Shown: piece after piece, positions 1 through 64,000 of the stretch
How positions within the stretch are numbered: the stretch's first letter is position 1
How the letters are laid out: each line of letters opens with the position of its first letter
NCBI RefSeq assembly: GCF_006539165.1
Contig: NZ_BJMM01000006.1
Location: 124,001-188,000 of the forward strand
Reading direction: 5' to 3'
Origin: Streptomyces cacaoi
GTDB taxonomy: Bacteria > Actinomycetota > Actinomycetes > Streptomycetales > Streptomycetaceae
DNA length: 64,000 nt
Notes under the pieces: generated by a model
What the model saw: the letters and a program-made list of their open reading frames with translations, nothing else
Told to the model about the DNA's origin: nothing
Database searches by the model: none
Made by a program: the position numbers and the translations under genes

Positions 1-58
1 GTCGTGTCGGCCAGGCCTGTGACGGCCAAGCTGTGTCGGCCGAGGCCGTGTCCTCGCC

Positions 59-276
59 GTCAACCCGCTCGACTGGAAGACCCGCAACGGTTACCTCGCA
101 GAGACGCTGCCCCTGCCGCTGCCCGTCGTCATCGGCAGCGACACCGCGGGCACCGTCCTGGAGGTCGGCGACGGCATCGAGAACCTCGCCGCCGGGGACC
201 CGGTGGCCGGCTTCGCGGACTCGGGCGCCGTCGCCGCCGTCGCCGTCACCCGCCGCGAGTGCCTGACGAAGATTCG
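59..276 (+). pseudogene. Fragment of zinc-type alcohol dehydrogenase/quinone oxidoreductase
   Basis: The frame starting near 59 reads VNPLDWKTRNGYL, then GSDTAGTVLEVGDG, GDPVAGF and RRECLTKI. This is the N-terminal GroES-like part of an MDR-family NADPH:quinone reductase (normally about 310-340 residues). Only about 70 codons remain. The same frame has a stop just upstream (near 20) and loses similarity after about 276, so there is no start and no nucleotide-binding domain. Its 3' end overlaps the 3' end of the convergent transporter gene, which suggests a deletion joined the two. It is a remnant and is not expected to make an enzyme. Family assignment is by recognised motifs. Confidence 0.6.
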
Positions 277-1611
277 CGGAAGTGCCAGGCGGCGGTGGCG
301 AGTGCGGCGGCGAGGCAGCCGGCGGCGAGGGCGGTGAGCGCCGCCTGCCCGGTCTGCGAGGGCCCGGTGCGTTGTGTGGCCGCGCCGCTCAGCGTGACGC
401 CGAGGCCCGCGGCCACCGTGATCACGGTCTTCGTCACGCCGGAGGCTTCTCCGGCCCGTCCGGGCTCGACGATCTGCTGGGTGATCACCAGCGTCAACGC
501 GTTGGCGGTACCGAACGCGGCGCCGCCCACCACCGCCGAGGCCAGATACAGCTCGTACCCGGCCCAGAGCCCCCGCGCCCGCCAGGCCGCCGAGAGCGAC
601 GGCGCCCACCGTGAGACAGGCGGCCGTCACGGGCGCGGCACGCCGGGGAGGGACCCGTCCGGCGAGTGGACCGGCGAGTGCGATCGCGGCGGTCGGAGCG
701 AGGAACGCGGCACCGGCCTCGCCGGCGGGCAGCCCCCACTCGCTCTGGAGGGAGAGCGGGACGAGGAACAACAGCAGAACGAGTGCGGTGTTGGCCACCG
801 CGCCGGTGAGGGTGAGGACGACGTAGGGAAGGTTCCGGAAGAGGGCGAGCCGCACCACGGGGTGCGGGCTGTCGCGCTGGATCCGCACGAAAAGGACCAG
901 CAGAAGCACGGCGGCGGTCGGCGTACTCAGGGCAGGCAGCAGCGGCCAGCCGCTTCCCCGGTCGAGGAACAGGGCGAGGGCGCCCAACCCCGCCGTGGCC
1001 GTCAGCAGGCCCGGCCAGTCCAGATGCCGGGGCGTACCGTCGTCGCGGCTCTCTGCTGCGCGGCGGCTCCACAGCGCGGCGAGCGCGGTCAGCGGGACGT
1101 TGAGCCAGAAGACGGCTCGCCAGGAGAGCGCCTCGGTCAGCCAACCCCCGGCCACGGGGCCGCAGGCGGTGGCGGCACCGCCGAGGCCGAGCGCCCAGCC
1201 GATGGCCCGGCCTGGTCGGTGCCCGGTGTACACGTGGGTGACGAGCGACAGCCCCGCAGGCATGATCATCGAGGCGCCGACGCCCTGCACGGCCCGGAAG
1301 GCGACGAGCGCGGGCAGCGACCAGGCCAGAGCACACAGCGTCGAAGCGGCGCCGAAGACGACCAGGCCGAGCACGAACAGACGCCGCCGCCCGAAGAGAT
1401 CCGCGAGCCGGCCCGCGCCCAGCATCAGCATCCCGGTGGTCAGCAGATAGGAACTGATCACCCACTGCACCCCGGTCCCGCCCGCGTCCAGCTCGTGGCG
1501 GATCTGCGGCAACGCGAGGTTGAGAGCGAACGCGTCCCACTGAATGCAGAAGACACCGGCCGCCAGGCCCAACAGGGCGCCGCGCCGGGCACGTTCGGTG
1601 GTGGTGTCCAT
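246..1611 (-). pseudogene. MFS drug exporter (EmrB/QacA, DHA2 type), frameshifted
   Basis: The conceptual product of about 454 residues is a many-TM major facilitator exporter of the 14-TM DHA2 class. It begins MDTTTERARRGALLG at 1611, behind the purine-rich GGAAGGA. Motif A is seen as GRLADLFGRRR, and the antiporter motif C region as GLGGAATACGPVAGG. From 1611 the reading frame is intact to about 575. It then shifts by one base at a run of five C on the plus strand (570-574). The correct C-terminal part, from GLWAGYELYLA through VVGGAAFGTANALTLV to SSSGTRGG, continues in the next frame and stops at 246. Removing one base of the run restores one continuous protein. Either the gene is recently inactivated or the run is a sequencing error. 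Substrate unknown; proton-coupled drug efflux is the family role. Confidence 0.75.
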
Positions 1612-2173
1612 GGAGGTCCTTCCGGCAGAGCGAGGACGGCGCGCGCCCGGGCATGGACCGCGCACCGGTCAGGACAGGCACTGAGGGGGAAGGACGGCAG
1701 CCGGAAAGCGCCTCGCAGAGGAAGGGCGCTGCTGCCAGGAAGGCGCAACCGACATCCGGACACCAGCGGGGGCGCCGACTTCACGGTGATCCGCGACGCC
1801 GCCGGCTCCGGAGCCGACGGCCACTATAACCGGGCCCCGGTAGGGGGCCTCGGTCTCCTCGGACCGGCGCGGGAGAGAGGCGGGTTGACGGAGCGCGGCC
1901 ACCGACGCGGTGACGGGCACGGCTGCTTCTGCGGTCGGCCTCGAAGATCCGTCCTCACACCGCGCCTTGGGCACCGGCGCGCTGCGGACACGAGGAAGCC
2001 GCGGACCCACCACGTGAGACGGGAGTGCCGGATGTGGCGAGACGGATGGGCGCTGGCTACGGTGACCGCGTCATTGCTTCCTGCTCGGGGGCTTGTCCGG
2101 TGCAGGCTCTCCGCAGCGTCACCTGCGGCACCGCTGCGGGGGAAGCCATACGCGCCGACAAGGAAAGAGGTCG
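1612..2173. other. Gene-free stretch between exporter and DUF6461 gene
   Basis: About 560 bp separate two divergent genes. I see no coding pattern in any frame and no clear hairpin. A TATAGT-like hexamer on the minus strand near 1825-1830 could be a -10 element for the exporter, but no convincing -35 element accompanies it. Confidence 0.4.
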
Positions 2174-2824
2174 ATGATGCCTACGCCTGGTTTTCCGCCC
2201 AGCACGCTCGATTCCGAAGGAACGCCGATATGGATCACTGATCTGGCCGCAGATGATCCGAACCACCTCCTGCACGTCGCGCGCGGCATCGAACCGGCGC
2301 AAGCGCTGCAAGTGCTGGGTGCCGATCCGGGGTTGATCCGCCCCTGCGAACTGCCCGACAGCAAGCCGGACGAGTGGGCGTCATTGCCGGCCGCCGCTCT
2401 CGGTATCGAAGCGGGAACCTCCGCGGCACTGTTGGCGGGGCGCATCGGCGAGTGGACCTTCGTCTACGACGATTCCGGGTACACCGACGACGACGCGGCG
2501 ACGAAGGCACTGTCCGCCGAGGGGCGGACGGCGGCCACGAGCGTGTTCACCATCAACGCGGACGCCAGTCTCAGCTATGCCGTCGACGGAGAACGGATCG
2601 AGTGGATCAACGTCGACGACCTCCATCTGGACGAGGATCTTCCCGGCATGCCTGCCGAACTGCGTGCGGCCTTCGAGGCCGCAGGCAATGTCCCCATGGA
2701 GGACTTCGAGCCCGGTGAGGCCGACTACGATGTCGCCATGCGCGCCGCCTGCGCCCTGGCGGGCCTCGTGCTCACCCTGGACGACCTACGCCGCATCCCC
2801 CTGCTGGTCGTACCGTTCGGCTGA
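2174..2824 (+). CDS. DUF6461 family protein
   Basis: A 216-residue protein of unknown function that I place in the actinobacterial DUF6461 family. Family-like features are the early HVARGIEPAQALQVLG segment, the central RIGEWTFVYDDSGY core, SVFTINADASLSYAVDGE, and a C-terminal helical part ending LDDLRRIPLLVVPFG. It is acidic and has no signal peptide or membrane segment, so it should be cytoplasmic. Start: ATG ATG at 2174/2177 follows the purine-rich AGGAAAGAGG at 2161-2170; the frame is open further upstream but lacks a better site. The next gene, a TetR regulator, lies 59 bp downstream on the same strand, so the two could be cotranscribed. No biochemical role can be inferred. Confidence 0.75.
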   Translation: MMPTPGFPPSTLDSEGTPIWITDLAADDPNHLLHVARGIEPAQALQVLGADPGLIRPCELPDSKPDEWASLPAAALGIEAGTSAALLAGRIGEWTFVYDDSGYTDDDAATKALSAEGRTAATSVFTINADASLSYAVDGERIEWINVDDLHLDEDLPGMPAELRAAFEAAGNVPMEDFEPGEADYDVAMRAACALAGLVLTLDDLRRIPLLVVPFG

Positions 2825-2883
2825 CGACGCCCCCGACGGCGCCCGAGCGTGGCTGCGACCTTGCGGGCTCCCCGGCCGGGTGA

Positions 2884-3756
2884 GTGCCGCCGATGCAACG
2901 GCTTCGCGACATCGACCAGCGGCAGCGCCCCCGTTCACGACACGGCGACGCCGCGCTCTCGATGATCGAGCGGACCGGGCTGACCGTGAGCCTGGAACAC
3001 CTCAGCTTCGAGGACGTGATCCGCGAAGCAGGCGTCGCCCGCGCCGCCGTCTACCGACGATGGCCCTACAAGGGATTGTTCTTCAGCGACCTGCTGAAGG
3101 AATTCGCCCGCAACGCGCCTGCCGCAGCCGGCGCGGACGGCCGAGTCAGCGAGGAAGCGGTACGCCGCATCGCCTTGGACCGCATCGAGCAGTTCGCCAC
3201 AGCAGAGGGGCGCCACGAACTGTGCGTCGAACTCCTCCGGCTCGGCGCCCTGCGGGACTTCGAGGCCATGCACGCCTCCTTGCAGTGGCGTAGCTACATC
3301 GCCCTGCACGCCACGTTTCTGAGCCTGACCGACAACGCACTTCAGGACGAGGTCCAAGCCGCGCTGGCCGCGGCCGAACAGGAGTTCAACGACCGCATCG
3401 CCCAGTCCTACGAGCGACTGGCCACCCTGTTCGGACTTCGCCTACGGCCCTCCCTGCACACCGGCTTCGGTGAACTGGCCACCCACCTCAGCGCCACCAT
3501 GCGTGGCTTCGTCCTCACGGCCATGGCCCGCCCCGACCTCGCCCGCAGGCAACCCAAGTCGGGCATCCTCGGCACCGAGACGACCGCTGACTGGTCCTTG
3601 CCGGCCCTCGGAGTCGCGACCACCGCCCTGGCCTACCTGGAACCCGATCCCACGGTGACATGGGACGCCCATCGCCTCACCGCCGTACGAGACACCCTCC
3701 TCACCACGCCCCAGACTCCGCCCACGCCACCACACACGGACGGCCGTCGGGAGTGA
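2884..3756 (+). CDS. TetR/AcrR-family transcriptional regulator
   Basis: A 290-residue cytoplasmic DNA-binding protein, long for the family (usually 190-230). The helix-turn-helix lies near residues 35-65 (LSFEDVIREAGVARAAVYRRWPYKGLFF), with the RRWPYK variant typical of one TetR subgroup. The remaining 200 or so residues form the ligand-binding/dimer domain, which is not recognisable beyond its helical character. Start is GTG 2884, with ATG 2893 an alternative in the same frame. The neighbour upstream is a DUF6461 gene on the same strand; a hairpin at 3842-3871 probably ends the transcript. No divergent enzyme gene adjoins it, so the target is not obvious from context. Confidence 0.85.
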   Translation: MPPMQRLRDIDQRQRPRSRHGDAALSMIERTGLTVSLEHLSFEDVIREAGVARAAVYRRWPYKGLFFSDLLKEFARNAPAAAGADGRVSEEAVRRIALDRIEQFATAEGRHELCVELLRLGALRDFEAMHASLQWRSYIALHATFLSLTDNALQDEVQAALAAAEQEFNDRIAQSYERLATLFGLRLRPSLHTGFGELATHLSATMRGFVLTAMARPDLARRQPKSGILGTETTADWSLPALGVATTALAYLEPDPTVTWDAHRLTAVRDTLLTTPQTPPTPPHTDGRRE

Positions 3757-3841
3757 GCCGGGAGCTTGACGCCTCATCGCTGATCTTGTCCACGAGACGG
3801 ACGAGGAGAAGCCCCGAACCGGCTGAGGGTGCAGGCCCCTT

Positions 3842-3871
3842 GCGACGGCGGGGCTTTCGAAACCCCGTCGC
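3842..3871 (+). terminator. Hairpin downstream of the TetR gene
   Basis: GCGACGGCGGGG (3842-3853) pairs with CCCCGTCGC (3863-3871) around the loop CTTTCGAAA, with a short bulge. It lies 85 bp after the stop at 3756 and is followed by TCCTTT. This is a plausible rho-independent terminator, judged by eye only. Confidence 0.55.
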
Positions 3872-3962
3872 TCCTTTGGCCAGTCGCACCCGGCCTGAGT
3901 AACGGATCTCCCGATTGAGGGCGTGGTCCGGCCCGTCTGCTGAGACGGCGTCGAGCGGAGCC

Positions 3963-5012
3963 ATGGAACCGGCGGGCCCCGGTGGCGCGTTGGCTCGACA
4001 GGGCTCTGGGGAGGGACGGATCTTGTCGAGCTTGAGCTTTCCGTCGACGCGGGCGGTTGGACGTGGGGCGGCCTGGTATCGAGGGGACTGTCATGTCCAC
4101 TCGGTTCACTCGGACGGGGAGCTCACTCCGGACGAGTTGGCCGTTCGTGGGCGCGCTGCCGGGCTGGACTTCATGGCGACGACGGAGCACAACGCCGCGG
4201 CGGGGTCCGGTGTGTGGGGGCACCTGGCTGACGATGACTTCTTGATCCTTCTCGGTGAGGAAGTGACGACCCGGACCGGGCACTGGCTCGCGCTCGGCAT
4301 CCCGCCGGGCGAGGTCATCGACTGGCACCACGAGGTCAGGGACGGATCGATCGATCAACGCGTGGAGCGGGTCCATCGCGCCGGAGGGCTGTGCGTGGTC
4401 GCACACCCGCATGCGCCCTATCCGTCGGGCGATTTCATGTTCCCCTTCCGAGGCTTCGATGCGGTGGAGGTCTGGAACGGGCTGTGGGCTTCGGACCGGC
4501 CTTGGAACGCGGACAACGAGGCCGCTCTGGCGGAGTGGGGGCGCAGCCTCGCAGCGGACATCCGCACGGGTTCGTGGAGGCCCGCGATGGGGAACAGCGA
4601 CACCCACTTGGAGGGGCAGATCGGCATCCCGCACACGGTGGTCTTCGCCCAGGAGCTGAGCACCGGGGCGGTGTTGGCCGGGATCCGTGCCGGCCGCAGC
4701 TGGATCGCCGAGTCGGGGGACGTGGATGTGTCGTTCACCGCCCATGCCGGTGGCCGCGTTGCCGGGGTGGGGGAACAGCTCACCACCGGTGGTGGGCAGG
4801 TCGAAGTGCGGGCAGCAGTGCGAGGCGTACCGGCGGGGACCGTCAGCTTCCACACCGAAGGAGGGAAGGTTCACCGGGCTTCTCTCCCGGGCGACGGGGC
4901 AGGCGTGGTGCAGTGGGACACGACGGCGGAAGAGTCGATGTTCGTCCGCGCCGAGATCCGCCGTCCCGGCGGGCACGTCGCCGCACTCACCAATCCGATC
5001 ACCCTCGTATGA
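3963..5012 (+). CDS. PHP-domain metal-dependent phosphoesterase (CehA/McbA family)
   Basis: About 349 residues. The N-terminal PHP signature is WYRGDCHVHSVHSDGELTP (His44, His46 and His49 from ATG 3963), followed by FMATTEHN, LGEEVTT, VVAHPHAPYP and GNSDTH. These supply the His/Asp/Glu ligands of the multinuclear metal site typical of PHP phosphoesterases. The C-terminal third (from about residue 245) is beta-rich and probably a jelly-roll-like accessory domain. No signal peptide is seen, so it is probably cytoplasmic. The family contains CehA-type hydrolases acting on phosphate esters or carbamates; the actual substrate is unknown. Start: ATG 3963 is preceded at close distance by CGGAG, and 3915 is possible. 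It converges on the DoxX gene, with a hairpin between them. Confidence 0.8.
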   Translation: MEPAGPGGALARQGSGEGRILSSLSFPSTRAVGRGAAWYRGDCHVHSVHSDGELTPDELAVRGRAAGLDFMATTEHNAAAGSGVWGHLADDDFLILLGEEVTTRTGHWLALGIPPGEVIDWHHEVRDGSIDQRVERVHRAGGLCVVAHPHAPYPSGDFMFPFRGFDAVEVWNGLWASDRPWNADNEAALAEWGRSLAADIRTGSWRPAMGNSDTHLEGQIGIPHTVVFAQELSTGAVLAGIRAGRSWIAESGDVDVSFTAHAGGRVAGVGEQLTTGGGQVEVRAAVRGVPAGTVSFHTEGGKVHRASLPGDGAGVVQWDTTAEESMFVRAEIRRPGGHVAALTNPITLV

Positions 5013-5030
5013 CCGTTCGTCGCTCACCCA

Positions 5031-5060
5031 GCGGGCCCGGTCCACGGGGCTCGGGCCCGC
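5031..5060. terminator. Bidirectional hairpin between convergent genes
   Basis: A perfect 8-bp stem, GCGGGCCC (5031-5038) with GGGCCCGC (5053-5060), and a 14-nt loop. It lies 18 bp after the PHP gene stop and 93 bp beyond the DoxX stop. It could serve both convergent transcripts. It has no U-run, as is common in high-GC actinomycetes. Confidence 0.6.
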
Positions 5061-5152
5061 CCGGCGCGTTTCCCGTCTCCTACCAGGTCGATGTCTGCCC
5101 TGCCCCGTGGCCTTCACCGGCCTCGTGGTCCACCGACCTGCCCCGACCAAAG

Positions 5153-5551
5153 TCACAGCCAGGTCGTCGCCAGCCAGACGGTGACGGCCGCGGTGAGAAG
5201 GAGCGTGATGTTGAGCGCGATCTGGCGGTCTCCGCGGCTCAGGTGGACCCTGGTCGCACCGATCTGGAGGGCCACGAACCCGATGGCCGCGGCCAGCGCC
5301 AGCCAGGGTGCGATGCCGGTCAGCGGTGGGAGGACCAGCCCGAGCGCGCCGAGCACTTCGATCAGCCCGATGGTCCTGACGGCCGGCATCGGCGTGCTGT
5401 CCACCCAGGCCATCATCGGGCGGAGCTGATCACGGCTGCGGACCACCTTCATTCCGCCCCCGTAGAGGTAGAAGAGAGCGAGGAGGCCGGCGACGATCCC
5501 ATATGCGACGTTCATGATTCCCATCCACGGCCACCAGTTGTCGGTGACCAC
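5153..5551 (-). CDS. DoxX family membrane protein
   Basis: A 132-residue integral membrane protein with about four hydrophobic helices. Recognisable DoxX features are YLYGGGMKVV after the first helix, then the conserved IGLIEVLGALGLVLPPLTGIAPWLALAAA region and a C-terminal helix ending TAAVTVWLATTWL. DoxX-like proteins are small quinone-related or redox-stress membrane proteins; the precise role here is unknown. The start is GTG 5551 in a weakly ribosome-binding context. It is followed on the same strand, about 110 bp upstream in transcription, by the cupin gene, with which it could form a short operon. Confidence 0.8.
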   Translation of the reverse strand: MVTDNWWPWMGIMNVAYGIVAGLLALFYLYGGGMKVVRSRDQLRPMMAWVDSTPMPAVRTIGLIEVLGALGLVLPPLTGIAPWLALAAAIGFVALQIGATRVHLSRGDRQIALNITLLLTAAVTVWLATTWL

Positions 5552-5663
5552 TTCTCACCAGCAGAAGACCAAAAGTGAACAAGCGAGTGCGTAGGCGACC
5601 CGGACCTTGAGCGGGAGGAGCCGCCTGAGCTGCACGGATCCGGTACGGGGCAGCGGGGCGGCG

Positions 5664-6173
5664 TCATCCCTCCGGCTTCGGGGCGAAGTCGGTGGCGGGT
5701 TCGGTGGCGTAACGGCTCATCACGCGGATGTTGGCGTCGGGCGTCAATGCCTGGCCGTCCGCGGCCATGTCCTGGAGGTCCCGGAAGTACTGCACGTACA
5801 GGTCCGGTGTGAACGTGCTGAGCATGACGGCCGGTTGGTCGGTCGTGTTGGCGAAGGTGTGCGGGGCTCCGGGCGGGACCATCACGAGCGTCCCGGCGGT
5901 CGCGTCGTAGTCCTGCTCGCCGACCGTGAACCGGATCGTGCCGGAGATGATGTAGAAGCCCTCGTCGTGCTGGGCATGTCGGTGCTGCGGCGGTCCGGGC
6001 GTGTGCGGCGCGAGGACGGACTCGGCGATCCCCAGGCGGCGCCCCGTGGTGCTGCCGTCTTCGAGGACGCGCATGCGCGTGGTGCCCAGGTGGATCGTCT
6101 CGCCCTCGCCCGGACCGACCACCGACACGGCGGGGGTGGCGACCGGCTCGATGGCCTCGTGTGCGTCAGTCAT
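5664..6173 (-). CDS. Cupin domain protein
   Basis: A 169-residue single-domain cupin. The two metal-binding motifs are visible. HRHAQHDEGFYIISGTIRF supplies the paired His and the Glu, and MVPPGAPHTFANTT supplies the last His. Such small cupins bind Mn, Fe or Ni and act as dioxygenases, isomerases or sensors; no substrate can be assigned. The start MTDAHEAIEPV at 6173 is chosen because the frame upstream crosses the palindromic operator and the divergent LysR promoter. It is divergent from the LysR regulator at 6253, the classic arrangement for a LysR target gene, so regulation by that LysR is likely. Confidence 0.8.
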   Translation of the reverse strand: MTDAHEAIEPVATPAVSVVGPGEGETIHLGTTRMRVLEDGSTTGRRLGIAESVLAPHTPGPPQHRHAQHDEGFYIISGTIRFTVGEQDYDATAGTLVMVPPGAPHTFANTTDQPAVMLSTFTPDLYVQYFRDLQDMAADGQALTPDANIRVMSRYATEPATDFAPKPEG

Positions 6174-6226
6174 GCCTCGATTCCACGGCAGGGCGCGACG
6201 ACTGTCCAAGACCCGTTCCGTGGCCT

Positions 6227-6245
6227 CGATACCGTACGGGTATCG
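6227..6245. promoter_or_regulatory. Candidate LysR box in the divergent promoter
   Basis: CGATACCGTACGGGTATCG has perfect 7-bp arms (CGATACC / GGTATCG) around a 5-bp centre. It fits the T-N11-A rule of LysR-family sites (T6230 to A6242). It lies 7 bp before the LysR start codon and 53 bp from the cupin start, so it could mediate both autorepression and control of the cupin operon. Confidence 0.7.
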
Positions 6246-6252
6246 TCGCCCC

Positions 6253-7104
6253 ATGGAGCTACGCACGCTGCGCTACTTCATGGCGGTCGCCGAAGAACTC
6301 CACTTCGGCCGGGCCGCCGCCCGGTTGCACATGAGTCAGCCGCCACTGAGCCGGGCGATCAAGCAGCTGGAGAGCGAGGTCGGCGCCGCGCTGCTCGACC
6401 GGTCCTCCGCCGGCGTCACGCTCACTCCGGCGGGGGCGGTACTGCTCGACGAGGCGCGCGCCCTGCTCGACCAGGCCGACCGGGTACGCGTACGCGTGGC
6501 CGCGGCCGCCGGCGCCGCGACCCTCACCGTCGGCCTGCTGGGCGACAGCACCGACCCGGGCGCGACTCGGCTGGCCACCCTCTACCGACGGCGGCATCCG
6601 CACGTCGAGGTCCGCATCCGCGAGGCCGATCTGACCGATCCCACCTGCGGGCTGCACGCCGGAGTGGTCGACGTCGCCCTGACCCGCGAGCCGTTCGACG
6701 AGACGGGGCTGACCGTGCACGAGCTGCGCACCGACCCGGTGGGAGCGCTGCTGCGCGCCGACGACCCACTGGCCCGCCGCGACAGCCTGAAACTGGCCGA
6801 TCTGGCCGACCGTCGCTGGTTCCTGTTCCCGGAGGGCACCGACCCCGTCTGGCAGTCGTACTGGAACGGCGGGGAACCTCGCGAGGGCCCGGTGGTGCGG
6901 GCCGTCCAGGAATGCCGGCAGGCCGTTCTCTGGAACGGCACGGTCGGTATGACGCTTCTGGGGCATGAGCCGGGAGAGGGGCTCACCGTGGTGCCGCTGA
7001 TCGACATGCCGCCGAGCCGTGTGGTGGCGGCATGGAACGAGGGCGACCCGAATCCACTGATCCGCTCGTTCGTCCAGACGGCGACCGCCGCTTTCCAGGA
7101 CTGA
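6253..7104 (+). CDS. LysR-family transcriptional regulator
   Basis: A 283-residue LysR-type regulator of usual length. The N-terminal winged helix-turn-helix reads MELRTLRYFMAVAEELHFGRAAARLHMSQPPLS and IKQLESEVGAALLDR, near-canonical. Residues from about 90 form the periplasmic-binding-like effector domain (LTVGLLGDS, VDVALTREPFD, WFLFPEGTDP). It is cytoplasmic and would act as a tetramer on the palindrome immediately upstream. It is divergent from a cupin gene, its most probable target. The inducer cannot be read from the sequence. ATG 6253 is the only reasonable start because the HTH begins at once. Confidence 0.92.
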   Translation: MELRTLRYFMAVAEELHFGRAAARLHMSQPPLSRAIKQLESEVGAALLDRSSAGVTLTPAGAVLLDEARALLDQADRVRVRVAAAAGAATLTVGLLGDSTDPGATRLATLYRRRHPHVEVRIREADLTDPTCGLHAGVVDVALTREPFDETGLTVHELRTDPVGALLRADDPLARRDSLKLADLADRRWFLFPEGTDPVWQSYWNGGEPREGPVVRAVQECRQAVLWNGTVGMTLLGHEPGEGLTVVPLIDMPPSRVVAAWNEGDPNPLIRSFVQTATAAFQD

Positions 7105-7202
7105 GCCACTCACCGGCGGTACACCGACACGAACCCGTCGTCACACCGCGCACGACCGTCGAGCGCGGACGGCACACGGGGATGGGCTCAACAGGTATGG
7201 GT

Positions 7203-7595
7203 TCAACAGTAGGGATAGGGCGCGGTGATGAACTCGGTCAGAACCGTGCCGCCCGGATCGAGCGCGTAGACCCCGCGGCCGCCGAACAGATGGTTGATCT
7301 CGCCCTCGTGCGTCTTCTGCGGATCCGACCAGAACCTGATCGACTTCTCCCTCAGGCGCCTCAGTATCGAGTCGAACTCGTCGTCGGTCACGAGAAAGGC
7401 GAGATGGCTCTCGTTGATGCGGTCCGGCGGGACGAGGGCGTCGGCGAAGTCGATGCCGACGCTGTTCGAGGTGTCCACCTGGGTGAACAGGCCCCAGTCG
7501 CACGGCGTCGGGGCATCCATCAGTTCGGCCAGGAACGCGGCGGACTCACGCCGGTCACGGCAGTGGACGATGAGGTGGTTCAGCTCGTTGGGCAT
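7203..7595 (-). CDS. VOC-fold (glyoxalase/bleomycin-resistance/dioxygenase) protein
   Basis: A 130-residue single vicinal-oxygen-chelate protein. It starts MPNELNHLIVHCRDRRESAAFLAELM, the usual first beta-alpha-beta unit with a candidate metal-ligand His. SHLAFLVTDDEFDSIL and GVYALDPGGTVLTEFITAP give the second half with its terminal Glu ligand. Proteins of this type include glyoxalases, extradiol dioxygenases and antibiotic-binding proteins; the substrate is unknown. It is cytoplasmic, convergent with the LysR gene at 7104 and followed upstream by about 370 bp without a gene, so probably monocistronic. Confidence 0.85.
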   Translation of the reverse strand: MPNELNHLIVHCRDRRESAAFLAELMDAPTPCDWGLFTQVDTSNSVGIDFADALVPPDRINESHLAFLVTDDEFDSILRRLREKSIRFWSDPQKTHEGEINHLFGGRGVYALDPGGTVLTEFITAPYPYC

Positions 7596-7967
7596 GGTGT
7601 CTCCTTGCGGGAGCGAGAGGGGAGGAGTTCCGGCCGGGCTTCCAGGGGTGTGCGCCGGGAACGGGTGCAGCTTCCCGGCCGGTTGCGCGTCGCCGCCCTG
7701 GCGGACGGCCTCCTGACGGAGGGGGGGACCGGCATCCTCGGGACCGCGTCTTCGGAGTCGGCATCTCCGGGGCCGGTTGCGCTCGGGCCCGACGTCGTGG
7801 CGGGTGGCGTTCGCGTGAACTGCGCCCTCTCCCAGCCGCGTTGGAGCCTGCGTTGCAGAACTTCCTCGATTCCTGGAGGCGATGGATCGCGCGGTCGGGA
7901 GGCATTGCCGTGCTCGCGGGCAGAAGGGACGGGCGAGGGGAGGGGGCGCAGCCGATACGGCCCCGGT
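7596..7967. other. Gene-free stretch
   Basis: About 370 bp between two minus-strand genes. No recognisable coding or RNA structure was seen. It should hold the promoter of the VOC gene and the 3' region of the LLM oxidoreductase gene. Confidence 0.4.
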
Positions 7968-8915
7968 TCACAGGCGTTGGGCCAGGCTCCAGGTCCGTGC
8001 GCGGTCTTCCGGGCCGAAGAGGTCGGTGTGGGTGATCATGATTTCGGTGGCCCCGGCGTCGAAGTAGCGGCGCAGACCGGCGGCGACGGTGTCCTCGTCG
8101 CCGGCGATCAGCAGGTCCGCCGCGCTCGACAGTCCCTCGGTCGCGATGACCTTCCGGTAGGACGGGATGCTGTCGTAGAAGCCGAGGGCGGCCGATACGC
8201 GTTCGCGTGCGGCTTCGGCGTCGTCGGTGACCACCGCGGGCACCCCGGCCACGATCTGCGGGGCCGGTCGCCCGGCCGTCGCGGCGGCTTCGGTGATGAC
8301 CGGCACGATGCGTTCGGCGAGCGTGCGAGGCCCGGCGAGGAACGGGATCGTGCCCTCGGCCAGTTCGCCCGCGGCCGTGAGAGCCCGCGGCCCCATCGCC
8401 GCCACCAGGACCGGGATCGCCGGGGAGGCCCCGGCCACGGCTGTCGAGCCGACCGGGCGCGACGCCAGCGTCTCTCCTTCGAAGGCGGTGTCTTCGCCGT
8501 CCAGCAGCGGACGCAGCGCGGTGAGGTACTCGCGCAGGTGCTGGATCTGCGGCGGATACGCCAAGCCGAACTGCGGCTCCAGCACGGTGCGTGCACCGAG
8601 GCCGACGCCGAGCCGGAATCGCCCTGCGGTCGATGCCTGTGCCGTCTTCGCGGCCGACGCGAGCAGCAGGGGATGGCGTGGGTACATCGGCACAATCGCG
8701 GTGCCGACGTGCACCCTGGGCTCCGCCCGGCCCACGAGCGCCGCGAGCTGGGGCGCGTCGTAATCCGACGCCTGCCCGAACCACACGGTCCGCACGCCGG
8801 CGTCGGCCACCTCGTGGGCGAGTTCCACGGCCCGGTCCACGACGTTGGTCACGCCCTGGCCCTGCGCGAACGTGCCTCCGAGGAACACTCCTAGTCGCTT
8901 TCCGGCAGCGTTCAT
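7968..8915 (-). CDS. LLM-class F420-dependent oxidoreductase
   Basis: A 315-residue luciferase-like TIM-barrel protein. It starts MNAAGKRLGVFLGG at ATG 8915, six bases behind AAGGAG. Features of the class are the AVELAHEVADAGVRTVWFGQ segment, HVGTAIVPMYPRHPLLLA, STAGRFRLGVGLG and the C-terminal DAGATEIMITHTDLFG. It resembles the actinobacterial group of F420-dependent LLM oxidoreductases (I recall TIGR03564 as the model). It would use reduced F420 or FMN to reduce or oxidise an organic substrate that cannot be named. It is divergent from a TetR gene at 9059, with two copies of a palindrome between them, so induction by release of that repressor is likely. Confidence 0.85.
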   Translation of the reverse strand: MNAAGKRLGVFLGGTFAQGQGVTNVVDRAVELAHEVADAGVRTVWFGQASDYDAPQLAALVGRAEPRVHVGTAIVPMYPRHPLLLASAAKTAQASTAGRFRLGVGLGARTVLEPQFGLAYPPQIQHLREYLTALRPLLDGEDTAFEGETLASRPVGSTAVAGASPAIPVLVAAMGPRALTAAGELAEGTIPFLAGPRTLAERIVPVITEAAATAGRPAPQIVAGVPAVVTDDAEAARERVSAALGFYDSIPSYRKVIATEGLSSAADLLIAGDEDTVAAGLRRYFDAGATEIMITHTDLFGPEDRARTWSLAQRL

Positions 8916-8993
8916 CACCAGCTCCTTCGTCTGATCCGGTCGCTACGACCCGTGTCGTCCTCGTGGTCGCAGTCGCTGTGTCGCAACACCAGC

Positions 8994-9043
8994 GATTGCA
9001 GTCTCTGAAATCACCGTACACCTTGATTGCAGTCTCTGAAATC
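8994..9043. promoter_or_regulatory. Tandem TetR operator pair
   Basis: GATTGCAGTCTCTGAAATC occurs twice without change, at 8994-9012 and 9025-9043, 31 bp apart (about three helical turns). Each copy is an imperfect palindrome (GATTGCAG / CTGAAATC, one mismatch, 3-bp centre). The second copy ends 15 bp before the TetR start, and the pair sits between divergent LLM and TetR genes. Confidence 0.8.
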
Positions 9044-9058
9044 GCTACTCTGCGTGGC

Positions 9059-9625
9059 ATGGGACGATGGCCGGCCGGCGCACAGGAACGGCTACAGGAA
9101 GCTGCGATCGAGCTGTTCACCGAGCGCGGCTACGAACGCACGCGGGTCGCCGAGATCGCGACGCGAGCGGGTCTGACCGAGCGCACCTTCTACAACCACT
9201 TCGCCGACAAGCGCGAGGTGCTCTTCCCGGGGCAGGACCGGTTCATCGCGGACATCCGGGAAGCGGTGGTCGCGGCCCCCGCCGAGCAGGCCCCGCTCGA
9301 CGCGATCCTCGCGGCGTTCACGGCCGGCAGCGACTGGTTCGATCAGCGTCGGGAGGCGGCACAGCGCCGTAGGCGCATCCTCGACGCCCACGGCGATCTG
9401 CGGGAACGTGAACGGGCGAAGACGGCGGCACTTGGTGAGGGGATCGCCGACGCGCTGCGCACGCGGGGGGTCTGCGACCCGGCGGCCACGCTGACCGCCG
9501 CCGTCGCCGTCGCGGCGCACCAGCTCGCCGCAGCCCGGTGGTCGGCCGACCCGCGGCATGGCGCGCTCAAGGACCACCTGCGGGACAGCTTCGAGGAGCT
9601 GCACCGCACCGCACGCACCTGGTAG
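9059..9625 (+). CDS. TetR-family repressor of the divergent LLM oxidoreductase
   Basis: A 188-residue TetR-type repressor. The HTH is near residues 25-45 (RVAEIATRAGLTERTFYNHFADKREVLF). The C-terminal part is helical. It is clearly paralogous to the TetR at 17302-17895; both share the LTER-FY--FADKRE recognition region and similar C-terminal organisation. The start ATG 9059 follows directly after the second operator copy and has no good Shine-Dalgarno, so a leaderless or short-leader transcript is possible. It probably binds the duplicated 19-bp palindrome and represses itself and the LLM gene; the ligand is unknown. Confidence 0.88.
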   Translation: MGRWPAGAQERLQEAAIELFTERGYERTRVAEIATRAGLTERTFYNHFADKREVLFPGQDRFIADIREAVVAAPAEQAPLDAILAAFTAGSDWFDQRREAAQRRRRILDAHGDLRERERAKTAALGEGIADALRTRGVCDPAATLTAAVAVAAHQLAAARWSADPRHGALKDHLRDSFEELHRTARTW

Positions 9626-9943
9626 CACCCGCTGCACCGACCGCCCTCGGCCGTATCGGCCTGACGGTCGGCTCGGTGGGGATCCGGTGCGCCGGGCAGT
9701 CAGCGGGAGCGTCGGGAAGCGGTTCTCATCTGCGCGCTGGGCTCTGTCCGTTCCCTGCGGACGGGCTGGACGCGCGCCGAGAGCCGAAGCTGCTGTTCGA
9801 CCACGTGGCGAGCTGGACAGGGACGACGACGGCCGCCAGGACGGAGTCGACGCCGGGGACCCCGCGCGTCGGAGCACCGTGTGCAGAGCACCTTGTGTGC
9901 AGCCCGGCGTCGGGCCGCCTGGCGCTGTGCGTGCGGCTGCGGA
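9626..9943. other. Gene-free stretch between convergent genes
   Basis: About 320 bp between the TetR and FAD monooxygenase stops. I see no gene or convincing terminator hairpin by eye. Confidence 0.4.
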
Positions 9944-11077
9944 TCACACGTGGGGTTCGGTCCCGGTCATCAGGGCGAGCAAGCTGTGGGGCGCGTGGTC
10001 GTCGATCATGATCCTGTAGAAGCCGTCGTCGTCCGATTCCACGGTGGCGGCTCGGGCGGACATGGAGTGTTCGTGCGCGGCGAGCGCGGCCTCCGCATCC
10101 CCGGGGTGCACGGCGAGGGCCCGGCCGAGTGCGGCACCGTCCTGCATGGCCAGGTTGGCGCCTTCGCCGTTCGGTGGCCGCAGATGGGCGGCGTCGCCGA
10201 GCAGGGTCACCCCCGGCACGCGCTCCCATCGGTGTCCGGCCGGCAGCGTGAAGACGGGGCGCAGGACCGGCGGAGTGCTGCTGTCGGCGACCAGGGCTCT
10301 CAGTGCTGGAGCCCATCCGTCGAACTCCTTCGCCACCCGTGCGGCGAGGGCTGCGGCATCGGTGGTGTCGACGTCGGCGAACCAGTCCCGGGGCTTCTTC
10401 AGCTGGGCATACGTGTGCACGGTTCCACCGCCTTCACGGTGGGCCAGCAACCCCTTGCCCGGCGCGAGCGCGAACAGCGAGCCGGCTCCGACCGCCTCCG
10501 CGGAGGCCGGGTGAAGGGCTTCCGCGTCGAAGAGGAACGTCTCCACGCTGTAGACGCCGAAGTACTCGGGAGTGGCTTTCGAGAGTACCGGCCGCACGCG
10601 CGACCAGGCGCCGTCGGCACCGACGAGCAGGTCGGCGACCACGGGGGTGCGGTCGGCGAAGTCGACCCGGTGCCGGCCGTCACCGAGGGCCTGCACGGCG
10701 GTGACCTTGTGGCCCCAGCGGACGGTTCCGGCGGGCAGGGAGTCGAGCAGCAGCTGTCGCAGTTCGCCGCGGGGTACCTCCGGGCGTTCGCCGGTCCCGG
10801 TATCGGGCAGATCCAGCAGCACCTTTCCCGCTCGGTCCATGACCCGGTACGCCTCGCGGCCCGGGAGGATCAGCTTCTGGAACTCCTCGATCAGTCCGGC
10901 CTCTTCCAGAGCGGCCTGTCCGTTGTGGGGGTGGATGTCGAGCAGGCCGCCCTGGCGGCGGGAGTCCGGCGCGGGATCGGCCTCGTAGACCGTGGCCGGG
11001 ATGCCGTGCACATGCAGTACGCGGGCCAGCGTCAGGCCGCCCAGACCTGCTCCGATGATCGTGACAGGCGTCGTCAT
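9944..11077 (-). CDS. FAD-dependent monooxygenase, TetX-like
   Basis: A 377-residue class A flavoprotein monooxygenase. The FAD fingerprint is TPVTIIGAGLGGLTLAR at the N-terminus. DLLVGADGAWSRVRP is the middle DG-type motif, and LLGDAAHLRPPNGEGANLAMQDGAALG is the second FAD-binding motif. The length and the GDAAHL-PP-GEGAN pattern resemble TetX-type tetracycline-inactivating enzymes and related actinobacterial hydroxylases, but the substrate cannot be decided from sequence. It is a soluble NADPH-dependent enzyme. Start ATG 11077 is preceded by CTGGAGGAC. It is divergent from a TetR gene with a repeated palindrome between, so it is probably inducible. Confidence 0.83.
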   Translation of the reverse strand: MTTPVTIIGAGLGGLTLARVLHVHGIPATVYEADPAPDSRRQGGLLDIHPHNGQAALEEAGLIEEFQKLILPGREAYRVMDRAGKVLLDLPDTGTGERPEVPRGELRQLLLDSLPAGTVRWGHKVTAVQALGDGRHRVDFADRTPVVADLLVGADGAWSRVRPVLSKATPEYFGVYSVETFLFDAEALHPASAEAVGAGSLFALAPGKGLLAHREGGGTVHTYAQLKKPRDWFADVDTTDAAALAARVAKEFDGWAPALRALVADSSTPPVLRPVFTLPAGHRWERVPGVTLLGDAAHLRPPNGEGANLAMQDGAALGRALAVHPGDAEAALAAHEHSMSARAATVESDDDGFYRIMIDDHAPHSLLALMTGTEPHV

Positions 11078-11116
11078 GGTGTCCTCCAGGAGCTCGGGGC
11101 TGCCGTGGCGCCCTCT

Positions 11117-11166
11117 TTGGATCGCCACTCCAATCACGCTAGCACGAGGTTGGATCGACGCTCCAT
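11117..11166. promoter_or_regulatory. Tandem TetR operator pair
   Basis: TTGGA-N7-TCCAA at 11117-11133 and TTGGA-N7-TCCAT at 11150-11166, sharing TTGGATCG in the left half. The two copies are 33 bp apart, and the second lies 18 bp before the TetR start codon. Both lie between the divergent FAD monooxygenase and TetR genes. Confidence 0.75.
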
Positions 11167-11184
11167 CGATGCGATCCTGGGGGC

Positions 11185-11871
11185 ATGGCGAAGAGAACAG
11201 CGACGGGATCGGCGCGGGCTCCGAGGCGGACGGACAGCCTGTCGAGGGAGCTGATCATCAGGACCGCGATCGAGATGCTGGACAGCGGTGGCGAGAAGGC
11301 GCTGACGCTGCGCGCGCTCACCGTGCGCCTGAGCACCGGCTACGGGGCGATCTACCACCACGTCGCGGACAAGAGCGATCTGCTGGCGACGGCCGCTGAC
11401 GAGGTCATCGCCGGCGTGATGTCCGGCGCGGTCGACGACGCGGACCCGCGCACTGCCCTGCGTGCCCTCGCCGTCGGTCTGTTCGACGCGATCGACGCCC
11501 ACCCCTGGGTCGGGGCGGAATTCTCCCGCCGGCCATGGCGGCCCGCGCTGCTGGACTTCTACGAGGGCGTCGGCCGCCTGCTGGACGCCTTCGGTGTTCC
11601 GGAGAAGGTCCGTTTCGACGCGGCCGGCACGCTGGTGAACTACGTCCTCGGCGTCGCCGCGCAGAACGCCGCGAACGCACGGCTCCTCACGGGCAGCGGC
11701 ACGGACCGGAAGACCTTCCTGGAGAACGCCGCCGAGCAGTGGGCGCAGGTCGACCCGGGCCGCTACCCGTTCGTGCACGCGGCGACGACGCACCTGGGGG
11801 AGCACGACGATCGCGAGCAGTTCCTCGTCGGGGTGGACATCTTCCTCGCCGGCATCTCAACCCTGCGCTAG
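11185..11871 (+). CDS. TetR-family regulator with TetR_C-like domain
   Basis: A 228-residue regulator. The N-terminus is basic (MAKRTATGSARAPRRTD). The HTH lies near residues 40-65 (LTLRALTVRLSTGYGAIYHHVADKSDLLATAADEV). The C-terminal domain, with DPRTALRALAVGLFDAIDAHPWVGAEF, resembles the classical TetR C-terminal ligand domain. It sits divergently from a TetX-like monooxygenase, an arrangement like tetR-tetX/tetA pairs, and two TTGGA-N7-TCCA palindromes separate them. It most likely represses both genes. The GC-rich GGGGG at 11178-11182 is the only candidate ribosome-binding site. Confidence 0.88.
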   Translation: MAKRTATGSARAPRRTDSLSRELIIRTAIEMLDSGGEKALTLRALTVRLSTGYGAIYHHVADKSDLLATAADEVIAGVMSGAVDDADPRTALRALAVGLFDAIDAHPWVGAEFSRRPWRPALLDFYEGVGRLLDAFGVPEKVRFDAAGTLVNYVLGVAAQNAANARLLTGSGTDRKTFLENAAEQWAQVDPGRYPFVHAATTHLGEHDDREQFLVGVDIFLAGISTLR

Positions 11872-12119
11872 AAGTCCCCGGCACCCACCGCCCCGCTTCG
11901 CCCTCCGGTGCACAAGACGTCACGGCTGTGCGGTCGCGGAGGGAGAACGGCATCCCGGTCCCCGGCGGTGATGACACGCTCCTGCGCGGATGTTCGGGCG
12001 GGCGGGCGCACCGGAGCGGCCCGGCAGGCCCCGGAGTGTGGGGCCGGCCGGGCCGTCGTCAGTTCGGCGGCCGGGGTGTCACCGGGGAGCCGGGACGCCG
12101 GTGACGGCCGGTGCGGTCG

Positions 12120-14036
12120 TCACGCACGCCGCCGCGAGCGCCACAGCGCGGCCGCGCCGGCGAGGAGCGAGACCGCGGCGATCGCCCACGGTGTCCACGT
12201 CTGCCAGGCGGGATCCGAGTCGTCGTCGGCGGAGTCGGCGGAGGCGGCCGCGTTGCCGGAGATGCGTGCCGAGGCGTAGTCGGGCACCTTGTCCGGGTCG
12301 CCGTAGTGGCCGGCGCGGTCCAGGGCCGAGCCGTCGGCCCAGCCGCCGCCGACGTCGCAGTTCATCCGCTGGCGGGAGGGCTCGTCGCCGCGCAGTGACA
12401 TGGACTGGGAGCGGGCCGAGGCGGTGCTGCCGTCGTCCTTCGGGGTGTCCTCGGGCTTGTCCGGCTTGTGCAGGCCGCCGTCGGCGCGGGACCTGTCGAG
12501 GATGTCGTCGAGCAGATGGTTGCCCAGCTTCAGGCCGTCCAGGGCCTGCTGGTTCGTGTAGTCGGTGAGGACGCCGGCGGCCTTGTCGGGGTCGTCGCCG
12601 GCGGTCTTCTGCACCTTCTTCCACTCCTTGATCTGCTGGGCCTCGAACCCCTCGAAGGCGTCGGTCACCTCGCCCAGATACTGGCGCGGGCGGGCGCAGG
12701 TGGCGTACATCAGGCGCTTGAACGTCTGGGTCGCCGACTCGGTGGCCTCCTGCTCGGCGTACTCCGGGTCGAGGTAGTCGGCGGACGCCCGCGCGGTGAG
12801 GTAGCGGTGCTGGGTGTACTCGACGGGCAGCTTGCGGGTGCCGATCGCCACCGGGATGTAGGGCGCGGTCACGGCCGCTGTCGGCGCCATCCACAGCGTG
12901 GCCAGCTGCGGGTCCTTGAGGTCGGGGTCGATCTCGGCGACCTGTCCGTATCCGGAGCGGTCGTCGGACCAGCGGGGGTCACGCACGATCCGCATCATGT
13001 CCTCCAGCCGTATCTTTCCGAACTCGCGGAACTCGGCTTCGAGGGAGACGGGATTCCGGTACGGGGCCGGGTCCTTGGGGTCGGCCTTCTTGCCGACGGG
13101 GAAGGACTTCGTGGGGAACGGTTCCTGGTAGACCTTCTGGAGGTCGAAGGACTTGTCCTTGTCCGGGTCGTACCAGCCCTTCTTCTCGGCGAAGGAGACC
13201 AGGTTCTTCGAGCCGATGAAGTCGGGGTTCTTTCCGTTCACCGCGTCGGTGGGGAATTTCTTGATGTAGCCGGGGTAGGAGACGCGGATGTCGTCGGGGC
13301 CGAGCCGCTGTGCGGCCCACAGCCCCTTGCCGCCGGCGAACTCCAGAAAGACCCACCCCTCATTGGCGTCGGCGAACAGATGCGAGTTGCCGCCGTAGGT
13401 CGTGTAGCCGTGCTTGTCGATGAGGTCGCCGAGTATCTGCACCGCCTCACGCGCCGATCCGGCACGTTCCATCGCGATCCTGGACAGGTCGGAATACTGC
13501 GGCCCGGTCTGGTCCTTGGGTGTCATGTCCAGCAGTTCCTTGCGGGAGTTGGACCAGACGTCCCGCGCTGCCAGACCCTTTTCGTTCAGCCCGCCGTTGG
13601 TCAGCGGGGCCGGCATACCGGTGAACTCGGAGTAGTTGGAGGTGAGATAGCGGTAAGTGTGCCGTGCCTGCGGGATCTTGGTGAGCTTCCCGGGCATGTC
13701 GGCCTCGTCGGTGGCCCCCACCGTGATCTTCGAACCCTTCGGGTGGTCCTGCGCAGGCACCACCTCCATCCAGTGACTGGACGGTTCGTGCCCGAACCCG
13801 CCGAGCATGGTGTGACCGGTGGCCGACCGGTTCTTGCCGACGTAGACGGCGAACGACTTGTCCGGCTGCCGAAACGCCTTCCCGGCCCCGCGTTTGGACT
13901 TGCCCGGACCGGCCGAGGTGTCGGATCTGGCGGAGTCGTCCTCGGCGGCGAAGGCCGGCGAGCCGAGGGCGGTGACCGTCAGAACGGATGCGGTGAGGGC
14001 GGCGAGGGCGACCGGGGAAGGCCGGGATCGGCGCAT
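12120..14036 (-). CDS. Secreted C69-type peptidase with C-terminal membrane anchor
   Basis: A 638-residue exported protein. The signal peptide is MRRSRPSPVALAALTASVLT followed by VTALGSPAFA, with predicted cleavage after residue 30. The mature part matches the C69/U34 Ntn-hydrolase dipeptidase family: SFAVYVGKNRSATGHTML, EPSSHWMEVVPA, LTNGGLNEKGLAARDVWS, YTTYGGNSHLFADANEGWVFLEF and VSYPGYI. The usual N-terminal nucleophile Cys is replaced by Ser61 in DKSFAVYVGKN. The C-terminus carries one hydrophobic helix (WAIAAVSLLAGAAALW) and RSRRRA, so the catalytic part should face outside while anchored. Start ATG 14036 follows AGGAGA. It would hydrolyse dipeptides or a specific amide outside the cell; the substrate is unknown. 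Confidence 0.82.
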   Translation of the reverse strand: MRRSRPSPVALAALTASVLTVTALGSPAFAAEDDSARSDTSAGPGKSKRGAGKAFRQPDKSFAVYVGKNRSATGHTMLGGFGHEPSSHWMEVVPAQDHPKGSKITVGATDEADMPGKLTKIPQARHTYRYLTSNYSEFTGMPAPLTNGGLNEKGLAARDVWSNSRKELLDMTPKDQTGPQYSDLSRIAMERAGSAREAVQILGDLIDKHGYTTYGGNSHLFADANEGWVFLEFAGGKGLWAAQRLGPDDIRVSYPGYIKKFPTDAVNGKNPDFIGSKNLVSFAEKKGWYDPDKDKSFDLQKVYQEPFPTKSFPVGKKADPKDPAPYRNPVSLEAEFREFGKIRLEDMMRIVRDPRWSDDRSGYGQVAEIDPDLKDPQLATLWMAPTAAVTAPYIPVAIGTRKLPVEYTQHRYLTARASADYLDPEYAEQEATESATQTFKRLMYATCARPRQYLGEVTDAFEGFEAQQIKEWKKVQKTAGDDPDKAAGVLTDYTNQQALDGLKLGNHLLDDILDRSRADGGLHKPDKPEDTPKDDGSTASARSQSMSLRGDEPSRQRMNCDVGGGWADGSALDRAGHYGDPDKVPDYASARISGNAAASADSADDDSDPAWQTWTPWAIAAVSLLAGAAALWRSRRRA

Positions 14037-14714
14037 GTTCTCTCCTGTTGACGTCGGACACGAAATCGGTCGTGGCGTCGGCCCGAGGGGATCGTCCGCA
14101 CCTTGCCGCGGCGGGCACACGATGCGGCCGGTATCGGACACCGCGGTTGCGGAACCGGTTTCCGAAATCCTGCACAATGCCGGGCCGGGAACCGGAACGA
14201 CGGCTGGAATTCCGCACGTTCCGGCATGCCAATTGCCATGAGCCTAGCAGCAGCGCAGAGGGAGATAGCTGGTGGGTCCATGCGTTCCGAATTCTGGGCG
14301 GTGTGCGCGTGCCTACTGATTTCGTCGTTGCCGTCCTGACGGCCCGTCAATCAGTTTGCCAACTCACGTGAATGCGCCGGTCGTTCCACTGAAAGCGCAA
14401 GCGTGGTGTCGTCACCGTGGGGCGAGTACGCGTCAGGTGCCGGTGAGGCGGCAGGGGCCAGGCCCGACGAGCCGTGCGTCGTCGGCCCTTGGTCGGCCCT
14501 TGCTCGCGCGGGGTGAGCAACTCGGCATCGAGCAGCGGCGATGACGCCAGTTCTTCGCAGGCCAGGGCCCTCGGCCCGTCCTGGGCCCACGACTTGCGCC
14601 GAAGCTGCGACCGATCGGATGCTGCCCGCAGGTTGTAGGCGATGACCGAGGCCTCCTCGCCCTGGGTAAACCGCTCGGCCGCCTCGCCACCCTGAACTTC
14701 TCCCGGAAGGCCGC
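14037..14714. other. Promoter region of the C69 gene plus degenerate DNA
   Basis: About 680 bp. The first part should hold the promoter of the secreted peptidase. The minus-strand frame around 14560-14700 reads GGEAAERFTQGEEASVIAYN and looks coding-like, but I do not recognise it and it has no start. It adjoins the transposase remnant, so it may be rearranged DNA. Confidence 0.35.
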
Positions 14715-14945
14715 AGCGGCTGGTGCTGCACCGGCCTTGCGGAGGATCCGCCGTTGCTTGAGGCGGGCGGAGGCGCGTTTGTCCGGTGCTCGCAGTCGGG
14801 CGTGGTCCCGGTTGTACTGCCGGTAGTGCTCGGGAAGTGCGTGGTGGCGGTAGTAGGGAGTGCGGACAGTGGCGCCGGCGCCCTGGTGGGACCGGTCGGC
14901 CAGGACGTGTTCGGCAAGGCCAATTGCTAGCGTTGGCCATCGCTT
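14715..14945 (-). pseudogene. Remnant of an IS5-type (DDE_Tnp_4) transposase
   Basis: The minus strand reads LAEHVLADRSHQGAGATVRT followed by PYYRHHALPEHYRQYNRDHA and RLRAPDKRASARLKQRRILR. This is the C-terminal part of the DDE transposase group common in Streptomyces, whose end normally contains YYRH, NRDHARLRAPGERA and LK-WR-LRRAR. Only about 75 residues remain, with no N-terminal half and no DDE triad. No flanking inverted repeats were identified. It is a dead mobile-element fragment. Confidence 0.6.
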
Positions 14946-14951
14946 TGCAAG

Positions 14952-15278
14952 GTGCACGTGGAGGGGAGGCTCCTTGCGCCTTGCGTGACAGAAACGGGAG
15001 GCACACGCGCCAAGTTGGGCGTGGAGTGGAAGGGGAGGGACTTGGGTTCCGAAGCCGGTGGACAGATACAGACCCCGGGCGAGTGGGAGAAGCCGCACAA
15101 GCGGAAACCGGATCCGGGCCCGCCGGGTGGGTGTGCGCCGAGGGATGGTGATCCGGCGCACAAAGAAGAGGACAAGCGGCGCATCACGGTCGAAGTGATG
15201 GGTCCGAGGCCCTCAGGGGACACGAGGACCGCCCGCAAGGCAAACCGGGGATATCTCAGGGGTGCCGATGGCGACTAA
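14952..15278 (+). CDS. Possible small hypothetical protein, perhaps truncated
   Basis: A 108-codon frame with a hydrophilic, Lys/Pro/Gly-rich product (GVEWKGRDLGSEAGGQIQTP, then KRKPDPGPPGGCAPRDGD). It begins right where the transposase remnant ends, so its true 5' part may have been lost. The stop overlaps the start of the next gene by about 11-17 bases, which would suit translational coupling. No family was recognised, and there is no good ribosome-binding site for GTG 14952; a start nearer 15016 is possible. Low certainty that it is expressed. Confidence 0.25.
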   Translation: MHVEGRLLAPCVTETGGTRAKLGVEWKGRDLGSEAGGQIQTPGEWEKPHKRKPDPGPPGGCAPRDGDPAHKEEDKRRITVEVMGPRPSGDTRTARKANRGYLRGADGD

Positions 15279-16356
15279 GCGTTGGTGGGTCCTCGGCTGT
15301 GTCGTGCTCGTAGTCGCTGCTTCGGCCTTGGCCGTGGCCCAGCTGCGGAAACGAGACTTTCAGGCAATTTGCGACGGGGCTGTTCGGGGGGGGTCCTTGC
15401 GATATGCGATCGGCGATGGCGGCATCAAGGCTTCCGATGTTGACGAACTGGATTCAGAACTTCCGTTCGGTCGCTTGAGTGAGTGCAGAGCGAGTGCCGA
15501 GGATGATTCTACGGGTCTCACTGTCGCTGTGGGGAACCTTGAGTCCTCATCGCTGATGTCCGAGCTTTCCGGTCATAGAGACCTCACAGGTTTGTCGGGA
15601 ACTTCTGCACCCATGGGGGGCGGTTGGCCCGGCGTATTGACAGTGAAAAACAAGGACATTGCCTATGCCACCGTGGTTCTGAAGTGTGGACGTTCAGCGC
15701 CGCATGAGGGGATTTTGGTCAACGTCAAGCAAATGCTTGTCGAGGGGGAAGGGAACTTTTCGAGCGATAAGCGGAAGCGGCTGAAGCTGGCGCAGTCAGG
15801 GGCTGCGATAGCGAGCGACGTCAGTAAGAAATGGGAATGCGGATCCCAGCTGGGAGGAGAGGTGGACAGAGCGCCGGATGATGTTGCTGTCAACAAGCCC
15901 CTCCCACTGTCACAGGCGACCGGGACGTGTCGGGCCATGCGTCCTCTCGCTGCGACTGCCAAGAAGTGGGGCATCACGAGGGCAGCGTCAACCGGATCCG
16001 ACAGCAGGGCCCCTGCGCAGGACTGCGTGCTGTCGAACTCCAAGGGTGACCGAGTTTATCGGCTCTCGGCGCTGTACGGCCCATTGGAAGCGGGGTTCCG
16101 AAAATCGAGCAGCTCCCTGTTTCAGGTGTCCGGAAAGGCGGGGCGGAAAGAGAAAAACCCGGGATGGGCATGGGCCGGCGCCAAGTGCCCTGATGGCTCC
16201 GATGCGGCTCTCTTTACCGCGAGCAGCATCGAGCACTCAAAAGAGAATAAACGCCTCATCGTTGGTGCGGAGTTCGAGACGAAGATGCTGGGCGCTTTCG
16301 CCAGAGACCTTGGAGGGCGGCGCGGGTGTGATGACCCCTCCCTCCCGACCGGCTGA
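15268..16356 (+). CDS. Membrane-anchored extracytoplasmic protein of unknown function
   Basis: A 362-residue protein. An N-terminal signal anchor (WWVLGCVVLVVAASALAVA) follows a short basic start MATKR. The rest is hydrophilic with paired cysteines (AICDGAV, SECRAS, LKCGRS, WECGSQ, TCRAMR, DCVLSN, AKCPDG, GCDDPS), suggesting disulfides in an exported domain. Base composition is visibly less GC-rich than the neighbours, which points to acquisition from elsewhere or weak selection. ATG 15268 is chosen; GTG 15262 is in frame. I do not recognise a family; similar lone membrane-anchored proteins are frequent in Streptomyces. It is followed by degenerate DNA. Confidence 0.65.
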   Translation: MATKRWWVLGCVVLVVAASALAVAQLRKRDFQAICDGAVRGGSLRYAIGDGGIKASDVDELDSELPFGRLSECRASAEDDSTGLTVAVGNLESSSLMSELSGHRDLTGLSGTSAPMGGGWPGVLTVKNKDIAYATVVLKCGRSAPHEGILVNVKQMLVEGEGNFSSDKRKRLKLAQSGAAIASDVSKKWECGSQLGGEVDRAPDDVAVNKPLPLSQATGTCRAMRPLAATAKKWGITRAASTGSDSRAPAQDCVLSNSKGDRVYRLSALYGPLEAGFRKSSSSLFQVSGKAGRKEKNPGWAWAGAKCPDGSDAALFTASSIEHSKENKRLIVGAEFETKMLGAFARDLGGRRGCDDPSLPTG

Positions 16357-16701
16357 CGTGAGCGATCGCAGGAAGGCGGATTTCTTGGCTCATGGATTTT
16401 CTGTTGGCGGGCTGCGGAGTGCATATCGGCTGAAGTAAGCCGTGCCAAGGGGGAGTTGGGGCAGTGTGTAGCGTGTCTTGAGCGCGGGATGGCTCGGGGG
16501 CGACGCGACACTCCAGGTAGTTGCCGCGTGCGGGCGCCCATTGGCTGAGCGCCCCGGAGTGGTCCACAAGAGCATTGCCCATGGCGCCGGGCGACCGCCG
16601 ATAGAAGAACCGGTTTTGGAGTCGCACCTCTTGAAGAACGTGATGCGTTCTTTGGCGCGGGACAACGCGGCGCGGCGGACGTTGCGCGCGTCCCAGGAGT
16701 C
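16357..16701. other. Gene-free stretch
   Basis: About 345 bp with no recognisable gene in either strand. Open frames exist but have no start context or family resemblance. Confidence 0.4.
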
Positions 16702-17166
16702 CTACACCACGAGTACGCAGATCAGCCATAGGGCTATCCCACGAGGTGTGTCCCGAGGTTTCCTGTCGCGGATATCTCGCCCGGCCGTTTCCTGCTCCGT
16801 CATCATCTTGGCCATCGGGCGGCGAAACGGCCATACCGTGGCTATCAGGGAGATGAGGACAAGGGTGAACAGCGCGAGGAGGGAGCTCTCCGTGTAGCCC
16901 TTCGCCCAGTAGGAACCGAGCATTGCCGGAACGCCGGCCAGGGGGACAGCGCTCATCCGGCGCCGCGCCTCGGGTTCAGGCACCCAGGGGACCATGAGCC
17001 CCCAGAATGCGACGGCAGCCCCGGCATCGATGACCACCAGGATGAGGTCCCATTCCGGCGGGTCGAGGGTCACGTGTTCCAGGCCGATCACGACGGGGCC
17101 TTCGGCCGTACGTAGCAGGTTGCCGGGCCGCCCCGATGCGGATATCTGGCGGGCCTTCGGCCTCAA
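16702..17166 (-). pseudogene. Chimeric frame: phosphotransferase (APH) motif joined to a small membrane protein
   Basis: The first 40 residues contain RPGNLLRTAEGPVVIGLEHV followed by TLDPPEWDLI. This is the HPGNLL...VIDWEH...PPEWDL region of aminoglycoside phosphotransferase-fold kinases, but the catalytic loop upstream (HGD) is absent and the metal-binding Asp of IDWE is Gly. After it the frame continues as three or four hydrophobic segments (DAGAAVAFWGLMVPWV, SSLLALFTLVLISLIATVWP, GIALWLICVLVV). Either a decayed kinase gene was fused to a membrane-protein gene, or a real membrane protein starts inside the frame (for example near MSAVPLAG). It stops at 16702. Function of either half is unlikely to be preserved. 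Confidence 0.5.
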
Positions 17167-17301
17167 GCCGCACCTGGTGGCACGGTCAAGCTCTCGAAGA
17201 ACCCTTCGTCCGGACGAAGACCAGGGACGAGATCCGAGAGCACCTCGCGAGATGCCTGGACCGAATTCCCGACCCGGGACACTGGGTGTCGGCCCTGTAC
17301 G

Positions 17302-17895
17302 TCACGTCTCCTGAGCAGGAACGGAGCCGGGCAGGACACCGTCGGCGGTGACGGCGAGCAGGTCCGCCGCGCTGGTCGAGAGCGCCTGGGTGAATCCGGC
17401 TCGCTCGTCGGCCATCCAGCGTTCAGTGGTCAAGCGGAGCACAGCCATGCCGATATCAGTGGCCAGCCGTGCCGTCTGCCGGTCGCAGCCGCGTTGCACC
17501 AGGGCGGCGGTGAGGACGTCTGACAGGGATGCCAGCTTGATCAGTTCGCGTTCCTGCAACGGCGGATTGGCGGCGATGACCGCAGACCGCTCTCGTAGGA
17601 ACGCGCGGGAACGGAACACCTCTGGCGCGGTTGCGAATGCGGCCAGCAGTGTCGGCAGCGCACCGGTGTCCGCGGGAACGGCGTCGATCGCAGCGACGAG
17701 ATGCTTCTCAAGGTCCTCGCTGCCGCCGAACAGCGCCTCACGCTTGTCGGCGAACCATCGGTAGAACGACCGCTCGGTGAGGTTCGCGTGCTGCGCGATC
17801 TGCGCGACTGTCGTGCGGTCGTAGCCCTGCTCGTTGAACAGGTGCAGCGCTGCTTGTTCGAGCCGACCGCGAGCGTTCCCTTCCCACCGTGCCAT
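17302..17895 (-). CDS. TetR-family repressor
   Basis: A 197-residue TetR-type regulator. The HTH is TTVAQIAQHANLTERSFYRWFADKREALF near residues 28-55. The C-terminal part resembles that of the TetR at 9059 (DVLTAALVQRGCDRQTARLA against IADALRTRGVCDPAATLTAA), so the two are paralogues. It is divergent from an MDR-family oxidoreductase, with two mirror-image copies of a 16-bp palindrome between the genes. It probably represses both. ATG 17895 is the only good start. The natural ligand is unknown; an electrophile or quinone is possible, given the target enzyme type. Confidence 0.9.
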   Translation of the reverse strand: MARWEGNARGRLEQAALHLFNEQGYDRTTVAQIAQHANLTERSFYRWFADKREALFGGSEDLEKHLVAAIDAVPADTGALPTLLAAFATAPEVFRSRAFLRERSAVIAANPPLQERELIKLASLSDVLTAALVQRGCDRQTARLATDIGMAVLRLTTERWMADERAGFTQALSTSAADLLAVTADGVLPGSVPAQET

Positions 17896-17909
17896 CCCGC
17901 AACTATAGC

Positions 17910-17964
17910 GACAGCAGATGCTGTCGTCACTCTGCTAGCGTGAGTGATGACAGCATCTGCTGTC
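17910..17964. promoter_or_regulatory. Two mirror-image TetR operator palindromes
   Basis: GACAGCAGATGCTGTC (17910-17925) and GACAGCATCTGCTGTC (17949-17964). Each has perfect 7-bp arms, and each is the exact reverse complement of the other. They are 39 bp apart and lie between the divergent TetR and MDR genes, the second 16 bp before the MDR start. Confidence 0.85.
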
Positions 17965-17980
17965 ACCGTGAGGAGACTTC

Positions 17981-18901
17981 ATGCGCACCCTGCGATTCCA
18001 CGAGTACGGAGCACCGCTCAGTGTCCTGCGCCTCGAAGACGCCGAACCACCCAGCCCCGGCCGGAGCCAGATCCGCGTCAGGGTCCAGGCGTGCGGGCTG
18101 ACCCCGGCGGACTGGGCGCTGTGCGGCGGACTCTTCGCCGGCGATCTGCCGCGCGGTATCGGGCTCGAAGTGTCCGGGACGGTCGACGCGGTCGGTGACG
18201 AGGTGACCGGGGTGGAGATCGGTGACCCTGTGTTCGGCCCAGCCCCCTACACGGGACCGACCGCCGGCGCGTCGGAACAAGCGCTCCTCGACACCTGGTT
18301 CCCGCGTCCGCCGGGGCTCGCCCCGGCCGCCGTCGCCGCGCTGCCGATGGCGGTCGAGACGGCCTACCGTGGGCTGGACGAAATCGGCGTCCGCGACGGC
18401 ACAACCGTGCTCGTGCACGGCGCCGGCTCCACCGTCGGGTACGCCGCTGTACAGATCGCCCTTCAGCGTGGGGCGCGGGTCATTGCCACCGCCGGTGAGA
18501 CGTACGCCAACGCCCTGCGCGCCGTCGGCGCCGACGTCACCGGTTACGGCGACGGCATGGCCGAGCGGGTCATGGCGATCGCGGGCGGGCCGGTCGACCT
18601 CGCCCTCGACGCAGCACCGGTCAGCAATGCACTGCCGGGGCTCGTGCGCACCGTCAAGGCGCCAGAAGACGTGCTGACTCTCAGCGACTTCGCCGCGGCC
18701 GAGGAACTGGGCGTGCGTGTCAGCTTCGGCACCCGTACCACGCAGCGCAACGACGTGCTCGGCGGATACGCGAATCTGGCGGCCGAGGGCCGCTTCTCCG
18801 TACCGGTGGCCCGCACGTTCCCGCTGGAGGACTGGCGGACCGCCGCCGAGCTGAGCCAGTCGGGGCAGGCGCGCGGCAAGCTCGTCCTGGAGATCGGCTA
18901 G
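17981..18901 (+). CDS. NADP-dependent MDR oxidoreductase (quinone reductase type)
   Basis: A 306-residue zinc-free medium-chain reductase. The N-terminal GroES-like domain has MRTLRFHEYGAPLSVLRLED and GIGLEVSGTVDAVGDEVTG. The nucleotide-binding Rossmann domain has VLVHGAGSTVGYAAVQIALQ and ARVIATAGE, with no zinc-ligand Cys cluster, typical of quinone oxidoreductases and enoyl reductases. The C-terminal SGQARGKLVLEI is the usual family ending. It should reduce a quinone or other conjugated carbonyl with NADPH in the cytoplasm. Control by the divergent TetR is very likely because the two palindromes lie just upstream. The N-terminal fragment at 59-276 belongs to the same superfamily but is not a close copy. 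Confidence 0.88.
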   Translation: MRTLRFHEYGAPLSVLRLEDAEPPSPGRSQIRVRVQACGLTPADWALCGGLFAGDLPRGIGLEVSGTVDAVGDEVTGVEIGDPVFGPAPYTGPTAGASEQALLDTWFPRPPGLAPAAVAALPMAVETAYRGLDEIGVRDGTTVLVHGAGSTVGYAAVQIALQRGARVIATAGETYANALRAVGADVTGYGDGMAERVMAIAGGPVDLALDAAPVSNALPGLVRTVKAPEDVLTLSDFAAAEELGVRVSFGTRTTQRNDVLGGYANLAAEGRFSVPVARTFPLEDWRTAAELSQSGQARGKLVLEIG

Positions 18902-19518
18902 TGGTCTGTCGGCCACCGCCGGGGCGAACACGGAAGGAGCCTCGGTCGGCCGCTCTCGGTGGCCGGCGTCGTCCCGGTAGCCCTGTCGCGTGCCCTTCTC
19001 GCCGTCAGGCGGGGGCAGTTGCTCGTCGGTGAGACGGGTGAGGGTCCCGGCCTGCTTGCGGTTCTCGGCGGCCAGGCCACTGACTGCGGAGGCGAGATCG
19101 TCCAGCTGCGGTCCGGTATCCGTACCGGCTCGTGCCCGTCGGCGGGCTCGGCATCGACATCCCTTTTTCCACGCGGGAGTTGGGGCGACACGAATGCGGC
19201 GAACGCACGGTTCGAGGCGGCCGGGAATCCAGGCGTGGGCGGCTCAACTTCCACACTGACAGCGGCAGAAGGTCGCAGATGGTGTGAGGAGGCGTGCCGC
19301 CTGGAGGGGCTGGCGAGGTACGACGCCGTACTCAGTGCGGTGAGTTGGGCGGGGGCGCCCGACGCCAGGGGCGGCGGTCAGCGCGCATCGTCGGTCGGCG
19401 TCGAGGCGACGAAGAAGGCGGGAGCCGGATCTGCCGGATGCCGGAACGCGGTTGCTCGGCTGTTCAGTCGCGCCCGGGGACCGTCCCGCGCGCGGGCGCC
19501 TTCCCCTGCGGAGCCCTG
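18902..19518. other. Gene-free stretch with a coding-like remnant
   Basis: About 620 bp between two genes. The minus strand around 19000-19140 reads PQLDDLASAVSGLAAENRKQ then AGTLTRLTDEQLPPP, which looks like part of a helical protein. It has no start and the frame breaks on both sides, so I take it as an unidentified fragment. Confidence 0.35.
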
Positions 19519-20163
19519 TCAGGCGTAGGACTCCAGATACGCGGTGATGAGGCGGCGGGCCTCGTCGATCGTGGCTTCGTCGCCCTCCGGTGTGCGGCTG
19601 AACGCCACGTCGAAGAGGCGGTTGCCCACCTCGAAGGACAGCTGGACGGCGAGCAGCGGGGTGTCGGCGGAGGCGAGGCCGCGGTCGATGATGTGGAGCC
19701 AGAGGCGCTCCGCCTGCGCCTCGTCGAAAGCGTGCACCAGCTCGGCGAGGCTCTCGTGACGGCCCTTGAACCACAGCTCGGCACAGCTCGGGTGTGCGCG
19801 GAAGTAGTCGAGGAGGAGGTCGGTCATCACGTCGACCGCCTCGCGCAGCGTCTGTGCCCTGGGCTTGTCCAGAACGGCCGCGATGAGCGCGTCCAACTCG
19901 CTCATGTGCCGCCGCAGGAGTTCGGCCTCGACGCGGTGCCGGTCGGGGAAGTAGTGGTACATCGAGGCGGTCGGGATGCCCGCGCGATCGCCGACCGCCT
20001 TGAGCGTGGCGGCCTCGTAGCCCTGCTCGGTGAGCAGCGCCTCGGCCGCGTCGAGGATCGCCCGCCGACGCTCCTGGCCACGGCGTTGGACACGGGACGT
20101 GGGCTTCTGCTGCCCGTCTGCCGCGCTGCTCTCGAACACGATTCGAGATCGTATCAGTGGCAT
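19519..20163 (-). CDS. TetR-family regulator
   Basis: Up to 214 residues. The HTH is near residues 50-75 (ATLKAVGDRAGIPTASMYHYFPDRHRVEAELL). The C-terminal part (TLREAVDVMTDLLLDYFRAHPSCAELWFKGRH) is a helical ligand domain. The frame opens at ATG 20163, but a candidate operator CGATTCGAGATCG sits inside that stretch. The functional start may therefore be GTG 20139 (VFESSAADGQQ) on a leaderless transcript. The next gene upstream on the same strand, an FAD amine oxidase, has a similar site in its promoter and is the likely target. Ligand unknown. Confidence 0.85.
   Translation of the reverse strand: MPLIRSRIVFESSAADGQQKPTSRVQRRGQERRRAILDAAEALLTEQGYEAATLKAVGDRAGIPTASMYHYFPDRHRVEAELLRRHMSELDALIAAVLDKPRAQTLREAVDVMTDLLLDYFRAHPSCAELWFKGRHESLAELVHAFDEAQAERLWLHIIDRGLASADTPLLAVQLSFEVGNRLFDVAFSRTPEGDEATIDEARRLITAYLESYA
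20139..20151. promoter_or_regulatory. Candidate operator at the TetR start
   Basis: CGATTCGAGATCG overlaps the first codons of the longest TetR frame. A similar element, CGATTCGGGTTCG (11 of 13 bases the same), is found before the FAD oxidase gene. This suggests shared control and a downstream TetR start. Confidence 0.5.
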
Positions 20164-20367
20164 CAGTGGCTTACCCGCGCCCCTTCAGGCATCTACTGGC
20201 CTGGTGCAGTGCACCGGAACCAGGCCGCGGCGCGCGTGGCGGGCAGGCCCGGAGAGCCCCCTTCAAGGCACGCGGGGCCTCGGGCCTCTTCACCGGGATG
20301 CTCGTCAAGACCTCGTGATGTTCCCCGTCCAGGGACAGGTCGGCGATGAGCGACGGGCTCCTCGTCG

Positions 20368-21720
20368 TCACTTCAGGCTTGCGAGGACCGCCTTCGCCGC
20401 GTTCTCGCCCGACGTCGCCGCATCGGCGAGCGAAGGCATGTCGAGCTGGTAGTCGCCGGCCAGATGGACCGGTCCGAGAGGGCTCCGCAAGGTCGGCAGG
20501 GACTTTCGGCCTCCCGGCGCCCAGAACGGCACCACCCGGTGGTGGCGGCGCACGATTCCCTGCCCGAGCTTGCCTTCGAGCTGCGGGTAGACCGAGAGCA
20601 GATTCTTGGCGAACCGAGCGGTGATTTCTTCGTCGGTGAGTTTGAACAATTGGTCGGCCGTGGCTCCGCCGGCGAAACAGGCCAGTGCGCCGCCGGGCTT
20701 TCGTGCGCCGCCGGTACGAACGGCCGCAGCGTGGTTGAACATCGCCTGGAACGAGAGCTGTGGCGTGGAAACCGCGAAGAAATCGTCCCAGGGCTGCGGC
20801 CCCTCCTCGTCGGTGAAGAAGCCGACAATCACGTACCGGCCGTATCGGATGTCGTCGAATGCCTCCCGATGAGCCCGCGGGAGTTCCGGCAGAATCCGCA
20901 GGGCGATATCGCTCGGGACGGCGACGACGGCGCGCTGCGCCCGCACCCGAAGGTCACGGCCCCCACGGACGTAGTTCACGACGACCCCGTCTCCGCTCTG
21001 CTCCACGGACCGGACGGTCGCTTCGAGCCGGAGGCGTTCGCCCAGGTCGGCGGCGAGTACGTCGGTCAGCGTCTGATTGCCGCCGACCGGCAGGGCGAAG
21101 TTCGGCACCTTGGCAGGGTCCGTCATGGCGATGCCGATCGACGTCACCAGCTGGGTCGCGGCCGTCTCCCCGGGCTCGCACCCCATCCACTGCCCCGACC
21201 ACGAACGGACCATGGACTCGACGATTCCGGAACGGACGCCGCGCAGAAGGTGCGAGGCGAGGCGTTGGTCCAGTGTGGCTCGCACCTTCTTCGCCATACG
21301 GCTGTCCGAGTCCACGAACGGGGCCGCCGAAAGGATGCGGGCACCGACCATCGCCATACCGAGCTGGTCCGTGAAGCGCATCCGTGTGCGGAACATGAGC
21401 GCGATCGGGTCGGACATGTCGACCAGCCGCCCGTTGAGAACCAGTGCCACGCTTTTACCTGCGAGAGATCCCATCTCGATGCCGTGGTACTGGAGCGCGT
21501 CGATCAGCGGCCCGGTCCCCTCGGTGAACTGGGTGCCGACGTTGATCCAGTAATCGCCCTTCCGTACGGTCTCGACGCGCCCCCCGGGCCGATCCGACGA
21601 TTCGAGAACGAGGACGTCGGTCTCCTCGGCGAGGGTGGTGGCTGCCATCAGCCCCGCCATGCCCGCACCGACGACCACGACGTCGCAGGTCTCCTCGCGC
21701 ATCTGCTGTGCGGCGTCCAT
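20368..21720 (-). CDS. FAD-dependent amine oxidase family protein
   Basis: About 450 residues. The N-terminal dinucleotide fold CDVVVVGAGMAGLMAATTLA is followed by LVLESSDRPGGRVETV, the standard start of monoamine oxidase and protoporphyrinogen oxidase families. The C-terminus GPVHLAGDYQLDMPSLADA with TSGENAAKAVLASL is the second FAD contact. Middle regions (FTEGTGPLIDALQYHG, DDIRYGRYVIVGFF) fit a substrate domain. It would oxidise an amine or an alicyclic compound; the substrate is unknown. ATG 21720 is preceded by GGGAGTTGGGTGGA; TTG 21729 is the upstream alternative. It lies 204 bp from a TetR gene on the same strand and carries a related candidate operator upstream. Confidence 0.8.
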   Translation of the reverse strand: MDAAQQMREETCDVVVVGAGMAGLMAATTLAEETDVLVLESSDRPGGRVETVRKGDYWINVGTQFTEGTGPLIDALQYHGIEMGSLAGKSVALVLNGRLVDMSDPIALMFRTRMRFTDQLGMAMVGARILSAAPFVDSDSRMAKKVRATLDQRLASHLLRGVRSGIVESMVRSWSGQWMGCEPGETAATQLVTSIGIAMTDPAKVPNFALPVGGNQTLTDVLAADLGERLRLEATVRSVEQSGDGVVVNYVRGGRDLRVRAQRAVVAVPSDIALRILPELPRAHREAFDDIRYGRYVIVGFFTDEEGPQPWDDFFAVSTPQLSFQAMFNHAAAVRTGGARKPGGALACFAGGATADQLFKLTDEEITARFAKNLLSVYPQLEGKLGQGIVRRHHRVVPFWAPGGRKSLPTLRSPLGPVHLAGDYQLDMPSLADAATSGENAAKAVLASLK

Positions 21721-22160
21721 TCCACCCAACTCCCGGGATCGGTCGATCCGGCGGCCCGCAGCGACCGGCCGTGGTTCTACCGCCCCTCGCCAGGGTGCCG
21801 TGCGTACACGTCGCCGGATCCGAATTCAGAACTCGATTCGGGTTCGAGTATAGGGTGCCCGGACGAGCCCACCGCGTCGGGGCCGGTCGCGGGAGGCACT
21901 CCGGAGGGAGATGGGCGGCGCCGAACACCTCCAGCGACCGCCGTGCGCCCCGGGCGGCTTCATCGGCGTCGTCGGGGAGAAAGGCGTCAGGCCCGGCCGG
22001 GCCGGACCGCGACCGACCCGATCGACACCGCGGGGACCGCACACCGAAACCAGAGCCGCACGCACCAGTCAGGCGCGGTTTCGCGGCTGTGCGAACCGAC
22101 TCCCGTGCGGTCCATGCCGGATCAGCCGCCGTGGCGACCCGACGTGGGAGTGTCCAGCGG
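21721..22160. other. Promoter region of the FAD oxidase; otherwise gene-free
   Basis: About 440 bp. It contains the operator candidate at 21831-21849. The rest shows no convincing gene or RNA element. Confidence 0.4.
21831..21849. promoter_or_regulatory. Candidate operator upstream of FAD oxidase
   Basis: ACTCGA-N7-TCGAGT is a perfect inverted repeat with 6-bp arms, 111 bp before the FAD oxidase start. It contains CGATTCGGGTTCG (21834-21846), which resembles the element at the TetR start (20139-20151). Confidence 0.55.
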
Positions 22161-22829
22161 TCACCGGATCCGCCGGCAAGTTGCACACTCCCGTACCGCG
22201 GCGGCGCTCGCGAGGCCGAGGAGCGCGCCCGCGGCCACATCCGCGGGATAGTGCACGCCGGTGTGGACGCGCGAGTACCCGACGGCGGCTGCCAGGAGGC
22301 CGAGCGGCGGCCCGGCCAGGGGCAGGACGGACCCGACGGCGGCGGCGAACGCGACGGCCGAGGCGGTGTGTCCGGAGGGGAACGAGGCCGAGGCCGGCAT
22401 GGGCACGTGCCGGGCCATGGCCACCCGGGCCGCCTCCCGGTCGGGACGGCTCCTGCGAACCAGGCGCTTGCCGACCAGATCGGCCGAGGCGGAGGCGACG
22501 GCGATCGCCCCGACGCCCGCGGCCGCTGCCTGCCGGGGGCGGCCCGGGACGGTGGCGAGGGCGGCGGCGAGGGCGAACGAAATCCTGGAGTGGTCGGCCG
22601 CCTGGGACAGCCGCCGCAGCGCCGTGTCGAGCGTGGGCGCGGGGGTCGCGGCCACCGCCGCGTAGACGGCTCCGTCCAGGGCACGCAGGTCGCGGAGCGT
22701 GGCGTCGATACGCCCGCGCAGCGTCGCCGACCGGGGTCTGTGCCGCCGCCCGTCCCTGTCGGCCGCGGTGCCACTGGCGGCGAGACCGGTGACGGCAGGG
22801 AGGGCCCCCTCCTCCCCGGACGGCCTCAC
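22161..22829 (-). CDS. PAP2-family phosphatase
   Basis: A 222-residue phosphatidic-acid-phosphatase type 2 protein. The three catalytic motifs are present: KRLVRRSRP (KX6RP), SFPSGHTAS (PSGH) and SRVHTGVHYPAD (SRxxxxxHxxxD). There are about four or five hydrophobic helices, so it is a membrane enzyme acting on lipid phosphates at the membrane surface. The start GTG 22829 overlaps the stop of the upstream lipid-kinase gene by four bases (GTGA), so translation is coupled. Together the pair suggests phosphorylation and dephosphorylation of the same class of lipid. Confidence 0.88.
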   Translation of the reverse strand: MRPSGEEGALPAVTGLAASGTAADRDGRRHRPRSATLRGRIDATLRDLRALDGAVYAAVAATPAPTLDTALRRLSQAADHSRISFALAAALATVPGRPRQAAAAGVGAIAVASASADLVGKRLVRRSRPDREAARVAMARHVPMPASASFPSGHTASAVAFAAAVGSVLPLAGPPLGLLAAAVGYSRVHTGVHYPADVAAGALLGLASAAAVRECATCRRIR

Positions 22830-24139
22830 CGCGCCCGCCCCAGGGCGAGGGCGGTGATCCACCGCCAGTTCAGCGGCGAGCTCGGCGCCACGCTCCCGGG
22901 CCGTACACGGGGGACGAGAACGCGCAGCGCGTGTCGGCGCACGGTGCAGACCACGGGTGGGGAGAGGGCCAGCGCCTCGCCGTCCACGGCGACGGGCAGG
23001 GTGTCGGCCCCGGCGGTGATCTCCACTCTCCGCGCCGTCTGAACGGTCAGCCCCGGCGCGCGCTCTCCCCGCACGGCGAGGTCGGCCGCCTGTGCCGCGT
23101 TCTCCACCCGAAGGCCGATCACGCCGAGCTTCCCGCGGTCGAGTCCGGGCCTGCGGCCCCCGGCCAGTGGATCCTGGGTGGCGTAGGGGTTGTTGCTCAC
23201 CAGGACCGCCTGCTGTCCGACGAGCCGCTTCTGACCGGCGGTCGCGTCGACCCGCCCGCTCGCTTCTTCGAGCAGTTCGGGCAGCAGCCCGAGGGCGGTC
23301 TCCGTCTTCGCGGCGCGGTACTCCGGTCGCTGGACGATGTCCGCGTACACCCCGAAGGACACGGTGTTGACGAACGGCCGCCCATTGACCGAGCCCAGAT
23401 CGACCCGGAGTTCCTCGCCGTCGGTCAGGGCGTCGAGGCAGCGGACGGGGTCCGCGCGGTCGAGGCCGAGGTCCATGGCGAAGTGGTTGCGCGTCCCGGC
23501 GGAGATCACCAGAAAGGGCAGGTCGTGCTCGGCGGCCACCGCGGCGACCAGCGCCTGCGTGCCGTCGCCGCCCGCCACCCCGAGCAGATCGGCGCCGTCC
23601 GCGACGGCCGTGCGTGCCAGCGCCTCCACGTCGGTCCCGGCCCGGGTGTCGAGCAGGTGCACCTGAGCGCCCAACTGCTCGGCCCGCTCCACGAGCCCGA
23701 AGCGTCCGACCTTCGCGCCACCCGACTTCGGATTCATGATCAGGACCGGCCGTCGGGGCGGCGGTGCGGCCCTGCCGCGCATCACGTACGCCTTCCCGGT
23801 GGCACGCACGGCGCCCCACCCGAAGAGCACCGCCACCCCGTCCAGCCCGAGGGCCACGAGCGCGTGGATCCACACCCCCACACCGATGTAGTGGACCAGC
23901 ACCCCCGCGGGCGCACCGACCGCGAGGACCGCGCCGCAGACTCGGAGTGCTCCACGGCAGGCGACCAGCCACCACAGGCCCACGGCGAGCCCGACGATGC
24001 CCACGAGCCCGCTCAGGACGATCAGTGGCCCGGCCTCGACCACCGCCAGAAGCACCACCGCCACCGAGGCCGCCAGTGTCAGCAGCGCACAGCAGGCCAG
24101 GATCCGTGCCGCTCGCCGCCTCTCTCCGGGGCGACTCAC
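22826..24139 (-). CDS. Diacylglycerol kinase-like lipid kinase with N-terminal membrane domain
   Basis: A 437-residue protein. Residues about 10-105 hold three or four hydrophobic segments (ILACCALLTLAASVAVVLLA, PLIVLSGLVGIVGLAVGLWW and others). From about residue 130 a DAGK catalytic domain begins with RRPVLIMNPKSGGAKVGRF. Its signature LGVAGGDGTQALVAAVAAEH carries the conserved GGDGT nucleotide-binding loop, and FLVISAGTRNHFAMDLGLDR is the following block. It would phosphorylate diacylglycerol or a related lipid at the membrane. It lies directly upstream of and overlaps the PAP2 gene. The start ATG 24139 is in a purine-poor context, so a nearby start is possible. Confidence 0.87.
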   Translation of the reverse strand: MSRPGERRRAARILACCALLTLAASVAVVLLAVVEAGPLIVLSGLVGIVGLAVGLWWLVACRGALRVCGAVLAVGAPAGVLVHYIGVGVWIHALVALGLDGVAVLFGWGAVRATGKAYVMRGRAAPPPRRPVLIMNPKSGGAKVGRFGLVERAEQLGAQVHLLDTRAGTDVEALARTAVADGADLLGVAGGDGTQALVAAVAAEHDLPFLVISAGTRNHFAMDLGLDRADPVRCLDALTDGEELRVDLGSVNGRPFVNTVSFGVYADIVQRPEYRAAKTETALGLLPELLEEASGRVDATAGQKRLVGQQAVLVSNNPYATQDPLAGGRRPGLDRGKLGVIGLRVENAAQAADLAVRGERAPGLTVQTARRVEITAGADTLPVAVDGEALALSPPVVCTVRRHALRVLVPRVRPGSVAPSSPLNWRWITALALGRAR

Positions 24140-24844
24140 AGGCGACCACCTCCGGCCTCCATCCTCGCCCGCTCGGTGTCACCCGGCGAACGGGCGGCTC
24201 CGAGAGGGGCAGGCTCTCGCCGCGGCGTTGCCGCCGGACCCCTCCTCGTCCACGGCAAAGGCGGAAGAGGCGTCGAGCAACCCGCCGGGGCTGCTGTGCG
24301 CATTCACCGCAACATGTCCGTGGTGGCGGCCATTGGCCTGGCTGGCGAGTGGGCGGTGTGCTTCGGCGTCTCCTCGTCTCCTGCCGATGGCCCGTTCGAC
24401 CTCAGTCGTCGGCATCTTCCGTGAGACACCTGGCCGCGGCCCGAGGCGCAGACCATCGAGCCCGCTCGATGGAGCGGCGCCGGGCGCGGACCGTATCCGG
24501 AGTGCCGGGCGGCGGGAGACCCCTCCACCAGCTCATCGCACTGTGACGACCGGATACGTGCGAGGGGACGAGCAGTTGACGGCCGGCTCGACTGTTCCTG
24601 CTGCCACGCGAGTTGCGGCGTGGGAAGCGTGGGGCAGGGAGCGTGCGGGCTCCGAGCGCAGATGGATTCCCCTGCCGCCGGTGGAGCGTTACGGAGGGCA
24701 TCAGGGAGCTGAGGACGTCGTTCCGAGGCGCCCGCATGACCGCTGCATACCGCTCGCTCCCTTGCCGGTCGTGCTTGGTGACGCCGGGGCGCCTTCCGTT
24801 GCCCGCTCCTGCCCCGGGACCGGCTTCAGGCTTGAGGAGGAGTG
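24140..24844. other. Gene-free stretch
   Basis: About 700 bp between the 5' end of the lipid-kinase gene and the 3' end of the next. Open frames exist, but none has a start context or family resemblance. No repeat or RNA fold was evident by eye. Confidence 0.4.
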
Positions 24845-25954
24845 TCAGGTGACCCACGAACGCCAGTCACAGCCTTCCTCCCTTTTCTTCTGGCAGTCAG
24901 TGATAGAGAATTTGTCCGCGGCGTACATGAACACCTGCTGCGGTCGGGCCGGAACGCCCCTTGTGAAGAACCTCTTTTTCCCGTCTTTGAAGCGCTGCTC
25001 ATGTGCTCCTTGAGAGTCCCGGTACTCCGCCTCGAATTCCCATGCGCAGTCCTGCGTCCCGGAGGAGACCTCCATGCGTACCCCGCCCGGGGTGGCCCCG
25101 TTCCCCAAGTCGATCTTCTTGTGGCTGAAGTAGGGTTCCCCGACTCCTTCTACTTGGAGGTCGCCGCCGATGATGGGTGGTGTATTGTCGGGGAGCTTGA
25201 ACAGCATCGTGCTGTAATCTCCCACTCCCTGCGGTGGGAAGAGGATCATGGCCTTCGCTGCGGCCGGCTTGCAGTCGATGTTCTCGGCGTGCACGCCGGA
25301 GATGGTCAGGCTTTCCGTTCTTCCGCTGAAGAAGTCGATGAGCCATGTCTTCGAGTATCCGCCGACTTTGTCTCCCGGGAACGCAAGTCTCTTGCCGTGG
25401 TGCGATTTCACGAAGTTCTTGAGGTCCGGTTCATCTTTACCCTCCTCCAGGTCAAGACCTGTGAGATATTTACGTTCCGCTGAGGTGAGTGGATGGTCGA
25501 ACAGGACCACCTGGCTGTCGGGTGGAGGAGGGTCCACCCTGGTGCTTGCGGTGAAAGCAGGTTCTTCCTTTTCGATCTTCTCGTCCACGTCCTTGGCGTG
25601 ACGGGCCGTGCGTTCAGTGGAGAAGTAGTCCAGCATGTATGTGAACGCCCAGCCCACAAGGGCAAGCGCGATGGCCACGGCCAGTGATACCAAGATTCTC
25701 CTACGCCTCGCCGAGGGCGGTGAATCGGCCACTCCCGGCAGCGCTACATCAGCGACGAGGCGGGAGAGTCGTTCATCTGTCCCATCCGCGTGGGTGTCCG
25801 CTCTCGTCGGTGGCGGGGCCGGTGCAGTGCCCGCAGTAGAGCTGGAACAAGACGTTGGGCCCGAATTCTGGTGCTGCTCCGGTTCGCTTCCCCCGGAAGC
25901 CCCCGGGGCCCCGCCGCTTGTCGATCGGTCTTCCGGTGCGTCGCCGTCAGACAC
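24845..25954 (-). CDS. Single-pass membrane protein with large extracytoplasmic domain
   Basis: A 369-residue protein in three parts. An acidic, Ser/Pro/Gly-rich cytoplasmic leader (about residues 1-75) is followed by basic SARRRR and one transmembrane helix ILVSLAVAIALALVGWAFTY (about 85-105). A 260-residue exported domain follows. The latter carries Cys in NIDCKP, QDCAWE, ITDCQK and EGCDWR, suggesting disulfides. No family was recognised. Codon composition is less GC-rich than neighbours, as in the membrane-anchored gene at 15268. Start GTG 25954. It stands alone on the minus strand. Confidence 0.65.
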   Translation of the reverse strand: MSDGDAPEDRSTSGGAPGASGGSEPEQHQNSGPTSCSSSTAGTAPAPPPTRADTHADGTDERLSRLVADVALPGVADSPPSARRRRILVSLAVAIALALVGWAFTYMLDYFSTERTARHAKDVDEKIEKEEPAFTASTRVDPPPPDSQVVLFDHPLTSAERKYLTGLDLEEGKDEPDLKNFVKSHHGKRLAFPGDKVGGYSKTWLIDFFSGRTESLTISGVHAENIDCKPAAAKAMILFPPQGVGDYSTMLFKLPDNTPPIIGGDLQVEGVGEPYFSHKKIDLGNGATPGGVRMEVSSGTQDCAWEFEAEYRDSQGAHEQRFKDGKKRFFTRGVPARPQQVFMYAADKFSITDCQKKREEGCDWRSWVT

Positions 25955-26513
25955 GAGCCCCCCGTAGATGTGAGCTGTCGGTGAACCAGCGTCATGATGG
26001 CACAGGGCGGTTGGTGCCCTCCGTGCCTTTGCGGCGCTGAGTCACGGTATTGCGACCGTCGATCTGTGACCGGCGCGGCGAGGCGCGGTTGCCGACCTGC
26101 GGTTTCGCCGAATTCGGCTGTCCGACGAAGTGACGGGTGGGGGAGAAGGCGGAGCAATGGCCGCTTTGTGTGTGAGCGGTACAGGGGAGCGGGGCAATGG
26201 ATGTGCGAATTTGCCAGTGCTTCGGGAGAGGGACAGCGGCAGTCGCGGCCGGAGCGCTGCCTGTCGGCCGTGGAGCGAGAGATCGGCTCCTGGAGCTCAG
26301 GGAGCGGCGCGGCTCGCGTGCAGCAGCCCAACCTTCGCTGGAACGAGCGCAGTTCGGGTCATCGTGTGTGGATGAGCCGGGAGATGTGCGCGACCAGCTC
26401 GTGGGGGATGTCGAGTGCGGCGGTGGGATGCGGAACCGACAGGACCCCCGGTCGTCGGTGTGAAGGGTCGTGGCACCACATCGGCGACCGGGGGCCTCGT
26501 CCTGGCAGGTCCT
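25955..26513. other. Gene-free stretch
   Basis: About 560 bp between genes on the minus strand, ending at the strong hairpin at 26514. I see no coding signature in either strand and no repeat. Confidence 0.4.
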
Positions 26514-26548
26514 CCGTGCCGAGCGGGCGCGCTACCCGCTCGGCACGG
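26514..26548 (-). terminator. Strong rho-independent-type hairpin
   Basis: CCGTGCCGAGCGGG (26514-26527) and CCCGCTCGGCACGG (26535-26548) form a perfect 14-bp stem with a 7-nt loop. It lies 12 bp downstream of the minus-strand stop at 26561 and should end that transcript. The symmetry allows function in both directions. Confidence 0.8.
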
Positions 26549-26560
26549 GGCGGAGGAGGT

Positions 26561-26968
26561 TCACTGCCGCGGCTTCCTTTGCAGCCGGTACCAGAGGAAT
26601 CCGGCGACCGCGACGCCCAGGGTGTTGTAGAGCCAGTGCAGATCTGCCGTGCTCTGGAGTGCGTAGTAGTGGAGCGCGGGCACGATGACCACGACGGCTA
26701 CGCGGAGCCGCGGTACGGGGTGGCGCCGCGGCACACCCTGGCGGGAGCGGACGACTCTGAGCAGTGCCCAGCCGGCGAGGGCCAGGGCGAGCCCCAGGAA
26801 GGGGGCCATCAGGCCCGGCCGGGCATCGTTGGGGGCTTGCAGGGCTACGCCGGCGCCGAACAGGACCGCGCACACCGGCGGTACCCAGACGGGCAGGGGC
26901 GGTTGCGCCGGCTCCGAGTGGGGCCGGTCGGCGTGTCCGAGGCTGTTCTTGGTTTCTGTCGCGTCCAC
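26561..26968 (-). CDS. Small membrane protein of unknown function
   Basis: About 135 residues with four hydrophobic segments: PVWVPPVCAVLFGAGVALQA, LMAPFLGLALALAGWALLRV, LRVAVVVIVPALHYYALQ and LYNTLGVAVAGFLWYRL. The C-terminus is basic (QRKPRQ). It resembles the many short actinobacterial integral membrane proteins without assigned role. GTG 26968 is chosen as start; the frame is open to 27013. A strong hairpin follows its stop. The betaine-demethylation genes lie just upstream on the same strand, so cotranscription is possible, but this does not define a function. Confidence 0.6.
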   Translation of the reverse strand: MDATETKNSLGHADRPHSEPAQPPLPVWVPPVCAVLFGAGVALQAPNDARPGLMAPFLGLALALAGWALLRVVRSRQGVPRRHPVPRLRVAVVVIVPALHYYALQSTADLHWLYNTLGVAVAGFLWYRLQRKPRQ

Positions 26969-27076
26969 GTCGACCAGTGTGGCAACCCGCTGTCGGTGCC
27001 CTCCACCCCCCACCGGCCGGTTCGGCTCGCCACCAGGCGCGGGACGGGCGACGGGCGCTGAAGCGGGGCCGTCCGG

Positions 27077-28300
27077 TCAGGCGTCGATGACGAGGTTCTC
27101 CCGGGGCGTCGAGCAGCACAGGAGGATCTGGTTGCGGGCCTCCTCGCGGGGGCCGAGGCCGCCCTGGTGGTGCATGTCGACCGAGCCCTGTTGCAGGGTG
27201 GTCACGCAGGTCCCGCACGCTCCCTCCCCGCACGAGGAGGGCAGCGTGATGCCTGCCCGGGCCGCCGCCTCCAGCACGGAGGTACCGGCCGCGCAGGTGA
27301 TGCGCCTTCCGCTGCGGGACAACTCCACCACGAATCCGGTGGCTTCGTCGTCGCCTGCCCCGGTGGCCGCCGTCGGGACGCCCGTCGTGGGCGGGGTGCG
27401 GGCGGGGGCGCCGGTGTGTGCCGGGACGGGCGCGCGTGCCTGCGTCGGCTGCGTGCTCGCCGTCGACGGCCCGTCCGCCGGGGCCGGTTGTGTGCCGGCC
27501 GGGGGCACCGCCTCGAAGCTCTCCTCGTGGTAGCGGCCCCGGGGGAGGCCCGCGGCGGACAGCATGTCGCGTACGGCCCGCATATAGCCGGGCGGTCCGC
27601 AGGTGAACACCTCGCGGTGGAGGAAGTCGGGGGCGATCCGGTGCAGCGTGTCCGGGGTGAGACGGCCGCGGTGTCCCCTCCAGCGTTCCGTCGCCCCGTC
27701 CGACTCGCAGACGTGGACGACCCGGAGGCGCTCCGCCGTGGCGGCGAGCAGTTCCAGCTCCTGCCGGAAGGGGATGTCGTCGGGGGTGCGGGCGCTGTGC
27801 ACGAACACCACGTCCGCCGGGGACGCCAGGTCGTGCAGGGTCCGCGTCATGCACATCAACGGGGTGATCCCGCTGCCGCCGGAGAGGAAGAGGTAGGCGG
27901 GCGCCGGGTGCCGGGCGGGGGAGAACCGGCCGAACGGCCCGCGGGCGCGGACCACATCGCCCGGTGCGAAGTGCTCGTGCAGCCAGGTGGAGACCCGTCC
28001 GCCGGGGACGCGCTTCACCGTGATCGCGGCGAGGTGGGGACGCGACGGAGGCGAGGAGAGGGTGTAGCAGCGATCGGTCCGCCGGCCGTCGATCTCGAAG
28101 GAGAAGACGAGGTACTGGCCCGGGTCGTGCCGGAAGAGCCGGGGCTCGGCGGGTTCGAAGGAGAACGTCGTCATGTCGTGGGTGACGCGGTGCACCTGTT
28201 TGCAGACCAGCAGGTGTTCGGCCGCCGCGCCGTCCGCGGGTGGCAGTGGGGCCGCTGCCGGGAGGGCGCCGGAGCCGGGGAGGGTGGACGTCCCGGTCAT
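27077..28300 (-). CDS. Rieske-oxygenase reductase: FAD/NAD(P)H domain plus 2Fe-2S ferredoxin (GbcB-like)
   Basis: A 407-residue electron-transfer protein. Order: flavin domain with RCYTLSSPP, NAD-binding domain with FLSGGSGITPLMCM and FTCGPPGYM, a low-complexity Pro/Ala/Thr linker around residues 275-320, then a plant-type 2Fe-2S ferredoxin (SSCGEGACGTCVTT ... ILLCCS). This is the order of the glycine-betaine monooxygenase reductase GbcB and similar reductases. It should take electrons from NAD(P)H and pass them to the Rieske oxygenase encoded just before it. Start ATG 28300 overlaps the oxygenase stop by four bases (ATGA). The linker is unusually long for the family. Confidence 0.87.
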   Translation of the reverse strand: MTGTSTLPGSGALPAAAPLPPADGAAAEHLLVCKQVHRVTHDMTTFSFEPAEPRLFRHDPGQYLVFSFEIDGRRTDRCYTLSSPPSRPHLAAITVKRVPGGRVSTWLHEHFAPGDVVRARGPFGRFSPARHPAPAYLFLSGGSGITPLMCMTRTLHDLASPADVVFVHSARTPDDIPFRQELELLAATAERLRVVHVCESDGATERWRGHRGRLTPDTLHRIAPDFLHREVFTCGPPGYMRAVRDMLSAAGLPRGRYHEESFEAVPPAGTQPAPADGPSTASTQPTQARAPVPAHTGAPARTPPTTGVPTAATGAGDDEATGFVVELSRSGRRITCAAGTSVLEAAARAGITLPSSCGEGACGTCVTTLQQGSVDMHHQGGLGPREEARNQILLCCSTPRENLVIDA

Positions 28301-29583
28301 GGATGCGGCTCCTCGCGGTGCAGTTCGGAGCGCAGCCGGGCGATGTACCAGGAGCAGAACGCCTCGACCTGGTACTCGGAGGGCGCGTACGGGCCCGGCT
28401 CGTACGCGGGGCCGGCGACTCCCCGCTGGGCCCGGGCGACGAGGCGCGCGTCCTGGGCGTTCGTCGCGGTCCAGACGCTCATGAGGGTGCCGGGGTCGTA
28501 GTCGACGCCTTCCTCGGCCTGTGGGTGGACGAGCCAGGTGGTGCGCAGCAGTGTCCTGTCCGGGGCCAGCGGCAGGACGCTGAAGGTGATCGCGTGGTCG
28601 CCGAGCACATGGAACCAGGAGTTGGGCTGGAGGTGCAGCGCCAGGTGCCCGAGCCGGGGCGTGGGCAGGTCGCCCAGGAGACGCCGGCAGGCGGCCCGGC
28701 CGTCCGGCGTGAAGGACTCCCCGGCCAGATCGAGCGCGGCGCGCTGGATACGGAACCCGGTGACGCGGTCGTCCAGCTCCTCGATGAGCTCGTACGGCAG
28801 CCCCAACCGTTCGTAGGTGGCGTGTACTTCGGCTTCGGCGCGCAGACGGCGTTCGTGCGCGGGGCGCAGCCGGGCGGGGAGGTTCTCCTCGGTGTAGCCG
28901 TAGGTGGGGAAGAAGGTGCGCAGCAGTTCGGGGTGGCCGTCGCAGTGGTAGCACTCCCGGTTGTTCTCCATCACCAGCTTCCAGTTGCCCTCCTCGACGA
29001 GGTCGGTGCGGGCCGCCACCTTGGCCCGGCGCAACCCGTGGGGGAGCAGGTACGGCTCGATGCGGGCGGCGACCTCGGGGAAGTCGGCGGGCGGCTGTGC
29101 GGCGAGGCAGACGAACACCAGGCCGCCGACGCTGCGTACGTGCACCGGCTTGAGCCCGTAGCGGCCGCGGTCGAAGTCGTCCGGCTGGGAGGGGGCGTGC
29201 AGGAGCGAACCGTCGGTCCTGTAGGTCCACTTGTGGTAGCCGCAGACCAGATTCCCGGTGGTGCCGCCGTCGCCGTCCAGGAGGCGGGCGCCGCGGTGCC
29301 GGCAGACGTTGTGGAACGCCCGGAGGTCTCCCTGGTCGTCGCGTACGAGGAGCAGGGCGTACGGGCCGATGTCCACCGTGGTGCGGTCGCCGGGTTCGGG
29401 CAGTTCGGCGTCCACCGCCACGAAGATCCACTGCCGTGCGAAGACCGCCGCGAGGTCGAGGTCGTAGAAGTCGGGGTCGGTGTAGAAGGGGCCCTCCAGG
29501 CTGTGCCCGGCGGCCCGTCGTGCCACCGCCTCCGCGGTCCGGGTGCTGCCGGTGCGCGGCGCGGTCGCTTCCTGTGGTGTCAC
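28297..29583 (-). CDS. Rieske 2Fe-2S aromatic-ring-hydroxylating-type oxygenase (GbcA-like)
   Basis: A 428-residue oxygenase alpha subunit. The Rieske centre ligands are Cys94/His96 in HNVCRHRGARLL and Cys114/His117 in LVCGYHKWTY. The non-heme iron site includes the block MENNRECYHCDGHPEL. The overall layout and length are close to GbcA, the glycine betaine monooxygenase that removes one methyl group to give dimethylglycine and formaldehyde; stachydrine or carnitine oxygenases are alternatives. Start GTG 29583 sits six bases behind GAGGAG. Its partner reductase is encoded immediately downstream with ATGA overlap, and a DgcA-like demethylase is encoded 85 bp upstream. Confidence 0.88.
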   Translation of the reverse strand: MTPQEATAPRTGSTRTAEAVARRAAGHSLEGPFYTDPDFYDLDLAAVFARQWIFVAVDAELPEPGDRTTVDIGPYALLLVRDDQGDLRAFHNVCRHRGARLLDGDGGTTGNLVCGYHKWTYRTDGSLLHAPSQPDDFDRGRYGLKPVHVRSVGGLVFVCLAAQPPADFPEVAARIEPYLLPHGLRRAKVAARTDLVEEGNWKLVMENNRECYHCDGHPELLRTFFPTYGYTEENLPARLRPAHERRLRAEAEVHATYERLGLPYELIEELDDRVTGFRIQRAALDLAGESFTPDGRAACRRLLGDLPTPRLGHLALHLQPNSWFHVLGDHAITFSVLPLAPDRTLLRTTWLVHPQAEEGVDYDPGTLMSVWTATNAQDARLVARAQRGVAGPAYEPGPYAPSEYQVEAFCSWYIARLRSELHREEPHP

Positions 29584-29668
29584 GCTGTACTCCTCTCTGG
29601 TGCCGGCTCGTGGTGTCGGCCGGCGGGGCGGCGCCGGAACGCCGGGCGCCCGCCCTGCGGTGGCCGGG

Positions 29669-31714
29669 TCACATCGGCAGGCACAGCCGCAGCGCGTCGA
29701 GCACGGCGGCGTGGATGTTGCGGCTGGCGACGGCGTCCCCGATCCGGAAGAGCTGGTAGCGCCCCTCGGGGTGGGTGATGTCCCGCTGCGGCCGGCCGGC
29801 CAGCAGCGCGCGATGGTCCACCCGTCCGAGGTTGCTGGAGCCGGGGAGCAGCCGGGTGTAGAGGTCCGCGTTGGGCAGCGTCCCGTGCTCGACCACCACG
29901 TGGTCCACGGTCCGCTCGGACTCGGTGTCCGCGTAGGCGCTGCGCAGCGTCGCGGTCAGACGCCCGTCCGCGGCGCGGCGTACGGACGTCAGCCGGTGCG
30001 CGAGCGTGGTGCGCACCCCGTGTTCGGCGAACGCCCGCAGGTACGCGGGGGAGTTCATGCTGCCCACATCGGGTGCCAGGGTGCGCTCCGGGGTGACGTA
30101 CTCGACGCCGACGCCCCTGCGGGCCAGCACTTCGGTGGCGTCCGGGCCCGGGCAGGCGCCGTTGTCGTCGTAGAGGAGCACCTCGCCGCGGGGGCGCAGG
30201 GAGCCGGTGAGCACGTCCCAGGTGTCGGCGACGAGGTCGGAGCCCTCCGCGAGGAAGGAGACGTCGGGCACTCCTCCCGTGGCGACGAGCACGACGTCCG
30301 GGTGTTCCGCGTGCACCTCGTCCGCCTCGGCCGGTGTCCCGAGGCGCAACCGGACGCCGAGCAGCCGGCATTCGGCCACGCGCCAGTCCACGATGCCGAG
30401 GAGGTCCCGTCGGCGGCTGTTCGCCGCGGCGACGCGGATCTGCCCGCCGGGCCGGTCGCCCGCCTCGAACAGGACGACCTCGTGCCCGCGTTCGCCCAGG
30501 ACACGGGCCGCCTCCAGCCCGGCGGGCCCGCCGCCGACGACCACGGCCTTCTTCCGCTCGGCCGCCGGAGCGATCGTGTGCGGCAGCCGCTGCTCGCGTC
30601 CCGTCGCCGGGTTGTGGACGCACTTGGTGTCGCCCGAGTCGTAGATCGCGTCCAGGCAGTAACTCGCCCCGACGCACGGCCGGATGCGGTCCTCCGCGCC
30701 GCTCGCCACCTTGGCCACCAGGTGCGGGTCCGCGATCTGCGCCCGGGTCATGCCGACCAGGTCGAGCAGGCCCTCCCGCACGGCGTACCGCGCGGTGGCG
30801 ACGTCGGCGATGCGGCCGGCGTGCATCACCGGCACAGCGATGCGCCGCTTGACCTCGGCGGTGAAGTCGAGGAACGGCGCCGAGGGCGTGCCCATGGACG
30901 GAATCGCCTCCGCCAGGCTCGCGTCGCTGTCGATGGTGCCCCGGATGGTGCTGACGAAGTCGACGCCGTCGTCGATGTAGGCGCCCAGCGCCGTCAGCGC
31001 CTCGTCGAAGCCGAGCCCTCCCGGCCGGGCCTCGTCCAGCGACATGCGGATGCCGACGACGAAGTCCGGGCCGACCGCGGCACGGACGGCGCGGATGACG
31101 CGGCGTGGGAAGGCCATGCGGTGCTCCAGGCTGCCGCCGTACTCGTCCGTCCTGTGGTTCGTCGCCGGCGAGAGGAACCCGTCCAGGAAGTGGCCGTAGG
31201 ACTGGATCTCGACGCCGTCGAGGCCGCCGGCGGCGCAGCGGGCGGCGGCGTCCGCGTAGTCCCGTGCGACACGGTCCAGGTCCCACGGCTCGGCCTCCTT
31301 GGGGAAGGCGCGGTGGGCGGGTTCACGCACCCGCGAGGCGGCCAGTACCGGCAGCCAGTCGCCCGTGTAGTTGCTGGTGCGCCGGCCGAGGTGGGTGATC
31401 TGGCACATGACGGCGGCGCCGGCGTCGTGCACGTCGTCGGCGAGCCGCCGGAACCAGGGCACCACCTCGTCGTGGTGGAGCAGCAGGTTGCCGAACGACG
31501 GAGGGCTGTCGGGCGAGACGACCGCCGAGCCCCCGATCATCGTCAGCCCGACCCCACCGCGCGCCTTCTCCAGGTGGTACAGCCGGTAGCGGTCCCGGGG
31601 CATGCCCGCTTCCCCGAACGCCGGCTCGTGCGAGGTGCTGACCACCCTGTTGCGCAGGGTGAGGTTCTTGAGCGTGAAGGGCTGGAGCAGGGGATCCGTT
31701 ACTCGCGTCACCAT
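29669..31714 (-). CDS. DgcA/N-methylproline-demethylase-like flavin oxidoreductase
   Basis: A 681-residue OYE-type enzyme. Residues 1-335 form the FMN TIM barrel (LTLRNRVVSTSHEP, CQITHLGRRTSNY, GVEIQSYGHFLDGFLSPATN, PVMHAGRIADVATAR). Next is an iron-sulfur loop RPCVGASYC...DTKCVHN, then an FAD/NAD(P) fold (VVVGGGPAGLEAARVLGERG). The whole matches trimethylamine-dehydrogenase relatives, with closest functional candidates dimethylglycine demethylase (DgcA) and stachydrine-pathway N-methylproline demethylase. The expected second cluster Cys is Ala350 (Cys347, Cys353 and Cys365 remain). Start ATG 31714 follows AAGGAG. It is the first gene of the betaine demethylation operon. Confidence 0.85.
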   Translation of the reverse strand: MVTRVTDPLLQPFTLKNLTLRNRVVSTSHEPAFGEAGMPRDRYRLYHLEKARGGVGLTMIGGSAVVSPDSPPSFGNLLLHHDEVVPWFRRLADDVHDAGAAVMCQITHLGRRTSNYTGDWLPVLAASRVREPAHRAFPKEAEPWDLDRVARDYADAAARCAAGGLDGVEIQSYGHFLDGFLSPATNHRTDEYGGSLEHRMAFPRRVIRAVRAAVGPDFVVGIRMSLDEARPGGLGFDEALTALGAYIDDGVDFVSTIRGTIDSDASLAEAIPSMGTPSAPFLDFTAEVKRRIAVPVMHAGRIADVATARYAVREGLLDLVGMTRAQIADPHLVAKVASGAEDRIRPCVGASYCLDAIYDSGDTKCVHNPATGREQRLPHTIAPAAERKKAVVVGGGPAGLEAARVLGERGHEVVLFEAGDRPGGQIRVAAANSRRRDLLGIVDWRVAECRLLGVRLRLGTPAEADEVHAEHPDVVLVATGGVPDVSFLAEGSDLVADTWDVLTGSLRPRGEVLLYDDNGACPGPDATEVLARRGVGVEYVTPERTLAPDVGSMNSPAYLRAFAEHGVRTTLAHRLTSVRRAADGRLTATLRSAYADTESERTVDHVVVEHGTLPNADLYTRLLPGSSNLGRVDHRALLAGRPQRDITHPEGRYQLFRIGDAVASRNIHAAVLDALRLCLPM

Positions 31715-31943
31715 GGCGCTCCTTGTGAACCGGCCGGGCGGCCCGGAGTCGGCCGTCTCCCGGGACGCATACCGAACCACCCGCCCGGAGGCGGCAGTTG
31801 GCCGCGCCGAGCGGTACGTCTCCCAGCGTGGCGGGCATGCCGGTTGCGGACAATCAAACGATGTCTCAGAGAACCGTGCGAATCCCCCGCAAGATCGACA
31901 AACGTCGCGACCCTTCCCGCTCGCGCCCGGATCTGCTAGCGCG

Positions 31944-34049
31944 TCACCCGCCGTCCGGTGACATGCGCAGCAGGAGCAGCGCGATGTCGTCGGGCCGGTG
32001 ATCGGTGTGCTCGTGCGGGCGGATGAGCGCGTCGGCGACGCCGTCCAGGGACTGTTGCGGTGTGCGGGACAGGAGATCCGCGAGAGCGGCGATGGCGTCG
32101 CCGATGTCCGTGCCGGGGACTTCGACGAGCCCGTCGGTGTACAGGGCGAGCATCGCGCCGGGAGGCAGGTGCAGGGCGGTGGTCCGGTACTCCGTGTCGC
32201 GGTCGATGCCGAGCAGCAGCCCGGGCTCCGGGTCGAGTACCTCGGTGTGCCCGTCGGGACGGCGCAGGATCGGCGGCAGATGGCCCGCGTTGGCCAGGTC
32301 GACGCGGTGGTGGACGAGGTCGAGGGAGGCGTACACGCAGCTGGTGAACAGGCCGGTGTCGAGATCGGTGAGCAGACGGTTGGTGCGGGAGAGCACATCG
32401 CTGGGCGGCACTCCGGCGGTGGCGTGGACGCTGGTGCGTACCTGGCCCATCAGGGCCGCCGCGTTGATGCTGTGCCCCTGGACGTCGCCGATGGTCGCCG
32501 CGACGCCCGTCTCGTCGCAGCGGATGACGTCGTAGAAGTCGCCGCCGATGTCCATCCCGTGCGAGGCGGGCAGATACCGCGCGGCCACGTCCAGACCGGG
32601 CACCCGCGGCAGGGACGAGGGCAGCAGCGCCGTCTGGAGCTTCTGTGCGAGCTGGTGCTTGGCGTCGTAGAGGCGGGCACGGTCCAGGGCCTGGGCGATC
32701 AGGGCGGCGACGGATGTCAGCACGGAGCGCTCGTCGTTGCTGAACGGGTGCGGCCGGTCCCAGGAGACGACACACGCGCCGACGGCGTGGCCCGAGACGG
32801 TCAGGGGGAGGAAGGCCCACGCCTCCCGTCCGGTCACCCCCGGGATGGCCGGATCGACCTCGGTCATCTCCCGGCGCGAGGCGTAGAAGAGGGGCGTTCC
32901 GGTGGTCAGCGCGCGCACGGTGGGAGCGTCCGGGTCCCGGAAAGGGGCGTGATCGAGGCGTTCGATGACCTCGGGCCGGTAGCCGCGGTGGCCGACCACG
33001 TGCAGCTTGCCGCCGTCGGCCACGGACACGACCACGCCCTGCGCACCGAACGCGGACACGATCCGGTCGGCGCCCAGTTCCACCACGTCCTGCACGCTGA
33101 CGGCCTCGGCCAGCGAAGCGGCCAGTTGCATCAGGTCGTAGAGCGAGACCGCCCGGCTCGGCGCGCCCAGGCCGTCGAGGTCCTCCGTGCCCGGCCGGTC
33201 CGCCGTGTCCGCCGGGCCGGCGGGGGCGAGGCGGAGGCTGACGCCCGAGGCGTCCGGGTAGAGGTGGCAGGCCACCCGCTGGTGCGCCGCGCGCTCGACG
33301 GTGGCGCAGGCGGTCTGCCGGCTCAGCACCGCCGCGCGGTAGCGCTCCGCGAAGACCGGATCGTCCAGCCACGGGAACGCCTCCCACAGCGAGAGCCCCG
33401 GCAGATCGCGGGCGCCGCGGCCGGCGAGACCGGCGGCCGCGGCGCCCGCGAAGGTGATCCGGCCTGCCGTGTCCACCGCGCAGTAGCTCCCCGGCAGCCG
33501 GTCGACGAGTTCCGCTTCGGCGTCGGCTCCGCCCGGCTGTCGCGCGGGCCGCGTGCGCGGAACCGCCCGCGGCGCCTGCGGGGGCCCGGGCGGCCCGTCG
33601 GGCGCGGAGCCGAGCACGGAGCCCAGGTCGGCGCAGGCCGTATCGACCGCGCTCCGCCTCTTCGCGCTCAGCTGCGGCGAGTGCGAACCGGGCCAGTGCA
33701 GGGCGAGCACGCCCCGTGCGGCGGGGCCGGTGACCGGCGCGGCGACGAGCGCGGACTCGTAGGGGATGAGCAGCGCGGACCTCGGGAACCGCCGGGCCAG
33801 TTCGGCGTGGCTGGCGATCCACACCAGGCGCTGTTCGCGTACGGCCTCGGTGAGGGGCAGGGGATCCCGCAGGAACAACCGTGCCCAGGGCGCCGTCACC
33901 TGCACGGGCAGGCCGCTCACCGCCGTCAGCGGGAGCGTCTCCCCGTCCGCCGCCAGCAGATGGAGCGTTCCCAGGGACGCGTCGGCTGCCCGCACGGCCC
34001 GGTCCAGGGCGGCACCCAGCAGGTCCGCCCCATCGGCTGCGCTCCCCAT
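31944..34049 (-). CDS. PP2C-type SpoIIE phosphatase with GAF-PAS-GAF sensor
   Basis: About 701 residues from ATG 34049. Order, by eye: an N-terminal GAF (about 10-160), PAS (about 185-285), a second GAF (about 300-465) and a C-terminal SpoIIE/PP2C phosphatase (about 485-700). The phosphatase motifs are MDIGGDFYDVIRC, TIGDVQGHSI, NAGHLPPILRRPDG, LALYTDGLVE and RPDDIALLLLR, which include the metal-binding Asp and Gly positions. It would dephosphorylate an anti-anti-sigma factor and so control an alternative sigma factor in response to a small-molecule or light/redox signal. No anti-sigma partner adjoins it. ATG 34097 is an alternative start. Confidence 0.87.
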   Translation of the reverse strand: MGSAADGADLLGAALDRAVRAADASLGTLHLLAADGETLPLTAVSGLPVQVTAPWARLFLRDPLPLTEAVREQRLVWIASHAELARRFPRSALLIPYESALVAAPVTGPAARGVLALHWPGSHSPQLSAKRRSAVDTACADLGSVLGSAPDGPPGPPQAPRAVPRTRPARQPGGADAEAELVDRLPGSYCAVDTAGRITFAGAAAAGLAGRGARDLPGLSLWEAFPWLDDPVFAERYRAAVLSRQTACATVERAAHQRVACHLYPDASGVSLRLAPAGPADTADRPGTEDLDGLGAPSRAVSLYDLMQLAASLAEAVSVQDVVELGADRIVSAFGAQGVVVSVADGGKLHVVGHRGYRPEVIERLDHAPFRDPDAPTVRALTTGTPLFYASRREMTEVDPAIPGVTGREAWAFLPLTVSGHAVGACVVSWDRPHPFSNDERSVLTSVAALIAQALDRARLYDAKHQLAQKLQTALLPSSLPRVPGLDVAARYLPASHGMDIGGDFYDVIRCDETGVAATIGDVQGHSINAAALMGQVRTSVHATAGVPPSDVLSRTNRLLTDLDTGLFTSCVYASLDLVHHRVDLANAGHLPPILRRPDGHTEVLDPEPGLLLGIDRDTEYRTTALHLPPGAMLALYTDGLVEVPGTDIGDAIAALADLLSRTPQQSLDGVADALIRPHEHTDHRPDDIALLLLRMSPDGG

Positions 34050-34137
34050 GTCCTCACCGTTCCCGGCCGGCGGCGGCATTCTTGTGCATAGGTGCACGAT
34101 AAGGGCGAAAAGCGCGCAGGCTGCTGCCGGCCGGCGG

Positions 34138-34158
34138 CCGGGGCGTCACACGCCCCGG
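34138..34158 (-). terminator. Hairpin after carboxylesterase gene
   Basis: CCGGGGCGT (34138-34146), loop CAC, ACGCCCCGG (34150-34158). A 9-bp perfect stem 19 bp beyond the minus-strand stop of the carboxylesterase gene. It may also insulate the SpoIIE gene that follows. Confidence 0.7.
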
Positions 34159-34177
34159 GGCCCAGCCTCCTGACCGG

Positions 34178-35872
34178 TCAGGACACCCCCGGCCCGGGAC
34201 GTCGGCCGATGCGGGCGCGGAGGTTGCCGGTCAGGGTGTCTTCGAGCGTGCTCACGTCGGTGACGCCGTGGTCGGTGAAGGTGTCGAGTTCGGCGCGCAG
34301 CAGGCCCGGGCGGGGTTCGATCGTGCGGCCGAGCCAGAGCACCGTGTCGTCTCCGGAGCCGAAGCGCGGCCAGGCCGGGCCGGGATCCTCCCCGCGGATG
34401 ACGGCACCGTAGAGGTCCATCGCCTCGGCGGAGACACGGGCGAGTTCGTCGCGGTCGATGCCGTCGAAGGCGGGCCACCAGGCGAGGTCGGCCTCGGTGT
34501 GGTTGCCGAACAGGAACGGGATGTCGCCGGTGTGGACCGCGTGCAGGGATCCCTCCAGCCCCGGCAGCTCGTAGGAGAACTGGAACGCGCGCACCGGGAT
34601 GTTCTGCGCGGCCATGTTCTGCGCGATGCGCAGCGAGGAGAACTTGAAGAACGCGAACGACATCACATCGGACAGGATGCGGCCGGGTTCGGTGTGGTCG
34701 GGGTGGAGCCGCTGGTAGCGGCGGTACACCTCGGCGGCGCGGTCGCCGAACACCTGGCTGAGCACGGCGAGGACATCGTCGCGGGTGCCGTGGCGCACGG
34801 TGTCGGAGTGGCCGCGGAAGAACAGCCACTCGTCCTTGGCGAACCCGATGACGACCTCCACGCCGTCGAGGTCGAGCGGGTCCTCCGCCAGGTGCCGGGC
34901 CGGTGCTTCCGGGATCCAGTCGCCGTCGACCACGCCGCCGAGCGGACGCCACGCCAGGGCCGCGTCCGGCGGGAACCAGCGGGTCAGGATGTTGCCGACC
35001 GCCAGCAGCCGGTCGGGCTCGATCCGGGCCAGCTGCGCGGGATCGTCGAGCCCGAGCAGTTCGAGGTAGAGCCGTGCCACGGTCTCGGCCTCGGGGCGCT
35101 CCTGGGTGCACCACGGGTTGAACGGCGAGAGCGACTGGAGCACCGCGCGCCGGAACAGGCCGCGGGCCGCCGGCAGCGTCAGCAGGTGCGAGACCGCGGT
35201 CCCGCCCGCCGACTCGCCGCCGATGGTGACACGGCCGGGATCACCGCCGAACGCGGCGATGTTCTCGTTCACCCAGCGCAGCGCGGCCACTTGATCCTGC
35301 ACGCCCAGGTTGACCGCCTCCGGCAGGGCGTCGCTGATCAGCCCGAAGTGCACCCAACCCAGCGCGCCGAGGCGGTAGTTGGGGCGGACCACGACGACCT
35401 GCTGGCTGCGCGCGAGCTGCGCGCCCCGTTCCAGGGTGAACGAGCCGGAGCTGACCGCGTTCGCTCCACCGTGGTAGTAGACGTAGACGGGCAGATCCGA
35501 GGCGCCTTCGGGCAGTTCGGGCACCCAGATGTCGAGGTACAGGCAGTCCTCGTCGGCGTGGTCGTGGCGGTAGGTGGCGTTGGTGTAGGACGGCCACGCC
35601 ATGATCCCCGGAGCGCCCGGATCGAGCTCGGCGATCAGCCGGCCCACGGCCTCCTCGTTGACGCCGTTGAACTGGTACGACGCCGGGCCGTGCGCGACCG
35701 CCGAGCGGACCCCCTCCCACGCCGGTGCCGGCTGGGGCGGGCGGAAGCGCAGCGGTCCGACCGGCGCGGCCGCGAACGGCACACCGCGGAACACCCGGAC
35801 CCCCTCCTCCCAGGTGCCGCGCATCCGGCCCTGTGCGGTGACGACCTCTTCGGTGACGGACTTCTCGGTCAA
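34178..35872 (-). CDS. Type B carboxylesterase
   Basis: About 564 residues, full length for the family. The N-terminus has MTEKSVTEEVVTAQGRMRG and FRGVPFAAAPVGPLRFRPP. HDHADEDCLYLDIWVPEL is the EDCLYLN-type signature. VYVYYHGGANAVSSGS gives the oxyanion loop and VTIGGESAGGTAVSHL the nucleophile Ser. LHAVHTGDIPFLFGN carries the His. No signal peptide, so it is intracellular. It is divergent from the TetR, fumarylacetoacetate-hydrolase and MBL-fold genes, and likely opens a catabolic route for an ester. Start: TTG 35872 behind AGAGGAG; the frame opens further upstream, but there it would cross the operator. Confidence 0.85.
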   Translation of the reverse strand: MTEKSVTEEVVTAQGRMRGTWEEGVRVFRGVPFAAAPVGPLRFRPPQPAPAWEGVRSAVAHGPASYQFNGVNEEAVGRLIAELDPGAPGIMAWPSYTNATYRHDHADEDCLYLDIWVPELPEGASDLPVYVYYHGGANAVSSGSFTLERGAQLARSQQVVVVRPNYRLGALGWVHFGLISDALPEAVNLGVQDQVAALRWVNENIAAFGGDPGRVTIGGESAGGTAVSHLLTLPAARGLFRRAVLQSLSPFNPWCTQERPEAETVARLYLELLGLDDPAQLARIEPDRLLAVGNILTRWFPPDAALAWRPLGGVVDGDWIPEAPARHLAEDPLDLDGVEVVIGFAKDEWLFFRGHSDTVRHGTRDDVLAVLSQVFGDRAAEVYRRYQRLHPDHTEPGRILSDVMSFAFFKFSSLRIAQNMAAQNIPVRAFQFSYELPGLEGSLHAVHTGDIPFLFGNHTEADLAWWPAFDGIDRDELARVSAEAMDLYGAVIRGEDPGPAWPRFGSGDDTVLWLGRTIEPRPGLLRAELDTFTDHGVTDVSTLEDTLTGNLRARIGRRPGPGVS

Positions 35873-35975
35873 TGCGACTCCTCTCCGCTGCTTCGGCGAC
35901 GTCGCCGTGGCCTCGTCTGCGGCGGCGGTTCGTGCGGCGCCGCCGCACCCCTGGCCACGGACTTCGGTGTGCACT

Positions 35976-36001
35976 ACAGTTTCGACTGTACGTACGTACA
36001 G
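35976..36001. promoter_or_regulatory. Operator region: perfect 16-bp palindrome plus inverted repeat
   Basis: CTGTACGTACGTACAG at 35986-36001 is a perfect 16-bp palindrome. Overlapping it, ACAGT-TTCG-ACTGT (35976-35989) forms a second inverted repeat. Both sit between the divergent carboxylesterase and TetR genes, about 41 bp before the TetR start. Confidence 0.85.
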
Positions 36002-36041
36002 GTTTACTGTCGAGTGGCGAGAGACGCCGAAGGGAGGCCGC

Positions 36042-36698
36042 ATGGCGACGCGGCGAGCGGCAACGGAATCGTCGGACGGCGCCGGTGGGGGAGCGCGCCG
36101 CGGCACGGAGCGCGTACGGAAACTGCTGCTGGCCGCGGAGAAGGTGTTCGCCGCCGAGGGCTACCACGGGGCGACCATGCGGCAGCTCGCCGACGCCGCA
36201 GGTGTCGGCGTCTCCCTGCTCGTGTACCACTTCGGGACCAAGGAGCGGCTCTACTACGAGATCTTCGCCCACCGGCAGTACATCAACGAGCGCCGCCACG
36301 AACGGCTGCGCGCGGTCACCGACCTGGACAGGCCCGAGGCGCTCGACGAGATCGTCGCCGCCTTCATCGACCCCGTGCTGGCACTGCACGACGACCCCGA
36401 CGACGTATGGTTCGCCCGCCTCGTCCTGCGGGAAGCCGCCGACCCCTCCAGCCAGCAACGGCGCGTGCTGTCGGACCTGTTCGACCCGATGGCGCGCGAA
36501 TTCATCGACGCCCTGCGCCGCGTCCTGCCCGGCAAGCCCGAGGGCTTCCACGAGTGGGCCTATCTCTTCTCCGTCGGCGTACTGACCCAGAGCTCGTTCG
36601 ACACCCGCATCGACAGCCTCGCCACCACACCTCTGAAGAGCGCGGACAAACGCGCGTTCCTGCACGCGTACATCACCGCTGCGCTGCGCCACGGCTGA
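36042..36698 (+). CDS. TetR-family regulator of the ester-catabolic cluster
   Basis: A 218-residue regulator. The HTH is near residues 40-65 (ATMRQLADAAGVGVSLLVYHFGTKERLYYEIF). The rest is the helical ligand domain (LDEIVAAFIDPVLALHDDPDDVWFARLVL). Start ATG 36042 follows AAGGGAGG at 36030-36037. The perfect palindrome CTGTACGTACGTACAG lies just upstream, in the promoter shared with the carboxylesterase gene; control of that gene and of the two downstream enzymes is expected. It is read in the same direction as the fumarylacetoacetate hydrolase gene 80 bp downstream. Confidence 0.88.
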   Translation: MATRRAATESSDGAGGGARRGTERVRKLLLAAEKVFAAEGYHGATMRQLADAAGVGVSLLVYHFGTKERLYYEIFAHRQYINERRHERLRAVTDLDRPEALDEIVAAFIDPVLALHDDPDDVWFARLVLREAADPSSQQRRVLSDLFDPMAREFIDALRRVLPGKPEGFHEWAYLFSVGVLTQSSFDTRIDSLATTPLKSADKRAFLHAYITAALRHG

Positions 36699-36778
36699 GA
36701 CCAGGGGCCACGGCTGAGACCCCGGCCGACCACGCGTGCCGGCCCCGGTACGCACGTTTCGAGACGAAGGGAGAGCAC

Positions 36779-37687
36779 ATGCGCTGGAGCACCTACCGTG
36801 ACGCGGAGGACGTCGAGCGGGTCGGCATCTGGGACGACGACGGCCTGCACCCCGTGCCCGGGCCGGGCACGCTGCTCGATCTGCTCCGCGACGACGGGCT
36901 CGCGGCAGCGGCCGAGGCGGCCCGCAGCCGCCCGGCGGTCGACCCGGACACCGTGCGCCTGCTGCCGCCGATTCCGCGGCCGCCGTCGATCCGGGACTTC
37001 ATGGCCTTCGAGGACCATGTGGTGACCTCCTACGCCGCGATCGGCGTCGAGGTCGACCCGCTCTGGTACCGCCAGCCGGTCTTCTACTTCACCAACCCGG
37101 CGGCCGTGCGCGGGGCACGCGACCCGGTCGGGATCGCCCCGGGCAGCGCCGCGTTCGACTACGAGCTGGAGATCGCCGCGGTCATCGGCCGCGAGGGCGC
37201 CGACCTCGATCCGGCTACCGCCGTCGAACACATCGCCGGGTACATGCTGTTCTGCGACTGGAGCGCCCGCGATCTACAGAGCCAGGAGATGCGGCTCAAC
37301 CTCGGCCCCGCCAAGGGCAAGGACACGGCGCACAGTTGCGGCCCCTGGATGCTCACCCCCGACGAGCTGCCCGCCGACGCGGCGATGACGGCCTCGGTCA
37401 ACGGCCGCCCCTACAGCTCCGGCCGGCTCGACGCCCTGTACTGGAGCTTCGGCGAGATGATCGCCTACGCCTCGCGCGGCACCCGCGTCGTGCCCGGCGA
37501 CCTGATCGGTTCGGGCACCGTCGGAACCGGCTGCATCCTCGAACTCTCCCGCACCCACGGCGGCGACGCCTACCCGTGGCTGCGGCCGGACGACGAGGTG
37601 CACCTCGAAGTCAGCGGACTCGGAGCCGTCGACGCCCGTATCGAACCCGCCCATCCTTACGTGCCGTTGCGAAAGGACGCCGCATGA
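36779..37687 (+). CDS. Fumarylacetoacetate hydrolase family protein
   Basis: A 302-residue FAA-hydrolase family enzyme. Metal- and substrate-site blocks are FDYELEIAAVIGREG, FCDWSARDLQSQEMRLNLGP and KGKDTAHSCGPWML, followed by the C-terminal core VPGDLIGSGTVGTGCILEL. These supply the acidic Mg ligands. The family cleaves C-C bonds in acylpyruvates, oxaloacetate-like acids and aromatic ring-fission products, in the cytoplasm. The start ATG 36779 is behind GGGAGAG. Its stop overlaps the next start by ATGA, so it is coupled to the MBL-fold gene. Together with the divergent esterase this suggests degradation of an ester-linked organic acid, whose identity is not readable. Confidence 0.87.
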   Translation: MRWSTYRDAEDVERVGIWDDDGLHPVPGPGTLLDLLRDDGLAAAAEAARSRPAVDPDTVRLLPPIPRPPSIRDFMAFEDHVVTSYAAIGVEVDPLWYRQPVFYFTNPAAVRGARDPVGIAPGSAAFDYELEIAAVIGREGADLDPATAVEHIAGYMLFCDWSARDLQSQEMRLNLGPAKGKDTAHSCGPWMLTPDELPADAAMTASVNGRPYSSGRLDALYWSFGEMIAYASRGTRVVPGDLIGSGTVGTGCILELSRTHGGDAYPWLRPDDEVHLEVSGLGAVDARIEPAHPYVPLRKDAA

Positions 37688-38616
37688 ACGAGCTGCGCGA
37701 GCCGGGACGTCCGCGCCTGGAAGAGGTCGCCGACGGAATCCACGCCTACCTCCAGCCCGACGGCACCTGGTGGATCAACAACACCGGTTTCGCCGTCGGC
37801 CCCCAGGGCGTCATCGCCATCGACTCCTGCTCCACCGAACGCCGCACCCGGGCGTTCCTCGACGCGATCAGGTCGGTGACGACGGCGCCGGTGCGCACGC
37901 TGGTGAACACCCACCACCACGGTGACCACACCTTCGGCAACGCCCTCTTCCCCGGGGCGACGATCGTCGCCCACGAGCACACCCGCGCCGAGGCGATCGC
38001 CTTCGGCCCGGCGCGGGAGCTGCCGTGGTGGCAGAACCCGGACTGGGGCGAACTCCCGCTGGAGCCGCCCTTCTTGACCTTCACCGACCGCATCGGGCTG
38101 TGGCTCGGCGAGCAGCGCGCGGAGGTGGTGCACGTCGGCTCGCCCGCGCACACCACGAACGACTCGCTGGTCTGGTTCCCGGAGAGCGGGACGCTGTTCT
38201 GCGGCGACCTCGTCTTCCACGGCGGCACACCGTTCGTGCTGATGGGCTCGGTCACCGGCGCCATCGACGTACTGGAAAACGTCGTGCGCCCGCTGGAAGC
38301 CCGGACGGTGGTACCCGGGCACGGACCGGTCTTCCACGACGACGAACCCGTCGCCGCGAACCTGGACTACCTGCGGTTCGTGCGCGACCTCGCCGAACGC
38401 GGCCACGCCGCCGGAGTTCCCCCGCTACAGGCCGCCCGGGACACCGACCTCGGCCGCTTCGCCGACTGGCCCGACTCCGAACGCATCGTCGGCAACCTCC
38501 ACCGCGCCTACGCCGAACTCGACGGCACCCCCACCGGCGGCCCCATCGACACCTCCGCCGCGCTGACCGACATGGTCACCTACAACGGGGGCCGGCCACT
38601 GACCTGCCGGGCGTGA
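37684..38616 (+). CDS. Metallo-beta-lactamase-fold hydrolase
   Basis: A 310-residue MBL-fold enzyme. The zinc motif is NTHHHGDHTFGN, with further ligands in GSPAHTTNDS, GDLVFHGG and VVPGHGPVF. These are the standard H-x-H-x-D-H, His, Asp and His set, so it should be active as a binuclear hydrolase. Its substrate is unknown; lactones and thioesters are usual candidates. Start ATG 37684 overlaps the preceding stop (ATGA). A partly decayed relative of its central region (AHEHT-RAE--FG--REL) is present at 45291-45412, showing duplication or shared ancestry within the window. Confidence 0.85.
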   Translation: MNELREPGRPRLEEVADGIHAYLQPDGTWWINNTGFAVGPQGVIAIDSCSTERRTRAFLDAIRSVTTAPVRTLVNTHHHGDHTFGNALFPGATIVAHEHTRAEAIAFGPARELPWWQNPDWGELPLEPPFLTFTDRIGLWLGEQRAEVVHVGSPAHTTNDSLVWFPESGTLFCGDLVFHGGTPFVLMGSVTGAIDVLENVVRPLEARTVVPGHGPVFHDDEPVAANLDYLRFVRDLAERGHAAGVPPLQAARDTDLGRFADWPDSERIVGNLHRAYAELDGTPTGGPIDTSAALTDMVTYNGGRPLTCRA

Positions 38617-38676
38617 GACGCCGACACCGCAGGAGCTGAGGCCCTTGACACATCCCCGCTACGCCGCAGGAAAAGC

Positions 38677-39105
38677 CTATGCGCGGCCCGTCTTCTGGTT
38701 GCAGTGCCTGTACACCTTGTTGCTACCGCTGCCGCGCATGAGGCACACCTTCACTTTCACTTTCCGTCCCTCGCGCACGTTGATGTTGGACCTTTTGCAT
38801 TTCCCGTCGTGACTTCCGTCGCGGAGAGCCTTCCGCTGCACCCATTTTCCACCGCTCCTGACCCAGAGCTTGCCGAATGCAGCCCAGTTGTCGCCTTGCC
38901 TGTCGCAGACCATGAGGTACTCCGGGGCACTGAATCCGGCGAACTGAGCCAGTCCTCCTGGCCTGTCATCGGTCGTCATCACCTGCACCCAGCTCCCCGC
39001 GGCGTGTGCCGAACCACCGAGCCCCACGGTTCCCGCGATGCCCAGTACCCCCGCCACAGCCGTAGTCAGCACATTGCGCATCACCTTGCGCTTGAAACCG
39101 GTCAA
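38677..39105 (-). CDS. Small secreted basic protein
   Basis: About 142 residues. The signal peptide is KRKVMRNVLTTAVAGVLGIA followed by GTVGLGGSAHA, with cleavage near AHA-AG. The mature protein is about 100 residues, basic and Cys-containing (MVCDRQG, GKCKRSN, VCLMRGS, RHCNQK), so it probably holds one or two disulfides. I do not recognise a family; small secreted basic proteins of this type are common in Streptomyces. TTG 39105 with GGGGGC before it is one start choice; GTG 39084 and ATG 39081 are alternatives. Its base composition is somewhat lower in GC than its neighbours. Confidence 0.6.
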   Translation of the reverse strand: MTGFKRKVMRNVLTTAVAGVLGIAGTVGLGGSAHAAGSWVQVMTTDDRPGGLAQFAGFSAPEYLMVCDRQGDNWAAFGKLWVRSGGKWVQRKALRDGSHDGKCKRSNINVREGRKVKVKVCLMRGSGSNKVYRHCNQKTGRA

Positions 39106-39559
39106 CTCTGCCCCCTGTGCTCGGTCGCGGTCATCCTGCTGATCCGGACAGTAGCCACCGCGAGATGTCGGCAAAGCGGCATGTAGCCCACTGGCGCCCC
39201 TGGGTTCTCGTCTGAGCACAGGAGGACCGCCCTGTGGTCGTAAACCCTTCGTCCGGGTTCTGTTGATGGCCGGGAGCGCATCCGGGAGGGCGTTTTGAGC
39301 GCGGCGTGCCCCGGGTTACGCGTCCGGAAGTCCGTACCCACTGGTCGCTGCCTGCTCGACGGGCGCGTGGTCGTCCGGGCCTGGAGCGAGCAGACGATCG
39401 AGAGCGCCGAAGCGCATGGCACGCCCCCCTGATGTCTGACGGGCTCGGGGCGGGGTGGCGCGGGCGGCGACAAGTTTTCCGTAACGCGTGTTGTGTAAAT
39501 TCGTGTCGCTCGGTACGGTGCCGCTGTCCTGCGATCTCCAACGGGAAGCCGTGATCAAC
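39106..39559. other. Promoter and leader of FAD oxidase; otherwise gene-free
   Basis: About 450 bp between divergent genes. CGTAACGC at 39480-39487 recurs inverted (GCGTTACG) at 40996-41003 before the downstream TetR gene. No other structure stands out. Confidence 0.4.
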
Positions 39560-40894
39560 ATGACCAACGTGACAGCGAGCGGTGTCGGCTCCGTCGGCGT
39601 GACGTACTCGGCGTTCAGCGGCTGGGCCGACCGGCCCACCGAGTTCGCGCCGATGCTGGAAGGGGAGCTCACGTGCGACATCGCCGTTGTCGGGGGCGGC
39701 TACGCCGGCATGGCGGCGGCACTGCGGCTCGCCGAACGGGGCGCCGATGTCGTCCTGCTGGAGTCCGGGTTCTGCGGATGGGGCGGCAGCTCGCGCAACG
39801 CCGGGTACCTGTCGAACGCGCTGGCAGGCGACCCGCAGCTGCTGAACACGCTGTACGCCCGCCGCCTGCCGAGCCTCGTCCGGTACGCGGACAAGGCGGC
39901 CCGCTTCACCGAGGAGCTGATCGGACGCCTCGCCCTCGACTGCGACTACGAGCCGACGGGCAACGTCATCGCCGCCGTCTCTCCCGGGCAGCTCCGGCGT
40001 ACCCGGCGGAACGCCGAGATCCTCAAGGGGGCGGGGGCGGATGTCGAGTTCGTCGAGGGCGACAGCTTCGGCCTGCCGAAGGCGTTCCTCGGCGGCGTCT
40101 TCGAGAGGGCCGGCGGACTGCTGAATCCCGGGAAGTTCGCGTTCGGTCTGCGCGAGGTGCTTCTCGCGTCGGGCGTGCGGGTCCACGAGCGGACCGCCGT
40201 ACGCGCGGTCGAGCCCGACACCTCGGGAGTCGTGGTCAGCGTGCCCGGCGGGCGCGTCCGCGCCGACCGTGTGGTCCTGGCCACCAACGCCTACTCACGC
40301 GACCTGCCGTTCGCTCCGAGGCGGATGGTCACACCGATCTGGACGAGCCTGGTCGAGACCGAACCGGTCGCCCCCGAACGGCTGGCGGCGGCCGGCTGGA
40401 CCCGGCGCATCGGAATCGTCACCCCGCACACGATCCTGGAGAACTACCGGCCGACACCACACGGCACGATCATGTTCGGAACCCGTCGACTGCGGACGGC
40501 CCCGGGGGCGCTGGGTGCCCGGGAGCCGGACGCCGCCGTCGTGGCGGACCTCGTGCGCGGCTTCCACGAGCGGTTCCCCTCGCTCGGCGACGTCGCACCG
40601 CAACGCGCCTGGGGCGGGTGGGTCGCGATGACGCCGTCGCTGCTGCCCGTCGCCGGCGAAGCCACGAAGAACGTCTTCTACGCCATCGGCTGCAATGGCC
40701 ACGGCCTCGCCCAGTCCCCCTACCTCGGAACGCTGCTCGCCGACCGGCTCGCCGGCGAGCGCATGCACGATGACCTGGCCGCCGTGTGGCGTGCGCGGCC
40801 ACGGTTCGCCCCGAACCTCTTCAGCGCACCGGCGCTGAACGCCGCCTGGGCGGTCGACCGCATCGCGGACCGCCTGCACAGCCGCAGGGCGTGA
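39560..40894 (+). CDS. FAD-dependent amine oxidase (DAO fold)
   Basis: A 444-residue flavoprotein. The N-terminal FAD motif is CDIAVVGGGYAGMAAALRLAERG, then LLESGFCGWGGSSRNAGYLS as in gamma-glutamylputrescine oxidase and glycine/sarcosine oxidase relatives. The C-terminus YAIGCNGHGLAQSPYLGTLLADRLAG is the typical closing motif. It would oxidise a primary or secondary amine, giving aldehyde or imine and hydrogen peroxide. It is cytoplasmic. ATG 39560 is chosen; GTG 39551 is in frame and closer to GGGAAG. The next gene, a TetR regulator 134 bp downstream, is probably its regulator. A role in polyamine or N-methylamino-acid catabolism would fit the nearby betaine cluster but is not proven. Confidence 0.83.
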   Translation: MTNVTASGVGSVGVTYSAFSGWADRPTEFAPMLEGELTCDIAVVGGGYAGMAAALRLAERGADVVLLESGFCGWGGSSRNAGYLSNALAGDPQLLNTLYARRLPSLVRYADKAARFTEELIGRLALDCDYEPTGNVIAAVSPGQLRRTRRNAEILKGAGADVEFVEGDSFGLPKAFLGGVFERAGGLLNPGKFAFGLREVLLASGVRVHERTAVRAVEPDTSGVVVSVPGGRVRADRVVLATNAYSRDLPFAPRRMVTPIWTSLVETEPVAPERLAAAGWTRRIGIVTPHTILENYRPTPHGTIMFGTRRLRTAPGALGAREPDAAVVADLVRGFHERFPSLGDVAPQRAWGGWVAMTPSLLPVAGEATKNVFYAIGCNGHGLAQSPYLGTLLADRLAGERMHDDLAAVWRARPRFAPNLFSAPALNAAWAVDRIADRLHSRRA

Positions 40895-41028
40895 AAAGCC
40901 GCGCCCGCCCTCGGACTTCCACCGCGTCCGGCGCTTCGGACCGGCCGGGTGAGGGGGACGGCACCGCGGCGAACGCTCGAGTTTTTGCACATCAGGCGTT
41001 ACGTCAATGCTGTGGCAGAATCGCGGGG

Positions 41029-41700
41029 ATGTCCGACAACTCGACCCGGCAGGCGAACGACGACGGTGGAAGCGGGCCGGCCGCGCGCCGCGGCCGCCCG
41101 GCGGGCGACCGCGCGGGGAAGCGGGCCGAGCTGCTGAAGGCGGCGGCCTCGGTGATCGCGCAGGAGGGCTACGCCAACACCTCGCTGCGCAAGGTGGCCC
41201 ACCGCGCGGGGTGCACGACCGGGGCGGTGACGTACTACTTCGCGAACAAGGAGGAACTGGTCACCGCGTTGGCCGAGAACCGGTTCGACGACTTCGACGC
41301 CATGCTCGCTGCCGGCCGCGACCGGCTCGACGTCAGGGCGCTCCTGGAGCGCTGGCTGTTGCGGACCACGGACGACCCCGAGTTCTGGCCGGTGATGTCC
41401 CAACTGCTCGTCCATGCCCGGTACGAGCCGGTCTTCGCCGCCGCCATCGAGCGACGGTACGCCCGTCACCGCAGCGAGTTGGCCTCGCTCCTCGCCGCCG
41501 GACAGACGCAGGGGACCATCCGTGACGACATCCCCGCGGATCTGCTCGCCGACCAACTCGGCGCCATGGGCGACGGCTGGATGATGATGTTCCCCATCGA
41601 ACCGGAGAGGTTCACACAGAGCCGGATCCAGGCCCTCCTCGATGCCGCCATCACCTTGATCGCTTCACCTCCCGACGCCCCCCGCCGTACGGGCCCGTAG
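41029..41700 (+). CDS. TetR-family regulator
   Basis: A 223-residue regulator. It begins with a disordered segment (MSDNSTRQANDDGGSGPAAR) followed by a basic patch, and the HTH is near residues 45-72 (TSLRKVAHRAGCTTGAVTYYFANKEELVTAL). The C-terminal domain resembles TetR_C types with DPEFWPVMSQLLVHARYEPVF. Start ATG 41029 follows GCGGGG. It is read in the same direction as the FAD amine oxidase and probably controls it. An octamer GCGTTACG at 40996-41003, inverted in the oxidase promoter, is a weak operator candidate. Ligand unknown. Confidence 0.85.
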   Translation: MSDNSTRQANDDGGSGPAARRGRPAGDRAGKRAELLKAAASVIAQEGYANTSLRKVAHRAGCTTGAVTYYFANKEELVTALAENRFDDFDAMLAAGRDRLDVRALLERWLLRTTDDPEFWPVMSQLLVHARYEPVFAAAIERRYARHRSELASLLAAGQTQGTIRDDIPADLLADQLGAMGDGWMMMFPIEPERFTQSRIQALLDAAITLIASPPDAPRRTGP

Positions 41701-41933
41701 CCGCTCTTGGACGACAGCTGCCACCGGCCTTTCCGTACGTGCTGTGGCCGTGTGGATCGGGGGCCGTCAGCGCAGGCGTGTCGTGTTCGGGTAGCCGAGT
41801 TGACGCCGTGCAGGTCAGGGGCCCTTTTCACTAAGCCGAGTGGTCTGTGACCGGATATCCGATAGAGCGCATGACGTCGGGTAGTCCCGTTCCCGGCAGG
41901 CGGCCGCCTGCCGGGAGAAGGGGAGGGTCCTTC

Positions 41934-43115
41934 ATGAGCAAAGTGTTCACTGTGTGCTTCAGCGGGACGGCTTGCACGCGAGACGAGGGCGAGGTGTCGC
42001 GCCAGGGCAGCGACAAGCGGATCTACAGTCCCGTGACGGGCTATATCCCGGTCCGTATCCACACGGAGATCACCGGCGACCTGGCCGCCACCAGTCCCAG
42101 CGTGACGGTGCGCGGCGTGGGCGAGAACGACTGGGCGGAGCCTCGGAACACCAGCGAGCCGCTCGTTCTGAACGCCCCGCTGACCGTTCCCCAGGACCTG
42201 CTGGCCGAGACGCAGGGGTACTCCGGCGGCGACCGGTGGTCGACGATGGCGCAGGCGGCGGGCCAGGAGGCCACCGCTCTCGCCCTGCACGGTGCGAACC
42301 TCGCGGCGCGCAGCGACGCGGAGGCGTACAACTTCATCGGGCACAGCAGGGGTGCCATGGAATGCATCATGGCCGCTTGGTTCCTCTACGCGTACGGCCG
42401 CGAGGACATGCCGGTGCGCATTTTTGCGATCGACCCCGTCCCCGGACCGGGGGACTGGTACGGGATCACCACCCAGCTGTCGCCGAACGTCGCCGAGTAC
42501 GTCGGCATCACGGCCTGGGATCACCTCGACACCGGCTTCAACGGGCTGGTGCCGCGGCCCAACGCCAGGATGACCGGCAGCTCCGAGACCGTGAACCTCG
42601 GGAAGACCTGGAGCACACTGGCGGACGACTACCAACTCACGGACCCGCTCGGGTCGATCGAGCCGAGCCCGGCGCAGCCCACCGGCTACCGGCTGTTCGT
42701 GTCCCGGGGGCGGCACGGGACGGTCGCCGGCAACACGACCAGCGACGGCAAGTACGACCCGGACAACGTCAGCGAGAGCGCCGCGCGGGTGCCCGAGCTG
42801 ATCCACCGGCTGGCCCGGGCCCATCTCACCGCCTGGGGTACGGAGTTCCTGGTGGCGTCGGAGGCCGACTCCGCCACGCTGCCGCAGGAGAGCAACCTCG
42901 ACCACGCGCTGTTCGACAAGATGGGCGGCGGGACGCCACGTGACAGCTACCTGCTGGGGCGCCCGTACGTGCGACGGGTCTCGTCGATCTCCGGGCTGGA
43001 CCCCTCCGCCTACTACTACCTCGAAGACGTGGTGGGGAACCCGCCGCAGCAGCAGCCGTACCCCGTGACCGCCGCCCGCGCGGGCTCCGGCTGGGTGCAC
43101 TGGACCTTTCTTTAG
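41934..43115 (+). CDS. Alpha/beta-hydrolase-like protein with GHSRG motif, Tle/DUF2235-like
   Basis: A 393-residue protein starting MSKVFTVCFSGTACTRDEGE at ATG 41934, behind GGGAGGG. The nucleophile elbow is NFIGHSRGAMECIMA (Ser138), with other family-like parts FAIDPVPGPGDWYG and VSRGRHGTVAG. This arrangement resembles DUF2235 and Tle-type phospholipases used as bacterial effectors. No signal peptide or membrane segment is visible, so export would need a specialised route. No immunity-like gene adjoins it: the next feature is a decayed Tn3 transposase. It may equally be an intracellular lipase or esterase. The substrate and role are inferred only. Confidence 0.65.
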   Translation: MSKVFTVCFSGTACTRDEGEVSRQGSDKRIYSPVTGYIPVRIHTEITGDLAATSPSVTVRGVGENDWAEPRNTSEPLVLNAPLTVPQDLLAETQGYSGGDRWSTMAQAAGQEATALALHGANLAARSDAEAYNFIGHSRGAMECIMAAWFLYAYGREDMPVRIFAIDPVPGPGDWYGITTQLSPNVAEYVGITAWDHLDTGFNGLVPRPNARMTGSSETVNLGKTWSTLADDYQLTDPLGSIEPSPAQPTGYRLFVSRGRHGTVAGNTTSDGKYDPDNVSESAARVPELIHRLARAHLTAWGTEFLVASEADSATLPQESNLDHALFDKMGGGTPRDSYLLGRPYVRRVSSISGLDPSAYYYLEDVVGNPPQQQPYPVTAARAGSGWVHWTFL

Positions 43116-43204
43116 GCGAGGGGTAACGGGGAAAGCCTCGGCGAAGGATGAATCGAGGGACCACGGACGTCGGATCAGAAGCGAGCCACTCCGAGGTCTC
43201 TTGA

Positions 43205-43530
43205 TCATCGTCCGCTGGACCAGAGGCTTCACGTCGGTCGCCTACAGCGCCACCTCGATGTCCTGCGCCACGTGGCGGAGTGCCTCGCCCGGCTGCCGGC
43301 CGCTCACCGGCGGCGGATCGGCACCCCGAGGCCATCGTGCTCCGGGCGCCCCGGAACATCGACGACGCCGCCGCTCAGCCGGAGGCCGAGGGCCACGGGA
43401 GCCGGACGAGGAGATCGTCCGGCTCTCCCCGCTCAAGCACGGCCATCCGAACCTGCTCGGGCCGCTACGCCTTCGGCGCCTCCGCCCCGGCCGCCGGCGA
43501 CCTGCGCTCCGCTGCGTGCCCTTGACGCGT
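43205..43530 (+). pseudogene. Remnant of a Tn3-family transposase C-terminus
   Basis: Across shifting frames the plus strand reads QRHLDVLRHVAECLARLPAA, then RAPRNIDDAAAQ, then PDEEIVRLSPLKHGHPNLLG and RYAFGASAPAAGDLR. These match the end of Tn3-family transposases (IVLWNTRY...RLSPL-H-NLLGRYAF). At least two frameshifts break it, and the catalytic core is absent. No terminal inverted repeats were identified. It is a dead transposon remnant. Confidence 0.65.
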
Positions 43531-43668
43531 CGGAGCCGGACGAGGTGGGCGACGGGAGTGGACGGGAGCAGGTCCCGTCCGGCGGATCTTGCGTCCTGGG
43601 CAGCGGCAGAGGTACAGCGACCGCCGGTGAGCGGCAGAGCGCGGGCGGCAGGCGGGCGGCCGGGAGGC

Positions 43669-44286
43669 TCAGGGCTTGTCCGCGGCCCCGTCCAGCAGTG
43701 CCGTTGCCAGCGTGCGGGCGTGGGCCAGCCGGCTGCCGTCGCCCTCCAGTCCGGCCCGCGCCATCGCGCCCTCCAGCAGGAAGGACAGGTGCTCCGCCAG
43801 CGCACCGGCTTCTTCCGGGCGCTCGGGCAGCAGCTGTTCGAGGTGTCCGAGGATCAGTGCTTCGACCGTCTCCTTGTGGCGGCGTACGACGTCACGCGCG
43901 GTGTCCCCGGCGGGCAGCTCGGCCGCCACGTTGAGCAGGCCGCAGCCGCGGAAACCGGTTTCCCGGGCGGCCTCCGCGCAATCGGCGTAGGTGTCGAAGA
44001 CGGCCAGGACTGCCTCGCGGGGGCCCGCCGCCTCCTCCAACCGTGCGCGGTATGTCGCGAGCCACTCCTCGTGCCGGGCGTCGAGATAGGCCCTGACCAG
44101 CTCGGCCTTGGAAGAGAAGTTGTTGTACAGGCTTGTCTTGGCCACGCCGGCTTCGGCGATGATCGTGTCGATCCCGGTGGCCGTCACGCCCTCGGCATAG
44201 AAGCGGCGTGCGGCAGTCACCAGCAGTCGCTCCCGGGCCGGCCGCCGCCGACCGGCCGCAGCCGCTCCCGTCTTGCTCTCGTTCAT
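43669..44286 (-). CDS. TetR-family repressor
   Basis: A 205-residue regulator. The HTH is near residues 37-58 (TGIDTIIAEAGVAKTSLYNNFSSKAELVRAYL), of the type with NNFSSK in the recognition helix region. The C-terminal part is helical (LPERPEEAGALAEHLSFLLEGAMARAG). It is divergent from a dehalogenase-like alpha/beta hydrolase, with a 22-bp near-perfect inverted repeat between. It likely represses both genes, and the ligand may be a substrate of the hydrolase. ATG 44286 is the only useful start. Confidence 0.88.
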   Translation of the reverse strand: MNESKTGAAAAGRRRPARERLLVTAARRFYAEGVTATGIDTIIAEAGVAKTSLYNNFSSKAELVRAYLDARHEEWLATYRARLEEAAGPREAVLAVFDTYADCAEAARETGFRGCGLLNVAAELPAGDTARDVVRRHKETVEALILGHLEQLLPERPEEAGALAEHLSFLLEGAMARAGLEGDGSRLAHARTLATALLDGAADKP

Positions 44287-44345
44287 CCCGCTCTTCCCGA
44301 CAACGATGGACAGACCGTCTCCCAGTATGGAGCACCCCTCTCGTT

Positions 44346-44367
44346 AACTGAACAGACCTGTACAGTT
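44346..44367. promoter_or_regulatory. TetR operator candidate
   Basis: AACTGAACAG (44346-44355), centre AC, CTGTACAGTT (44358-44367). The arms are inverted with nine of ten positions paired. It sits between the divergent TetR and hydrolase genes, 40 bp before the hydrolase start. Confidence 0.8.
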
Positions 44368-44407
44368 TAGCGGGTAAGGCAGATCAACCCAGACGGGAGC
44401 CGACCGT

Positions 44408-45247
44408 ATGCAGTTCCTGCCCAGTGACCTGATCGTCGACGGGGTCCGTCTCTCCTACCGCGACCGCGGTGCAGGTGAGCCGGTGGTGTTCCTTCACGGC
44501 ACCCCCTCGCACTCGTACGAGTGGCGGAACGTCGTGCCGCACATCGAGGAAGCCGGTCACCGAGCGATCACCTACGACCTGTTGGGGTACGGGCGCTCCG
44601 AGCGTCCGGTGGACCGCGACACCTCGGTCGCCGCCCAGACGGACCTGCTGGGTGGCCTGCTGGACGCCCTGGGCATCGAGCAGGCCGCCATCGTCGCCCA
44701 CGACATCGGCGGCGCCGTCGGCCAGCGGTTCGCCGTCGCCCACCCCGAGCGGGTGCGACGACTGATGATCATCGACACGGTCAGCTACGACTCCTGGCCC
44801 TCCGCAACCTGGAGGAAGATCATCGAAGAGCAGCTGGAAGACCACATGCAGCTGCCGCAGGAGGCGTTCGACGCCCTGCTCGCCCGGCAGTTGAGGATGA
44901 CGGTGGCCGACGGCGCGGCGACGATGGCCGGTGACGTCCTCGATGCCTACCTGGCCCCCCACCGTTCGGCACTGGGCCGCGTCTCCTTCTTCGAGCACCA
45001 GGTGCGGCACTACGACTCCCGGTACACCGAGGAGATCACCGGTCAACTCGCCTCTCTGGCCATGCCGGTGCGCATCCTGTGGGGCGAACGCGACCAGTGG
45101 CAGCCCCTGACCTACGCACAGCAGCTCGCGGAGGACATCCCCGGCGCCCGCCTCACTGTCGTCCCCGGGGCCGGACACTTCGTGATGGAGGACGCACCCG
45201 AGCGTGTCACGGAGGAGGTCCTCGACTTCCTTGCGGGCAACGGCTGA
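44408..45247 (+). CDS. Alpha/beta hydrolase with Asp nucleophile (dehalogenase/epoxide-hydrolase type)
   Basis: A 279-residue enzyme. The oxyanion block is VVFLHGTPSHSYEWRN. The nucleophile elbow is IVAHDIGGAVGQ, so the nucleophile is Asp99 rather than Ser, which places it with haloalkane/fluoroacetate dehalogenases or epoxide hydrolases. VRILWGERDQWQP carries a candidate acidic residue and GAGHFVMEDAPERV the His. It should hydrolyse a small hydrophobic substrate in the cytoplasm. It is divergent from a TetR repressor with a clear operator between, so induction by substrate is likely. Halogen specificity cannot be determined from sequence. Confidence 0.8.
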   Translation: MQFLPSDLIVDGVRLSYRDRGAGEPVVFLHGTPSHSYEWRNVVPHIEEAGHRAITYDLLGYGRSERPVDRDTSVAAQTDLLGGLLDALGIEQAAIVAHDIGGAVGQRFAVAHPERVRRLMIIDTVSYDSWPSATWRKIIEEQLEDHMQLPQEAFDALLARQLRMTVADGAATMAGDVLDAYLAPHRSALGRVSFFEHQVRHYDSRYTEEITGQLASLAMPVRILWGERDQWQPLTYAQQLAEDIPGARLTVVPGAGHFVMEDAPERVTEEVLDFLAGNG

Positions 45248-45290
45248 TCGCCGCCCGGGCAGCGGGAGCGCGGCGGTGACGCCGCACCGA

Positions 45291-45412
45291 ACTCGAACTT
45301 CGCCCACGAGCACACACCGGCGCGGAGGTGGTCCCGTTCGGCCTGGTGCGGGAGCTGTGGCGCCAGAACCTGCACGGGGTACCCCCGGCTGGAGCCGCTG
45401 TTCCGGCTCGGC
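45291..45412 (+). pseudogene. Fragment of an MBL-fold hydrolase
   Basis: In two frames the sequence reads FAHEHT and then GAEVVPFGLVRELWRQNLHG, followed by LEPLFRLGG. The intact gene at 37684 has HEHTRAEAIAFGPARELPWW, QNPDWG and LEPPFLTF at the corresponding place. About 40 codons remain, broken by at least one frameshift, with neither start nor metal-site residues. It is a decayed relative of that gene. Confidence 0.5.
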
Positions 45413-45605
45413 GGCACCCCCTGTAGACGGCCCCGGGCACCTCCGTCGTGCGGGTTCCGGGGTGAGCCGGAAGGAGGCTCTGTGGCGCCGCCATGTGAAG
45501 GGGGCGTCGTCCGAGGGGTGTTGCGGCGGTGCTGGTCGCTGCCGGGTGCGGGGTGCGGCCTTCTGCTGGACGGCGGGCGGGCGGCGGTCGGGCCCGCGTG
45601 GGGCT

Positions 45606-46289
45606 TCACCGGTGTCGTGTGCGGGGTAGCAGGGCCGCGGCGAGCACCAGCCAGATGGTGCCGGCGAAGCGCACGACGGGGACGAGGTAGCTGAAGCCGA
45701 ACGTCAGCAGGGTGAGCGTGGAGAGCACTCCGGCGGCGGCGAGTACGAGTCCGCTCCAGGCCACGGCGCGCGGCAGCAGGCGGGCCAGCAGGCCGGGCAC
45801 GGACACTCCGGCGATGAGCAGGGCGAACATCACCGTGTACGCGGGGCCGCCGGCCACGAACGACAGGTCGGCCAGGGCGCGTGCGAGTTCGGGGCTCGCG
45901 TCGGCGGGCAGTCGGCCCCCGGTCCAGGCGAACATGGCGCTGATCGTCAGTGCGCCCGCGGCCAGTACGCCTCCGACCAGGGTGATCGCCGAACCCGGTG
46001 CGGTGATGCCCAACGCGCGCAGCCGGCGGTAGAGGACCGCCGTCGCGATCGCCAGGGGGGCCGCGGAGGCGAACAGCAGGAAGGCGCCGACCTTGATGGT
46101 CGTGCCGTGTGCCTGGGCGTGGTCCAGGACCGTGAGGCCCGAGGCGTCGGGGTGCGGGGTGGAGCGGTTGGCGACGACGTACGCGACGGTCAGTAAGGCG
46201 AAGGCCAGTACGGGGGCCAGCAGGGGTGGGCCCGACTGCGGGCGGCGTGCGGGGGTTTTGCGGAGCTGCGGGGCGGAGGTGTCGGTCAT
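45606..46289 (-). CDS. Multi-pass membrane protein
   Basis: A 227-residue integral membrane protein with about six hydrophobic helices, among them APVLAFALLTVAYVVANRST, IKVGAFLLFASAAPLAIATA, VLYRRLRALGITAPG followed by a long hydrophobic stretch, and LVLAAAGVLSTLTLLTFGFS. No catalytic motif was recognised; it resembles actinobacterial proteins of unknown role often adjoining MarR regulators. It is divergent from the MarR gene at 46362 with symmetric elements between, so it is a probable target of that regulator and may be a small-molecule exporter or stress membrane protein. Confidence 0.75.
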   Translation of the reverse strand: MTDTSAPQLRKTPARRPQSGPPLLAPVLAFALLTVAYVVANRSTPHPDASGLTVLDHAQAHGTTIKVGAFLLFASAAPLAIATAVLYRRLRALGITAPGSAITLVGGVLAAGALTISAMFAWTGGRLPADASPELARALADLSFVAGGPAYTVMFALLIAGVSVPGLLARLLPRAVAWSGLVLAAAGVLSTLTLLTFGFSYLVPVVRFAGTIWLVLAAALLPRTRHR

Positions 46290-46302
46290 GGATACTCCTC
46301 AG

Positions 46303-46337
46303 TCGTTTCGGTCGATAATGATTACAACTCGGAACGA
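46303..46337. promoter_or_regulatory. MarR operator candidate
   Basis: TCGTTTCG (46303-46310) and CGGAACGA (46330-46337) form an inverted repeat with seven of eight positions paired, around an AT-rich centre that contains TAATGATTA (46317-46325). It sits between the divergent membrane-protein and MarR genes. Confidence 0.65.
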
Positions 46338-46361
46338 TTGTCAAGCGAGTAGGGTGTCGCC

Positions 46362-46922
46362 ATGAGTACGAATCGTGAGGACGGCGGGTCCAGGCGTCAG
46401 GGAGGCGCGGCTTTCCTGCTGGCCCAGCTGGGGGCGCACGCGGCCGCCCGGTTCGCGGAAGGGATCGCCGAGCTCGATCTGACCCCCGCGCAGGCAGGGG
46501 TCCTGCGCCTGCTGGCCAGGACTCCTGGGCGCAGCCAGCGTGAACTCGCCGACGAACTCGGGATGCCGCCGAGCCGCTTCGTCCCGTTCGCCGACAAGCT
46601 GGAGGAACGCGGGTTGATCGAACGCCGCAGGAATCCCGGCGACCGGCGTCTGTACGCACTGCACCTGACCGACGAGGGCGTCACGCTGCTGTCCGCGCTC
46701 GGAGAGGTCGCCGCAGCCCACGAGCAGCGGATGTGCCAGGCGCTGACCCCGGACGAGCACGAGCAGTTGCGCGCGCTGCTCGCTCGTATGGCGGCGCAGC
46801 AGGGGCTCAGCCCCGGAGTCCACCCCGGCTACAGGCAGGTCAGGCCCGACCGCGTACACCGCCCTCGCGAACCCCACAGCCCCGAGGAATCACGGACACC
46901 GGACCAGGGCGGAAACGACTGA
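46362..46922 (+). CDS. MarR-family transcriptional regulator
   Basis: A 186-residue MarR regulator. The winged helix-turn-helix spans LDLTPAQAGVLRLLARTPGR, SQRELADELGMPPSRFVPFADKLEERG and the wing LIERRRNPGDRRLYALHLT. It would act as a dimer on the symmetric elements just upstream and control itself and the divergent membrane protein. The C-terminal 30 residues (RVHRPREPHSPEESRTPD) are polar and probably unstructured. The ligand is unknown; phenolic compounds are usual for the family. It is convergent with the AAA+ gene that ends at 47089. Confidence 0.88.
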   Translation: MSTNREDGGSRRQGGAAFLLAQLGAHAAARFAEGIAELDLTPAQAGVLRLLARTPGRSQRELADELGMPPSRFVPFADKLEERGLIERRRNPGDRRLYALHLTDEGVTLLSALGEVAAAHEQRMCQALTPDEHEQLRALLARMAAQQGLSPGVHPGYRQVRPDRVHRPREPHSPEESRTPDQGGND

Positions 46923-47059
46923 ACCACGAGGGGAGCGGGGGCCGTTGGGGAAGGTCCGGGGTCGCGCTCGCCACCTGCGTGCGGGAGGGCCCGTTGCGCT
47001 CGCCCGTGTGCGCGGAGGTCGTACGGAGAAGGCGGACCGGCGCGTTGGGAAGGCGAACC

Positions 47060-47075
47060 GGCCCGCCCCCGGGCC
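47060..47075 (-). terminator. Short GC hairpin after AAA+ gene
   Basis: GGCCCG (47060-47065) pairs with CGGGCC (47070-47075) around CCCC. It lies 14 bp after the minus-strand stop at 47089. The stem is short, so it may be only a pausing site. Confidence 0.35.
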
Positions 47076-47088
47076 CCTTTCGTGTTGC

Positions 47089-50000
47089 TCAGCGTTCGCC
47101 CGGTGCCGTGAAGTCCACGGCACGCAGCTCGCACAGTTCCTCGACGGTGGGGGAGGAGTGCTGGTTGAGGCGGCCGGCCTGGCGGGTGACCAGGGACTCG
47201 AAGACCTTGCGCGCGTAGCGGGCGTTGCCGAACGTGCGGTCCCTGGGGACACCGGTGAAGTGGCCGCGCAGCAGCTCGGTCAGCTCGTCCGTGCAGGCGT
47301 AGCCGGCCGCGGCGGCCTGGCCGTGCAGGATCGTCACCAACTCGTCCCCGGAGTAGGGGGCGAACCGCACCTCCTGCGAGAAGCGGGACGCCAGCCCGGG
47401 GTTGGAGGCGAGGAAACCGGCCATCTCCTCGCTGTAGCCGGCGACGATGACGACGACCTCGTCCCGGTGGTCCTCCATCAGCTTCACCAGGGTGTCCACC
47501 GCCTCCTGGCCGAAGTCCGCGTCGGCACGGGAACCGCCCGGGGTCAGCGCGTACGCCTCGTCGATGAACAGCACACCGCCCAGGGCCCGTTGGAAAGCCT
47601 CCGTGGTCATCCGGGCGGTGTGCCCCACATAGCGGCCCACCAGGTCGGCGCGCGAGACCTCGACCACCTGGCCGGTGCGCAGCACCCCGAGCGCCTTCAA
47701 CAGCCGTCCGTAGAGCCGGGCCACGGTCGTCTTGCCGGTACCGGGCGGGCCCGCGAAGACCAGGTGGTGGCTCAGCGCCGGTGCCGGCAGCCCCGCCGCC
47801 GACCGGCGGCGCGCGTTGGCCAGCAGCTGCACCAGATCGGAGACCGTGCCCTTGGCCTCGGCCAGTCCGGTCAGCGACTCCAGCTCGGCCAGCAGGCCGG
47901 GCAGTTCCGGGTCGTCCTCGGCGTCGGCCGCCGACCTCGGCTGCGCCTGTTCGCCCAGGTCCTCGGGCAGCAGCCGCAGCAGGGCCGAGGGCGCCGCGTC
48001 CTGCTCGGCGGCGAGCCGGTAGGCCTGCCGGTCCACCATCTCCTCGAACACGGCACGGGCGGCGCGCGCGTTGCCGAAGGTCTCGTCCCGGTTCATCCGC
48101 GCGAAGTGGGCGGCCAGGGCCTCGTGCGTACGCGGGTCGAGGACGTACTGGTGGCTCGCGCAGATCTTCTCCACGATCGTCACCAGCTCCTCCGCGGTGT
48201 AGTGGGGGAACTCCACCGTGCGGTTGAAGCGGGACGCCAGCCCGGGGTTGGACGCGAGGAAGGTACGCATCTCCGGCGCGTAGCCGGCGGCGATGACGAC
48301 GGCGTCGTCCCGGTGGTCCTCCATCAGCTTGACGAGGGTGTCCACCGCCTCCTGGCCGAAGTCCGGCCCGCCCGAGCCGGACTGCGCCGTCAGTGTGTAC
48401 GCCTCGTCGATGAACAGCACCCCGCCCAGCGCCTTCTCGAACACCTCGGTCGTCTTCAGCGCCGTCCCGCCGACGACCTGCGCCACCAGGTCCTGCCGGG
48501 CCACCTCCACCAGGTGCCCGTACCGCAGCACCTCCAGCTCGGCGAGGATGCTGCCGTAGAGCCGGGCCACGGTCGTCTTGCCCGTGCCGGGCGGACCGGC
48601 GAACACCAGATGCCGGCTCATCGACGGCACGGGCATGCCCATCTCGGCGCGGCGGCGGCCCATCCGCACCAGGCTCGCCAGCGTCGTCACCTCCCGCTTG
48701 ACGGACTCCAGCCCCACCAGCCCGGCCAGCTCGTCCAGGGCGCCGCCACCCGCTGCCCGGGACTCCTGACCGGCCTCCGCGGGCCGGGGCTCGTCGACGG
48801 GTGCCGGGGACGGGGAGAGATCGCCGTCCCCGGCACCGTCGGCGGCCGACCGCGGGCCGGACGCGTCAGCCGCCGGCGCCGACTGCCCGGCCACCGCGGC
48901 CAGTTCCGGATCGCCGTGCACGTCCTCGCTGCCGTTGTCCCGGCTGACGACCTGCTCCAGCACGGCCTCCTCGCCCAGCACCGTGCGGCGCACCCCGCAG
49001 CGGCCGTTGTCCCACGCGGACAGCGCACGCAGCAGGAGCGGCTCCCGCGTGTGCGAGACGAGCCCGTCACCGCGGTTGCCGAACAGCTCGCAGCCGGTGA
49101 GCACCGCCCGGGCCGCCGCGGCGATCAGCACACCGTTGCGCTCCCCGTCGTGGAACCGGCAGCTCTCCGCGTGCACTTCGACGCCGGCGCCCAGACCGAG
49201 GCCGTCCCCGCGGGCGCCCGCCACATCGCAGTCACGCAGTTGCACCACCGCCGAGCCGCCCACCGCGAACCCCGCGGCGCCGCTGTCCCGCACCGCGACA
49301 GCCGACAGCTCGGGACGGGCCCCGCCCTCCACCTGGACGCCGCTGCGGCGCACCGAGCTGATCTCCACGTCCTCGTAACGGCCGTGCGCCGCACCGCAGA
49401 TGAGCAGACCGTGCCCCTCGCCGTCGCCGAGCACGGACCGCCGCAGCACCGGGCGGGCATCGTCCGCCACCAGCACGGCCGGACCCGTCGCGCGGAGCAC
49501 CGTCAGCCGGTCGAACCGGGCGGCGCAGTCCTCCTCCAGGCGCACACCGCCGCCGCCGTCCACCCGCAGATCCGAGACGACCGGTGCGGCGCTCCCGCCG
49601 ATGTGCAGCGCCGCACCCCGCGCACCGGACACCTCGCAGCCCTCCAGCCGTCCGCGCACCGACTCGGTGACGCGGACGCCGTCACCGCCGGGCGCACGCA
49701 CCGTCACCGCGCGCACCAGCGGGGCCGCGTGGCCCGACAGCGTCATGCCGTGCCCGCCGGTCTCCTCCACCGTGCACTCCTCGACACCCGCCCCGCCGCG
49801 GCTGGAGATGTGCACCCCGACGCCCTCGGTCCGCCGGATACGGCAGCGCAGCAGCCGCGTCGCGCTCTGGTCCTCCAGCGCGACGGCGGGCTGCGCCGTG
49901 CCGGAGAAGTCGCAGTCCTCCACCGTGCCGCGCCCGTGCCCGCTGACGAACAGCGCGTTGCCGCGCGCGTCCCGCACCGTGCACCGCCGGATCAGCGGAT

Positions 50001-50508
50001 CCGCGTGCTCGCCGATCACCAGACCCGAGGCGTGCAGATCCGTCAGCTCGCAGTCCTCGATGGTGCTCTCCGCCTCGCTGGTCACCACGATCCCCGCCCC
50101 GCCCGGACCGGTGACCCGGCAGCCGCGCACCGCCAGCGCACCCCGCTCCCTGGCCAGCACCGTCGTCCACGCCGCACCGCTCAACTCGCAGTCGTCCAGC
50201 TCCAGTTGGCCGACCGCCACATCGACCGCCGGCACCTGCGGATCCTGGCCGCGGATCTCCAGCCCGGTCAGCTTGACCGCCTCGGCACACACCGTGACCG
50301 CGACTCCCGTGCGCGGCGCGAGCTGCACACTGCCGCGGCCCTGCTCAGCGAGCACCGTCACCACGTCGGTGCACACCAGCGCCTCCGGGTAGCGCCCCGG
50401 CGCCACCCGCACCAGCGCACCGGTGGACGCCGCCGCCAGCGCCTCGGTGATCGTCCTGAACGCCGCCCCCGAACCCTCCGGGCCCACGGCCAGGACCTGC
50501 CGACTCAT
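47089..50508 (-). CDS. Right-handed beta-helix protein fused to two EccA/CbbX-type AAA+ ATPase domains
   Basis: A 1,139-residue protein. Residues about 1-535 are a right-handed parallel beta-helix (many short turns such as IEDCELTDLHASGLVIG, LRRSVLGDGEGHGLLICG, VEECTVEETGGHGMTLSG). A Pro/Ala/Asp linker follows (about 540-600). Two AAA+ domains follow, each with Walker A GPPGTGKTTVARLYG (near residues 638 and 917) and Walker B GGVLFIDEAY. Both have the CbbX/EccA layout, including FGNARAARAVFEEMVDRQ-type regions. EccA-type ATPases assist type VII (ESX) secretion by remodelling substrate complexes. Its neighbours (golvesin-like protein, giant WXG-associated protein, WXG100, YbaB) support an ESX-linked role. 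Start ATG 50508. Confidence 0.85.
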   Translation of the reverse strand: MSRQVLAVGPEGSGAAFRTITEALAAASTGALVRVAPGRYPEALVCTDVVTVLAEQGRGSVQLAPRTGVAVTVCAEAVKLTGLEIRGQDPQVPAVDVAVGQLELDDCELSGAAWTTVLARERGALAVRGCRVTGPGGAGIVVTSEAESTIEDCELTDLHASGLVIGEHADPLIRRCTVRDARGNALFVSGHGRGTVEDCDFSGTAQPAVALEDQSATRLLRCRIRRTEGVGVHISSRGGAGVEECTVEETGGHGMTLSGHAAPLVRAVTVRAPGGDGVRVTESVRGRLEGCEVSGARGAALHIGGSAAPVVSDLRVDGGGGVRLEEDCAARFDRLTVLRATGPAVLVADDARPVLRRSVLGDGEGHGLLICGAAHGRYEDVEISSVRRSGVQVEGGARPELSAVAVRDSGAAGFAVGGSAVVQLRDCDVAGARGDGLGLGAGVEVHAESCRFHDGERNGVLIAAAARAVLTGCELFGNRGDGLVSHTREPLLLRALSAWDNGRCGVRRTVLGEEAVLEQVVSRDNGSEDVHGDPELAAVAGQSAPAADASGPRSAADGAGDGDLSPSPAPVDEPRPAEAGQESRAAGGGALDELAGLVGLESVKREVTTLASLVRMGRRRAEMGMPVPSMSRHLVFAGPPGTGKTTVARLYGSILAELEVLRYGHLVEVARQDLVAQVVGGTALKTTEVFEKALGGVLFIDEAYTLTAQSGSGGPDFGQEAVDTLVKLMEDHRDDAVVIAAGYAPEMRTFLASNPGLASRFNRTVEFPHYTAEELVTIVEKICASHQYVLDPRTHEALAAHFARMNRDETFGNARAARAVFEEMVDRQAYRLAAEQDAAPSALLRLLPEDLGEQAQPRSAADAEDDPELPGLLAELESLTGLAEAKGTVSDLVQLLANARRRSAAGLPAPALSHHLVFAGPPGTGKTTVARLYGRLLKALGVLRTGQVVEVSRADLVGRYVGHTARMTTEAFQRALGGVLFIDEAYALTPGGSRADADFGQEAVDTLVKLMEDHRDEVVVIVAGYSEEMAGFLASNPGLASRFSQEVRFAPYSGDELVTILHGQAAAAGYACTDELTELLRGHFTGVPRDRTFGNARYARKVFESLVTRQAGRLNQHSSPTVEELCELRAVDFTAPGER

Positions 50509-50580
50509 CGCCGTTCGCTCCTTCGCTCCATGCCCCGCCGCACCGGGTGGTGCCGGGGCCGATCGTGCTGCGGACACCGC

Positions 50581-50606
50581 GGCGGGACGGGCACCGTGTG
50601 CCGCCC
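50581..50606 (-). terminator. Imperfect hairpin between golvesin-like and AAA+ genes
   Basis: GCGGGACGGGCAC (50581-50593) pairs imperfectly with GTGCCGCCCGC (50596-50606). It lies in the 115-bp gap between two minus-strand genes and could be a weak terminator or attenuator. Confidence 0.35.
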
Positions 50607-50623
50607 GCTCCCGGCGCCGGAAG

Positions 50624-52684
50624 TCATGCCGTGCGGCACTGCGCCTTCACCTGGGCCGCCGCGATATGCGCGTAGGTCTTGCCGCCGGAATTCCAGTCCT
50701 TGCCCGCGTTCGTCAGCCGCACCGTGAACCGGCCGCCGGACACGCGCACGGTCGTGCCCGTCACCCAGCTCCCCTGGTGCGACGGCTGATCGACGTGGAA
50801 GCCGGCCAGATCGTTGCCGTACCACTTGGTGCCGCCGTGCACCGAGTAGTGCGCCGGTGAACCCCCGACGACCAGCGGGCTGTCGCCCTTCGGCACATAC
50901 ACCGACACCCGGCACGAAGCCGACTTCATGCCCGGCGCGAACGTCCAGTACGCCGTCAGATCCGAATCCGGACTGCTGTCCCCGGACATCGGCAGGGCCC
51001 GCACGTCGCCCGAGCAACCCCCGGACGACGAACCGCCCTTGCGGGTCAGCCAGCCTTCCTTGCCGTCGCCGTACGCCCCGATCTCCTGATAGCCGCCGCA
51101 CCCGGGACCGGCCACCTCCGTGTACTCCCAGCCCGAACTCTTCACCTGGGCCCGGGCACCGGAGCCGCCCTCGCCGTCCGACGCCTTGTCGTCGGAGCCG
51201 CCGCTCTCCTTGTCGCCGTCCGCGCCGCCCGAGCCGTCCTTCGCGCCGCCGTCGTCCTCGTCCCCGCGGTGGCCCGCCGTGTGCTCGCCGCCGTCCTTGC
51301 CGCCCTTTCCGTCCTCGCCCTTGCCGTCCCCGTCGTGCCCGTGCCGCTGGCCGGGGGACGCGCCCGGCACCGGGACCGCCCCGTGACCGCGGCCGTCCGC
51401 GTCGTCCGGCAGCGGCTGCGCGTCCTGCCTTTGACCGTCCGTCCCGCCCAGGTGCCCGGTGAGGGCGGCGACGCCGAACGGGGAGGCCAGCAGCACCACT
51501 CCCGCCAGAGCCGCGCCGGCGACCGCGCCCGGCGAGAGCCGTCCGGCCCGCCGCTCCCGTGCGCCGTCCTCGGCACGGGCCGTGCCGCCCGCGCCGGTGG
51601 CGGCGGCCGCGGCGGCGGTCGTGGCCGGTGCCGCACCGGACCGGGTCCGCTCGCTGCCGCCGGTCAGCCGCCGCAGTGCGCCACGGCGTCCACGGGCGGG
51701 CGTCGGCGTACCGGGGGAGCGGTCGGTGTCGGAGCTGCCGGAGCTGCCGGAGCTGCCCGAGGTGTCCGAGGTGTCCGCGCCGGTGCCGCCGGACGTGGCG
51801 GACGTCCGGCCGGACTCCCCGCCCGCACCGCCCGCCTGCCCGCCGGTTCCGTCCGCCTGTCCGTCCTGCCCGTCTGCTCCGGCCGCCTGCCTGCCGGTTC
51901 CGCCCGTCCGGTCGCCCGCCCCGGCCGCCTGCTCGTCCGCCCCGGCCGCTGCGGTGCCGCCCGGACCCTCGGATGCTGCTGCCTGCCGAGGCGTGACGCT
52001 GCCGTCCCGGCCTGCCGTCACGGACTCGCCGTCGGCAGCTCCTTCCGCTGTGAAGCCCGGGCGCAGGACGGTGCCGCGCGAGGCGGCGAGACCGGAGACA
52101 CCCGAACCGGCGCCTTCGCTCCCGCCGACCTCCGCCCCGTCGTCGGCCTCTGCACCGCGAGCACTCTCCGTGCTGCCGCGGGTTGTTGTGCCGCTGTCGG
52201 CTCCGGCGCCGCTACCGGGCTGCGCCTTGGCGTCCGCCTCCGCACCGTGGCGGTGCCCCGCGCCGTCGCCGGGCCCCGCGTTGCTGTCCGGTTCCGCGGC
52301 GACGTCTGCTTCTTCCGGGCGGCCGGCGGCACCTGCGCCGGCGTCGGCTCTCGCGTCACCGTCGGCCCGCGCGCTGCCGCCGGTCCGTGCGCTCCCGTCG
52401 GGCTCCGTGTCTGCGTCGGCTCTTGTCTCCTCGGGGGACGACGTGACTGCCGCGGTACGGGCGCCCCGGGCGGAGCCACCGGACGCAGCGGACGTGCCGG
52501 GCGCGCCCGATGCTTCGGGTATCGCAGTCGTCCCGGTGCTCCCGGTGCTCCCGGTGCTCCCGGTCTCCTCGGGCAGGGCGGTGCTGTCCTCGGCACGGCG
52601 CGGGTCAGCGGTGGAGCCGGAGTCCTCCCGCGGGCTGGCCGAAGCCGTGTGCGCCGGGACGTTCTTCTCCGTGGGGTCGGTCAT
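50624..52684 (-). CDS. Single-pass membrane protein with disordered leader and golvesin-like surface domain
   Basis: A 686-residue protein. The first about 400 residues are highly repetitive, Gly/Ala/Ser/Thr/Asp/Glu-rich (many TGS, SGS and SGSSGSS steps) and likely disordered in the cytoplasm. One transmembrane helix follows, LSPGAVAGAALAGVVLLASP through FGVAALTG. Next is an extracytoplasmic acidic, Gly/Asp/Lys-rich stalk, then a C-terminal domain. That domain begins SSGWEYTEVAGPGCGGYQEI and contains AYWTFAPG and SCRVSVYVPKGDSP, which resembles the golvesin/Xly carbohydrate-binding-like fold. It ends QVKAQCRTA. It sits between the giant protein and the beta-helix/AAA+ gene. It may anchor or present material at the cell surface. 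Start ATG 52684; function is inferred. Confidence 0.7.
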   Translation of the reverse strand: MTDPTEKNVPAHTASASPREDSGSTADPRRAEDSTALPEETGSTGSTGSTGTTAIPEASGAPGTSAASGGSARGARTAAVTSSPEETRADADTEPDGSARTGGSARADGDARADAGAGAAGRPEEADVAAEPDSNAGPGDGAGHRHGAEADAKAQPGSGAGADSGTTTRGSTESARGAEADDGAEVGGSEGAGSGVSGLAASRGTVLRPGFTAEGAADGESVTAGRDGSVTPRQAAASEGPGGTAAAGADEQAAGAGDRTGGTGRQAAGADGQDGQADGTGGQAGGAGGESGRTSATSGGTGADTSDTSGSSGSSGSSDTDRSPGTPTPARGRRGALRRLTGGSERTRSGAAPATTAAAAAATGAGGTARAEDGARERRAGRLSPGAVAGAALAGVVLLASPFGVAALTGHLGGTDGQRQDAQPLPDDADGRGHGAVPVPGASPGQRHGHDGDGKGEDGKGGKDGGEHTAGHRGDEDDGGAKDGSGGADGDKESGGSDDKASDGEGGSGARAQVKSSGWEYTEVAGPGCGGYQEIGAYGDGKEGWLTRKGGSSSGGCSGDVRALPMSGDSSPDSDLTAYWTFAPGMKSASCRVSVYVPKGDSPLVVGGSPAHYSVHGGTKWYGNDLAGFHVDQPSHQGSWVTGTTVRVSGGRFTVRLTNAGKDWNSGGKTYAHIAAAQVKAQCRTA

Positions 52685-52751
52685 GGTCTCGTCTGCCTCT
52701 TCGGTGTGGTCTCGCGCGGGTGACTCGTCCGCCGAGGTCGGTGGTCTGTGG

Positions 52752-55700
52752 CTACGGCTGCTGCTCCGGTTCCGGCCCGTCGTCCGGAGTGGCGTTCCGG
52801 GCGGTCGGGTTGAGCGCCGCCATCCAACGGCTGCTGCCGGCCGAGGAACCCGACGCCGGGCCCGCTCCGTTCCCGGCGACACCCCGGTCGGCGGGTGCTG
52901 CCGTGGCCGGCGCATTCCCCGGAGGCCCGGCGGCGGGAGGTCCGCCGGACCCCGAGAGCGCGTCCGGAACGGGGTCGTCGGCCTCCGGCGCTCCGGACGG
53001 CGGCCGACCGGGGTGGGGCCGCGGCGGCTCGTCCCCCTCCAGCGGCCGGTCCTGCTGTTCCTCGTTCTGCTGCTCCGCGTCGTGCTGCTCCGCGTCGTGC
53101 TGTCCTGCGTCCCGCTGCTCGGCGTCCGGCCGGCCCTCCGGTGGACCGGCCCCCGGTCCGTCCTCCTGACCGTTGTGCGGCGCATCGGCGCGGCCGGGCC
53201 GGTTCTCACCTGGCGGAGTCGGCGGCTCCGGGTGAGGGTCCAGTGCGGTCGCGACGTGCGGCGGCGTCGGGGTGCGGAGCAGCAGCGGGTCCCCGGGACG
53301 GTCGTCGTCCGCCGTTTCCCAGACGAGGTCCTGTTCCGGCGGCGCCTGCTGTGGGTCCCAGCCCGGCAGCACGAACCGCTCCAGGAACTCCTGCCGGGTG
53401 AGCGGTCCGGGCTCTCCGCGTACCTGTACGGAGCCCCCGCCTCCGCTGGTCAGATGCCACAGCTCGAAGCCTGCGACCCGCTCGCGACGCTGTGCTTCCC
53501 GCAACCGCTCCGCTTCCGGGCCCTCCTGGCCGTCGGCATCGTCCGCACGCCCCACGGGGACGTACCAGCCCGACTCGACGCGCAACGCCTCCGCCTCCAG
53601 ACCACCCACCCCGCTCAGCAACGCCTCGGGGGAGAAGCGCAGTTGGAGGGCGGACGGCAAGTCGACGGTGCGCTCGAACCTCGTCTCCATGCGGCGCGTC
53701 CGGCCGCTGCCGCTCCAGCCGGTCAACCGGATGTCGACGGACAGGTCCACCGGGGAGTAGCGCAGCCAGTACGAGGTGACGTCCTGGGAGTCGCCGCGTA
53801 TGGCGCTCCAGCCTCCCGCGTCGGCCTCGGCGGCCTGTGCGGACGTCGAGCCAGCTGCCACGGCGGGGGAGTGTGTCGCCCCGTCCACGGACTTGAAGCC
53901 CAGCTTGCCGCTGATGGTGAGGCTGCGGCTGTCACCCAGCGAGCTGGTGTTGTTCCGGTAGGCGTAGTGGGCGCTCTCCGCGCTCTTCTTCTGCCAGCCG
54001 GCCCCCTCCTCCGGGCGCTGCGCCCGGAAGCGGATCTCCAGCCGTCCGTGTGTGTGGCTCAGAAGCCCGCCCTCGGTGGCGAGTTCGGGCCCGTAGGGCG
54101 TGAAGGGGCCGTCCCTGTCCGTCAGCCCGTTCTGCCGCAGCTGGTCGGCCAGCACCCGCGCGTCCAGGGCCCGGCGCAGTTCCTCGACGGTGTTCTCTCC
54201 CGGCCGGCCGAAGTCGCTCGGGGCCCCCGGGGCGCGCCGGAGCGCGTCGAGCACGCCGTCGAAGAGCAACCCGCCGGCTTCGTCGGAGATGTCCGCCAGC
54301 GCGTGCTGGTCCCGGAAGAGCCCGGCGGGCACCTCCCAGTCCCGTCGCTGCTGCTGTGCCTCCGCTTCCGCCGGTGCCTGCCCCCGTCCCTGTGGCTGCC
54401 CCTGTCCCTGTGGCTGTCGCTCTGCCTGCTGCTGTGCCTCGGTCTGCTGCTGTGCCTCGGCCTGTGCCCGCGCCCGCGCCTGTGGTTCCGCGTCTCCCCG
54501 GGCCTGCGGCTGCTGTTCCGGGACCCGCCCCGGCGGGGGGATCGTCAGCAGCTCCGAGCGGGGGACCAGGACCGTCTCCCACATCCTCAGCCGGCGGGCG
54601 CCGCCCCGCTCTTCGAGGAGCCGCAGCAGACGCCGGGGCACGTCCAGCAGCACGGAGTTGAGGATCTGCGAGGGGTGCGCGGTGGTCGCCAGTCGCAGTT
54701 CCAGAGTGGCCGGCAGACGGTATGGGTACAGGTCCTCTTCCTGCGTGGTCAGCGCGGAGTGCCGGCGCACGATGCGGCTGGCGTTGTCGGCGCTGCTGGT
54801 GGTGCGGGCTCTGCTGACGGACGGGGTGAACGTGGTGGGGGCGTCCCCGGGCGGGCCCATGACGGAGACGGAGAGATTCCGCGTCGTGGTGTCGCTGCTC
54901 GAACCCGTGGCTTCCCGGCGCTGATTGGCCTGCTCGTAGCGGGAGAAGGTGCCCTGTACCCGGTGCCCGGAGAACCGCGCCGGCTGAGGGGCGTCGTTCC
55001 CGGGCCATTCGCCCCGCAGCAGCCTGACCACCAGGTGCACATAGTGGTGGTGGCCGGGATGGTCGGTGCGCATCCGGATGGCCACGCCGGGGCCGCGCAG
55101 CGCCGAGTTCAGGATGCGCAGCACACGCATGTCCAGGGAGAGGTCGGCGCCGGACCGGGTCAGGGCGCCCGGCGCGGGGGTGCCGCGCGCAGGGGAGAGC
55201 AGCCCGGAGGCGTACCGCTCCAGCAGCCGGGTCACCTCCGCGAGAATCTCCCGGGTCTCGTAGCTGTCCCGTACCGTCTCCGGGGCGTCCCTCTGGCCCG
55301 GGTCCAGCTCCAGCGCCATCGGCATGGAGTGCAGGGGAAGCAGGGGGTGGGCCGCGCGGTGCGGCTGGTCGGGCAGCGCGGGCGGCGGCCCGTCGTGCCG
55401 GCGGTGTGCCGGGTCCGCTGCGGTGAGCTGCGGGGGAACGGAGACGAGCGCGGGGGCGACCTCGGGCAGGTCGTCCGGGCGCAGCATCGTGAGGCTGCCG
55501 GGCAGCTCGAAGGAGACACCCCGGCCGGTCGGGGACCAGTTCCTCAGGACGTTCCCGCGCACGGTCACGGCGTTGATCTGCCAGGTGACGTCCGCCGTGG
55601 TCAGTGTGTGCGCCAGGTCGAACTGGACGAACGCGCCCGGGTGGGTGTCCAGCATCTCGACGAGGCCCGAGGAGCGGCCGTGTGCGCGCGTTCCTCCGAA

Positions 55701-58700
55701 GCTGAGCGCACCTCCCGCCGTGTCGCCTTCCCCACTGCCCCCGACGGACGCGCCGGCCGAGCCGGAGTGGGTGGTGCTGACGGTGCCGGTGCGCCGGGTC
55801 AGATACTCGTCCAGGGTGAAGTGCGCACGCTGAAGGCGGGGGGCCTGCCCGCCGCCCGGGGCGGCGGGCCGCGCACGGTGCGGCATCGCCTGCACGACGA
55901 GGTGCACCCGCCGGTCGGTCAGCGTCCCGGAGACCACATGCCGCAGAACGGTGGTGTGCGAGTCCCGGTTGAACAGGGCGAACAACTGTCCGTCGCTCAG
56001 GGCCGTTTCGACGAAGGGCGCGGCGTCCGACCTCTCGACCCCCAGCTCGTGCAGCAGTCGCAGAGCCTCGTCGCGCACGGCGTCGGTGTGGTGCAGGCCC
56101 ATCACCCGGTCGTTGGCGGACAGTTGCATCTGCTGCCCGACGGCGGGGGAGTGGAGAGGGAAACGCAGCGTGCCGTTGGCCAACGGCACCGGCTCCACCC
56201 GCCGCGTCCCTCCGGCCGGCCGTGGCAGCGGTTCGGGCAGGGGCGGGGAGTCCGCCGGAACCAGATAGCTGACCCGGCCCGGCACGGGCTCGGGCTCGAA
56301 CGGCCGCCGATTGTCGTCGACGACGGACACCGACAGGTGGAACCGGGCGGCGTAGGTCTCGTGCCACAGCGGGCCGCTGTAGCTCAGTCCGGAGTGGGTG
56401 AAGCCGTAGCTGGTCAGGGTCTGGTTCCGGGAACCGGAGCGGGTGTAGCCGAACGTGGCCTCCGGCACCGTGACGGTCACGCCGCCGGCGTCCTGGCTGA
56501 CGGTGGGGCCCAGAGTGATGCCCTGCGCACTGCTGTGCCGGGTGTCCGACTGCGACCAGGCCCAGTGCGTCGGCCACCACTGCAACGAGCCGGCTTCGAC
56601 GCGATGCCGGCTCAGCGGGATGATCGCGCCCCCTTCCGCCAGGGGCAGACGCTCGCCCCGGAGCCGGAACCGCAGCGTGATCTGCTTTTCGCCCGCGCCG
56701 CGTCCGCTCCGGTAGCTGTACGAGAGGCCCTGGGGAGAGAACAGCTCCTCCGTCTGGTGCAGCAGCTCCTCGGCGTGGAACCGGGCGTCCAGGAACTCCC
56801 GGAGATCGCGCTGCGCCCATGTGCCCATGCCGAGCAGGCCGCGCCTGTCGAGAAGGCGTGCCCCCCGGTCGAGGAAGGTACCGACGACATCACGCACCCC
56901 GGACAGGCCCGCCGGCGCGAGCAGGAAGCTGCCGCCGGTCGGCCGGGTCAGTATCCCGGCGGGCTCCTGCGGGTCCGGTTGCTGAGGGGCCTCATGGGCG
57001 GGCTGTTCCCGGCCGAGCTGCTGCTCGGGTGCCAACTGCTGGAGTTCATGGGCTTCTTCGCCCGGCCCCGCGGTGGGATCGTCCTGCTCGTCGAGCCGGT
57101 GCGCGGCGGGCTCGTCGTCCTGCTGACGCCGGGGCTGCCGCTGTCGGCCCGGCTGGGCCTGCTGCTGCTCCGGGGCTTGTGGGTCCTGTCCTGCCTGATG
57201 GGGCTCTTCGACGGCGTTCTGCTGCGCGGCGCGAGCCGGATCGGCCTCGTTCAGCCGTGCCTCGAAGTCCTCCACCAGTTCCTCGGGGACGCGGACGACG
57301 ACATCCACCCGCTGCTCGACGCTTCTGCTGGGGTCCCCTTCTCTGTGCAGGGCGACGGAGACTTCCGTGGACAGCAGGTAGGGCACCGATCGACCGGAGA
57401 AGCCGGAGGTGCGGGAGAAGCCACCCGTGTATCCGACGGTGTTCTTGTGGCTGACGCTGTCGGACAGGGTCAGCGTCACCGGCAGCGAGAAGACCTCGTG
57501 CGGGGTGACCGTGCCGCCCAGCGAGAGCTGCCGCCCGCCCCCTCCGCCGGTGACATGGTTCGCGCTCGCCCAGGAACGGGTGTTGAGGCTGAGCGTCACC
57601 GGCTCGGCGTCCCCCAGCCGTCGCACCCTCTGCACGGTCGCGCGGGCCTCGCTCACGTACCGTTCACCGCCGTTCCGCAGCACGGGAAGCAGCAGCCCCG
57701 TCCGGTCGCTGCCCAGCATGCGCCGGAAGGTGGCGAGGAACCCCTCTTCGCTCAGCCGGTCGTCCACGAATCCGCGGGCCTCGGTGCCCGGCGCCAGCAG
57801 CAGGCTGTTCCGGTCGATCAGCTGCCGGCGCAACCGCCCCTGCCCGTGGCTCTGCTGCACGAGGGCGAAGTGGTGCAGGAGCGCGTCGGCGAATCCGTTC
57901 TGCGCCGCGTGCTGCCCCTGCGCGTCCCATGTTTCCCACTGCTCGTTCCGCTGTGGCGCACCGTCGGCGGGTCCTGCGGGCCCGGTCGGCTCGGTGGGGA
58001 AGGTCGTGGTGAGTTCGGTGGGCAGGACCGTGGTGAGCGAGGTGCGGACTTCCCCTACCCCTCTGCCGTTCTCGGTCCGGATCGTCAGTTGGACGTCGTC
58101 GGTGCGGAGCCAGGTGGTCCGTCCGCTCACCCCCAGCTCCGGGCGGGCGTAGGTGTTGAGCAGATGCGTCTGTCCGGCGGTGGCCGTGGAGGTGCCGGTC
58201 ACCGTCGGCCCCGCACCGCCGCCGGGGGTCGCGCCGGTCCCGTGCGAGGTTCCCACGCTGAACGTCCGGGTGTTCGTCATGATGTCGCCGCCGCCGTGCA
58301 TCCGGTTGGTCACCGGCTCCCGCTCGCCCTTGACCACCGCCCCGTGCCGCTGCGGCACCTCGGCGGTGATGTCGTGCGTGCGGGCGCGGGACACGTCGCC
58401 GACTCCGAGGAGGAGATCGAGCCGGCCGAGCTGAGGGTCGTCGACCTGGAGAGAGAGCCCGCCGTCCAGCATGTCCCGGTGGTGCGCGTCGGCCAGCCGG
58501 CGCTGGATCGCCAACGCCAGCCGGGCGACGAGGTCCGGGTCCGGTGGCTGCTGTTCGGCGTCGCGCTCGTCGCGCTGCCCGTTCCGCCGTGCGGCCGCGT
58601 CCCGTCGGCTCCTCAGATACGACTCGGTGAGCTGCCGCAGGGTCTCGGTCGCCCTCCCGGCCTGTGCCGCGCCGCTACCGGGGCCCAGATGCAGGTCACC

Positions 58701-61532
58701 CAGGCGTTCGATCCGGCCGTACTGACCGAGGGCATACCCGTCTGCCGGTTGCGGTTGCTGCTGACCCGGCTGCTGTGGAACGTGGGCGCCGTCCCGGGCT
58801 TCCTGCTCGGGCGCGCCGGGCTGTGCGTCCTGCTGGGGCGGGACGTCGAGGGAGGCTCGCCGGGACGCGTCGTCGGTGCCCCGTGCGGCGTCGGACTCCG
58901 CGTCGCCGGTCTCCTCGCCGTCGGACTGTTCGCGCTCGGACTCCTCCTGCTCGCGGTCGGAGTCCTCGTCGTCGGTGGCCGGGCGGTCGTCCTCGGATGC
59001 GTCCCGGTCGTCTCCGGCCGGTGGACGGCGGCCACCACCGTCACCGCCCCGGTCTCCACCGTCGCCGTTGCCGCTGCCGTCGTCGCGGCGGTCCCCGCCG
59101 GAACCTCCTGTGCTGTCAGCCGAGTTGGCGGATCCCTCCGGATCCGGTTCCGGCTCGCGTCCGGGGGAGGAATCCGAGGGAGCCCGGCTCCCCGACGGCT
59201 GCTGTCCGGCTCCTCCCCGGCTCCCGCCACCGGTGTCGTTCCCGGCGTCCCGGGGAACGGCCGAGTCCCGCTGGGTGCCCGTCTCCGCGGGTCCGTCCGT
59301 CGCTGTCGGTATCGGCTCCGGGCCCGGTCCGCTCGTCTGCCGTTCATTCAACTGCGGTGTGCCGGGCCCGGGTTGGGGGTGATGCGCGTCCGTGCTCTCC
59401 GGGGCGGACCGGCCCTGCTCAGCGGAGGGAACCGGGCCCGGAGAGGCGGTGCCGGGCCGAGCGGTCTCGGGTGCGGGGTCCGCTCCGGAGGTGTCGGTGG
59501 ACGCGAGCGGAGTGACGGGCTGTGTGGGCGGCTGCGGCACCGGCTGAGCCGTGGTCTGCGGAGCCTGCGCGGTCGGTGACGGCTGCGAAGTCGTCTGCGA
59601 GGGCTGTGTGTTGGGCTGCGGTTCGGGCTCGGTGGAGGGCTGTGTCCCGGTCCGTGCCGGGGAGGATTCGGCAGCTCGCCCCGGGCCGGGCCCGGTGGAG
59701 CGTGACGACGGGCTGCCGGACGCCGCGGCCGTCTGCCCCGCCACGGCCGTAGCGGCAGTCGTCGCGGAAGCACCCGTCGCGGAGGTCGCCGCGTCCGGTG
59801 CCGAGTCCGTGTGCGGAACGGGCGACGACGGTGAGGAGGGCGCGAGTTGGGCGTCCTGCGCGGTGGCGGGCGCGTCCGGTTCGGCCGGAGCGGTGTCGTC
59901 GCCCGGCTCCGGCTCCAACGCCGGTTCCGGTTGCGGGGAGCCTCCGGTGCCGGGCTGCTGCGCAGTGTGCGGGACCGTCCGGTTGTCCACGGAGGCCCCC
60001 TGCATGTGGCCCTGCCCGGAGCCGTTCTGCGGACCGGTGGCCACGGTGGCCGGCGGTGTCCCGGCGGAACCGCCGACCGGGGAGTCCGAGAACGGAGCGG
60101 GGGACGACGCAAGGGAGGCCCCGGGCGTACCGGTCTCCGGTGACGAGGACGCGGTGTCCGGGGCGTCACCCGCGGGGGAGGGGCCCGCGGAGGAGGAGTC
60201 CGCGGTGAGGGAGGAGACCAGGCGGGTGCCGGCGGCGCCGAGTTGCTCGGTCGCGTGCCCGGCGACGGCGTTGGCGGGGCCGCTCCACGGCGAGACCTCG
60301 AAGGTGTGCTGGTCGGAGAAGAGCAGGTTGTACAGGCCCTCGCTCAGATAGCCCTGCCCGGTGTAGGCGGCCGTGGTGCCGAGGAACTGGGCACCACGTT
60401 CCACGATCTTGTCGTGGGTGCCGAGCAGCCCCTGGTGCAGGGTCCCGGGAAGCTGTTCCAGCGTCTCCCGCAGCGGCTGCGGCAGTCGGCTGCCGGCCGG
60501 CCCCTCCAGCACCTCGCGGACGGCGGCGCGGGCCGCTTCCTGCCCGCCGTCGGTGCCCCAGTGCCGGGCGAGCGCGCTGCCGTAGTCGCGGCCGAGGGCG
60601 CGGGCGGGCCCGGTGCCCAGCAGGGGAGGCAGCGCGTCGGCGAACACCGACCCGAAGGCGTCGCTGAGTCGGTGTGCGGCCTCGTCGCCGAGCCCCTGCC
60701 CGGCCTCCCGGCCGCCGAGCGGGCGCAGCAGATCGCCGGAGTGCTCGCGGACGAGGTCGCGCACCCCGCTGCTGAGGCCCGCCGTCACCCCCTCGGGCAG
60801 GGCAGCGGCGGCGGCCTGGCCTGCCACGTCCTTGGCGACGGCGTCGCCCGCGCTGTTGCCGAAGTGCCTCAGCAGCTTGTCGGTTCCGGCATGTGCGAGC
60901 AGCCCGGTGGGGCCCGCGATCAGACCGTCAACGAGACCGCCGAGCGCGGCCTGCTTGGTCGACTCCTTGTCCCACTCGTCGCGCGTGCCCTGGTCGATCT
61001 GGATGCGCTGGATGAGCGCGTCCATGGACAGCGCGACGCCCTCGCTGATGACGACGGAGGCCAGGACGTGCTGCACCAGCCCGTTGAGCAGCCGTTGCAG
61101 GAACAGGGAGGTGTTGAGCTGGATCTCGGGGATCAGCGGGTAGCGGAACGTCGCGATGGCCAGGGCGATCTCCGCGAACATCTCGGCGAGTTGGGCGATC
61201 GCCATGTACTTGGCGTACTCGACGTTCGTCGCGGTCGTCAGCGCCAGCCGCTCCAGGCCGCGCGCCGCCTCCGCCCCGGCCTCCAGATAGTTGCCGGGCC
61301 CGGTGAACTCCGCGAGCGACGCCTCGAACCGGTCCGCCGCGCGCATGCTGAACCGCTCGCGCACGGCCCGGGTGACGTGGGCCGCGAGGTCCGGCATCTC
61401 CTCCAGGCGCCGGCGCATGTCGGCGTAGACCCGGCCGAGAGCGCGCAGCCCGTCCTCGTCGCCCGACGGGAACGGCGACCCGGTCAGCACGGCGAAGGCG
61501 GTACGGCCCTCCTCGGAGATCTGGAGCGACAC
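52752..61532 (-). CDS. Giant WXG-associated polymorphic-type protein
   Basis: A 2,926-residue protein. Residues about 1-430 are mainly helical (MSLQISEEGRTAFAVLTGSP; LERLALTTATNVEYAKYMAI) and resemble the N-terminal domain of CpnT-like ESX substrates. About 430-930 are low-complexity Pro/Ser/Thr/Glu/Asp-rich. From about 934 to 2,720 come at least five beta-rich modules with related wording (e.g. VQLTIRTENGRGVGEVRTSL; LEIRFRAQRPEEGAGWQKKS), separated by Gln/Ala/Pro/Glu linkers near 1,440-1,530 and 2,334-2,400. The tail (2,720-2,926) is acidic and Pro-rich and ends near SSRWMAALNPTARNATPDD. No recognisable toxin domain is present. Start GTG 61532 lies two bases beyond the WXG100 stop, with GGAGG upstream, so translation is coupled. 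Confidence 0.8.
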   Translation of the reverse strand: MSLQISEEGRTAFAVLTGSPFPSGDEDGLRALGRVYADMRRRLEEMPDLAAHVTRAVRERFSMRAADRFEASLAEFTGPGNYLEAGAEAARGLERLALTTATNVEYAKYMAIAQLAEMFAEIALAIATFRYPLIPEIQLNTSLFLQRLLNGLVQHVLASVVISEGVALSMDALIQRIQIDQGTRDEWDKESTKQAALGGLVDGLIAGPTGLLAHAGTDKLLRHFGNSAGDAVAKDVAGQAAAAALPEGVTAGLSSGVRDLVREHSGDLLRPLGGREAGQGLGDEAAHRLSDAFGSVFADALPPLLGTGPARALGRDYGSALARHWGTDGGQEAARAAVREVLEGPAGSRLPQPLRETLEQLPGTLHQGLLGTHDKIVERGAQFLGTTAAYTGQGYLSEGLYNLLFSDQHTFEVSPWSGPANAVAGHATEQLGAAGTRLVSSLTADSSSAGPSPAGDAPDTASSSPETGTPGASLASSPAPFSDSPVGGSAGTPPATVATGPQNGSGQGHMQGASVDNRTVPHTAQQPGTGGSPQPEPALEPEPGDDTAPAEPDAPATAQDAQLAPSSPSSPVPHTDSAPDAATSATGASATTAATAVAGQTAAASGSPSSRSTGPGPGRAAESSPARTGTQPSTEPEPQPNTQPSQTTSQPSPTAQAPQTTAQPVPQPPTQPVTPLASTDTSGADPAPETARPGTASPGPVPSAEQGRSAPESTDAHHPQPGPGTPQLNERQTSGPGPEPIPTATDGPAETGTQRDSAVPRDAGNDTGGGSRGGAGQQPSGSRAPSDSSPGREPEPDPEGSANSADSTGGSGGDRRDDGSGNGDGGDRGGDGGGRRPPAGDDRDASEDDRPATDDEDSDREQEESEREQSDGEETGDAESDAARGTDDASRRASLDVPPQQDAQPGAPEQEARDGAHVPQQPGQQQPQPADGYALGQYGRIERLGDLHLGPGSGAAQAGRATETLRQLTESYLRSRRDAAARRNGQRDERDAEQQPPDPDLVARLALAIQRRLADAHHRDMLDGGLSLQVDDPQLGRLDLLLGVGDVSRARTHDITAEVPQRHGAVVKGEREPVTNRMHGGGDIMTNTRTFSVGTSHGTGATPGGGAGPTVTGTSTATAGQTHLLNTYARPELGVSGRTTWLRTDDVQLTIRTENGRGVGEVRTSLTTVLPTELTTTFPTEPTGPAGPADGAPQRNEQWETWDAQGQHAAQNGFADALLHHFALVQQSHGQGRLRRQLIDRNSLLLAPGTEARGFVDDRLSEEGFLATFRRMLGSDRTGLLLPVLRNGGERYVSEARATVQRVRRLGDAEPVTLSLNTRSWASANHVTGGGGGRQLSLGGTVTPHEVFSLPVTLTLSDSVSHKNTVGYTGGFSRTSGFSGRSVPYLLSTEVSVALHREGDPSRSVEQRVDVVVRVPEELVEDFEARLNEADPARAAQQNAVEEPHQAGQDPQAPEQQQAQPGRQRQPRRQQDDEPAAHRLDEQDDPTAGPGEEAHELQQLAPEQQLGREQPAHEAPQQPDPQEPAGILTRPTGGSFLLAPAGLSGVRDVVGTFLDRGARLLDRRGLLGMGTWAQRDLREFLDARFHAEELLHQTEELFSPQGLSYSYRSGRGAGEKQITLRFRLRGERLPLAEGGAIIPLSRHRVEAGSLQWWPTHWAWSQSDTRHSSAQGITLGPTVSQDAGGVTVTVPEATFGYTRSGSRNQTLTSYGFTHSGLSYSGPLWHETYAARFHLSVSVVDDNRRPFEPEPVPGRVSYLVPADSPPLPEPLPRPAGGTRRVEPVPLANGTLRFPLHSPAVGQQMQLSANDRVMGLHHTDAVRDEALRLLHELGVERSDAAPFVETALSDGQLFALFNRDSHTTVLRHVVSGTLTDRRVHLVVQAMPHRARPAAPGGGQAPRLQRAHFTLDEYLTRRTGTVSTTHSGSAGASVGGSGEGDTAGGALSFGGTRAHGRSSGLVEMLDTHPGAFVQFDLAHTLTTADVTWQINAVTVRGNVLRNWSPTGRGVSFELPGSLTMLRPDDLPEVAPALVSVPPQLTAADPAHRRHDGPPPALPDQPHRAAHPLLPLHSMPMALELDPGQRDAPETVRDSYETREILAEVTRLLERYASGLLSPARGTPAPGALTRSGADLSLDMRVLRILNSALRGPGVAIRMRTDHPGHHHYVHLVVRLLRGEWPGNDAPQPARFSGHRVQGTFSRYEQANQRREATGSSSDTTTRNLSVSVMGPPGDAPTTFTPSVSRARTTSSADNASRIVRRHSALTTQEEDLYPYRLPATLELRLATTAHPSQILNSVLLDVPRRLLRLLEERGGARRLRMWETVLVPRSELLTIPPPGRVPEQQPQARGDAEPQARARAQAEAQQQTEAQQQAERQPQGQGQPQGRGQAPAEAEAQQQRRDWEVPAGLFRDQHALADISDEAGGLLFDGVLDALRRAPGAPSDFGRPGENTVEELRRALDARVLADQLRQNGLTDRDGPFTPYGPELATEGGLLSHTHGRLEIRFRAQRPEEGAGWQKKSAESAHYAYRNNTSSLGDSRSLTISGKLGFKSVDGATHSPAVAAGSTSAQAAEADAGGWSAIRGDSQDVTSYWLRYSPVDLSVDIRLTGWSGSGRTRRMETRFERTVDLPSALQLRFSPEALLSGVGGLEAEALRVESGWYVPVGRADDADGQEGPEAERLREAQRRERVAGFELWHLTSGGGGSVQVRGEPGPLTRQEFLERFVLPGWDPQQAPPEQDLVWETADDDRPGDPLLLRTPTPPHVATALDPHPEPPTPPGENRPGRADAPHNGQEDGPGAGPPEGRPDAEQRDAGQHDAEQHDAEQQNEEQQDRPLEGDEPPRPHPGRPPSGAPEADDPVPDALSGSGGPPAAGPPGNAPATAAPADRGVAGNGAGPASGSSAGSSRWMAALNPTARNATPDDGPEPEQQP
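53068..53116. repeat. 15-base in-frame repeat in the giant gene
   Basis: The unit TGCTGCTCCGCGTCG is repeated with small changes across 53068-53116 and continues loosely on both sides. On the coding strand it encodes repeats such as DAEQHDAEQ. It should be prone to slippage that changes the tail length without breaking the frame. Confidence 0.75.
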
Positions 61533-61534
61533 GG

Positions 61535-61864
61535 TCAGCGGCCTCCGTGCAGCCGCCGGGTGGCGGCGGCGTTGTCCTGCTCGGTCCTGGCCAGGACATC
61601 GGCGGTGGTGAGGATGGTGTCCGTGGACTGCTGGAAGGCGGTCCGGAGATTCTCCAGCAGGCCGTGGAAGCGCTCCTGCGCCGGGTGGTAGATCTCCGCG
61701 AACGCCCGGGCCATGTCGTCGCCCTGCCCCCAGGGCGTGCCTAGCGCGTCGGTGGCGGAGCTGTGGTGTGCGACGAGACGGGCGGCGCTGTCGGCCAGTT
61801 CGCGGTACTTGGCGCCGTTGCGGGACATGCCGTCGGTGTCGGCCGCCATGTAGTCCGAAGCCAC
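61535..61864 (-). CDS. WXG100-family protein
   Basis: A 109-residue helical-hairpin protein. The first helix starts after MASDYMAADTDGMSRNGAKY; the turn carries TPWGQGDDMARAF, a WXG-type motif; the second helix runs through FHGLLENLRTAFQQSTDTIL. This size and layout are typical of WXG100 substrates or partners of type VII secretion. Start GTG 61864 is six bases behind AAGGAG. The next gene, the giant protein, starts two bases after its stop. It is likely a helper or co-substrate exported together with the giant protein. A C-terminal YxxxD/E-type export motif is not obvious. Confidence 0.87.
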   Translation of the reverse strand: MASDYMAADTDGMSRNGAKYRELADSAARLVAHHSSATDALGTPWGQGDDMARAFAEIYHPAQERFHGLLENLRTAFQQSTDTILTTADVLARTEQDNAAATRRLHGGR

Positions 61865-61924
61865 GTGCTGCTCCTTTCGGTCGGTGCGCCTCCCCGCCGC
61901 GGGCGGGCGGGGCCGGCGTGCTGG

Positions 61925-62338
61925 TCAGTCGGCCGTCGCGTCCTGCTGGCCGGGCAGACAGCCGCGGACGAAGGCGTCGAGCATCTCGTCGTGCCGGGAG
62001 TGGCCCTCGACCGCCGCGTCGAGGTCGATGCCGTCCGGCATGACGGGTGCCAGCGCCGACCGCATCTCCTCCGCGGCCTCTTCCTGGGCGCGGCCGATGG
62101 TCTCCAGCACGGCGGCGGAGAGTTCGGCGGCGGCCATCGAGCGGTACCGGGTGGTGTGGAACCGGACGTCCTGGACGATGCCGCGGGCGTCAACCGTGAC
62201 GCTGAGCAGCCGGTCCCTGGCCGTAGCCGTGGCGCTGATCCCGTCCAGGCTCTCGCGTGCCGCCCTGGCCTGCTCCCGCGCCTCCTGCAACCGCGCCAGG
62301 TCGGCCTCCATACGGGCCTGCAACGGGCTGCCTGTCAC
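61925..62338 (-). CDS. YbaB/EbfC-family protein (EspL-like)
   Basis: A 137-residue protein. The YbaB fold is recognisable as an N-terminal helix (MEADLARLQEAREQARAARES), a beta-strand region (DRLLSVTVDARGIVQDVRFH) and a long C-terminal helix (SAAVLETIGRAQEEAAEEMRSA). YbaB-like proteins recur in ESX loci (the mycobacterial EspL is one) where they are thought to help substrates or regulation. Start GTG 62338 follows AGGAGGG by six bases, the best ribosome-binding site in this block. It overlaps by 149 bases the upstream WXG-domain reading frame, which is unusual. Its stop is 60 bp before the WXG100 start. Confidence 0.83.
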   Translation of the reverse strand: MTGSPLQARMEADLARLQEAREQARAARESLDGISATATARDRLLSVTVDARGIVQDVRFHTTRYRSMAAAELSAAVLETIGRAQEEAAEEMRSALAPVMPDGIDLDAAVEGHSRHDEMLDAFVRGCLPGQQDATAD

Positions 62339-64000
62339 GACGTTCCCTCCTGTCCTCGTCGCGGCCCGGCCGTCCCAGTACGGCCGGTGCCAGGTCGGGG
62401 TCGGTACCCCAGACCTCCTCGTCCTCCGCGAGCCACGTGCTGCGCTCCCGCTCCTTGTTCTGGTCGCCGCCGCCCGCTCCCGCGCCGCCGCCGGCCATCG
62501 GCGGGAACAGCGGCACCCCGCCGTTCCCGGAGCCGCCCGCCGAGGACGTGGCCGGATGGCCGGGCGCGCCCGTGCTGCCGGGGGCGCCGGCGGCGTCGGC
62601 CCCCGCCCCGCCGTCGAGGCCGGCGCCCCCGGACCAGGTCCGTCCGCCGCCCACGCCGGTGCCTTCGCCGGCCCATGCGCCGGGGCCGCTGCCACTGCCG
62701 GCGGCGCCGGAGGAGAGCGGCGGCGGTGTGTAGTCCTGCAACGTGCCCGGCTCCCAGACGCTCTCGTCCGTGCGGCCCGGCAGGTCCCGGTCCGACGTTC
62801 CGCGCTCGCCGTCCGGCTCGTACCAGCGCAGCGGATCGTCGTCCACGTCGGTGCTTCCCGGCTCGGCCCAGTCGTCCGGGCCGTCCAGGTTCTGGTGCAG
62901 CCGGTCCTGGTCGGTGCCGCGGCCGAGGCCGTGGCCGCTGCCGCCGCCGAGGGGGCCGCGGCTGCCCGCGAGCCCGCCGTAACCGCCGTACGGCAGCGGA
63001 GCCGTGTCGGTGGTGCCCGGCTCGGGGCCGCCGCTCTCGTCGAAGTCGGTGGAGCCGGGTGCGGGCAGGTCACCGGTGCCGAAGTCGCCGGCGCCGCCGC
63101 CGAGTTCGCCCGTGTCGCCGAGTTCGCCGCCGGGGTCGGACAGGCCGAGGCTGCCGGCGCCCGGTCCTTCGCCCGGGTCGGTCCGGCCGGGGGCCGGCGC
63201 CTCACCGAGCCCCTCGGGCAGACCGTCGCCGGCGCCCGGGCCCGTGCCCTCGCCCGTGGTGCCGTCACCGAGCCCGCCGTCGACGTCTCCCGGGCCGCCG
63301 GGGAGTTGGCCGTCGCCGGTCTGTCCGGGCAGCGGGCCCTCGCCGGTGCCGCCGGACGGATCGCCGGTGCCGTCGCCGAGGCCGGGGACATCAGCGGGCA
63401 GGTCTCCCGGGCCGGTGCCGGACGGGTCCGTGAGCGGCCCGTCGGTGCTGCCCGGCGGGCGGCCGGCCGCGGTGCCGGAGTAGCCGCCGTACGCGAGCGC
63501 TTCCTCGATGCTCTTGGGCACCGGATCGAGAGCGAGCGCGGATTCCCGGTAGGCGCTCCGCAGCGGCTGGTGGACACCGGCGACGACGCTGTCGAGGGAG
63601 TCGACGACGGCCTGGTGCCACCGCTCCTTCACCCTGAGTTCCAGCAGATCCCAGGTGCTCTGCTGATCGACGTAGCCGAGGGTGCCGTCGGTGTCGTGCA
63701 CCAGCTGTGCGGTGTCGCCGACCGTCCACGCGCCGTCGCTGCCGTTGGTGGTGTGGACGTGCGCCAGATAGTTCTGCAACGCGGCGGCCGGAGCCCAGTC
63801 CGGGTGCTGCTGCCAGGCGTCGTACGCCTGCCACATCGACTCGACGGCCGCGCGCAGCGCCGCGCGGGAGTTCGCGATCGCCCCGAGGTAGCCGGTGTCG
63901 CCGGAGGGGCCGCCCGTGACGTCGAGGATCTGCTGGAAGCCGTTGGCGATCCGCCGCATGACATCCGCGAACGAGGCCGAGGCGCTGCCCTTCCAGCCCG
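62190..64000 (-). CDS. WXG-domain protein with long Gly/Pro/Asp-rich tail, partial
   Basis: The frame enters from the right edge; its N-terminal end is outside the window. At the edge it reads GWKGSASASFADVMRRIANG, where WKG is a WXG motif, then about 200 residues of mainly helical sequence (AALRAAVESMWQAYDAWQQH; DLLELRVKERWHQAVVDSLD). A long Gly/Pro/Asp/Glu-rich disordered tail follows and ends around EDEEVWGTDPDLAPAVLGRP. The frame then stays open to 62190, overlapping the YbaB gene. An ESX substrate of the large, WXG-plus-disordered-tail type is likely. The tail beyond about 62380 may be a shadow of the YbaB gene or reflect a frameshift. Confidence 0.75.
   Translation of the reverse strand, partial: GWKGSASASFADVMRRIANGFQQILDVTGGPSGDTGYLGAIANSRAALRAAVESMWQAYDAWQQHPDWAPAAALQNYLAHVHTTNGSDGAWTVGDTAQLVHDTDGTLGYVDQQSTWDLLELRVKERWHQAVVDSLDSVVAGVHQPLRSAYRESALALDPVPKSIEEALAYGGYSGTAAGRPPGSTDGPLTDPSGTGPGDLPADVPGLGDGTGDPSGGTGEGPLPGQTGDGQLPGGPGDVDGGLGDGTTGEGTGPGAGDGLPEGLGEAPAPGRTDPGEGPGAGSLGLSDPGGELGDTGELGGGAGDFGTGDLPAPGSTDFDESGGPEPGTTDTAPLPYGGYGGLAGSRGPLGGGSGHGLGRGTDQDRLHQNLDGPDDWAEPGSTDVDDDPLRWYEPDGERGTSDRDLPGRTDESVWEPGTLQDYTPPPLSSGAAGSGSGPGAWAGEGTGVGGGRTWSGGAGLDGGAGADAAGAPGSTGAPGHPATSSAGGSGNGGVPLFPPMAGGGAGAGGGDQNKERERSTWLAEDEEVWGTDPDLAPAVLGRPGRDEDRRERRDRQPVAGPYGGRPGAVAGGAGAGQGGTREPGRDQRHGYGQGPAAQRHG

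What the first reader, a model, noticed from the sequence alone, without database searches (positions are those of the whole stretch)
47089..50508. Right-handed beta-helix fused to a double EccA/CbbX AAA+ ATPase
EccA proteins usually have a TPR-like N-terminal domain and one AAA+ domain. Here about 535 residues of beta-helix precede two complete AAA+ domains, each with intact Walker A and B. A beta-helix is a long ligand-binding surface, so the fusion might hold an extended substrate while the ATPases work. This pairing is not one I know as a described family.
Basis: partly seen in the sequence, partly recalled or inferred. Interest (0 to 1): 0.75.

Follow-up and report, generated by a model that had tools for sequence, protein, structure and literature searches.

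The report
Beta-helix double-ring ATPase of secretion system
The gene is real and encodes a long beta-helix joined to two ATP-driven motor domains; it is a common, little-studied part of one type of protein secretion machine in soil actinobacteria, sitting where other such machines carry the helper ATPase EccA.

Summary
ORF 47089-50508 (-), 1139 aa, is a right-handed parallel beta-helix (about residues 5-535; 23-residue turns), a disordered linker and two complete AAA+ domains. It is no one-off: one capped genome scan found 558 stretches encoding relatives, and the 80 best, kept for study, all have the same layout in one uninterrupted frame. D1 and D2 domains separate in a tree, so the tandem is old. 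The gene belongs to a complete type VII (ESX) locus (eccC, mycP, eccD, eccB, WXG100 genes, a 2926-aa WXG100-like protein). Of 80 relatives, 52 carry EccB or EccD within 10 kb and 13 more only a MycP-type protease. In nine same-genus genomes no EccE match lies at this locus. Among 37 same-genus genomes, the ten with the double-motor protein are exactly the ten with a second, distinct EccB. A membrane-anchored neighbour with a golvesin-like, ricin-B or bulb-lectin domain occurs in 46 of 80. D2 keeps the pore-loop aromatic (71 of 71), D1 mostly not (16 of 71). Best reading: an EccA-like, p97-shaped substrate chaperone of an EccE-less ESX. It fails strict EccA membership (no TPR; per-domain scores below cut-off). 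A beta-helix "in EccA" is already mentioned in print.

The parts
47089..50508 (-). whole gene: beta-helix + AAA+ (D1) + AAA+ (D2), 1139 aa
48904..50496 (-). right-handed parallel beta-helix, residues about 5-535, about 22 turns of 23 residues
   Evidence: Pfam Beta_helix; AlphaFold pLDDT 96.3; period 23; PDB fold matches
48748..48903 (-). disordered linker, residues 536-587
   Evidence: pLDDT below 50
47941..48741 (-). AAA+ domain D1, residues 590-856; active-site motifs intact; pore-loop position 678 is Val
47104..47907 (-). AAA+ domain D2, residues 868-1135; active-site motifs intact; pore-loop Tyr960
50624..52684 (-). neighbour: 686-aa protein, 385-residue Ala/Gly-rich tail, one membrane span (about residues 386-409), golvesin-like outer domain
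   Evidence: no Pfam match of its own at 0.01
52752..61532 (-). 2926-aa protein with N-terminal WXG100_2 domain, likely ESX substrate (inference)
   Evidence: PF25547, 8.6e-12; related loci share only parts of it
61535..61864 (-). WXG100-type protein, 109 aa
   Evidence: matches the model of neighbour cluster 14 (1.2e-16)
62190..64000 (-). 751-aa protein of no known family, runs off the window (G000:C6:186190-188445)
   Evidence: beyond it on the same contig: WXG100 genes, eccB, eccD (-), eccC, mycP (+)

Best explanation
This is the accessory cytosolic ATPase of an EccE-less ESX (type VIIa) system and takes the place that EccA has in mycobacterial ESX loci. Shown here: the architecture, its conservation, its place inside or beside ESX loci, and intact catalytic motifs in both motor domains. 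Inferred: it assembles as a hexamer with two stacked rings like Cdc48/p97; the beta-helices project from the D1 ring on a flexible linker and recruit a dedicated partner (most likely the giant WXG100-like protein or its WXG100 partner, or the tail of the membrane-anchored lectin-type protein); D2, which keeps the threading aromatic, is the main pulling ring, while D1 mainly binds nucleotide, holds the ring together and gates it. The outcome would be a substrate kept or made secretion-competent and handed to EccC, without proteolysis, as proposed for the SpoVK/CbbX/EccA clade.
For: ESX locus: the own contig has eccB, eccD, eccC, mycP and WXG100 genes next to it. Of 80 relatives, 52 carry EccB or EccD within the fetched flanks (45 of the 57 with near-full flanks), 41 all of EccB, EccC, EccD and MycP, and 13 only a MycP-type protease. 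Of the 14 with neither a core nor a WXG100 match, 10 have a giant ORF of 2014-3309 aa nearby and 4 have short contigs or flanks. In a sister lineage the gene lies between eccB and WXG100 genes on one strand (L122-L124). Co-occurrence: 10 of 10 same-genus genomes with the double-motor protein have an EccB above 310 bits, 0 of 27 without it do. No EccE match at the locus in 9 of 9 genomes. Clade: best solved relatives CbbX and EccA1; by fold CbbX, then tandem-ring Cdc48, Drg1, Rix7, p97. Pore loop: D2 aromatic 71 of 71, D1 16 of 71. D1 and D2 rows separate in the tree. Published view of the clade as dedicated non-proteolytic chaperones: PMC10659427 (passages).
Against: No binding, ATPase or secretion data. 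The giant proteins diverge so fast that a shared binding face is hard to picture, and the first 210 residues of the beta-helix are only moderately better conserved than the rest. A sister lineage has a degenerate D2 and must work with one motor; one of its members also lacks the D1 aromatic, so the division of labour is not general. EccA itself is of unknown function, and is absent from ESX-4, the type ascribed to non-mycobacterial actinobacteria (PMC11217815, passages). Neither domain alone reaches the EccA, SpoVK or CbbX cut-off. The Arg that CbbX and EccA1 carry four residues after the conserved Asn is never Arg here.
Confidence: 0.6

Rival explanations
1. It is an assembly or anchoring ATPase for the neighbouring single-pass lectin-type membrane protein rather than a substrate chaperone: the beta-helix binds the cytosolic tail or the ESX membrane complex and the motors place or remodel the surface receptor.
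For: 46 of 80 loci hold a protein with the same membrane anchor and a golvesin-like, ricin-B or bulb-lectin domain, 43 of them with one within 300 bp of the ATPase gene; 8 loci hold two. No anchor match at the ordinary ESX locus of the same genome in the 16 kb held (L119).
Against: Not found in 34 of 80 loci, 6 of them Pseudonocardiaceae with all four core genes, nor in L122-L124; the cytosolic tail is not conserved.
Confidence: 0.2
2. It activates a cytosolic cell-envelope enzyme, as SpoVK does with MurG, and its place in ESX loci reflects joint regulation only.
For: Clade precedent: SpoVK-MurG, and EccA1 with mycolic-acid synthesis (PMC10659427, passages).
Against: Among the most frequent neighbour families, the nine exemplars scanned were ESX core, WXG100 and anchored proteins, or had no family; no envelope enzyme. 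Rarer neighbour families were not scanned.
Confidence: 0.12
3. The beta-helix is a carbohydrate-active enzyme or carbohydrate-binding module joined to the motors.
For: Most of the 50 PDB fold matches listed are polysaccharide lyases, epimerases, esterases, glucanases or phage tail proteins.
Against: Weak matches only (best TM 0.55 to a phage tail protein; 8-16% identity), no sequence match in the PDB at E 0.1, no signal peptide by eye, and cytosolic-type motors attached.
Confidence: 0.04

Closest known systems
EccA (TIGR03922; solved EccA1 motor 9lur)
   Same: AAA+ of the same clade, encoded in an ESX locus with eccB and WXG100 genes, no protease domain
   Different: N-terminal beta-helix instead of TPR; two AAA+ domains instead of one; ESX without eccE; per-domain score below cut-off
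SpoVK (TIGR02881) and CbbX (TIGR02880, 3syk/3zuh)
   Same: both motor domains align over nearly the whole AAA+ module
   Different: those have one motor and other N-termini; dedicated to MurG or Rubisco (PMC10659427, passages); below cut-off per domain
Cdc48/p97, Drg1, Rix7
   Same: tandem AAA+ layout, N-terminal recruiting part, fold match over both domains
   Different: different AAA+ family (16-21% identity in the rows listed), different N-domain; likeness of layout, not membership
[quoted passage not shown]
   Same: same full-length family, 47.8-52.3% identity over 99-100% of the query in the 15 rows listed
   Different: the name gives no role and mentions neither the motors nor ESX

Membership tests
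EccA (TIGR03922) | TPR-like N-terminal region (model positions before about 270) | tested here: not met
   only model positions 271-531 and 273-549 match; residues about 5-535 are a beta-helix
EccA (TIGR03922) | score over 466.65 bits | tested here: not met
   483.5 bits only as the sum of two domains; alone 259.0 and 234.3
EccA (TIGR03922) | encoded in an ESX locus | tested here: met
EccA (TIGR03922) | needed for secretion of ESX substrates | not testable with these tools
   needs experiment
SpoVK (TIGR02881) | score over 422.95 bits | tested here: not met
   512.4 only as the sum of two domains; alone 260.1 and 261.1
CbbX (TIGR02880) | score over 459.25 bits | tested here: not met
   427.1 as a sum, 225.2 and 209.3 alone
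SpoVK-CbbX-EccA higher clade of classical AAA (PMC10659427) | GY signature at sensor 1 | tested here: met
   G742-Y743 and G1024-Y1025 invariant in 71 of 71
SpoVK-CbbX-EccA higher clade of classical AAA (PMC10659427) | Asn four residues before the first arginine finger | tested here: inconclusive
   N754/N1036 and R760/R1042 are invariant but six apart; the residue four after the Asn is Arg in CbbX and EccA1 but never Arg in the 71 sequences here; which Arg the paper means was not resolved
SpoVK-CbbX-EccA higher clade of classical AAA (PMC10659427) | second arginine finger (sensor 2) | tested here: met
   FGN-x-R with R815 and R1097 invariant in 71 of 71; that this is sensor 2 is my assignment
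ESX / T7SSa locus | EccB, EccC, EccD, MycP and WXG100 genes | tested here: met
   own contig
ESX / T7SSa locus | EccE (present in ESX systems except some ESX-4 variants, PMC11217815) | tested here: not met
   the only EccE match of the own genome is on contig 69, not contig 6 (150 of 173 candidate places scored)
right-handed parallel beta-helix | repeating coils with short parallel strands | tested here: met

The most novel reading that the evidence does not exclude
An ESX subtype of monoderm actinobacteria, without EccE and in some Streptomyces carried on linear plasmids, works with a double-ring beta-helix ATPase and a membrane-anchored surface lectin of exchangeable specificity: contact with a sugar on another cell or on the own wall is passed through the lectin to the ATPase, which unfolds and feeds giant, fast-evolving WXG100-like proteins to EccC. 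A targeted, lectin-aimed type VII secretion machine would be new.
Probability: 0.2. Interest if true: 0.8.

Novelty: new variant of a known kind. Interest (0 to 1): 0.5.

Why it matters
EccA is called a cytoplasmic AAA+ ATPase 'of unknown function' in a 2024 survey (PMC11217815, passages). This family poses the same question in harmless, genetically tractable Streptomyces, with a well-structured N-terminal domain, two motors with contrasting pore loops, and a likely partner set in one locus. The anchored lectins with swapped outer domains suggest what the machine may be aimed at.

Tried and rejected
Rejected: that the fusion is unique or chimeric (80 of 80 best relatives); that it is a true EccA or SpoVK because NCBIfam passes the cut-off (the pass is a sum of two domains); that the plus-strand 1260-aa ORF 46945-50727 is the gene (the minus-strand ORF has the coding-type composition and the homologues).

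Led nowhere: Pfam on the giant proteins of L014, L016 and L024 and on the 751-aa neighbour gave no family; no sequence relative of the beta-helix in the PDB; the order-wide survey failed. Whether the beta-helix has a conserved binding face could not be mapped, because model coordinates were not among the files that scripts could read.

A1 uses 71 of 81 sequences (10 of the 80 relatives left out by my choice as likely near-repeats: L019, L025, L050, L054, L063, L071, L076, L080, L082, L092); A3 uses 32; the tree uses 19 of 71 rows for each of D1 and D2 plus 13 other domains. Of 42 candidate neighbour proteins in A2, one (L031) proved to be a kinase and was dropped. The golvesin-like model was built from 21 rows that include the window protein, so its score there is circular; independent support is 47% identity to the L014 neighbour and Golvesin_C in 7 of 42 rows. 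Models of ESX core genes were built from clusters of these same loci. Pfam on one member each gave the specific families for EccB and EccD but only the general FtsK_SpoIIIE and Peptidase_S8 for EccC and MycP, and none for one WXG100-like cluster; so 13 loci with MycP alone (E 2e-61 or better) are weaker evidence. Only the giant ORF of L014 aligns with the window giant over a long stretch; the other giants are called giants by length. In some searches a part of the candidate places was scored (12 per genome; up to 150). Membrane spans rest on a hydropathy rule.
Full report
Observation. Its codon composition (0.78/0.53/0.93 GC at positions 1/2/3) is that of a real gene in this high-GC genome. 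Pfam reports Beta_helix, two AAA and two AAA_lid_6 stretches. AlphaFold2 with 71 sequences gives a beta-helix up to about residue 530 (block pLDDT 88-99), a disordered linker at 535-587, and two AAA+ domains. The beta-helix alone models at pLDDT 96.3 and pTM 0.91. It has a 23-residue period, hence about 22 coils. Foldseek's listed matches are mostly right-handed parallel beta-helix proteins, all weak (best TM 0.55, a phage tail protein). So the description is right.

Motor domains. The closest solved chains are CbbX (3syk, 3zuh) and EccA1 (9lur); by fold, CbbX first and then tandem-ring Cdc48, Drg1, Rix7 and p97. In 71 aligned sequences the Walker A lysine, Walker B Asp-Glu, sensor-1 Gly-Tyr, the Arg of SR[F/L] and the Arg of FGN-x-R are invariant in both domains. 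They differ in the pore loop: D2 has an aromatic in 71 of 71 (70 Tyr, 1 Phe), D1 has Val 30, Ile 25, Tyr 16 at the same place; CbbX and EccA1 have Tyr there. That D2 threads and D1 does not is inference. In a tree of 51 domains all 22 D1 rows form one set (100/99); the 19 intact D2 rows stand apart from D1 as one set (100/99 against D1 alone; 99/96 when the three long-branched degenerate D2 rows are counted in). The simplest reading is one tandem event before the family spread. The TPR-type EccA of G054 lies outside both; the tree program warns of long branches.

A sister lineage. In G023 (second copy), G043 and G046 the second domain scores only 62-72 bits against 413-423 for the first. It has Arg for the Walker A lysine, no Asp-Glu pair at Walker B and no SRF arginine (read from the sequences printed). 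In G043 and G046 the D1 pore loop has Tyr; in the G023 copy it has Ile. So the family also works with a dead D2, which weakens any general rule about the two motors.

Spread. Among 61 near genomes, 15 hold a match at E 1e-100 or better, 10 of them among the 37 same-genus genomes; at least G043 and G046 of these are of the dead-D2 kind. In plasmids, 29 records hold a place covering at least 80% of the query, and the 15 listed are all Streptomyces. [quoted passage not shown]

Neighbourhood. Past the right end of the window the own contig carries WXG100 genes, eccB and eccD on the same strand, then eccC and mycP on the other. With the giant WXG100_2 protein and a further WXG100 gene in the window this is a complete ESX locus apart from EccE. 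In relatives, 52 of 80 loci hold EccB or EccD in the fetched flanks (45 of 57 with near-full flanks), 41 hold all four core genes, and 65 hold at least one of the four, 13 of these MycP alone; 66 hold a core or WXG100 match. Of the 14 others, 10 have an ORF of 2014-3309 aa nearby and 4 have short contigs or flanks. In L122-L124 the gene stands between eccB and WXG100 genes, all on one strand, with room for another gene between.

An ESX subtype. EccB was sought in the same 61 genomes. The 10 same-genus genomes with the double-motor protein are exactly those with an EccB above 310 bits; all other same-genus EccB matches are at 277.3 bits or less. In 12 of the 15 genomes the ATPase and an EccB lie on one contig within 17 kb; in G032, G042 and G044 they are on different contigs. 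EccE was sought in ten genomes: in the nine same-genus ones with this ATPase no EccE match lies at the ATPase locus; in the own genome it is on contig 69 beside the ordinary EccB (up to 150 candidate places scored per genome), and that locus shows no such ATPase in the 16 kb held. This fits a report of a second ESX copy without eccE in some Streptomyces (PMC8401907, passages). Lack of EccE is also known for some ESX-4 systems, and ESX-4 is said to lack EccA (PMC11217815, passages), so the loci here may be ESX-4-like systems that have this ATPase instead; no tree of the core genes was made.

A lectin-type neighbour. The gene just upstream in the window encodes a 686-aa protein: a 385-residue Ala/Gly-rich tail, one membrane span with 4 Arg/Lys in the 15 residues before it and 1 in the 15 after (so an outer C-terminus is likely), and a golvesin-like domain. 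Of 80 relatives, 46 hold a protein with the same anchor and, in the nearest such gene, a golvesin-like (25), ricin-B (12) or bulb-lectin (9) domain; 43 have one within 300 bp, and 8 loci hold two. Pfam finds Ricin_B_lectin in 11, B_lectin in 9 and Golvesin_C in 7 of 42 candidates. It was not found in the other 34; in 3 of those the anchor alone matches and in 2 the outer domain alone at a contig end. So it is common but not essential.

Mechanism. Shown: architecture, conservation, locus, intact motifs. From published work: the SpoVK/CbbX/EccA clade acts as dedicated chaperones without proteases, with the N-terminal domain thought to recruit the target (PMC10659427, passages). Inferred: hexameric double ring; beta-helix as recruiter on a flexible arm; D2 as main puller; substrate handed to EccC. 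I put the ESX link at about 0.9, the EccA-like chaperone role at 0.6 and the D1/D2 split at 0.4. The mended counts (52 rather than 65 loci on specific markers) do not move these, because the same-genus co-occurrence and the plasmid annotations are independent of them.

Known or new. The beta-helix in EccA is named in one sentence of PMC10659427. In the main text of that paper the words tandem, two AAA, Streptomyces and lectin do not occur (figures not seen). It is the only paper held with EccA, AAA, beta-helix and type VII together; further searches, of which I saw listings and opened only the papers named here and PMC3482391 and PMC13118837 (passages; nothing on this family's role in ESX). 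Only open-licence PMC papers are held, and two key Streptomyces ESX papers were not read (one not held; the other seen only in a reference list). I therefore call it a new variant of a known kind, not a new kind.

Noticed in passing
L011:7913-10585 / L127:15913-18585 (G000 contig 3): A single-motor beta-helix AAA+ paralogue (about 890 aa) with no ESX match in the roughly 20 kb held. All 27 same-genus genomes without the double-motor protein have a motor match at 1e-80 or better of similar kind, so it may be a genus-core protein; their N-termini were not checked.
   Followed up: partly
L012:8929-14476 (G000 contig 88): A second single-motor paralogue between an EccD-like gene and WXG100 genes, with Tyr in the pore loop; the contig ends there.
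   Followed up: partly
L013:6057-8441 (G000 contig 15): An EccA-like protein with a weak match to the TPR side of the EccA model (31 bits) and one motor, with no ESX match in the 16 kb held and, by eye, histidine-synthesis genes nearby.
   Followed up: no
L122:7233-10790, L123:11471-16117, L124:10555-13896: Beta-helix double-motor proteins whose second motor has lost its catalytic residues, inside ESX operons.
   Followed up: partly
L128:1-12 (record 107121-122624): Beside a plasmid copy of this ESX lies a 15.5-kb gene named 'lonely Cys domain-containing protein' and an 'AAWKG family protein'; giant proteins seem to go with these loci.
   Followed up: no
window 52752-61532: The giant WXG100_2 protein shares only stretches with giants of related loci (30% with L014 over residues 919-2774, residues 11-481 with L085), as expected of fast-evolving secreted proteins.
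   Followed up: partly
L121:8488-11792 (G005): In G005 the beta-helix and the motors lie in two separate frames of 446 and 740 codons, either a split gene or a sequence error.
   Followed up: no
L017, L018, L019, L020, L025, L028 downstream of the ATPase gene: Pseudonocardiaceae loci carry an 800-900-aa protein downstream that, in the examples read by eye, begins like a helix-turn-helix regulator; no family scan was made.
   Followed up: no
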